Assembly (NCBI GenBank): GCA_015233115.1
Contig: JADFYJ010000023.1
Span: 525 to 33,041 of the forward strand
Length of the DNA: 32,517 nt
Origin: Candidatus Omnitrophota bacterium
GTDB taxonomy: Bacteria; Omnitrophota; Gorgyraeia; Zapsychrales; Zapsychraceae
Direction: 5' to 3'
Shown: one piece after another, positions 1-32,517 of the stretch
How the letters are laid out: each line of letters begins with the position of its first letter
How positions within the stretch are numbered: position 1 is the stretch's first letter
Program-made: the position numbers and the translations under genes
Notes under the pieces: model-generated
Databases searched by the model: none
Told to the model about the DNA's origin: nothing
Seen by the model: the letters and a program-made list of their open reading frames with translations, nothing else

Positions 1-224
1 TGGTCATTTCCAAAAATACTCCGGAAATTGGGGAGTCCCGGGAAGAAATAGAAGCGGAATATAATGGCGAAGAAATGGTGATTGGATTTAATCCGCATTT
101 CTTGATTGATTTCCTTAAGAATATTAATGCCGAGTTTATTGAAATGGAAGTCAACGGAGCCGATAAACCGGCGGTGATTCGCTTGAAGGAATATCTGTAT
201 TTAGCTTTACCGATGCGAATATAA
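1..224 (+). CDS. dnaN: DNA polymerase III sliding clamp (beta subunit), C-terminal end
   Basis: This is the last 73 residues of the beta clamp, the ring that tethers DNA polymerase III to DNA; the start lies left of the window. Reading from base 3, the translation contains EIGESREEIEAEYNGEEM, then IGFNPHFLIDFLKNI and a closing YLYLALPMRI. These match the third clamp domain, including the usual C-terminal P-M-R-[LIM] ending. The stop is TAA at 222-224. The gene stands just before a DciA-like gene and gyrB, as in replication-origin neighbourhoods. recF, often found between dnaN and gyrB, is not present here. The identity is secure despite the truncation because the C-terminal motif is highly conserved. 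Confidence 0.93.
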   Translation, partial: VISKNTPEIGESREEIEAEYNGEEMVIGFNPHFLIDFLKNINAEFIEMEVNGADKPAVIRLKEYLYLALPMRI

Positions 225-262
225 TTAAAAAAATAAAAAATTTTTTACCGTTTTCTAATTTT

Positions 263-2991
<2,729 letters not shown>

Positions 2992-3001
2992 AAAATTATA
3001 A

Positions 3002-3130
3002 AGTGACAAAGTAACCGAGTAACAGAGTAACAGAGACAAAACGACGGGTGACAAAAAGAAAAAATTTTAAGATGGGACTGTGGGTTTTTTTGTTTGGTTT
3101 TTAACTTTGTTACTCGGTTACTTTGTCACT
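3002..3130. repeat. Inverted pair of GTRAC octamer arrays between gyrB and gyrA
   Basis: The spacer holds GTGAC/GTAAC units repeating every 8 bases from about 3003. Their reverse complement (GTTAC/GTCAC units, also period 8) runs from about 3109 to 3136. Bases 3002-3023 and 3109-3130 are a perfect 22-bp inverted repeat with an 85-base loop. Related arrays lie at 7788-7987 and 29252-29283. The function is unknown. It could fold as a long hairpin in a gyrB-gyrA transcript, or be a spreading intergenic repeat. Confidence 0.85.
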
Positions 3131-3158
3131 CTGTTACTATTAAAACAAGGATAGATAG

Positions 3159-5690
3159 ATGAGAGATTTAACGCAACAGGAGAAAATCGTCCCGGTTTAT
3201 ATTGAGGACGAAATGAAACAATCTTATTTGGCGTATTCGATGAGCGTTATTGTGGGACGCGCTTTGCCAGATGTCCGCGATGGTTTAAAACCGGTTCATC
3301 GCCGGGTATTATATGCCATGAAAGAGCTGGGCTCAGAACATAACAAGCCTTATAAAAAATGCGCGCGTATCGTCGGTGAAGTCATGGGTAAATACCATCC
3401 ACATGGCGACTCCGCGATTTATGAAACGCTGGTGCGTATGGTTCAGGATTTTTCTTTACGCTATCCTTTGGTGGATGGGCAGGGAAATTTCGGTTCTATC
3501 GACGGTGATTCCGCGGCAGCCATGCGTTATACAGAAGCCCGGATGGCCGCGATCAGCAATGAGCTTTTAAAAGATATTGATAAAGAAACCGTGAATTACG
3601 CGCCGAATTTTGATTCGACCTTAAAAGAACCGACTGTTTTGCCGGCCGCGCTTCCCAATTTGTTGATCAACGGTTCCAGTGGAATTGCCGTCGGAATGGC
3701 AACCAATATGCCGCCGCATAATTTAGGTGAAATTGTGGACGCGACCATTCATGTGATTGATAATCCTGAGGTGGAAATTAAAGACCTGTTTAAAATTGTT
3801 AAAGGGCCGGATTTTCCGACGGCCGGGATCATTTGTGGGCGCGACGGAATCAAGGATGCTTATTTAACGGGGCGGGGAAAAATATTATTAAGAGCTAAAG
3901 CAATTATCGAGAGGCAAAAAGCCAACCGGGATAGCATTATTATTACGGAGTTACCGTATCAGGTCAATAAAGCAAATTTGATTATTGCGATCGCGGACAT
4001 GGTTCAGAATAAAAAAATTGACGGAATCACCGATATCCGTGATGAATCAGACAAAGACGGCATCCGCGTGGTGATTGAATTGCGCCGCGATGTTCAGCCG
4101 CAGATCGTATTGAATTATTTATATAAGCACACTCAGATGGAAGTATCCTTTGGGGTCATCAATTTGGCCTTGGTGAATAATAGCCCGAAAGTTTTGAATC
4201 TTAAACAATTGATCGCGTATTTTATAGATCATCGTCGGGAAATCATTCGCAGAAGGACGGAATTTGATCTGGATCGGGCGCTCAAACGCGCGCATATTTT
4301 GGAAGGCTTGAGGATCGCCATTGATCATATTACCCAGATCATTAAAACTATTCGGGAGTCCAAGAGCACGGCTTTGGCTAAAGAAAATTTAATGAAAGGT
4401 TTTGATTTATCAGAGCTGCAGGCCCAGGCGATTTTGGAAATGCAATTGCAGCGGTTAGTGGCTTTAGAGCGGGATAAAATTGAAAACGAATATAATGAAT
4501 TATTAAAGGCCATTGACGAATTCCGCGCCATATTAGCTTCCGCTAAAAAGGTTGACGGTATTATAAAGACAGAATTAACTGACATCAAAAATAAATATGC
4601 AGATCCTCGCCGGACCGAGATTGCCGGCCGTGCGGAAGAAATTGAAGTCGAAGATTTGATTGCTGAAGAAGATATGGCGATCACGATCACGAATGACGGG
4701 TATATTAAACGTTTGGCGGTGACGGCTTACCGCAAACAAAAGCGCGGAGGAAAAGGCGTTTCAGCCATGGCGACCAAAGAAGAAGATTTTGTGACGCAAG
4801 TATTCGTCGCGTCTTCTAAAGATTATTTATTAATATTTTCAAACAAAGGGGTGGTGCGCTGGCTTAAAGTGTACGAGATCCCCATTGCCTCCCGCGCGGC
4901 CAAAGGCAAAAATATTGTGAATTTATTGTCGGTCGGCAATGATGAGAAAATCGCGGCGATCGTTGCTGTTCGGGAATTTTCTGATGAACAATCGATTGTT
5001 ATGGCAACGGCTTTTGGAACAGTCAAAAAGACCAAATTGTCCCAATTCAGCAATCCTCGTAAAGGCGGGATCATAGGAATCGTCCTGGATAAAGATGACG
5101 CGCTGATTGGAACATCTTTAAGCTCAGGAAAATGTGATGTTCTTTTGGCGACTAAAGACGGCAAGTCTTTAAGATTTAATGAAAAACAGATTCGGGACAT
5201 GGGACGCGCGACCCGCGGGGTCAGAGGAATCACTCTGGGCAAAGGGGATTATGTGGTGAGTATGTTGGTGTTCTCGCCAGACGTGAGCAGGACCGGAAGC
5301 AGTTTGTTGTCTGTGACGGCCAATGGTTATGCCAAGCGGTCTGACTTTGAGGAATATCGGACACAATCCCGCGGAGGAAAAGGTATCATCAATGTTAAAG
5401 TGACAGAAAAAAATGGGCGGGTGATTGATTGTTTGGCCGTTTTACCGGATAGTGAAATTATGACGGTTACCAAGCAGGGAATGATTGTCCGGTGCCCGCC
5501 TAAAGAAGTACGGCAAACCGGAAGAAGCGCGCAGGGCGTTCGTTTGATCAATTTGGATCAGGGAGATGAAGTCGTGTCTGTGGCGATCGTGGTCAATAGA
5601 GAAAACGAAAATGGAACAGAAGCCGAGGATGTTGAAGAGGCTGGAGCAGAAGAGGCGGAGGGTGAAAAAAGCATAGAGGATAATGGTTAA
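3159..5690 (+). CDS. gyrA: DNA gyrase subunit A
   Basis: The DNA-cleaving subunit of gyrase. The catalytic tyrosine is Y124 in [11 protein letters not shown]. The region corresponding to the quinolone-binding helix is [11 protein letters not shown], with S85 and E89 at the positions of E. coli S83 and D87, so a serine is retained there. The tower and coiled-coil region follows, and the C-terminal beta-pinwheel starts near residue 510. The GyrA box QKRGGKG lies at 527-533 and identifies a true gyrase rather than topoisomerase IV. The tail from about 815 is very acidic (many Glu and Asp), a feature that tunes supercoiling in some GyrA proteins. The length (843) is typical. AAGGAT lies upstream of the ATG. 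The separation from gyrB by a repeat-filled 167-base spacer is unusual but does not break synteny. Confidence 0.98.
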
Positions 5691-5756
5691 TAAATATTTT
5701 TTAATGGGTTCCCGACAAAAGCTTTCGGGGAAGACAACCCCTTGTTAAAATAATAC

Positions 5757-5784
5757 TTGACCAAAAAGCAGAAGTTCATATAAT
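5757..5784 (+). promoter_or_regulatory. Sigma70-type promoter of the tRNA-Glu gene
   Basis: TTGACC at 5757-5762 and a perfect TATAAT at 5779-5784 are separated by 16 bases. This puts the expected transcription start near 5791, about 46 bases before the mature tRNA 5' end. It is the best consensus promoter in the window, as expected for a stable RNA gene. Confidence 0.8.
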
Positions 5785-5836
5785 AAGCGCACTATTTTTG
5801 ATCATGACACCATCTTTTGTATAAGAAAAAAATCAT

Positions 5837-5910
5837 GACCCCATCGTCTAGCCTGGTCAGGACACAAGCTTTTCAAGCTTGCAGCGCGGGTTCAAATCCC
5901 GCTGGGGTCA
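5837..5910 (+). tRNA. tRNA-Glu (anticodon UUC)
   Basis: A full cloverleaf can be drawn. The acceptor stem is GACCCCA pairing with TGGGGTC, with discriminator A at 5910. The D arm is GTC...GGAC around TAGCCTGGTCA. The anticodon stem is CAAGC/GCTTG with loop TTTTCAA, giving anticodon TTC, and the T arm is GCGGGTTCAAATCCCGC. The 3' CCA is not encoded. A consensus promoter lies upstream and a terminator immediately downstream, so it is probably transcribed alone. Confidence 0.96.
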
Positions 5911-5919
5911 CTTTTATAT

Positions 5920-5955
5920 ACGCCTCTGTTGCGCTCGCGCGACAGAGGCGTTTTT
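5920..5955 (+). terminator. Rho-independent terminator after tRNA-Glu
   Basis: ACGCCTCTGT (5920-5929) pairs perfectly with ACAGAGGCGT (5942-5951), and the GC-rich loop can extend the stem. The stem is followed directly by TTTT. It lies 10 bases after the tRNA end. Confidence 0.88.
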
Positions 5956-5971
5956 ACTTTATAAACCCAGG

Positions 5972-6012
5972 GACCACCGCCCCGGAGGCCTAAAGTCCAC
6001 CGGCGCGGAGGG
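5972..6012 (+). repeat. GC-rich 17-bp direct repeat upstream of the dehydrogenase, containing its ribosome binding site
   Basis: Bases 5972-5988 and 5995-6011 match at 14 of 17 positions, both containing CCACCG and CGGAGG. The second copy supplies GGAGGG at 6007-6012, the Shine-Dalgarno of the next gene. The GGACCACCGC segment (5971-5980) recurs inside that gene at 6812-6821, at the edge of a perfect palindrome, so the two may belong to one repeat family. Confidence 0.55.
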
Positions 6013-6020
6013 TAATCGGA

Positions 6021-7010
6021 ATGCATATGAAAATAAAATTTTATGAAGCGTTTGAAGAAGAAGCACGGATGATCAAACATTTTTTGCCTGCTGACTGGGA
6101 AGGGATTTTTACGGATCAAACACTTCAAGTGTCAGGAGATATGATCCCGCCGGCTCCATATATCAGCCTCCGAACGCAATCTCAAATCCCGTTAGATTGG
6201 TCTGAAAAAATTTCTGGTCTTTTAACGCGGAGCCAGGGGTTCGATCATTTAGTTAAGTATCAGAAAGAAACAGGATTTAAAGGAAGGATGGGCTTTTTAG
6301 AAGAATATTGTTCCAGGGCTGTTGCCGAGCAGGCAGTTTGGATGATGCTGGCGTTGTTAAGAAAAGCCCAAGAACAGATAAAGCATTTTGCAACTTTTAA
6401 CCGGGATGGTTTAACCGGAAAAGAATGTTTGAGCAAGAGCGCGGCTGTGTTGGGAGCAGGAAAGATTGGCGCAGAACTGGCTCGTTTAATTAAGGGAATG
6501 GGGATGAAGGTTAAAGCTGTGGATATTATTCAACGGCATCCGGACTTAGACTATGTTTCTTTTGAAAACGCGTTAGCGTGGGCCAATGTTATGTTCATCT
6601 GCGTTCCCTTGACAGATAAAACGCGGCATATTATGAATTATGAAAATTTGAAGGGAATGAACAAGGGCGCAATTATAATCAACATCGCGCGCGGAGAAGT
6701 TACCCCTATTAAGGATTTGGTCAGGTTATTGGATGAAGGAATTTTAGGGGGAGTCGGTCTGGATGTTTATGAAGATGAAAATAAGCTCGGCGATCTGTTG
6801 CGTCAACCGATGGACCACCGCGTCGGTGATCCAATCACGGATCACCGACGCGGTGTTTTAGAGTTTTGTTCCCGCAGCAACGTGATCTGTACGCCGCACA
6901 ATGCGTTTAATACTGAGGAAGCTTTGGAAAGAAAATGTCAATTGACCATAAAGTCTTTTGCTCATTTGAAAGAGCAGGGAAAGTTTTTATGGGAGGTTCC
7001 GTTAAAATGA
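6021..7010 (+). CDS. D-isomer-specific 2-hydroxyacid dehydrogenase (NAD-binding)
   Basis: An NAD(P)-dependent dehydrogenase of the D-2-hydroxyacid family (phosphoglycerate, lactate, glycerate and related dehydrogenases). The Rossmann motif is GAGKIG at about 145-150. The catalytic set is R224 in IARGEV, E253 after LDVYED, and H293 in CTPHNAF. Upstream, ...SRAVAEQAVWMMLALLRK corresponds to the family helix before the Rossmann fold. The substrate cannot be told from sequence. Between E253 and the His motif there are about 40 residues, more than usual. Residues 266-279 are encoded by a perfect 17-bp inverted repeat (6816-6855), so this looks like an in-frame insertion in a surface loop. The start at 6021 is favoured over the in-frame ATG at 6027 because GGAGGG ends 8 bases upstream. 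It overlaps the next gene by ATGA. Confidence 0.87.
   Translation: MHMKIKFYEAFEEEARMIKHFLPADWEGIFTDQTLQVSGDMIPPAPYISLRTQSQIPLDWSEKISGLLTRSQGFDHLVKYQKETGFKGRMGFLEEYCSRAVAEQAVWMMLALLRKAQEQIKHFATFNRDGLTGKECLSKSAAVLGAGKIGAELARLIKGMGMKVKAVDIIQRHPDLDYVSFENALAWANVMFICVPLTDKTRHIMNYENLKGMNKGAIIINIARGEVTPIKDLVRLLDEGILGGVGLDVYEDENKLGDLLRQPMDHRVGDPITDHRRGVLEFCSRSNVICTPHNAFNTEEALERKCQLTIKSFAHLKEQGKFLWEVPLK
6816..6855. repeat. Perfect 17-bp palindrome inside the dehydrogenase gene
   Basis: CACCGCGTCGGTGATCC at 6816-6832 is exactly complementary to 6839-6855, with a 6-base loop AATCAC. The element is more GC-rich than the surrounding gene and keeps the reading frame open, encoding a short Asp/Arg/Gly-rich segment between the catalytic Glu and His motifs. 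It resembles REP-like palindromes normally found between genes. Confidence 0.88.
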
Positions 7011-7807
7011 AAGTCGCGTTGATTCAAATGTCTGCCGGGAAGGATAAGACGAAGAATGTGGAAAAGTCTGTGGATTTTGTGAATAACGCTGTCGCTCAAA
7101 AAGCCAAATTCATTCTTCTTCCCGAGGTTTTTAATTATAGAGGGTTTTTATCGACCGATAAAATAAAAAATGTCGCGGAAGAGGTGCCGGGATATTCACT
7201 GGAGGCGCTGTTAAAAATCGCTCGGAATAAAAAAGTTTATATTTTGGCAGGGTCGGTATACGAGAAGGTTCGCGGTAATACTAAAGTCTATAATACTTCC
7301 GTTCTGATTTCTCCCTCGGGGGTTTCCGCTGTTTACCGGAAAAAGCATTTGTTTTCTTGGTCTTCAGGGCGGAAGAATAAAATAATAGAAGAGAGTCAAA
7401 TCTTTTTGCCGGGCAAGCGGTTAGCGTTAGCACGGGTGGAAAAATTTAATGTAGGTCTTTCCGTTTGTTTTGATGTTCGGTTTGCGGAGATGTTCCAGGA
7501 ATACTGTCGAAAAGGCGCAGAGGTGTTGTGCGTGCCATCGGCTTTTTTGAAACAAACCGGGCAGGCGCACTGGGAAATTTTATTACGCTGCCGGGCTGTG
7601 GAAAACCTGTGTTATGTATTAGCGCCCAATCAATGCGGAATAGATGAACGGGGCATAGAAACGTTTGGACACAGTATGATTGTTTCCCCGTGGGGAGAAA
7701 TTTTGGCGGAAGCCTCCGGAACTAAAGAAGAAATTATTTTCGCCCACATGAATAAAAAAAATCTGGTACGATGTAGAAAGATATTAAGTAACAAAGTAAC
7801 CAAGTAA
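7007..7807 (+). CDS. Carbon-nitrogen hydrolase (nitrilase superfamily)
   Basis: A 266-residue amidase-type hydrolase of the nitrilase superfamily. The catalytic triad is visible: E40 in LLPEVF, K112 in YRKKHLF, and C154 in SVCFDVRF. Length and motif spacing fit the small single-domain Nit/omega-amidase-like branch that hydrolyses small amides; the true substrate is not shown. The start is set at 7007 because the family begins MKVALIQMSAG there, GGGAGG lies 10 bases upstream, and the ATG overlaps the preceding TGA. An in-frame ATG at 6935 would add residues that lie inside the dehydrogenase gene. The last residues (NKVTK) and the stop are encoded by a GTAAC octamer array, so the 3' end has been rewritten by that repeat. 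Confidence 0.88.
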   Translation: MKVALIQMSAGKDKTKNVEKSVDFVNNAVAQKAKFILLPEVFNYRGFLSTDKIKNVAEEVPGYSLEALLKIARNKKVYILAGSVYEKVRGNTKVYNTSVLISPSGVSAVYRKKHLFSWSSGRKNKIIEESQIFLPGKRLALARVEKFNVGLSVCFDVRFAEMFQEYCRKGAEVLCVPSAFLKQTGQAHWEILLRCRAVENLCYVLAPNQCGIDERGIETFGHSMIVSPWGEILAEASGTKEEIIFAHMNKKNLVRCRKILSNKVTK

Positions 7808-7987
7808 CAGAGTGACAGAGAAAAAGCCCTGGAGAATTTTTTATTAATAAAACACACAAAAGCTTGGCAAAGAGCGTAATGGCTTAAGTAGACGTTTACG
7901 TTTTATTTTTTAAAGTATGTTCTTTTGTTGTTTGGTTTGCTTATAATTTTGCTTTTTCACTTTGTTACTCTGTTACTAGGTTACTTT
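7788..7987. repeat. Inverted pair of GTRAC octamer arrays around the hydrolase-mdh spacer
   Basis: The left arm 7788-7820 has four GTAAC/GTGAC units spaced exactly 8 bases apart. The right arm 7956-7987 has the complementary TCAC/GTTAC units, again every 8 bases. The 135 bases between are AT-rich and show no gene. The left arm includes the stop codon of the hydrolase. The unit and layout are the same as between gyrB and gyrA. Confidence 0.83.
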
Positions 7988-8005
7988 AAAAGAAAGGTCA
8001 GGGGC

Positions 8006-8998
8006 ATGTCTAAAAAAACAATTAAAGTCGCGGTTACAGGCGCATCCGGGCAGATTGGTTATGCTTTAGTTTTTAGGATTGCTTCAGGGCAGATGTTCGG
8101 GCCTGATACAGAGATAGATTTGAGTTTACTAGAATTGCCTGCGGCCTTAGGCGCACTGCAAGGCGTGGTCATGGAGCTGGAAGATTGCGCTTTCCCCTTA
8201 TTGAGGTCGGTAACAACCGCTTCGGATCCTGCGGACGCATTTAAAGATGTAGATTGGGCCATTTTGGTGGGAAGTGTTCCGCGGAAAAAAGGGATGGAAA
8301 GAAAAGATCTTTTGGAAATTAATGGAAAAATTTTTATTGATCAGGGACAAGCCCTTGACCGGAACGCTAAGCCGACATGCAAAATTTTGGTAGTAGGAAA
8401 CCCTTGCAACACGAATGCGTTTATCGCGAAAAAAGTATGTCAAAATATTCCAGCACAAAACTTTTTTGCTTTAACGATGTTAGATCAAAACCGGGCGGTT
8501 GCTCAACTCGCTAAAAAGGCGGGAACTCCGGTTGAACAAATCAAAAATTTAGCGATTTGGGGAAACCATTCTTTGACCCAATATCCTGATTTTTTTCACG
8601 CTAAAATAAATGGTGAAAAGTTAACGGAGAGGATTAAGGACGAAGGGTGGCTGAAAAAAGAATTTATCGAAACAGTTCAGAAGCGGGGAGCGGTTATTAT
8701 TGAAGCTCGGGGAGCGTCCTCAGCCGCCTCAGCCGCCAATGCTGTGATTGATACTGTGCGGCATTTAACCGCTCCTACGAAGGAAGGAGAATGGTTTTCC
8801 GTCGCGGTGAGTTCTGACGGCAGTTATGGGGTTGAAAAAGGGTTAATGTTTAGTTTTCCAGTTATTTCAGATGGAAAAAAATGGTCCATTGTGACGGGTT
8901 TGAATCATGGCGATTTTTCCGCTGAAAAAATTAAAGCATCTGAGGCCGAGCTGTTGGAAGAAAAAAAATTAGTGGAAAATAGTTTGTTTTTAGTATAA
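8006..8998 (+). CDS. mdh: Malate dehydrogenase
   Basis: A 330-residue NAD(P)-linked malate dehydrogenase interconverting malate and oxaloacetate. The N-terminus [14 protein letters not shown] is the Rossmann dinucleotide motif of the cytosolic/plant-type MDH group. R93 lies in the substrate loop [22 protein letters not shown] follows, and the catalytic H188 is in [12 protein letters not shown]. The start at 8006 is favoured over an in-frame start at 7925: the extra residues would be encoded by the intergenic repeat array, while homologues begin at [12 protein letters not shown] and a purine-rich AGGTCAGGGG precedes it. The long spacer suggests a separate transcript from the hydrolase. Confidence 0.95.
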
Positions 8999-9014
8999 AT
9001 ATATCAAAAAGGGC

Positions 9015-9042
9015 TTGTGTTTTGAACTAGCCGGACTATACT
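9015..9042 (+). promoter_or_regulatory. Putative promoter for the first Tad-locus transcript
   Basis: TTGTGT at 9015-9020 and TATACT at 9037-9042 are spaced by 16 bases and lie about 45 bases before the GTG start at 9086. An 8-bp inverted repeat, AAAAGTAA/TTACTTTT (9045-9052 and 9057-9064), follows at the expected start site and could be an operator. The -35 box is weak. Confidence 0.55.
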
Positions 9043-9085
9043 AAAAAAGTAATAATTTACTTTTATAAAACGAGAGGGGGAAGCA

Positions 9086-9973
9086 GTGAAAACACGTCAG
9101 TTTAAACACATCACATTATTATCAATTTTGGTTCTTTCCGTCGCATTAACTTCTTGCAAAAAATTATCCGCCCAAGGGGAACAAAAAACCGCGGCACCTG
9201 CGGTCTCTGCGGCTTCCGGTATTGCCATTCAAGTGGGTGACTGGAAAATGACCAAAGAGCAATTTGAAGCGCGGGTCAATGTGGTCAAGGCCTCGGTTCC
9301 GCAATTTGATGGGCAGAGCAAAGATGCTAAAAAAATGTTAGCTGAAGAAATTGTCCGTCAACAATTGTTAGTGGCTGACGCCAAACAAAAAGGTCTCGCC
9401 AATAAAAAAGAAGTCGAAGACGCTGTCGAAGATTTCCGGAACACGATGATCGCCCAAGCTGCGGCCGCGGAAGTGGTGAAAAATATTACGGCCACAGATG
9501 AAGAAATTAAAAAATTTTATGATGCTAAAAAAGAAGTGATCGCGAGTATGGCTACGCCGCCGCAATTTCATTTAGCAGAAATTGTTACGGCTGATGAAAC
9601 TAAAACTAAAGAGGCCTTAGCCCGCGTGCAAAAAGGTGAAGATTTTGCGGTGGTGGCAAAAGCGGTTTCAACTGGAAAATCCGCAGCAAACGGCGGAGAT
9701 CTGGGCTTTTTATCGCAACCGGTATTTCCTGAAATGGGACCGGCTGTGGCGAGTTTGAAAGAGGGAGGGGTCAGTGAGGTTTTTAAAGGTCCAGAAGGAT
9801 TTTATATTGTGAAACTTACGGAAAAGAAAATCGCGGAAGCCCCGGCTTTTGAAAAAGTTAAAAGTGATTTAGTTCAGCCCGCGACGATGCAAAAACAACA
9901 AGAAGCTGTTTTGAAATACATAGAAGATTTAAAGACTAAAAATAAAGTGGTGGTGAACGACAATCTTCTTTAA
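9086..9973 (+). CDS. Peptidyl-prolyl isomerase lipoprotein (parvulin/PrsA-SurA type)
   Basis: A 295-residue predicted lipoprotein. A basic start and hydrophobic core lead to the lipobox LTSC with the lipidated Cys at residue 24. Residues about 45-150 resemble the SurA/PrsA N-terminal helical domain. Residues about 158-255 are a parvulin domain: QFHLAEIV, then ALARVQKGEDFAVVAKAVS, GGDLGFL and GFYIVKL. Such proteins catalyse proline isomerisation and chaperone exported proteins in the periplasm. The GTG start has GAGAGGGGG just upstream. Being first in the same run as cpaB and cpaC (12-base gap to cpaB), it probably helps fold Tad secretion components or the large Cys-rich exported proteins. 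That role is an inference from context. Confidence 0.87.
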   Translation: MKTRQFKHITLLSILVLSVALTSCKKLSAQGEQKTAAPAVSAASGIAIQVGDWKMTKEQFEARVNVVKASVPQFDGQSKDAKKMLAEEIVRQQLLVADAKQKGLANKKEVEDAVEDFRNTMIAQAAAAEVVKNITATDEEIKKFYDAKKEVIASMATPPQFHLAEIVTADETKTKEALARVQKGEDFAVVAKAVSTGKSAANGGDLGFLSQPVFPEMGPAVASLKEGGVSEVFKGPEGFYIVKLTEKKIAEAPAFEKVKSDLVQPATMQKQQEAVLKYIEDLKTKNKVVVNDNLL

Positions 9974-9985
9974 AAGGAAAACTGA

Positions 9986-10858
9986 ATGCTGAATATTGAA
10001 AACAAGAAACAAATTTTGACGATAGCTTTTGCCGCCGGATTGGGTTTAGTTGCTGTTTTATGGACGGGGCAAGTTGTCAAAGAAAGTGTTCAGAAACAAA
10101 CCAGCCTGCTTAAAAAAGATTTTGAGAATAAGCTTCAAAAACAGTTAAATGAACAAGATGAAGCCTTAGCTAGCCAGCTTGAAAAAGCCAAACAGGAAAT
10201 GAAGGCGCAAATGGCTTCCCAAATGAAACGTTTGGCTGAAGAAACCGCAAAAAATATGCGCAATCAAGGAGCTGGCGGATCTGAAAAATCGGCGAAAGTT
10301 GTGCCCATGCAGGCCTTCGCGCTACAAACACCGCCTGGAAAACGGGCTGTGACCATAATGATTGATCCTTTGTCTGCCGTAGGCGGCTTGGTCAGTCCGG
10401 GAGATTTTGTGGATGTTATTTCCCGTTTGGAAATACCTAATCCCCAAGCGCCTAAAGATAAAAATGATATGACTTATGTGACTACGGTGTTATTCCAAAA
10501 TGTGCAGGTTTTAGCCGTGGGAACAAATTTTAAAGCTGTCGGAGCGAGCGTGGAGTATGGCGCTCAGCAGAACGCGAAACAATTGTATGTGACACTGGCC
10601 TTATCTCCTGAAGAGGCAGGATTAATTACCTTCGCTCAAACGCATGGAACGCTAAAGTTTGCTTTAAGGGCTCCATCTTCGGACGAAACGCCTAATTTGC
10701 AAGTAGCGTCCTGGGACACATTGTCGGATTATCTACTGCAAAAGCAAGGCACAGAGTTTTCTATTCCCAGAGGCAAAGCCGCTATCAAAGCGGTAGGGCC
10801 GGAACAAGTTAAGTCAGTGATTCAGGTATTTAAAAGCGGACAAGACGAAACTAAATAA
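9986..10858 (+). CDS. cpaB: Flp pilus assembly protein CpaB/RcpC-like, with coiled-coil insert
   Basis: CpaB/RcpC proteins are periplasmic, inner-membrane-anchored partners of the Tad secretin. Here a single transmembrane helix (about residues 9-28) is followed by a highly charged Lys/Glu/Gln coiled coil (about 32-95). The SAF/RcpC-type domain then shows KRAVTIMIDPLSAVGGLVSPGDFVDVI in its conserved region near 118-146 and continues to about 235. Ordinary CpaB has a short N-terminal SAF strand instead of the coiled coil, so this is a divergent version. AAAGGAA precedes the ATG. It is followed 23 bases later by the secretin gene, as in most Tad loci. Confidence 0.85.
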   Translation: MLNIENKKQILTIAFAAGLGLVAVLWTGQVVKESVQKQTSLLKKDFENKLQKQLNEQDEALASQLEKAKQEMKAQMASQMKRLAEETAKNMRNQGAGGSEKSAKVVPMQAFALQTPPGKRAVTIMIDPLSAVGGLVSPGDFVDVISRLEIPNPQAPKDKNDMTYVTTVLFQNVQVLAVGTNFKAVGASVEYGAQQNAKQLYVTLALSPEEAGLITFAQTHGTLKFALRAPSSDETPNLQVASWDTLSDYLLQKQGTEFSIPRGKAAIKAVGPEQVKSVIQVFKSGQDETK

Positions 10859-10881
10859 TTCTGAAAGGCAAAAAATATCTT

Positions 10882-12528
10882 ATGAAAAGATACGTTTTCG
10901 GGGGAATACAGTTATCGCTTTTGTCTTGCCTTTTAATACCTTTCTTTTGCGTTTTAGCCCATGCTGAACCCATCGATGTCCAATTTCAAAATGAACTTAA
11001 TTTATTGATTGGGGAAAGTGAAGTGATCAATGTTAAGGGTTTGACCCGGGTATCTGTGGTCGAACCAAAAATCGCGGATATTGTTTCGACCGATGATAAA
11101 AAAATAGAAATGATCGGTAAACAAGAAGGCTCTACGGCGATTTTTATATGGGATCAAAGCGGAAAAAATGTGGTTACAGTCAATGTTTATCCTTTAGAAG
11201 GGATGAATGAAGTCAGACTCCGGTTGCAGAGATTATTAGACTCCGGCGGGGTTAAAGGGGTAACCGTATCCACCAATGAAAAAGAACGTAAAGTGGTTAT
11301 TACCGGAGCAGTGACGACAGATCAGAAAACATTGTTTGACCAGATCATTAAGCCCTTTGATGAGCAAAAACAACTGATCAATTTGATTAAATCGGAAAAT
11401 GCTCAAAAGCAGATTTTGCTGAATATGCAGATTACAGAAGTAGATACTTCTGCTAAAAAAGATTTAGGATTGGATTGGAATACGGGTGTTCAAAATAAAG
11501 GGATAGTTCTACAGTATCCCGAACAGTTGCCGACTCTGGATAATTCTATCGGAGATAAATTTAAATTAGGAGGTTTCCGGCGAGGAACAGCATTAAATGT
11601 GACTTTAAATGCTTTGGAACAATCGGGCAAAGCGAAAACAATTTCTCGTCCTAAAATAGTGGTAAAAAACGGAGAAAAAGCGCATTTTAATGTAGGGGGA
11701 GAAATACCCATCGCGTCCACGACCCAAAACGCGGCAGGATTAAATCAAACAACCTCGGTGAGTTACACCTCATATGGGATCACGCTAGACATCACTCCAG
11801 TAATTAAAAATGATAAAATTGATATTGATTTGAATGTGAATATAACAGATATTGATACGACAAATATAGCAGCCCTTTCAGCCGGGAACGCGCCTCCTTT
11901 TACACAGCGTCAAGCACAAACGAAGCTGTATTTAGATGATAATCAAACCATTGTTTTAGCTGGATTGATCTCTAAGCGAAGAAGCGAAAATATTAATCAA
12001 GTTCCGTTTTTAGGGCGTGTTCCTATTTTGGGCGCCTTGTTTAGACATAAATATAATCCGGCTGATCAGAAAGATGACGAACTCGTTATCGTTTTAACTC
12101 CGACGATATTAAAAGATCAGGGGGAAGAAGCAAAAAAAGAAGAAACCGCGGCGCCTAAACAAATTTATATTTATCAGCCGCTCATGGCCGCGACTCGGCG
12201 AACGAGTATTGATTTGGCGCAGACCAAAAATCTTCCCGCGAACATGAATGAGTATGCCCGGGGGGTTATGGAAAAAATTTCTAAAAACATGAGTTATCCT
12301 GAAGGCGCGAATTTATATAATTGGGAAGGAACGGTTAAAGTCGAGGCCCTGATCATGAAGGACGGATCATTGGCCATGACAGTCATAAATGATTCTTCCG
12401 GTTTAGATCTCTTCGATCAACACGCGCTGAGCGTGGTGACTAAAAGCGCTCCGTTTCCCAAATTCCCCGAAGGGACAGAACAGTCAGATTTAAATTTGAT
12501 AATACCGATAACCTATAAATTGAAATAA
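10882..12528 (+). CDS. cpaC: Tad-type secretin CpaC/RcpA with a C-terminal TonB-like domain
   Basis: The outer-membrane channel of the Tad pilus. A signal peptide ends at AHA (residues 26-28). The pilus-assembly N-terminal domain follows (NVKGLTRVSVVEPKIADI near 48-66), then a BON-like region. The secretin core runs from about 180 to 415, with GGEIPIAS near 272 and the signature VPFLGRVPILGALF near 374-387, followed by DELVIVLTPTI. Residues about 452-548 are not part of a normal CpaC: SYPEGA, WEGTVKVEALIMKDGSL, then FDQHALSVV, PFPKFPEG and a final IPITYKL match the TonB C-terminal fold (YP..A...G.V.V...I..DG, ..D.AAL.A, F..P, VPI.F.L). The length (548) agrees with the added domain. It lies between cpaB and the TadZ-TadA gene. 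Confidence 0.9.
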   Translation: MKRYVFGGIQLSLLSCLLIPFFCVLAHAEPIDVQFQNELNLLIGESEVINVKGLTRVSVVEPKIADIVSTDDKKIEMIGKQEGSTAIFIWDQSGKNVVTVNVYPLEGMNEVRLRLQRLLDSGGVKGVTVSTNEKERKVVITGAVTTDQKTLFDQIIKPFDEQKQLINLIKSENAQKQILLNMQITEVDTSAKKDLGLDWNTGVQNKGIVLQYPEQLPTLDNSIGDKFKLGGFRRGTALNVTLNALEQSGKAKTISRPKIVVKNGEKAHFNVGGEIPIASTTQNAAGLNQTTSVSYTSYGITLDITPVIKNDKIDIDLNVNITDIDTTNIAALSAGNAPPFTQRQAQTKLYLDDNQTIVLAGLISKRRSENINQVPFLGRVPILGALFRHKYNPADQKDDELVIVLTPTILKDQGEEAKKEETAAPKQIYIYQPLMAATRRTSIDLAQTKNLPANMNEYARGVMEKISKNMSYPEGANLYNWEGTVKVEALIMKDGSLAMTVINDSSGLDLFDQHALSVVTKSAPFPKFPEGTEQSDLNLIIPITYKLK

Positions 12529-12565
12529 ATCGGTTTGTAGTACCCAAATAAAAATTTCGTTTTTT

Positions 12566-12600
12566 CCACATACGACTCACTACATACCACATACTTTTAA
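12566..12600 (+). repeat. Period-7 degenerate array before the TadZ-TadA gene
   Basis: Successive heptamers CCACATA, CGACTCA, CTACATA, CCACATA and CTTTTAA fill 12566-12600 in the 84-base spacer. They end next to the Shine-Dalgarno AAGGA (12599-12603) of the next gene. Confidence 0.6.
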
Positions 12601-12612
12601 GGACCAATTATT

Positions 12613-14778
12613 ATGTCTGCGCGAATCATAACAGTTTTTAATAATAAAGGCGGAGTCGGTAAAACGTTTGTGGCTGTCAATTTAGCGACAGCTATGGCGT
12701 TGCGTGGACATAAGACGCTTTTAGTTGAATTAGATTTTCAGGCCGGTCAAGACGCTTCCCGGATGTTGAATTTGGCTCCCCGTTTTTCTATTGCGGATAT
12801 TTTTCCTCAGCTAAGCCCGGAAGCAAGCCCCGATGTTATTTATCAATTTGCCACGAAACACGCGTGCGGATTATCTTTTTTGCCAGTCATCCGGACTACC
12901 TCTCAGAATGAAAAAGTCACTTCTGATAATTTGAAAGCATTTTTTATTAAAGCCAAAGAAGCGTATGATTTTATTGTTGTCGACGGTGGAAAAGGCTTTA
13001 ATGATCTTTTAGTTTTGGTCTTAGATTATTCTCATTTGATTTTGTTGATTGCTACCCCGGATATTCTGGCGGTTCATCAGGTTAAATGGTGTATGGATGT
13101 TTTAAAAAATTTGCAGTTCCCTTCCAAAATGGTGCAAGTCATATTAAACCGTTCGGAGAGCCGCGGGGGTGTAGCCTGGCAAGAAGTTAAAGCTGCTTTG
13201 CCCTGCGAAATTTTTGGGCATATTCCGTCCGACGGTAAGCAGGTGGGCATCTCCTTGAATAAAGGATTACCGTGTGTTATTGATAATCCGCATAGTAAAA
13301 TTTCTGAAGCGTTTATGACCATGGCTAATAGTCTGCGCCGGCCGGATTTATATGTGTCGGACATGGATCTGGAAAAGGTGCGGGCCGCGGAGGCCTCGTT
13401 GGGACAGCCTGGTCAATTTTGGGCGCAGTTTGGTATTTCTCAGGTTTCAAAAAAAGATTTAAAAGATGAAAAGGTGGTTGCCAACCAGGGATTAAATACT
13501 CTTAAGAAAAAGATTCATGAAAAGCTGGTCGAACGCTTGCATATGGAAGGGATCGCTTTAGACGGGTCTGAAGATGTGGACGCGTTTAAAAGAATTCGGA
13601 AATTGGCAGAAGATGTGGTGGGAAATTTGTTACTGGAAGAAGTGGGCGGGCATATTCCGTCTCATGAGGCCCGGATGCGTTTGGTGAAAGAGGTTGTGGA
13701 TGAAGCTCTAGGGCTGGGGCCGCTGGAAGAATTTTTGCAGGATGAAGACGTGACAGATATTTTAGCCAATAGTGTGAATGATATTTATATTGAGAAAAAA
13801 GGAAAATTGATTTTAACCGGCAAAAGTTTCGCGTCCGAAGAAAAAATGAGATCCATCATTGACCGGATTATTGCCCCGCTCGGCCGGCGCATTGATGAAT
13901 CTGTGCCTATGGTGGACGCTCGTCTCCCAGACGGTTCCCGTGTTAACGCGATCATCCCGCCGCTATCTTTAAATGGGCCGATGATTACGATTCGTAAATT
14001 TGGGGAAGAACGGCTGGGCTTGGATGAATTATTGAACCGTTATCATAGTTTGACAACAGACATGGCTACCTTTTTGAAGGCAGCCGTTGAATCGAGACAA
14101 AATATTATTGTTTCAGGCGGAACGGGTGCCGGTAAAACGACTTTTTTAAATTTGATTTCCGAATTTGTTCCTTCCCGCGAACGGATCATCACGATCGAAG
14201 ACGCGGCAGAATTGCGTATCAAAAAAAGCCATTGGGTTAGACTGGAATCCAGGTCGGCTAACGTGGAAGGCCGGGGGGAGATTACCATCCGGGACCTATT
14301 TCGCAACAGCTTGCGTATGCGGCCGGACCGAATCATCATTGGGGAGTGCCGCGGTCCTGAAGTTCTGGATATGCTCCAGGCCATGAATACTGGTCACGAT
14401 GGTTCTATGACAACTGTTCACGCGAACTCGACCAAGGATGCCTTGACCCGCTTACATTCTCTCATTCTTTTAACCGGCATTGAACTGCCGATTCGGGCTA
14501 TTAATGAAATGGTGGCTTCCGCTATTGATATTATGGTCCACGTTAATCGGTTTTCAGATGGAACCAGAAAAGTCACCGGGATCTCAGAAGTCGCTGGTTT
14601 AACGAGCGATTATCAGCTTGAACTCAAAGATATTTTTGTGTTTCGTCAAGAAGGCGTGGGAGAGGATGGCTCGATATTAGGCAATTATCATCCGACCGGT
14701 TATATTCCTGATTGTTTTGATAAATTCGTCAAAAGCGGATTGAAGATCAGTAATGAGATATTTAAAGATAAAACGTAA
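12613..14778 (+). CDS. Fused TadZ/CpaE (MinD-like) and TadA/CpaF (secretion ATPase) protein
   Basis: One 721-residue protein carries two Tad cytoplasmic components. Residues 1 to about 255 are a MinD/ParA-type ATPase with the deviant Walker A KGGVGKT (12-18), VELDFQAGQDAS, and FIVVDGGKG in the Walker B position, as in TadZ/CpaE localisation proteins. A linker (about 255-300) leads to TadA/CpaF: GPLEEFLQDEDVTDILAN, then Walker A GGTGAGKTT (502-510), IITIEDAAELR, Walker B RIIIGECRG with E578, and the His box HDGSMTTVHANS from H595. TadA powers pilus assembly and TadZ places the machine at the pole. They are usually separate genes (cpaE, cpaF). There is no internal stop, and the start has AAGGA 9 bases upstream. 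Confidence 0.93.
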   Translation: MSARIITVFNNKGGVGKTFVAVNLATAMALRGHKTLLVELDFQAGQDASRMLNLAPRFSIADIFPQLSPEASPDVIYQFATKHACGLSFLPVIRTTSQNEKVTSDNLKAFFIKAKEAYDFIVVDGGKGFNDLLVLVLDYSHLILLIATPDILAVHQVKWCMDVLKNLQFPSKMVQVILNRSESRGGVAWQEVKAALPCEIFGHIPSDGKQVGISLNKGLPCVIDNPHSKISEAFMTMANSLRRPDLYVSDMDLEKVRAAEASLGQPGQFWAQFGISQVSKKDLKDEKVVANQGLNTLKKKIHEKLVERLHMEGIALDGSEDVDAFKRIRKLAEDVVGNLLLEEVGGHIPSHEARMRLVKEVVDEALGLGPLEEFLQDEDVTDILANSVNDIYIEKKGKLILTGKSFASEEKMRSIIDRIIAPLGRRIDESVPMVDARLPDGSRVNAIIPPLSLNGPMITIRKFGEERLGLDELLNRYHSLTTDMATFLKAAVESRQNIIVSGGTGAGKTTFLNLISEFVPSRERIITIEDAAELRIKKSHWVRLESRSANVEGRGEITIRDLFRNSLRMRPDRIIIGECRGPEVLDMLQAMNTGHDGSMTTVHANSTKDALTRLHSLILLTGIELPIRAINEMVASAIDIMVHVNRFSDGTRKVTGISEVAGLTSDYQLELKDIFVFRQEGVGEDGSILGNYHPTGYIPDCFDKFVKSGLKISNEIFKDKT

Positions 14779-14792
14779 AAATAGATATTGTC

Positions 14793-14877
14793 GGTTGATG
14801 GTTGGTAGTTTTTGGTTTTTGGAAAAAACGAATGGGTTTAAAACCAACAACCAATAACCAACAACTAAAAACCAATT
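14793..14877. repeat. Inverted pair of period-7 GGTTGRT / ACCAAYA arrays
   Basis: The left side reads GGTTGAT, GGTTGGT, AGTTTTT, GGTTTTT (14793-14820). The right side reads ACCAACA, ACCAATA, ACCAACA, ACTAAAA, ACCAATT (14843-14877). The sides are mutually complementary in part and could form an imperfect hairpin ending in T residues, so it may act as a weak terminator or attenuator between the ATPase and the DUF192 gene. A cousin (AACCRAA repeats) lies within the start of the gene at 19302. Confidence 0.7.
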
Positions 14878-14881
14878 TTTC

Positions 14882-15256
14882 ATGTTATTTAACCAATCCC
14901 AAAACTCCCTGATTGTTTCCCGTTTAGAAATTGCCGATACTTTTTTTTCCCGAGCTAATGGCTTGTTGGGCCGGAATCAAATATCCTCGGATGAAGGGCT
15001 ATTAATTACCCGCTGTAATTCCATCCATATGTTTTTTATGAAATTTTCCATTGATGCGGTCTTTTTGGACAAAAAAAATCAAGTGGTTGGTTTGGTGGAA
15101 AACATAGGGCCCTTTCAAGTAAGCCCGGTTTTTTGGAAAGCTGACAAAGTCATTGAATTGTCCGCAGGAAGTATTTCCATAAAAAAAATCATACTTGGAA
15201 ATATTTTGTGTTATAGTAATAAATGTCCAAACACCAGTTTGGACAATAAAAAATGA
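14882..15256 (+). CDS. DUF192 family protein
   Basis: A 124-residue member of DUF192, a small beta-rich family of unknown biochemical function. The hallmark is CNSIHMFFMKFSIDAVFLD (from C45), followed by a V..V-x-L segment and ELSAGSI, matching the family pattern C.sIHt.fM.fpiD.vFld...LelpaG. No signal peptide is evident, although many homologues are exported. DUF192 genes are often found beside Tad or type II secretion genes. No Shine-Dalgarno is visible; the start follows a period-7 array. The C-terminal residues are encoded by the 9-bp inverted repeat TGTCCAAAC/GTTTGGACA, which lies before the next gene and may be a regulatory site. Confidence 0.82.
   Translation: MLFNQSQNSLIVSRLEIADTFFSRANGLLGRNQISSDEGLLITRCNSIHMFFMKFSIDAVFLDKKNQVVGLVENIGPFQVSPVFWKADKVIELSAGSISIKKIILGNILCYSNKCPNTSLDNKK
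15224..15245. promoter_or_regulatory. Palindrome TGTCCAAAC-N4-GTTTGGACA, candidate operator
   Basis: A perfect 9-bp inverted repeat (15224-15232 and 15237-15245) with loop ACCA, overlapping the end of the DUF192 gene and ending 35 bases before the start of a protein with a helix-turn-helix-like N-terminus. The half-site TTTGGACA recurs at 29292-29299 and 29306-29313 in the spacer between two divergent genes, and a shorter version, TGTCC-N5-GGACA, occurs at 28198-28212. Binding is an inference. Confidence 0.5.
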
Positions 15257-15280
15257 GTTATTAATGTATATACGAAAATT

Positions 15281-16858
15281 ATGGGTGTAACCTATAAATT
15301 AAAAGAAGAAGTGGTTAATTTTATTCTGGATGTCAAACGCGACTCTCCAGATATTAGCTGCCGACAAATATCCTCTCTTACTGCTGATAAATTCAAAATC
15401 GAAATTTCTAAATCATCTGTTAATAGCATTATTCACCGTGCTTCATTAAGTTGTTCCGTGGGCCGGCGCAATCTTTACGCCAAATTTCCTAAAAAATTTG
15501 AAATTCCTGAAGAAAAAAAGAGTGAAATTACAGAGGTTTTTCAAACCATGCAGTTGGATGAAAAAGGGAATTTAAAAGCTTTAGAGCACAAAGCGCAAGA
15601 TTCAGAAGCATCATCCGCAGGGCCAGCGCTGGTTAAAACCGTTGACAAAGCATTAGAGAATAGAAATTTAAAATTATTAGGGGTGGGCGCGAATCTTGAT
15701 AAAGAGGTTATCGTCAAGGGCCCGGTGGTTAAAGACCTTGACTATGCGGCGATCGTCTTACTAAAAATGGCGGCGCAGGATGTTTTGTCTGCCGATTTTG
15801 AATTAGATGAAGAACAGGAAGAGCGGATCATCCGGCAATGGTGCGTGGAACAGTATGCGTTAGATCCTCAGAAAATAAATCGCACATTAAAGACCGCGCA
15901 AAGTCTTTTTGGCGGAGCTCCTTTGAGGCGTCATTGGCTAGAATCGTCTCCCGATTTAAGACAGCATGTTGAAGTAGGAGCTGTTCCGATAAAGGCCGTT
16001 AAAATATTTTTAAACAATGGTCAGTCATTTTTTGTTAATGTGGACGATTTTTCTGTGCAAGAAGATATCCAAAAGATCCCCGCAATTCCATATCAAAAAT
16101 GCATCAAAGAAATATCTGAAAAGATTTTATTAAATACCCTCCCGGTGTTTTTAAAAATCGCGGAGGACATATCAGCGGAAACAAAAAATCTGGTCGTTGA
16201 CATGATATTGAAATGGAACCAGGTCACGGTTGAGAAAATATGTTTTTTGGATGAACAGAAAAACGTTTTTTTTGATATTAAGGTTGTGCCCAAGATTAGA
16301 CGCCAGGGCGGAGTATTTGTAAAAGGCGGGGGTGAAAAAACTAACCCCGAGGGCGTTCGTCAAAAAATTTCTCCGGCTTTTTTTAAAAATGAATATTATT
16401 TTACGGTCCATCAAGACCAGGGAAGCCAGACGGTCTGTATATCGAAAGATAATGATTATTCTGCCGGCTCGATTATTTTGTCTGGGCATCAGCCGTTCAA
16501 TGAACAGATTGTTTTTTCCGCTATTACATATTTTGAATTTAACGAGTCAAAAATGAAAATTTCAAACTGGCGGGGTTTTGATTTTGATTCTCAAAAAAAT
16601 TTAGAAGATAGCTGCGGAGATTTAATAATGGAAAGAGTAAAACAAAAATTCTTTTTTGAAAGTCTTCCGATAGATAAAAGCCAGTTTAAACAAATATTTT
16701 CTTTGAACGGTTCTTGGGAAGAGAAGGGGTCTCTCATCCGGATCAAATTTGCCATGCCGCCTGAGCCGGCTCTGCGCTTTGTTTTACAAGAGGCGTCCCA
16801 CAAAGCCAATTATTATTTAAAAGCCACAGATTGTTTTAAGACAGTTTGGTTGTCCTAA
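15281..16858 (+). CDS. Uncharacterised Tad-locus protein with N-terminal HTH-like region
   Basis: A 525-residue protein that I do not recognise as a named family. Residues about 5-62 (KEEVVNFILDVKRDSPDI, then SCRQISSLTADKFKIEISKS and SVNSIIHRASL) have the pattern of a helix-turn-helix of the kind found in resolvase or transposase-like N-termini. The rest has no recognisable catalytic motif: an acidic linker (70-130), a helical part with DLDYAAIVLLKMAAQDVL, and a long beta-rich region. There is no signal peptide or transmembrane helix, so it is probably cytoplasmic. It lies between the ATPase and the pilin-like gene battery and has no clear Shine-Dalgarno; a 9-bp palindrome sits just upstream. 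It may be a locus-specific regulator. Another possibility is a cytoplasmic Tad accessory protein with an adapted HTH. Confidence 0.6.
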   Translation: MGVTYKLKEEVVNFILDVKRDSPDISCRQISSLTADKFKIEISKSSVNSIIHRASLSCSVGRRNLYAKFPKKFEIPEEKKSEITEVFQTMQLDEKGNLKALEHKAQDSEASSAGPALVKTVDKALENRNLKLLGVGANLDKEVIVKGPVVKDLDYAAIVLLKMAAQDVLSADFELDEEQEERIIRQWCVEQYALDPQKINRTLKTAQSLFGGAPLRRHWLESSPDLRQHVEVGAVPIKAVKIFLNNGQSFFVNVDDFSVQEDIQKIPAIPYQKCIKEISEKILLNTLPVFLKIAEDISAETKNLVVDMILKWNQVTVEKICFLDEQKNVFFDIKVVPKIRRQGGVFVKGGGEKTNPEGVRQKISPAFFKNEYYFTVHQDQGSQTVCISKDNDYSAGSIILSGHQPFNEQIVFSAITYFEFNESKMKISNWRGFDFDSQKNLEDSCGDLIMERVKQKFFFESLPIDKSQFKQIFSLNGSWEEKGSLIRIKFAMPPEPALRFVLQEASHKANYYLKATDCFKTVWLS

Positions 16859-16898
16859 TAATAATTTGTAAGCGGTTTCACAATATCCACATATTCGA

Positions 16899-16927
16899 TT
16901 GCGGCGAGATTTTATGCGTGATATACT
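16899..16927 (+). promoter_or_regulatory. Promoter of the pilin-like gene cluster
   Basis: TTGCGG at 16899-16904 and TATACT at 16922-16927 with a 17-base spacer, about 54 bases before the first small pilin-like gene. It is the only good sigma70-like signal in the 122-base gap, and it would give the pilin genes a transcript separate from the ATPase genes. Confidence 0.62.
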
Positions 16928-16980
16928 TGAAATAGCCGCGTGAAATTATTCTCGACGAAATAGGCTGGAAGGCTTGGAAA

Positions 16981-17121
16981 ATGAAAAAAAAAGGGCAAAG
17001 TTTATTGGAATATTCTGTTGTCGCCGCGCTCGCGTCAATGGTGTTGGTGACCATGAGTACATATGTTTTTCGTTCGGTTCAGGCGGCTAAACAGCAAATT
17101 TCAAATCAGGCACAAAAATAA
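16981..17121 (+). CDS. Short Flp-type pilin-like protein (46 aa)
   Basis: A 46-residue protein. It starts with basic MKKKG, then QSLLEYSVVAALASMVLVTM, ending in a short Gln/Lys-rich helix. With cleavage after G5 the mature protein has Glu at +5 and Tyr at +6, precisely the arrangement of Flp/class III prepilins (G|xxxxEY). The remaining hydrophobic helix and tiny size fit a Flp major pilin better than any of its neighbours do. It is first after the promoter at 16899. No strong Shine-Dalgarno is seen (GGAAGGC lies a little upstream). It may be the main fibre subunit; that is an inference from size and position. Confidence 0.8.
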   Translation: MKKKGQSLLEYSVVAALASMVLVTMSTYVFRSVQAAKQQISNQAQK

Positions 17122-17140
17122 ATTATAACGGGGAGGGAAT

Positions 17141-17347
17141 ATGGGACCAGGGTTATTCAGCAGGATAAATCAAAATAAAGGCCAAAGCACGGTCGAGTAT
17201 ATCGTCTTGGTCACAGCGGTTATTGCGGTCATCATTGTGTTTTTGAGTAAGGGAGGCCCCTTTCAGAAAACGGTCAACCAGACGTTAACGGATGCCAAAA
17301 GCAGTATGAATTCGATGTCGACGAAACTTAAAAATTCCAGACCATAA
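17141..17347 (+). CDS. Flp-type pilin-like protein (68 aa)
   Basis: A 68-residue protein with a longer basic leader ending in NKG, then QSTVEYIVLVTAVIAVIIVF and a Ser/Lys/Thr-rich tail. Cleavage after that G would place Glu at +5 and Tyr at +6. The size is close to Flp/PilA pilins. A strong GGGAGGG precedes the ATG, which suggests high expression, so it is the second candidate for the major pilin. It is 19 bases downstream of the 46-residue pilin-like gene. Confidence 0.85.
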   Translation: MGPGLFSRINQNKGQSTVEYIVLVTAVIAVIIVFLSKGGPFQKTVNQTLTDAKSSMNSMSTKLKNSRP

Positions 17348-17382
17348 TTAATCGGGAATATATAAAATTTCAAGGAGGAAAT

Positions 17383-17748
17383 ATGTTAAAAAGAATTTGC
17401 CAAAATAAAAGAGCTCAAAATACCGCGGAGTACGCGATTTTGATTTCGTTGGTTGTCGCGGGGGTAATGGCTATGCAGCAGTTTGCTCAGCGCGCCCTTC
17501 AGGCCAGGGAAAGAGACGCCAGTGTTTTTTTAGCCAAATCAACTAACGGGATCGGCAACACTGTCCAGTATGAACCGTATTATAAAAAATCGGATTCCAA
17601 TAAGAATACCAGCGAAACCAAAAGTACGAATATTAATGGCACAAAAGATACCCGTTCGACAAAATCAGGCGAAACCGGCTATACGAATGAAGTCACAAAG
17701 TATGATACAGCAACGACAGATAAAAGAATTGATACAAACGGTTTCTGA
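17383..17748 (+). CDS. Pilin-like protein, A-1 type, with Ser/Thr/Asn-rich tail
   Basis: A 121-residue protein. Leader MLKRICQNKRA, then QNTAEYAILISLVVAGVMAM. The residue before the predicted cut is Ala instead of Gly; Glu is at +5. After the helix come QRALQARERDASVF and VQYEPYY, then a long tail dominated by Thr, Ser, Asn, Lys and Asp. The QAR...YEPYY segment recurs in the protein at 18230, so the two are paralogues. AAGGAGG stands 7 bases before the ATG, the best Shine-Dalgarno of the cluster. It is probably a minor pilin or pseudopilin; the exact role is unknown. Confidence 0.82.
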   Translation: MLKRICQNKRAQNTAEYAILISLVVAGVMAMQQFAQRALQARERDASVFLAKSTNGIGNTVQYEPYYKKSDSNKNTSETKSTNINGTKDTRSTKSGETGYTNEVTKYDTATTDKRIDTNGF

Positions 17749-17787
17749 TAAATAAAAATTTAATTTTAAAAAGGGGGAGGAGCAGAT

Positions 17788-18144
17788 ATGTTAAAAAAAA
17801 TGAACTTCAAGAGAGGCAAGGGACAAAGTACGCTGGAATACGCGATTTTAATCATTATTATTGCCGCGGCTTTGCTTTCCATGCAGGCTTATATTAAACG
17901 GGGCATTTCGGGAAGAATGAAACAGTCGGCTGACGATATTGGCGGACAGTTTTCACCGGGAAATACTAAAGTTAATAAAGTGGTTACAAAAAGTTCCACT
18001 GTTCACGAAACGTTTATCAATGGTCAGGCGACTACGGATACGGGCAATGAAAAAACGAATACCACAGATACGACGACTATTCTGGACACAACCAAAGAAG
18101 ATTGGGGAAGTGGTTTAAATAAAGCGACGAATAGCACGAAATAG
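17788..18144 (+). CDS. Pilin-like protein with GRxKxxADDIG motif
   Basis: A 118-residue protein. Leader ending RGKG, then QSTLEYAILIIIIAAALL. After the helix: YIKRGISGRMKQSADDIGGQ, then a Thr/Asn/Asp-rich tail. The R-G-x-x-G-R-x-K-x-x-A-D-D-I/V-G-x-Q pattern is shared with the protein at 18959 and, in weaker form, with that at 26030, so they form a subfamily. GGGGGAGGAG precedes the start. After it comes a small hairpin and then a larger one (18144-18226), so transcription may be partly attenuated here. Confidence 0.83.
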   Translation: MLKKMNFKRGKGQSTLEYAILIIIIAAALLSMQAYIKRGISGRMKQSADDIGGQFSPGNTKVNKVVTKSSTVHETFINGQATTDTGNEKTNTTDTTTILDTTKEDWGSGLNKATNSTK

Positions 18145-18226
18145 TCATCTGGGATGACCATCATTTTTGAACTAAGGGGCGGTAAAGTGTGGTGAGAGTA
18201 GTCGAACCATTAACGAACCGCCCCTT
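18144..18226 (+). promoter_or_regulatory. Two stem-loops between pilin-like genes, possible attenuator
   Basis: GTCATC/GATGAC (18144-18149 and 18153-18158) forms a small hairpin followed a few bases later by ATTTTTG. Then AAGGGGCGGT (18174-18183) pairs perfectly with ACCGCCCCTT (18217-18226) across a 33-base loop. The second stem ends 4-13 bases before the next start codons (18230 or 18239), where no Shine-Dalgarno is present. Confidence 0.6.
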
Positions 18227-18229
18227 TAT

Positions 18230-18613
18230 ATGAGACATATGTTAAAAATAAAAAAAAATTTGAACGGGCAAATTCTGGCGTCTGAATATGTGGTGGTTTT
18301 TTCTGTCGTCGTAGGGATGATTGTGGCCATGACGGTTTTTGTGAAGAGGTCGTTTCAGGCGCGGCTGATTGATTCGCGGGATTACATGATTAGGACAGTA
18401 AAAACTCAAACCCGGGGCGTTAATCTGGCCGGGAATATTCAGGCGGAGTATGAGCCGTATTATATAAAACAGGTCAGGTTGTCAGGATCGAGTCAAAATG
18501 AACAATCGCAGATTTTGCCCGGCAGTCAAAACGGAGTTTTTATTAAGTCTTTTTCCCAGCAATATTCAGAAAGCAAAAATGTAATCTATCTTCCTCCCGC
18601 GGAGGCAAAGTAG
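18230..18613 (+). CDS. Pilin-like protein with shifted Glu (GQILASEY) and YEPYY motif
   Basis: A 127-residue protein. Leader with K-K-N-L-N-G, then QILASEYVVVFSVVVGMIVA. The Glu-Tyr pair is one residue later than in its neighbours (+6 rather than +5 if cut after G). Downstream are VKRSFQARLIDSRDYM and AEYEPYYIKQ, shared with the protein at 17383. The tail is Ser/Gln-rich and ends PPAEAK. The start could be 18230 or the ATG at 18239 (MLKIKK, like the MLK starts of its neighbours). Neither has a Shine-Dalgarno, and both sit at the foot of a strong stem-loop, so translation may be low or controlled. Confidence 0.78.
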   Translation: MRHMLKIKKNLNGQILASEYVVVFSVVVGMIVAMTVFVKRSFQARLIDSRDYMIRTVKTQTRGVNLAGNIQAEYEPYYIKQVRLSGSSQNEQSQILPGSQNGVFIKSFSQQYSESKNVIYLPPAEAK

Positions 18614-18619
18614 CCGGAT

Positions 18620-18952
18620 ATGTTAAAACGGAATAGTCATAATAACGAACAAAGAGCGCAAACCTTTGTGGAATATTCCATGGTTATCGGTGTGATTATG
18701 CTGACTTTGATAGCGATGCGACCCATGCTGATTCGCGGCGGGCAGAGCATGGTGAAAGTGATGACCGATCAGGTGGGAAATCAACAAGCGGCAGAACAAG
18801 ATTTTAGTCAGGGATATATGAAAAAACAAATTTCACGAGGCAATGCTTTTTCACAAAAATTTAAAAAAGAACGCCGAGGGACGTATGGTTATGAATATAA
18901 CGAAAGCACGATAACCAATACGGAAATGGTGACGAATATGGGAGTAAAATAA
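18620..18952 (+). CDS. Pilin-like protein, A-1 type (110 aa)
   Basis: A 110-residue protein. Leader MLKRNSHNNEQRA, then QTFVEYSMVIGVIMLTLIAM. Ala precedes the predicted cleavage site and Glu is at +5. The post-helix region LIRGGQSMVKVMTDQVGNQQ is a diverged version of the R-G...K..ADDIG.Q motif of its paralogues. The tail is Lys/Arg/Asn-rich. It lies 6 bases after the preceding stop, with only a weak GCCGGA upstream, suggesting coupled translation. It is likely a minor pilin. Confidence 0.8.
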   Translation: MLKRNSHNNEQRAQTFVEYSMVIGVIMLTLIAMRPMLIRGGQSMVKVMTDQVGNQQAAEQDFSQGYMKKQISRGNAFSQKFKKERRGTYGYEYNESTITNTEMVTNMGVK

Positions 18953-18958
18953 AACTTT

Positions 18959-19261
18959 ATGATAAATAAACGAGGGCAGTCGACTTTGGAATATTTGGTT
19001 TATATGACGGTTATCATCGCGGTGTTTGTAACCGTGTCTACCTATTTTAAACGGGGAGTGGCTGGACGGTGGAAAGCGGCGGCGGATGATGTGGGCGATC
19101 AATATGATCCGCGGACCGCGGAATCGAACGTGCTATATACGGTAAAAGGTGAATCAGCGACCATATTAAAAGTGATCGAGACTAAAAACGGACAATATAC
19201 AGAACGCACGGATTTAAGTAATATGATAGAAACGAAAACCGGAAATACTGTGGTGCGGTAA
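18959..19261 (+). CDS. Pilin-like protein with GRxKxxADDVG motif (100 aa)
   Basis: A 100-residue protein. Short leader MINKRG, then QSTLEYLVYMTVIIAVFVTV. G is at -1, Glu at +5 and Tyr at +6. FKRGVAGRWKAAADDVGDQY follows and is nearly the same as in the protein at 17788. The tail is Thr/Glu/Lys-rich and ends VVR. No Shine-Dalgarno is evident; the start lies 6 bases after the previous stop. The near-identity of the post-helix motif to its paralogue suggests that the motif contacts a common partner in the fibre base or the TadB/TadC platform. Confidence 0.82.
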   Translation: MINKRGQSTLEYLVYMTVIIAVFVTVSTYFKRGVAGRWKAAADDVGDQYDPRTAESNVLYTVKGESATILKVIETKNGQYTERTDLSNMIETKTGNTVVR

Positions 19262-19301
19262 AAGTGGTAAGGGTGGTAAAAGAAAAAGCGATTGGTATGA
19301 G

Positions 19302-20639
19302 ATGAATAAAAATTTGTTAAACCGAAAACCAAAAACCAAAAAACGTCCTTCTCTGGGGCAAGTCATGTTGGAATTGGCTGTTTTCGCGGCGGTGGTGCTG
19401 TTTGTGATGGGGATGATTATTAAGCAATCCATGGATGCTAAATACGCGTTGAGCGGGGGATTGCAGGCGTTAAGGACAACCTTAAGACTGTCTTATCTGG
19501 AATCAAAAGGGAAAGGAACGAACGGGGGAGGCAAAGACGGAAATAAATCGCGCAATAACGCGACGGTGACACTGGTCGAAGACCGGTTGGACGCGGCTTC
19601 AGGAAAAATGGACAGCAAAGACCGCGCTCCGCGGATGTCCCAGGCCGCTGGTACCGCGAGTATAAATTTGTTTTTGCCGACGGATAACGGAGAAACGTTC
19701 AATGATCCGGTTCAGGATTTTTATATAAATGACCAGCATTTTGTTTTATCTACGGGAAAAATGGAAAAAAAGAGTCCCGTGTCCGTATGGGAACGGATTA
19801 TGAACGGGGATAAAGATTATTGGGATGCCAGTAAAGGAGAAAGATTTTATCCTTACCGCGACGGACAGAAACAGATTCCTCCCCAATTATGGAAAAATTT
19901 TGAATGGCAGTGGTTAAAGCTTTCCGCGGGGTCAGTGAGTACCAAAAAAGGGAAACACACGTCGGTTGATATTGATAATGATCTCAAAGAAGAAACAGTC
20001 ATTGGTAATACTGGCGGATCCTGGTGGGTTCAGGATGATCAGGACGGTGATATCGATATGACGTATGATAAGTGGGATGGATATGTTTATAGTGAATGTT
20101 ATGGTATTGACGTAGATGGTTATGAGTTTGTGAAAAGTGAAACTCCGGCGGATCTTCCTTCCGGCGCTTGTGGGACGACCCGCTGGCGTTCAGGAATGGT
20201 CAATAACGCGAAGTTTCGTTCTCAGCAGGCTGACGGGACTTATTTATGGATCGAGGAAGGTCAGTTGTATGCCAAAGATCCGAAGAGCTCAGTATATTCT
20301 ACCCAGCAGTTTTCCCGTTCAGTCCGCGGAAAAAATCAGGTGGATTTGATTGAACGGCAGATCCGGTTAGCTAAATACAATCCAGAGATATTGAAGAGAA
20401 ACCGCGGCATAACGAAATGTTCATCCGGTCCAGCGTGTTGTGAAAATATCGACGGAAATTGTGTTTATACCGGGACGGGTGCCGGTAAATATGAAACAGT
20501 TATTATGCCGGGAGGGAAAGCCAGACAAGGCCGGTATCTGCCGGTTATGTATATCCGCTCGGCGATCTCAGATACCCGGGGACGCAAATGGATCACGGAT
20601 ATATCTAATAAAAACGCGGATAAAGTATTTGGGCCGTAA
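19302..20639 (+). CDS. Large TadE/pilin-like protein (445 aa) with Asp-rich loop
   Basis: The N-terminus RPSLG, then QVMLELAVFAAVVLFVMGMI, has G at -1 and Glu at +5, followed by DAKYALSGGLQALRTTLRLS, like TadE/TadF pseudopilins. It then carries an exposed region of about 380 residues, far beyond the usual TadE length of about 170-200. Visible features are an Asp-rich segment DDQDGDIDMTYDKWDG (about 245-260) that resembles a calcium-binding loop, DIDNDL just before it, and cysteines concentrated at SECYGIDVDG, SGACG and KCSSGPACCENIDGNC. The leader lies in a period-7 AACCRAA repeat. No recognised catalytic domain is seen. It is a candidate pilus-tip or adhesive minor pilin and is followed 2 bases later by another pilin-like gene. 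Confidence 0.75.
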   Translation: MNKNLLNRKPKTKKRPSLGQVMLELAVFAAVVLFVMGMIIKQSMDAKYALSGGLQALRTTLRLSYLESKGKGTNGGGKDGNKSRNNATVTLVEDRLDAASGKMDSKDRAPRMSQAAGTASINLFLPTDNGETFNDPVQDFYINDQHFVLSTGKMEKKSPVSVWERIMNGDKDYWDASKGERFYPYRDGQKQIPPQLWKNFEWQWLKLSAGSVSTKKGKHTSVDIDNDLKEETVIGNTGGSWWVQDDQDGDIDMTYDKWDGYVYSECYGIDVDGYEFVKSETPADLPSGACGTTRWRSGMVNNAKFRSQQADGTYLWIEEGQLYAKDPKSSVYSTQQFSRSVRGKNQVDLIERQIRLAKYNPEILKRNRGITKCSSGPACCENIDGNCVYTGTGAGKYETVIMPGGKARQGRYLPVMYIRSAISDTRGRKWITDISNKNADKVFGP

Positions 20640-20641
20640 GC

Positions 20642-20899
20642 ATGAAAAAAAACAACCGGGCACAGATGACCTTAGAATTCATTTTTTGTATGATCGTGGT
20701 ATTTTTGATCATCTATAGTTTGACCAAGGTGATGGCTTGGTCAGGCAAAGGATTTGTGGGAATTTTTCAGGCTCACCATGATGATCTGAAGGGTGGAAAA
20801 TATATTGATAAGCTGGATTCAGAATTTGGACAAGACGCACAGATGGCAAAAGATATGAACAGTGTTTATACGGGAAAAAATCCTGGTCAGAAGGAATGA
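20642..20899 (+). CDS. Small TadE-like pseudopilin, A-1 type (85 aa)
   Basis: An 85-residue protein. Leader MKKNNRA, then QMTLEFIFCMIVVFLIIYSL, with Ala at -1, Glu at +5 and Phe at +6, and then a short charged tail (KYIDKLDSEFGQDAQMAKD). TadE-like pseudopilins often have an aromatic residue after the Glu. It starts 2 bases after the preceding stop and ends just before the TadG-like giant gene, so all three are probably translated from one message. The short size suggests a helper in initiating the fibre or in mounting the giant protein. Confidence 0.76.
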   Translation: MKKNNRAQMTLEFIFCMIVVFLIIYSLTKVMAWSGKGFVGIFQAHHDDLKGGKYIDKLDSEFGQDAQMAKDMNSVYTGKNPGQKE

Positions 20900-20900
20900 T

Positions 20901-23900
20901 ATGACGCGTAATAAAAAGGGACAAATAGCCATTGTTTTACTGCTGGTTTGCGCCATGGCTTTGATTTTTTACGCGGCGGTTTTGAATATTCAAAAAGCCG
21001 GGGAAAATAAAATGGGATTATCTACGGCCGGGGCTTTGTCCGCGACCACTATGTCTTCTGAATTAGGGAGTTATGGTCAGCAGTTGTTTAAGGAGCAAAT
21101 GGGCGGGAAAATGCAAATATGCAAAGGTTCCTGGTTTGCCCTTTTTGAACTTTTTATTGGTCCTCCTACGCCGGGCTTCCTTATCAATCTTCAAATCACT
21201 CAACCTAAAATTACCAGCTCGTGGAACAAAATGATGTCGAAAAAAAGTTCTCAGGTGGACCAATTTTCTGAGGCAGGGCTTCAGGTCGCCATGCAAGGTC
21301 TGGTGAATGACACTAAAGAAGTTCCGGATTTGTTGGATTTAAATGATGATGGTTTTTATGGCTTTGATGATAAAGGTAATCCAAAAGATAAAATAAGCCG
21401 TTATACATATTATTACACTCAACGGGTGCGTCCGACGAAGAAAGACAAGTCAAGCGGGAATACGGACACACTCGCGGATAATACAGATGTGGTGACGATG
21501 AACGTGCCGTTTGTGATGAAAAAATTTCAAAACGAATTGGCAGATTTTTTATATGATAATCCCAATGGCTTAACAGACCAGCTTCAAGACGATCCTTTGT
21601 GCCGCGCTCAACCATTTGTTTATGTGGACTCATCCAAAAAAGATATTTGCGGGAATGATTATGGTATTACAGAATCCGCGGTTGAAGATCAGAAAAAAAA
21701 TACCGCGGCTAATCCGGCTTATGATGAAGATTACCGGAAAAAATGTCCTCAGCGGCAAAAAGACCACTGGGCGCTGTTTGATCCGGTTCCGGTTAGGCCA
21801 TGCGTTTATAGTGATAAAAGTACAGTGGTGCCGGTGGACGAGAATGTGAATAGTGAAAACTTGAATTATGCTGATGCTGAGGTTCCTTATTCTTATCCGG
21901 TTACGGACTTGAGCCATGTTTGCCATAGTCAGGGCGACAAAGATGCTGATAAAAATATTCCCGCTGAATGTAATCCGTGTTGTGTGCCGCCCGATCTTCA
22001 GCCATTGGCCAATGGCAAAACAGCGAATCTTTTGCCGGATTGTTGTAATTGCGCGGCTACCGCGCCCCGTCCGGAATATCTGTTGGATGGCGAGTTGTGT
22101 CAAGCTTATGTCAGCGCGGGGGGAAAGCCGGAAAATTGTCCTAAGGATCCGCAGTCTTGTGATGGAACGTTTGGCTCGAGCGGTGGATCGGCTTTGCAAT
22201 GCGGGTCAACATCGACGTGTGATTTTAATTCGCCGTATGCTTCCTTTAATCCCTTTTCCCAGGCAAACTACCCGTTTGTTTATAACGCGGCTTTAGATGA
22301 CTGGAAAAAATACAGTGATGGTGTGAACTGGACGCAATTTGATTGGGCGAATTATGATTGGGTTGGGAATGACTCCTTGCCTAATGAGCAGGACAAGCGG
22401 ACGTTTGTTTTTACTAAATTGTTCGGCGCGGATGACCGGAATAAAAATTATTTTAGGGATCCTCGGTTGGTGAGCGATTATTTCGCTCATCCGCAAGAAG
22501 TGCCGCATACGTGCGGATTCCAAGGATTCCGAATCGAAGATACAACCGGATATCAGACGGATGTCCGTTTATTTCCGGCGAAAGATCAAAAGCCGGGCTT
22601 TATATTTCCTTTTCTGTACAAAATTTCGGACTGGGGTCTGGATTTATCCAATCTCCATCCAGAAGCGGCGAATAAAGATCCGATCAATTTTCCGTCTTCA
22701 GCCAGCAGTTTAAAGGCCGATCCATTGTATAATTATTACCATAAATATTGGGAGGGGGCAGAAGATCAAATCAGTCCGAACGTACCAAGAGACGTGACGA
22801 ATGTGGACGTGACCAATGCCGCTTTTCATCAGAATTATATCAACGCGCCAGAAGGAAAAGAGTATATCTTGGCCTTAGACCAGTGGCTGGATTCCCGGAA
22901 CGTGCTCGATCAGGACTCCAGACGGATTATTGAAAATAATTTCAGCCGGTATATTAGCGCGCAGTGCGCGGATTATCAGGTGAATAGGTTCACTTGTTCC
23001 GGAGCGGGAATGGTGATTAAAGACCAGAACGATAATGACTTGCCGGTAGCGCCGGGCCTCATGAATAATGATCCGTGCCAGCGGAAAAATAACCGGGTTT
23101 GCGACGAGGATTTGTGTTTAACCGCGGCCGGAACAAATGTTTCGTGGGATGACAGAGAAGATTGTTACGGGAATAATTATGATTATAAACTTAATGATGG
23201 TGTGTCTACGGATGCCAACGGGCCATATACGCAGAACAATCCATACGCTCAGGAAGAGGCTAAATATAAATGGGATAATTTGTTCCCTCCGGAGTTAGAA
23301 GGCCGCTGGGTTCTGCCGAATCGGAAAATTAACAGCGATACCGCCCGCCGGGTGATTTATGGATACGATGGAACAACCATGAGCAAAACCACGGCCCTGT
23401 ATGTGAATTTAAAATACGGAAGCAACGTGATTGACGGGATAGATAAGAATCTTCCTGGATCGCCGGCAGCGCTGGATTTGGTGACTGTGCAGGGTAATCC
23501 GGTCAACCTGGTGGCGAAGGAAGACATTCTGAATTTGCGGGCTCCGACTCAAGAAGCAGAGTGCGCGGAAGGGGCTATTTATGATAACGCGGATATTGGG
23601 ATGTGGCGTAAAGGCTGGGATCAATATTGTTCCGTCGAGTATCCTTACGATCAACACTGTGACAAAAATAAGCCGCAGCCTTGGGCCATGTCTTTGCTGA
23701 AAGAGGATCCGCTCAATAGTTGCGCGTACACGCAAGACACGGCATCAGCGGAAGATCCGGTTATTGACGTGTCAAATCCTTTAGATCTTACAGGGGTCCC
23801 CGGCAACGCGGCCAATGATAATACTTCGGCGCAAGGTCCGCAGGTTAATGCGTCGCAAGACTGCAGCTGCGCGGCAAAGGAAGTGGATAAAGAAGATTTT

Positions 23901-26027
23901 CCGGATGATGTTTTGGATCGGGTTCAGGATCAGGTTCACGAATTTATTGTCTGGGCCCAAGGGATTGTCAACACGAATCCGACGGAGCTGGCGGATACTT
24001 TTGGAGAATGGTATTATCCGGCGGCAGCGTATCTTTTCGAAGCAGCGGCTTCTTGCGAGAAAGGCAATCCGTATTGTTCGCCTTGCGATACCAAAATATC
24101 CGACGCGGATATTCTCGCGAATAAGAAAGTTCAGGACCAGCATTATTTGTGTTACGCGAACACGAATTTGTCTCCGGGAGGAGGCATGCATTATTGGCTC
24201 AACGCGTTTAGGATGACGCGGGACAGAATCCAAAAATTTATTGATCATAAGTCTGTAACTCCGGATGACAATTGCTATCAGGCGTTTTGCGCGCCGAGTC
24301 AGACCTGTATGGATAAGGCTGGCTTTTACATTAATGACGCTGAAAAACAAATTTTAAATTCCAACACGGGCTTGGATCAAACGTTGGAATGTTTAAACTG
24401 GAACGCGAATGACGCCGTGAGTTGGCGTGAAGATACGTTCCCTATTTCCTCAGAAAGAAAAGAAGCGTCTTGGCCTCGGGATGAAAAAGGTCTTTTTGAT
24501 ACCAAGGGCGACGCGGTTAAATTTTATACCTGCGGACAAACGTGCAGTGCGGAATATTGCGGCAACGCCTCCTCGCCTTTGCCCAGGTCTATTGTTCCGG
24601 ATTATGATCCGGGAGAGTATGTCCGAAATCCGGGGAAGAGTCAGGATCCATATTTATCTATTTTATTAAATTGCTGGGATTCATGTGACAGCACGGCATG
24701 TAATGCCGCGGCCAATCAATTGGACCCTAATTGGTCGGGATATTCTCAAATGATCGAGAGTGGCCGTCTTGACTTGTTGCCTAATGATGTTTTGAAGTTA
24801 CAAGCCATGGCCAATAACATAAGAAATAATCCGTATTTTTCATTGTGGTCTGCCAGTGGAAATGTGGTTGAAAATACTGTTAAAGGGGTGCTTTTCCCTC
24901 GTTTAGTTTCCTGGAAAACCGACGGTTCCGAATGTCTGCGCGCGCCTAACCCGGATATTTCCGGCGAGAATGTGATATTAACCGGTGCAGGCCTTTCACC
25001 AACAAGCTCTTGGTATAACGCCATAGTCAACAGCATGAAATTAGCGGGCGGAGATATGTGCGATCCAAGTCCGTCGGGCTGGTTAGGTAAGACCCGGCAA
25101 AGCGCGGTCGAAGCGGAAAATCAAGTGGTAAAAATGCGCCGGCGATTAGATTTTCTAAATAAAAGAAAACATGAAGCGGAATATATCCGGGACAATATTA
25201 TTGGTCAAGATTACACCAGTCAGACCGCCAAGACGGATCAAGCCAAAGGAATATTATGGCATGTGGGTAAATTTTTAAGCTGTGATAAAGATCCGCTGTC
25301 GGGCGAATATGTGGGTCCGGCGTGTAATTTAATCAAGGCCCGGCACCAGTTTGATTACATCGGGAAGCCCTTGTCCGCGGCTAATGGGAGCGGCGGCTTG
25401 GGGGATTCTAAGAGCGGCACTAAAACGTCTAACCCTAAATACACGACGGATATTATTTATGGGTGGCGCAGCGAGGGCACGAAAAAAAATGGAAAAGATC
25501 AGAAAGACGGACGCTGGCACATTGTACGCGCTCAAGTGTGGATGCCGCAAAAAGGGATGAGTCAAAAATGGCCATGGGTTAAAACCTGGACTAAGCTTTT
25601 TAATACCACCCGGTGTTTCGCGATGTGGGATCATAGCAGCACAGTTTATTCACGGGTTAGCCGGTGGGATGAAAGCAGTCCTGGTGGACTCACTTTTCCT
25701 AATGGGGTGAGACTTTGGGATTTTCGGTATGGGGGAGGATCGAAGAAAAAAGCCGACGATATTGAAAATGTTTGTAATACGGATGGGGAAGATAATCCGT
25801 TATATCAAATTTATAAAGGAAAAGCCGGATCTTATTATACGACGGATCAATTGAAAGATACTTTAGATGGCGCCTTTTTCTTAAATAATGACGGGAAGGA
25901 TAAAAAGGATTGTGTGGCGCTAGCCAAAGATTTGTTGGACTTGGGCACAGAAGAAAACACCTGTTCGGCTTATAAGTTGTCGAGCGGCGGGTATAAATTA
26001 TCTTTGAAAACGGGTTGTAAAAAATAA
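20901..26027 (+). CDS. Giant Cys-rich TadG-like surface protein (1708 aa)
   Basis: The N-terminus MTRNKKG, then QIAIVLLLVCAMALIFYAAV and NIQKAGENKMGLSTAGALSA, matches TadG: basic leader, one helix without the +5 Glu (Val there), then the residues where TadG has D/N..R..LQ.AADAAALA. The remaining ~1640 residues are predicted to be outside. By my count there are about 53 cysteines, many in clusters (NPCCVPP, DCCNC, CAPSQTCMDK, CGQTCSAEYCG, CWDSCDSTAC), with abundant Asp, Asn, Trp and Tyr. No catalytic motif is recognisable. TadG proteins are normally about 300-600 residues. The start at 20901 has AAGGA 5 bases upstream; the in-frame start at 20862 lies inside the previous gene. It is probably a disulfide-stabilised adhesin or tip protein, inferred from position and composition. 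Confidence 0.78.
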   Translation: MTRNKKGQIAIVLLLVCAMALIFYAAVLNIQKAGENKMGLSTAGALSATTMSSELGSYGQQLFKEQMGGKMQICKGSWFALFELFIGPPTPGFLINLQITQPKITSSWNKMMSKKSSQVDQFSEAGLQVAMQGLVNDTKEVPDLLDLNDDGFYGFDDKGNPKDKISRYTYYYTQRVRPTKKDKSSGNTDTLADNTDVVTMNVPFVMKKFQNELADFLYDNPNGLTDQLQDDPLCRAQPFVYVDSSKKDICGNDYGITESAVEDQKKNTAANPAYDEDYRKKCPQRQKDHWALFDPVPVRPCVYSDKSTVVPVDENVNSENLNYADAEVPYSYPVTDLSHVCHSQGDKDADKNIPAECNPCCVPPDLQPLANGKTANLLPDCCNCAATAPRPEYLLDGELCQAYVSAGGKPENCPKDPQSCDGTFGSSGGSALQCGSTSTCDFNSPYASFNPFSQANYPFVYNAALDDWKKYSDGVNWTQFDWANYDWVGNDSLPNEQDKRTFVFTKLFGADDRNKNYFRDPRLVSDYFAHPQEVPHTCGFQGFRIEDTTGYQTDVRLFPAKDQKPGFIFPFLYKISDWGLDLSNLHPEAANKDPINFPSSASSLKADPLYNYYHKYWEGAEDQISPNVPRDVTNVDVTNAAFHQNYINAPEGKEYILALDQWLDSRNVLDQDSRRIIENNFSRYISAQCADYQVNRFTCSGAGMVIKDQNDNDLPVAPGLMNNDPCQRKNNRVCDEDLCLTAAGTNVSWDDREDCYGNNYDYKLNDGVSTDANGPYTQNNPYAQEEAKYKWDNLFPPELEGRWVLPNRKINSDTARRVIYGYDGTTMSKTTALYVNLKYGSNVIDGIDKNLPGSPAALDLVTVQGNPVNLVAKEDILNLRAPTQEAECAEGAIYDNADIGMWRKGWDQYCSVEYPYDQHCDKNKPQPWAMSLLKEDPLNSCAYTQDTASAEDPVIDVSNPLDLTGVPGNAANDNTSAQGPQVNASQDCSCAAKEVDKEDFPDDVLDRVQDQVHEFIVWAQGIVNTNPTELADTFGEWYYPAAAYLFEAAASCEKGNPYCSPCDTKISDADILANKKVQDQHYLCYANTNLSPGGGMHYWLNAFRMTRDRIQKFIDHKSVTPDDNCYQAFCAPSQTCMDKAGFYINDAEKQILNSNTGLDQTLECLNWNANDAVSWREDTFPISSERKEASWPRDEKGLFDTKGDAVKFYTCGQTCSAEYCGNASSPLPRSIVPDYDPGEYVRNPGKSQDPYLSILLNCWDSCDSTACNAAANQLDPNWSGYSQMIESGRLDLLPNDVLKLQAMANNIRNNPYFSLWSASGNVVENTVKGVLFPRLVSWKTDGSECLRAPNPDISGENVILTGAGLSPTSSWYNAIVNSMKLAGGDMCDPSPSGWLGKTRQSAVEAENQVVKMRRRLDFLNKRKHEAEYIRDNIIGQDYTSQTAKTDQAKGILWHVGKFLSCDKDPLSGEYVGPACNLIKARHQFDYIGKPLSAANGSGGLGDSKSGTKTSNPKYTTDIIYGWRSEGTKKNGKDQKDGRWHIVRAQVWMPQKGMSQKWPWVKTWTKLFNTTRCFAMWDHSSTVYSRVSRWDESSPGGLTFPNGVRLWDFRYGGGSKKKADDIENVCNTDGEDNPLYQIYKGKAGSYYTTDQLKDTLDGAFFLNNDGKDKKDCVALAKDLLDLGTEENTCSAYKLSSGGYKLSLKTGCKK

Positions 26028-26029
26028 CC

Positions 26030-26365
26030 ATGAATAGAATAAAAGCTCAGTCACTTTCGGAGATTATGTTATTGCTCGCCATTATAGCTGGTGTTATGAT
26101 CATTATGCAAAAGTACGTTTTAAGGACGCTCATGGGCCGGACCAAAATGGCCGCGGAACAAATCGGCTTTGGGCATCAATATCAGGCGGATAATACTTTG
26201 GCGTGTTTGTATGTTAATAGTGAAGGAAAATGGTATCCTGAAGATTGCGCCCGGGAACACGGGGGAACAGCCTTTAGTTGCCCAGAATGCGCGGATAATT
26301 GCACGAACAACAAGCACGGGCACCTGACTGTGGATTATAAAAAATGTAATAATATAAACAAATAA
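26030..26365 (+). CDS. Pilin-like protein with Cys-rich tail (111 aa)
   Basis: A 111-residue protein. Leader MNRIKA, then QSLSEIMLLLAIIAGVMIIM, with Ala at -1 and Glu at +5 but Ile instead of Tyr at +6. LRTLMGRTKMAAEQIGFGHQ is the diverged GRxKxxADDIG motif of the proteins at 17788 and 18959. The tail differs from theirs: it has LACLYV, EDCARE, SCPECADNC and KKCNN, that is seven cysteines. It begins 2 bases after the giant Cys-rich gene, so the two may be joined by disulfides or act together. That is an inference from co-location and composition. Confidence 0.78.
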   Translation: MNRIKAQSLSEIMLLLAIIAGVMIIMQKYVLRTLMGRTKMAAEQIGFGHQYQADNTLACLYVNSEGKWYPEDCAREHGGTAFSCPECADNCTNNKHGHLTVDYKKCNNINK

Positions 26366-26398
26366 AACTTTGTTCAATAACCTCCAAAGGTCTTTCAT

Positions 26399-27253
26399 AT
26401 GCTCACGGGTGTTTTATTATTGGCGTTTGTCTCGGTCGGCTTTATTGCTTTGACTGTTATTCCTATTGTTGAAAAATGGCTGGCAGTGGCCAGCGCGACG
26501 CAGGAACAACAGCTGATGGAACAGATGGAACCATTGATGGCTAAACAAAAAGCCAAAAAAATGGGGTATCTATTTATTATGTGTCCGCTCGTTTTGGGTG
26601 GAGCCGGGTATTATTTTTTTCCGGATTTGGCTATGTATGCTGTTCCGATCGGAATTGGTTTTGGGATTATCTGTCCCTATTTTATTGTGAAGTCCATTAT
26701 CAAGCGCAATCAGGATAAATTTCAGGACCAGCTGATCGACGCGCTTTTGATTATGTCCAGCTCGTTTCGCGGAGGCTTGAGTTTGGTTCAGGCCTTGGAG
26801 GCGGTGGTTGAAGAAATGCCGGATCCGATTCAGTCGGAATTCGGGCTGGTTTTGGCGGAGAATAAAATGGGCGTGTCTTTGGAAGACGCGATGCAGCATT
26901 TGTTCCGCCGTATGCCTTCGATACCGTTGCAACAGATGATCACCGCGATTTTATTGGCCCGGGAAACCGGAGGCAACTTGCCGATTATTTTCGGACGGAT
27001 CGTAAATAATATTCGCGAACGCAAAAAGGTAAGACAAAATCTGGACACATTGACGATTCAGGGAAAAATTCAGGGTGTGGTTATGACGGCTTTGCCGGTC
27101 GGGTTCGCGTTTATCGTTTATTCGACGGACCGCCGGGTTTTTGACCATATGTTAAAATCTCCGCTGGGTCAAAAGCTGTTGATCGCGGCTTTTATCTTAT
27201 GGGTGGTCGGCGCGTTTATGATATGGAAAATTAGTAAATTTGACGATTTTTAA
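26399..27253 (+). CDS. tadB: Tad inner-membrane platform protein TadB
   Basis: A polytopic inner-membrane protein of the type II secretion F (T2SSF) family. It has one N-terminal helix (about 3-24), two helices at about 57-98, a cytoplasmic T2SSF domain (about 108-215) and two C-terminal helices (about 220-278). Signatures are DQLIDALLIMSSSFRGGLSL, then QALEAVVEEMPDPIQSEF and LLARETGGNLPIIFGRI, typical of TadB. TadB and TadC form the membrane platform on which the TadA ATPase drives subunit extraction. In most loci it directly follows tadA; here about 11.6 kb of other genes lie between. It starts 33 bases after the Cys-rich pilin-like gene with only a weak AAAGG upstream. Confidence 0.92.
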   Translation: MLTGVLLLAFVSVGFIALTVIPIVEKWLAVASATQEQQLMEQMEPLMAKQKAKKMGYLFIMCPLVLGGAGYYFFPDLAMYAVPIGIGFGIICPYFIVKSIIKRNQDKFQDQLIDALLIMSSSFRGGLSLVQALEAVVEEMPDPIQSEFGLVLAENKMGVSLEDAMQHLFRRMPSIPLQQMITAILLARETGGNLPIIFGRIVNNIRERKKVRQNLDTLTIQGKIQGVVMTALPVGFAFIVYSTDRRVFDHMLKSPLGQKLLIAAFILWVVGAFMIWKISKFDDF

Positions 27254-27265
27254 CAAGGAACAACC

Positions 27266-28141
27266 ATGATATCCATTTTGCTTTTGATGGTTTATTTCAG
27301 CGTGTTTAGTTTCATTTTGGGACTGTTGGTGCCTGAATGGGAAGCGCGGCCAACGTTAAACGCGTTTGGGGAAGAAATTTACCAGAAAAAAACGCGCAAA
27401 GGTTTTAGTATCTTGACGCTGTTGGGTGTGATTAATAAGCCAGTCGTAGCGCTTTTAGGGTCTTCGAAAAAACAACTTATCCGGGATCTCGCGATAGCCC
27501 GGGTGGATTATACTCCGGAAGAATTTTTTGTTTTGAGAGAAGCCGCGATTGCTTTTTTGCTGTTTATTTTTAATCCGATGGTTAAACCGGATACGTTTTT
27601 GTTTTATATTTGTGTGTCTTTGGCGTGCGGATATCTTTTACCGAGTATATGGCTCAATGGCCGCATTAGGGCGATTAAAAATACCCTCGTGAAAGAACTG
27701 CCGGACGCGATTGACCTGTTGGCTTTGTGCGTGAACGCGGGTTTGGATTTTATGCTGGCTTTGCGCTGGGTGGTGGAAAAGTCGCCCCCGTCTTTGATGA
27801 TGACGGAGCTTAATAATTTGCTTCAGGAAATCAATATTGGTAAAACCCGGCGAGACGCGATTCGTGATTTAGCGGCCAGATATCAACTGCCAGATTTGTC
27901 AACCTTCGCGCGAACCCTGGTTCAGGCAGACAAAATGGGTACGTCTGTGACCGAAGCCTTAAATATTCTTTCAGAAGATATGCGTTTGTCCCGTTTCCGC
28001 CGCGGCGAACAAATGGCCTTAAAAGCTCCCATGAAAATGCTCATTCCCCTCCTACTTTTTATTTTCCCAGTTGTAGGTATCCTGGTAGCCGGCCCCATCC
28101 TGTTGGATTTTATAGAAAATAGTCCGTTTAAGGCGATGTAA
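27266..28141 (+). CDS. tadC: Tad inner-membrane platform protein TadC
   Basis: The second T2SSF-family platform protein, 291 residues. A helix lies at about 2-22, a pair at about 92-132, the T2SSF domain at about 145-255 and the final helices at about 258-283. Motifs include KELPDAIDLLALCVNAGLDF, then ALRWVVEKSP and FARTLVQADKMGTSVTEALN, followed by RGEQMALKAPMKMLIPLLLF, all characteristic of TadC. CAAGGAAC lies just before the ATG, 12 bases after tadB stops. It is the last gene of the plus-strand Tad locus. No strong terminator follows at once, but a convergent gene begins about 80 bases on. Confidence 0.92.
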   Translation: MISILLLMVYFSVFSFILGLLVPEWEARPTLNAFGEEIYQKKTRKGFSILTLLGVINKPVVALLGSSKKQLIRDLAIARVDYTPEEFFVLREAAIAFLLFIFNPMVKPDTFLFYICVSLACGYLLPSIWLNGRIRAIKNTLVKELPDAIDLLALCVNAGLDFMLALRWVVEKSPPSLMMTELNNLLQEINIGKTRRDAIRDLAARYQLPDLSTFARTLVQADKMGTSVTEALNILSEDMRLSRFRRGEQMALKAPMKMLIPLLLFIFPVVGILVAGPILLDFIENSPFKAM

Positions 28142-28149
28142 TATAAAAT

Positions 28150-28214
28150 AGGCAAAGAGGCAATAGGCCATAGGTGATAGGTAAAAATATCATTTAATGT
28201 CCGAACTGGACATT
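28150..28214. repeat. Period-7 AGGYNAT array and palindrome between convergent genes
   Basis: AGGCAAT, AGGCCAT, AGGTGAT and AGGTAAA follow one another at 28158-28185, with a further AGGCAAA at 28150. AATGTCC (28196-28202) then pairs with GGACATT (28208-28214) across GAACT. The palindrome lies between tadC and the minus-strand gene, where it could act as a weak bidirectional terminator. It also resembles the TGTCC palindrome at 15224. Confidence 0.6.
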
Positions 28215-28222
28215 TATGGATT

Positions 28223-29134
28223 TTAAAGGATTATATTATTCATCTTTTTCTGTTTGGACAAATATTCCTCAACGTAGTCTTTAATAACAAATCCGAAAAG
28301 TAAAACCTGCAGGAAATATTGAACTCCTACCAAAATATAGGCTGTTTTATCGATTAAATTGAGATGAAGTGGAGTAAAAAGATTAATTTGGACAAAATTT
28401 GTGGAAATTAGGCATCCAAAAGTATATGACAAAAGTAAAAAAATGGAGCAAATTTCAAAAAGTCGGGCTTCCCTTAACCGCTTGATATTGCTGGCTAAAC
28501 GAATTTTTCTGATCAATAGGCATGCTATACCTAAAAAAACTAAACCTTTAACCGCTATAATCCAATACGGCGTTAAAACGCCGAAATTGCCAGGCATCTG
28601 AAAAGCTGATTTATACATAAATGGAAAAGCTATTCCAGTAACTAAAAGCGGAAAAATCCACGTGGTATGAGGTATTTTTTCATCTGTCCGGTCAGAAAAG
28701 ATTTTATGAATAAGAATGCTTGCGGAAAATATAGGTAAACCTAATAAAGCTAAATCTTTGTAATAAAACAATAGAAAAAGGCATCCAGCTATATAGTAAA
28801 CCGGCCTGCTTCCGGCAAAAGCGATCAATATCCCTGCGAAAATAAAAACCGCGGAACCTTTTAAAGGGTAAGCCGTAATCCCAAACACCTGCTGTTCATT
28901 TCCCGAAACTCCAAATCCGAATATTCTGTAAATCGCGAAAATAATAATAAATACCATAAACCAAGGTGAAAAAACGCAATTTTTTCCAACAGACAAAATA
29001 AAAATTAAGGAAAAAATAAAAGCCAAAATAAATATGTCCAAAGAGACGCAAGACAAATAGACCATAACTGGAAAAAATGTTAACAGCAAAAACAATAGTG
29101 ATAGCAAGAGATTTTTAACCGATGGGATTTTCAT
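28223..29134 (-). CDS. Multi-pass membrane protein of unknown function
   Basis: A 303-residue, strongly hydrophobic protein with roughly eight to ten transmembrane segments (first helices in NLLLSLLFLLLTFFPVMVYL and DIFILAFIFSLIFILSV) and a Lys-rich C-terminus (YLSKQKKMNNI). No family is recognisable. It lacks the GxGD and paired Asp of class III prepilin peptidases, so it is not the missing TadV/CpaA. The DNA is more AT-rich than the Tad genes, hinting at separate origin. The start is set at 29134 (MKIPSVKN), because a good promoter (29142-29170) leaves only 7 bases before that ATG. The in-frame ATG at 29170 overlaps the -35 box. The message would be essentially leaderless, and no Shine-Dalgarno is present. 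It converges with tadC. Confidence 0.72.
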   Translation of the reverse strand: MKIPSVKNLLLSLLFLLLTFFPVMVYLSCVSLDIFILAFIFSLIFILSVGKNCVFSPWFMVFIIIFAIYRIFGFGVSGNEQQVFGITAYPLKGSAVFIFAGILIAFAGSRPVYYIAGCLFLLFYYKDLALLGLPIFSASILIHKIFSDRTDEKIPHTTWIFPLLVTGIAFPFMYKSAFQMPGNFGVLTPYWIIAVKGLVFLGIACLLIRKIRLASNIKRLREARLFEICSIFLLLSYTFGCLISTNFVQINLFTPLHLNLIDKTAYILVGVQYFLQVLLFGFVIKDYVEEYLSKQKKMNNIIL

Positions 29135-29141
29135 ACTACAG

Positions 29142-29170
29142 ATTGTATCAGAAAAACATAATAGACACAA
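29142..29170 (-). promoter_or_regulatory. Promoter of the leaderless membrane-protein gene
   Basis: On the minus strand TTGTGT (29170-29165), a 17-base spacer and TACAAT (29147-29142) precede the ATG at 29134. With 7 bases between the -10 box and the ATG, transcription would begin at or next to the start codon. The -35 hexamer TTGTGT is the same as in the promoter proposed at 9015. Confidence 0.65.
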
Positions 29171-29187
29171 GATTTAATGGTTGCGGT

Positions 29188-29212
29188 GTAGGGGCGGTCT
29201 CCTGATCGCCCG
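29188..29212. repeat. GTAGGGGC-type REP-like palindrome
   Basis: GTAGGGGCGGTCTCCTGATC continues with GCCCG. GGGCGGTC (29192-29199) pairs with GATCGCCC (29204-29211), with one G-T pair and a 4-base loop. Short stems beginning GTAGGGGC are known as repetitive extragenic elements in many bacteria. No other full copy is in the window. Confidence 0.6.
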
Positions 29213-29251
29213 TTAATAAATTGTCGTATTTTCATCCATCGTTTTTTCATT

Positions 29252-29283
29252 GTTACATTGTTACACTGTCACATTGTCACGCT
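29252..29283. repeat. GTTAC/GTCAC octamer array
   Basis: GTTAC at 29252 and 29260 and GTCAC at 29268 and 29276 are spaced exactly 8 bases apart, the same unit as the arrays around gyrA and before mdh. Here only one orientation is present, and the inverted partner is missing. Confidence 0.75.
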
Positions 29284-29289
29284 TCTGAT

Positions 29290-29340
29290 AGTTTGGACAT
29301 TCCAGTTTGGACAAAGCCTTAGAATGGACAATTTTATTTT
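29290..29340. promoter_or_regulatory. Direct TTTGGACA repeats, candidate binding sites
   Basis: AGTTTGGACA occurs at 29290-29299 and again at 29304-29313, and AATGGACA follows at 29333-29340. They lie between the leaderless membrane gene and the C39-like gene, about 120 bases from the first and 270 from the second promoter. The same half-site forms the palindrome at 15224-15245. Regulation is inferred only from recurrence and location. Confidence 0.4.
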
Positions 29341-29580
29341 GTCAAGCAAAAAAAATAAAAAAAATTGATTTAATCTGCCAATGATATTAAAGTCTTATTT
29401 TTTAAATTTTGGAAATTTAGGATTTTGTCGTCGACAAAAAGGCAAGCAAAAATAAAGAGGCTATATGCGACTAAATACCTATTGTAATCAATTATTTATT
29501 TATTTAAAAAATTTTTTTATTAAAAATATAAATATCTGCAGTGCAGGATGTTACGGAATTAATTAATTTTTCGCCTGCCC

Positions 29581-29608
29581 TTGTCAGGCGGAATATATAT
29601 GTTATACT
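29581..29608 (+). promoter_or_regulatory. Promoter of the C39-like protein gene
   Basis: TTGTCA at 29581-29586, a 16-base spacer and TATACT at 29603-29608. The expected leader is about 90 bases. The -35 box is inside a CGCCTG/CAGGCG hairpin. GAGGAAA before the ATG at 29704 serves as ribosome binding site. Confidence 0.65.
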
Positions 29609-29703
29609 TTCTATGCGGTTGACGAAGTTTACTCAAATCGGACCTCGGGTTTGGGATTTTTCATGGTGGACATTGGTCTACTATTGACAGAGGAAATAAA
29701 AAG

Positions 29704-31941
29704 ATGAATAAAGACACGGAACAATTCGGATTACCTGAGAGGGACGATTCTCGGCTTCTTCCGACAGAAGAACTGAAAGACGTTTCTTTTACTCCTGATG
29801 AGTTGGAGCTTCCAGAGTTTACGGAAGCCGACGTTTCCAGGCTTAATCTTGATAACGACCTTTCCGCAGAAAATTTTGACCATACCGCCTTCTTAGCATC
29901 TGAATCAACTCCCATTATAAGCCGTTTCAACCGTTTTATGAAAGTGACGGCTGTTTCTGTTTTACTCGCTTTTTTACCTCAGCAAATCAGCTGGGCGTTT
30001 AATTATAATCCGGCTATTATTTGGCACAACATGGCGCCGGTGACTGCGCCGATGTCTATGCCCTTGATGGACGAAACTTTGCCGGGTACAACCAAAAATC
30101 AGGCATTGGCTTCCGACGAATTGCAGAAGAGCGAATATGGCAAACAAGTGGCTCAATATGTGTCGACTGGAATGGGTTATCTTTTAAACCAGCTCGTCGA
30201 TAAAAAAGATACCCGCGTCAGATTACAGCTTCCGGCTTCACACAAAACCGCTAAAAAAGAATCCTTTGTCCAGATTGATTTGGTTGAACCTGTGACCCGT
30301 CCCGCTGTGGATAACTTTGTGAATTGGTTGAAAAAGCCTGAAATTCATGCCTTAAACTGCGGGGTTTACGCTTTGCAGGATATTTTGAAAGATTCAGGCG
30401 TTAATTTGAATCCGGAAGAGCTTTCTGTATCGTCGCTCAGCGTGGATATTCTGTATCACATCATTAAGCCTGCGGATCCTAGATTAAAAACTTCTTTATT
30501 CGCGATCGACAAAATCGCCCGTGGCTATGGCCTGGATTATGTGCCGGTTAAACTGGACAAAAAAGAAGATGTTATTAATGTCCAGACACCTTTTATCGCG
30601 CACTTTTCCAATGAGCATTTTGTGACGGTAACATCAATCAATAAAGATAAGGTGGAATATTTGGATATCGGCCGCAAAACCTCGGCGGATACTGTCAATT
30701 TTATCGGCGAATTAAGCGGTTTTCTTTACACGAAGTCTACAGCGATCAGCGGTATTCACGCGACCAAGATTTCCGAATCCTTATCGTCGTATGTTTGGGG
30801 TTCGAAGTGGCGGGATAAATCCAAAGAATTACCCGGGTTTTTAAGCAATTCCAGTCTTTTTAAAGATTGGTTAATGGGCTTGGTGCAGGTGATTATTACT
30901 GTTATTTTGTTTTTTATTCCGGCTATAGGATGGGCTGCAATCGTAGGCTACATCGTCAGCCAAATCGTTTCGACCTTGTTTCAAATCTGCGTTGCCGAAG
31001 GAGCTTGTAATGCGAAGACAGCCATGATTCTGTCTATCGCGATTTCCGCGGCTATTACGGCGGGAATTGCTTATGCGACTGCGCCTGCTGCGGCGCTTAC
31101 TTCGCCATCGACTCTTGATCCAGCGGGTGAGTTGAGTCAAACGACTTCACAAACTGCGCAGACGGCAACTACAGGAGCGCTGGTGGGTGCTGGTACTGCC
31201 GCAGCAACAGCGACGACTACATCGGTAATAACAACGGTTTTTCAGGGGTTTGTGAATATATTAACAAAATTAGTGACTTTTCTCGCGGATATAACCGGCC
31301 TGACCCAGATGATTCAGGTGTTGCAAAATTTGGTTATGAAAATATGGGAATTAATTAAAGATGTTATAAATTTTATTGCTGGTGATGCTCCGGCGGCTCC
31401 GGCTCAAAACGCGGCAGGAACAGGTACAGAATTGGCGAATAGTGTGGACAGTACGCTGGATCCCGGAGGAGAAATGGGTTCTGTGCCGACTGAAGGAACT
31501 CAAGCTGCACCCTCCGGAGCGGTCCCTGGCCAAGCAGCTCCTGCTCCACGCTTGTTTAGAATGTTGGGGAAATATACTGTTGGTTCTCCTGGCGCAGATA
31601 AATATATTTCATTGACTGGTAAGCCATTAACGGGCTGGACCGGCGGATGTTTTGTGGTGGCTAAAGCGTTTGTCAGCGGCTTAGCCAAAGGTATAGTTCA
31701 AGTTGAAGTGACCGGCGCTCTTTCTAAGCCAAAGAAAAACGGCGAACCCGGCGGAAATGATTGGTTAGCCAGCGCAGTAGGAGAGATGGCCGGAAGTTTA
31801 GCGCAAGCCACAGTTGAAGCTGTACTTTTTGTGCTCTTTGCTCCGGGGAAAGTTTTGCGTCTGCTCTTTCCGGAGCCAAACGATCGGGCTGGATATTTCT
31901 GGCAAAAACGGAACTATCTTCTCTCACATAGCCTCTTTTAG
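29704..31941 (+). CDS. Large membrane-associated protein with C39-peptidase-like domain, 3' end probably rearranged
   Basis: A 745-residue protein. Residues 1-75 are acidic. A hydrophobic stretch (about 80-100, ending ISWAF) looks like a signal or anchor placed unusually far in. Residues about 205-350 resemble a C39 papain-like peptidase: C219 in ALNCGVYALQDIL, H305 in EHFVTVTSI and D321 in VEYLDIG, 16 residues apart as in the family. The oxyanion Gln expected six residues before the Cys is Glu (E213), so activity is doubtful. Hydrophobic segments at about 397-475 are followed by low-complexity Ala/Thr/Pro regions, with STLDPAGE and STLDPGGE repeated. The last ~40 codons overlap antisense with a better-looking minus-strand frame, so the original C-terminus is probably lost. 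The neighbouring Tad locus may export or process it; that is conjecture. Confidence 0.68.
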   Translation: MNKDTEQFGLPERDDSRLLPTEELKDVSFTPDELELPEFTEADVSRLNLDNDLSAENFDHTAFLASESTPIISRFNRFMKVTAVSVLLAFLPQQISWAFNYNPAIIWHNMAPVTAPMSMPLMDETLPGTTKNQALASDELQKSEYGKQVAQYVSTGMGYLLNQLVDKKDTRVRLQLPASHKTAKKESFVQIDLVEPVTRPAVDNFVNWLKKPEIHALNCGVYALQDILKDSGVNLNPEELSVSSLSVDILYHIIKPADPRLKTSLFAIDKIARGYGLDYVPVKLDKKEDVINVQTPFIAHFSNEHFVTVTSINKDKVEYLDIGRKTSADTVNFIGELSGFLYTKSTAISGIHATKISESLSSYVWGSKWRDKSKELPGFLSNSSLFKDWLMGLVQVIITVILFFIPAIGWAAIVGYIVSQIVSTLFQICVAEGACNAKTAMILSIAISAAITAGIAYATAPAAALTSPSTLDPAGELSQTTSQTAQTATTGALVGAGTAAATATTTSVITTVFQGFVNILTKLVTFLADITGLTQMIQVLQNLVMKIWELIKDVINFIAGDAPAAPAQNAAGTGTELANSVDSTLDPGGEMGSVPTEGTQAAPSGAVPGQAAPAPRLFRMLGKYTVGSPGADKYISLTGKPLTGWTGGCFVVAKAFVSGLAKGIVQVEVTGALSKPKKNGEPGGNDWLASAVGEMAGSLAQATVEAVLFVLFAPGKVLRLLFPEPNDRAGYFWQKRNYLLSHSLF

Positions 31942-32515
31942 CTGTACTCAAATCCAAATATCCATCTAAAGCCATCCCGGAACCTGTTACTTTAATTCGC
32001 GACGTTATTTTTTCTCGACTATCATTTGCAAAAGGAGCATTGGTTAATTTTGCTATTTGATCATTAGAAAGCTTGTTAGTATCCAATGTTCTAGCTTCTG
32101 AATCCGGCTCAAATTTGCCGTTAGCGTCGTAACGTTTATAATTAAAATTACCGGACATCTGCTTGCCTTGATGATTAAAATCCAAACCAACAGATTCAGC
32201 CAAACCATTATTACCAACCACTCCAAAAACAGCTTTATCTAAAGGCGCCATGGTCACAATTTTTCCATCAGGACGAACTCCGGCGGCATAACGGCTTTCT
32301 TGTCCGTTTCCTACCCCAAATAAATTTTTTCCAGAATCCGCGTTATACACTTGACCAGCATAACCCCTGCTCATGCCTCCTAAATCCCAGCGCAAATCAA
32401 AATCTTTTGTTTCCACTCCGGGAGCAAAGACTTTACGGAATTGCTGACTTTGTTCCGGACTTAATTTATCCGTACGAAATCCGGTCGGATCAGTTTCAAT
32501 AATTTTATTGTTATT
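31724..32515 (-). CDS. C-terminal part of an unknown large protein, entering from the right edge
   Basis: The open frame continues past the right edge, so the start is not visible; the GTG at 32416 is only an internal codon. The readable part is protein-like: DKLSPEQSQQFRKVFAPGVE, then FDLRWDLGGMSRGYAGQVYN and RYAAGVRPDGKIV. The KLSPEQ..Q segment appears a second time near residue 220 of the visible part (ADAKLSPEQRAQ), indicating internal repeats. After that, from about 31830 leftward, the translation (LQLWLALNFRPSLLLRW...) looks like antisense of the plus-strand gene. The true end is therefore likely lost at a junction near 31820-31840. No family is recognised. It may be a fragment of a long repetitive surface protein. 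Confidence 0.55.
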   Translation of the reverse strand, partial: NNNKIIETDPTGFRTDKLSPEQSQQFRKVFAPGVETKDFDLRWDLGGMSRGYAGQVYNADSGKNLFGVGNGQESRYAAGVRPDGKIVTMAPLDKAVFGVVGNNGLAESVGLDFNHQGKQMSGNFNYKRYDANGKFEPDSEARTLDTNKLSNDQIAKLTNAPFANDSREKITSRIKVTGSGMALDGYLDLSTAKRGYVREDSSVFARNIQPDRLAPERADAKLSPEQRAQKVQLQLWLALNFRPSLLLRWLTNHFRRVRRFSLA

Positions 32516-32517
32516 AT

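Follow-up and report, generated by a model that had tools for sequence, protein, structure and literature searches.

Tad (type IVc) pili are usually described as a polymer of the Flp pilin with two or three minor pilins, and one studied Omnitrophota species attaches to other cells and kills them. A precedent for a more elaborate tip is the Kil pilus of Myxococcus, whose tips comprise three minor pilins plus adapters (PMC12075869). Tip-capping pilins without the glutamate at position +5 (Glu5), as in the largest pilin described below, have been reported (PMC10191384). For Omnitrophota, the analysis of Seymour et al. 2023 (PMC10066038) includes TadB, TadC, RcpA, TadZ, and Flp, and the Tad region 12382-29832 of the cultured predator Velamenicoccus archaeovorus LiM is reported there as expressed in co-culture.

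Organization of the tad locus

The window, i.e., the whole analysed stretch of 32,517 nucleotides (GenBank assembly GCA_015233115.1, contig JADFYJ010000023.1, positions 525 to 33,041), comes from an Omnitrophota bacterium and contains a Tad (T4c pilus) locus, which houses all eleven pilin-like genes. The gene order is RcpC, a secretin with a TonB_C domain, a TadZ–TadA fusion, the eleven pilins, TadB, and TadC, and every core Tad component (TadA-type ATPase, TadB, TadC, RcpA secretin, RcpC, and TadZ) has a Pfam match. The genes flanking the pilins are:

9086..9973, +, PpiC-type prolyl isomerase of the periplasm, 5' of the Tad genes (Pfam Rotamase_2, 7e-16)
9986..10858, +, RcpC/CpaB (PF16976, 1.3e-25)
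10882..12528, +, RcpA/CpaC secretin, TonB_C domain at its C-terminus (Secretin, 9e-45; TonB_C, 2e-12)
12613..14778, +, TadZ–TadA (CpaE–CpaF) fusion, 721 aa (AAA_31, 1.7e-14 at 4-168; T2SSE, 1.5e-60 at 366-636)
14882..15256, +, DUF192 protein, conserved neighbour (PF02643, 1.7e-17)
15281..16858, +, conserved protein, HTH-like domain at its N-terminus, directly before the pilins (HTH_32, 5e-4, below the Pfam cut-off)
26399..27253, +, TadB platform protein (T2SSF, 3.5e-19)
27266..28141, +, TadC platform protein (T2SSF, 2.4e-14)

These features recur in related genomes: the prolyl isomerase is the same neighbour in 13 loci, all 21 members of the secretin family (21/21) carry TonB_C, full-length TadZ–TadA fusions of 718-774 aa are encoded in related loci too, and HTH_32 is matched by 19 of the 26 members of the family preceding the pilins (E up to 0.1). 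TadB and TadC are two single-domain platform proteins. TadB has a match in 43 of 55 relatives, and its absence from the other 12 is due partly to contig breaks, several of these having pilins or TadZ–TadA on other contigs. No prepilin peptidase (Peptidase_A24; dedicated TadV) was found in the window or in the assembly of the source genome; an A24 peptidase is present in 52/55 relatives, and therefore a shared enzyme may serve pilin processing. In an Rfam search a tRNA was the sole match.

The eleven pilin genes and their processing motif

A preliminary description of this DNA reported eleven consecutive pilin-like genes of 46 to 1708 codons with a common N-terminal processing motif, in which Glu occupies position +5 in nine products, is shifted to +6 in one, and is missing from another. 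All eleven open reading frames (ORFs) were found and read as described, and the positions of Glu and the sizes proved correct. Numbered as slots in their order, they are:

16981..17121, +, slot 1, Flp pilin, 46 aa (Flp_Fap, 0.0019; N-terminus GQSLLEY)
17141..17347, +, slot 2, 68 aa (Class_IIIsignal, 3.7e-5, just above the Pfam cut-off; 33 family members; GQSTVEY)
17383..17748, +, slot 3, 121 aa, QAR..YEPYY type (33 family members; AQNTAEY)
17788..18144, +, slot 4, 118 aa, GRxKxxADDIG type (alignment of 34; GQSTLEY)
18230..18613, +, slot 5, 127 aa (Glu at +6; GQILASEY)
18620..18952, +, slot 6, 110 aa (31 family members, all placed in this slot by held-out profiles; AQTFVEY)
18959..19261, +, slot 7, 100 aa, GRWKxxxDxxGDQYDP type (alignment of 31; GQSTLEY)
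19302..20639, +, slot 8, 445 aa, member of a cysteine-rich family and probably a tip subunit, in a TadE/KilL-like position (family median 12 Cys; GQVMLEL)
20642..20899, +, slot 9, 85 aa, TadE-like (TadE in part of the family; AQMTLEF)
20901..26027, +, slot 10, 1708 aa, TadG/KilN-like, Cys-rich, without Glu5 (family median 44 Cys; GQIAIVL)
26030..26365, +, slot 11, 111 aa, related to slots 4 and 7 and containing Cys (family of 34, median 8 Cys; AQSLSEI)

When defined strictly, as two or more K/R followed by [GA]Q-xxx-E and a hydrophobic 15-mer, the motif matches precisely the nine Glu+5 ORFs of the window; when the related loci are included, it is found in 261/351 pilin-slot ORFs and in 0/3,828 other six-frame ORFs, which rules out its occurrence by chance. 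Glu5 is invariant in slots 2-4 (32/32 family members in slot 3). Glu at +6 is kept in 26/30 orthologues of slot 5, and almost all orthologues of slot 10 lack the residue; both deviations are therefore family traits and not local mutations.

Most of the eleven pilins match no pilin family in Pfam. Profile searches, proposed in the preliminary description, identified Flp_Fap in the slot-1 family (25/28 members at E<=0.01, best 3e-7, the window copy being below the curated cut-off) and TadE in part of the slot-9 family (11/31 members, best 2.4e-5), but gave no Pfam match for slot 10. TadE is also matched by 1/32 members of the slot-8 family (1.4e-4), and a TadE search of the source genome returned zero matches. 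Compared with solved structures, Flp yielded weak matches only, to geopilin, PilA, and Flp pilins. The TadG-like label of slot 10 is tentative, as it rests on the N-terminus, the size, and the missing Glu5 and not on a profile match; an upstream in-frame GTG at 20862 would extend the product to 1721 aa. Cysteines are concentrated in slots 8, 10, and 11. In one relative (G015) the slot-8 ORF (709 aa) also matches slot 9 and is apparently a fusion of the two partner slots.

The two sub-families noticed earlier were both borne out. In the QAR...YEPYY pair, 17383 matches 18230 (E 2e-7), and in the GRxKxxADDIG group 17788 is related to 18959 (1e-14; E 1.8e-34 when the family profiles are compared) and to 26030 (2e-6). 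18620 has no partner in the window at 1e-3, but many of its orthologues resemble members of the 17788 family (roughly 1e-4 to 1e-9). Moreover, slot 4 is related by profile to the Flp slot (E 2e-12), several paralogous slots have divergent tails, and the unit of slots 2-3-4 is duplicated in tandem in two relatives (G015 and G042).

Conservation of the pilin set

The order of the set, suggested previously as a check on a dedicated multi-subunit pilus, supports such a pilus. Related loci carry the whole set and not just one or two of its genes; all eleven slots are present in 26 loci, in identical order in 23/26, and in the remaining three a single gene, of the 26030 type (slot 11), has moved to between slots 7 and 8. 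This order extends over several families of the Omnitrophota order, and most genomes have one copy of each of the distinct slots. Held-out family profiles placed 348/350 genes in their own slot, a figure which measures separability and is not wholly independent proof, the slots having first been assigned by similarity, so that the independent part is the gene order. A similar pilin battery is found in V. archaeovorus LiM, within its Tad region 12382-29832. A frame of 24,300 aa running into TadB in one relative (G003) was dismissed as an artefact of masked N bases. To our knowledge, eleven ordered, distinct pilin slots would make this the most elaborate single Tad locus known.

A hairpin between slots 4 and 5

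One further feature lies within the pilin run:

18174..18226, +, hairpin in the gap from slot 4 to slot 5, probably a terminator or attenuator (z -4.7 against dinucleotide shuffles)

A hairpin occupies this gap with z<-2 in 22/28 loci (median z -4.6), its stems differing in sequence between loci, and it is terminator-like in 18/28, compared with 0-6 of about 30 for any of the remaining gaps. No hairpin was found 3' of slot 4 in the nearest relative (G001). The position of this terminator-like hairpin suggests that the four pilins before it are abundant and the seven beyond it minor subunits, and gives a prediction of subunit stoichiometry.

Predicted structures

The preliminary description also called for structure prediction, in which the N-terminal helix was recovered, but pilin packing beyond the helix was seen in neither model (slot 4 and a slot-10 orthologue). 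The AF2 model of slot 4 (mean pLDDT 60) is confident only for a long N-terminal helix (residues 15-52, best 10-residue block pLDDT 96), the beta tail being weak (about 50). That of an 809-aa slot-10 orthologue (mean pLDDT 58) has a helix at 5-66, a confident C-terminal beta region, and a low-confidence insert. A Foldseek search of PDB with these models, which are too uncertain for the purpose, gave no significant match, and no solved homologues of slot 4 were found.

A pilin segment in anti-sigma-type proteins

The segment just after the pilin helix in slots 3 and 4 is found again, in related genomes, in ECF anti-sigma/VWA proteins, which comprise zf-HC2, one membrane helix, and a VWA/YfbK domain. 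The shared membrane-proximal segment reads RGxQGRLKSAxDDIGDQF...QYEPYY. No anti-sigma homologue was found in the source genome by a search run without a positive control. Recent DNA copying was not supported as the origin of the segment, the pilins of the same genome seldom being the best DNA match. At the protein level, own-genome similarity ranks high in several cases. It is conceivable, albeit doubtful, that in this order a direct link runs from the Tad pilus to transcription, by which competition for a shared partner or protease would report on the pilin pool or the state of the pilus; the occurrence of the segment in anti-sigma-type proteins makes such pilus-to-gene signalling directly testable.

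A probable composite pilus and its alternatives

We consider it probable that the eleven pilins build one composite Tad pilus with an elaborate tip. The prepilin peptidase would cut ahead of the conserved Gln, and the TadZ–TadA fusion ATPase with TadB and TadC would push the subunits out via the RcpA secretin. Slots 1-4 (46, 68, 121, and 118 aa), upstream of the hairpin, would be abundant and form the shaft or coat, slots 5-7 would be minor or adapter pilins, and slots 8-11, as an analogue of TadE/F/G or KilL/M/N, would make up the distal tip, which would touch a surface or another cell and may act in attachment or predation. The cysteine-rich 19302, 20901, and 26030 together with the TadE-like 20642 resemble, by analogy, a Kil-type tip. 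On this reading the eleven-slot set would specify the parts with which Omnitrophota may make contact with their prey or hosts.

It is unlikely that the 46-aa Flp alone polymerises, with the TadE/F/G-like slots 8-10 at the tip and slots 2-7 and 11 processed as prepilins but retained in the inner membrane or the periplasm, where they would help in assembly, priming, or regulation. Slots 2-4 precede the terminator together with slot 1, so high-level co-expression is expected, they are tandemly duplicated in several genomes, and their invariant Glu5 is thought to dock subunits in filaments; nevertheless, slot 1 is the one matching Flp_Fap, the pilus components listed for known Tad machines are Flp, TadE, and TadF (PMC10191384), and non-pilin membrane proteins share the segment that follows the helix in slots 3 and 4. 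Less likely again is one machine with alternative filaments or interchangeable tips, subsets being used by condition or target as with the four Kil tips of Myxococcus, which are interchangeable (PMC12075869). The divergent tails of paralogous slots agree with this, but each locus has a single set of tip-like genes, the slots are distinct and mostly single copy, and the Kil tips are encoded in separate clusters and not in one run. That the majority of the eleven are mutually unrelated proteins anchored in the membrane, with only a class III signal peptide in common, is scarcely credible in view of the mutual relationship of slots 4, 7, and 11, and likewise of 3 and 5, the profile link of slot 4 to Flp, and the fixed order of the set within a Tad locus, even though most products lack a Pfam pilin match and their tails a known fold.

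Comparison with known systems

The locus shares with the Tad/Flp pili (T4cP) of Aggregatibacter and Caulobacter RcpC, the secretin, TadZ, TadA, TadB, TadC, and a short Flp pilin, and tentatively also a TadE-like minor pilin and a large Glu5-less TadG-like pilin. It differs from them in having eleven pilin slots instead of Flp with TadE/F/G, TadZ fused to TadA, TonB_C on the secretin, no TadV within the window, and a TadG-like protein without a recognisable VWA domain. The Velamenicoccia Tad complex belongs to the same phylum and LiM has an equivalent locus; the portion of the Seymour et al. 2023 account considered here (PMC10066038) describes neither the battery of eleven slots and its fixed order nor the hairpin nor the anti-sigma link.

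Like the predatory Kil system of Myxococcus (PMC12075869), the Omnitrophota locus would combine a major Flp pilin, adapter pilins, and a tip of large disulfide-rich minor pilins; LiM has the predatory context in common with Kil, and the likeness is one at the gene level only (large Cys-rich pilins and a small TadE-like one). Kil has four separate tip clusters of three genes, whereas the Omnitrophota pilins form a single unbroken run of eleven, and their seven small pilins beyond Flp and the tip-like trio, set apart by description, have no known Kil counterpart. Finally, Caulobacter CpaL, a minor pilin fused to VWA (PMC12607857), likewise ties a pilin module to a VWA domain and surface sensing; in Omnitrophota, by contrast, the VWA domain with a pilin-derived segment resides not on a tip pilin but on an ECF anti-sigma-type protein encoded elsewhere.

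The Tad locus and its eleven pilin-like genes

The window carries a conserved and unusually elaborate Tad pilus locus, in which genes for PPIase, RcpC, a secretin, a TadZ-TadA fusion, DUF192, an HTH-like protein, eleven pilins, TadB, and TadC follow one another in the same direction. Its main features are the following:

10882-12528, secretin with a C-terminal TonB_C domain, which is kept in 21 of 21 family members
12613-14778, TadZ-TadA fusion, a single protein of 721 aa, fused in related loci too
15281-16858, conserved yet fast-evolving protein with an HTH-like N-terminus, which in related loci lies after DUF192 and ahead of pilin slot 1
16981-26365, eleven pilin-like ORFs (slots 1 to 11)
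18174-18226, the window's copy of the hairpin between slots 4 and 5
29704-31941, protein of 745 aa containing a C39-peptidase-like domain, downstream of TadC

In one related genome (G039) two TadZ-TadA fusions lie in tandem. The Peptidase_A24 prepilin peptidase, present in 52 of 55 relatives, was not found in the assembly of the window's genome (91% complete), probably owing to an assembly gap.

The eleven ORFs are real and match their preliminary description: Glu is at +5 after [G/A]Q in nine of them and at +6 in the one at 18230 (slot 5), while that at 20901 (slot 10) has none. The strict N-terminal motif is found in exactly nine ORFs of the window and in none of 3,828 non-pilin ORFs of the window and related loci. 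The division into two sub-families was upheld by sequence comparison.

Conservation of the ordered set

A TadB scan of genome contigs returned 80 loci, almost all labelled Omnitrophota; of the few with other labels, one is probably mislabelled. TadB was matched in 43 of 55 relatives, in which up to 20 kb around the gene was read. The recurring family order is Flp-68-121-118-127-110-100-445-85-1708-111, followed by TadB-TadC. All eleven slots are present in 26 loci, with the order unchanged in 23; in the remaining three, the 111-type gene has moved to a place after slot 7 and before slot 8. Profiles built without the tested loci assigned 348 of 350 genes to their own slot, the two exceptions being truncated slot-10 genes. 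The ordered eleven-slot set is demonstrated; the composite fibre of the preliminary description, its stoichiometry, and the use of the pilus are what we infer.

Two genomes carry the slot 2-3-4 unit twice in tandem; in others, individual slots are duplicated. In G015, a related genome, the slot-8 ORF (L047:11105-13234) also matches slot 9 and is apparently a fusion of two neighbouring pilins. In a sample of 237 genomes from across the phylum, the slot-4 profile found matches in 97, nearly all of the same class. More distant members have a looser set, often lacking the slot-5 family and sometimes with TadB/TadC in mid-set.

A hairpin between slots 4 and 5

The slot 4/5 gap is the widest within the pilin run (median 121 nt) and in most genomes contains a strong hairpin, frequently with T after it; z is below -2 in 22 of 28 loci. 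It is terminator-like in 18 of the 28, compared with 0-6 for each other gap, the 6 belonging to the gap before slot 1. Stem sequences vary among genomes, a GGCTTACTTGGG-type stem recurring in many. From this, slots 1-4 are predicted to be highly expressed and slots 5-11 less so.

A pilin-like segment in anti-sigma-type proteins

Although made from pilin sequences alone, the slot-4 profile also matches larger proteins in relatives (L162, L163, L164, L165, L173, L174, L184, and other loci). These have neither the leader nor Glu5 and carry the segment that follows the pilin helix, often with the slot-3 motif YEPYY after it; such a pilin-like segment (of the form RGxQGRLKSAxDDIGDQF ... YEPYY) occurs in 30 proteins of 22 genomes. 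The hosts are anti-sigma/VWA (YfbK) proteins, DUF4349 proteins, and proteins of 2,000-2,700 aa; in the first two types the segment usually comes directly after the membrane helix. Sixteen of the 30 scored as YfbK/VWA type, 14 of them directly preceded by an ECF sigma-like gene, called from sequence patterns and not by profile search; three further segment-bearing proteins also have one. Among representatives, Pfam found VWA and vWF_A in three (with YfbK_C where the C-terminus is present, and zf-HC2 in two), DUF4349 in two others, and no match in two. At the threshold used, no such protein was found in the window's genome or in the cultured predator Velamenicoccus archaeovorus LiM, and in some genomes encoding them the pilin locus was not seen in the assemblies. 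The anti-sigma-type proteins may mediate pilin-linked signalling. Pilin sensing as such has precedents in PilS-PilA (PMC6058289) and in MucA, an anti-sigma factor whose loss is triggered by pilin (PMC3684759).

Predicted structures and comparison with known systems

In the AlphaFold2 model of slot 4, residues 15-52 form a helix predicted with confidence, and the four-strand tail is uncertain. The model of an 809-aa slot-10 orthologue has a long helix (5-66), a fairly confident C-terminal beta region, and an insert of about 300 residues that is uncertain; neither model matched a solved structure. The predicted N-terminal helix is compatible with a pilin.

In V. archaeovorus LiM, thirteen pilin-like ORFs run ahead of TadB, and expression of the Tad region in co-culture with Methanosaeta has been reported (PMC10066038). 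Median tail cysteines number 12 in slot 8, 44 in slot 10, and 8 in slot 11, with none in slots 1-7 and 9. In lacking Glu5, slot 10 resembles the tip-capping subunits of type IV filaments (PMC10191384). The tips of the Kil Tad pilus are formed by large minor pilins for which many disulfides are predicted (PMC12075869).
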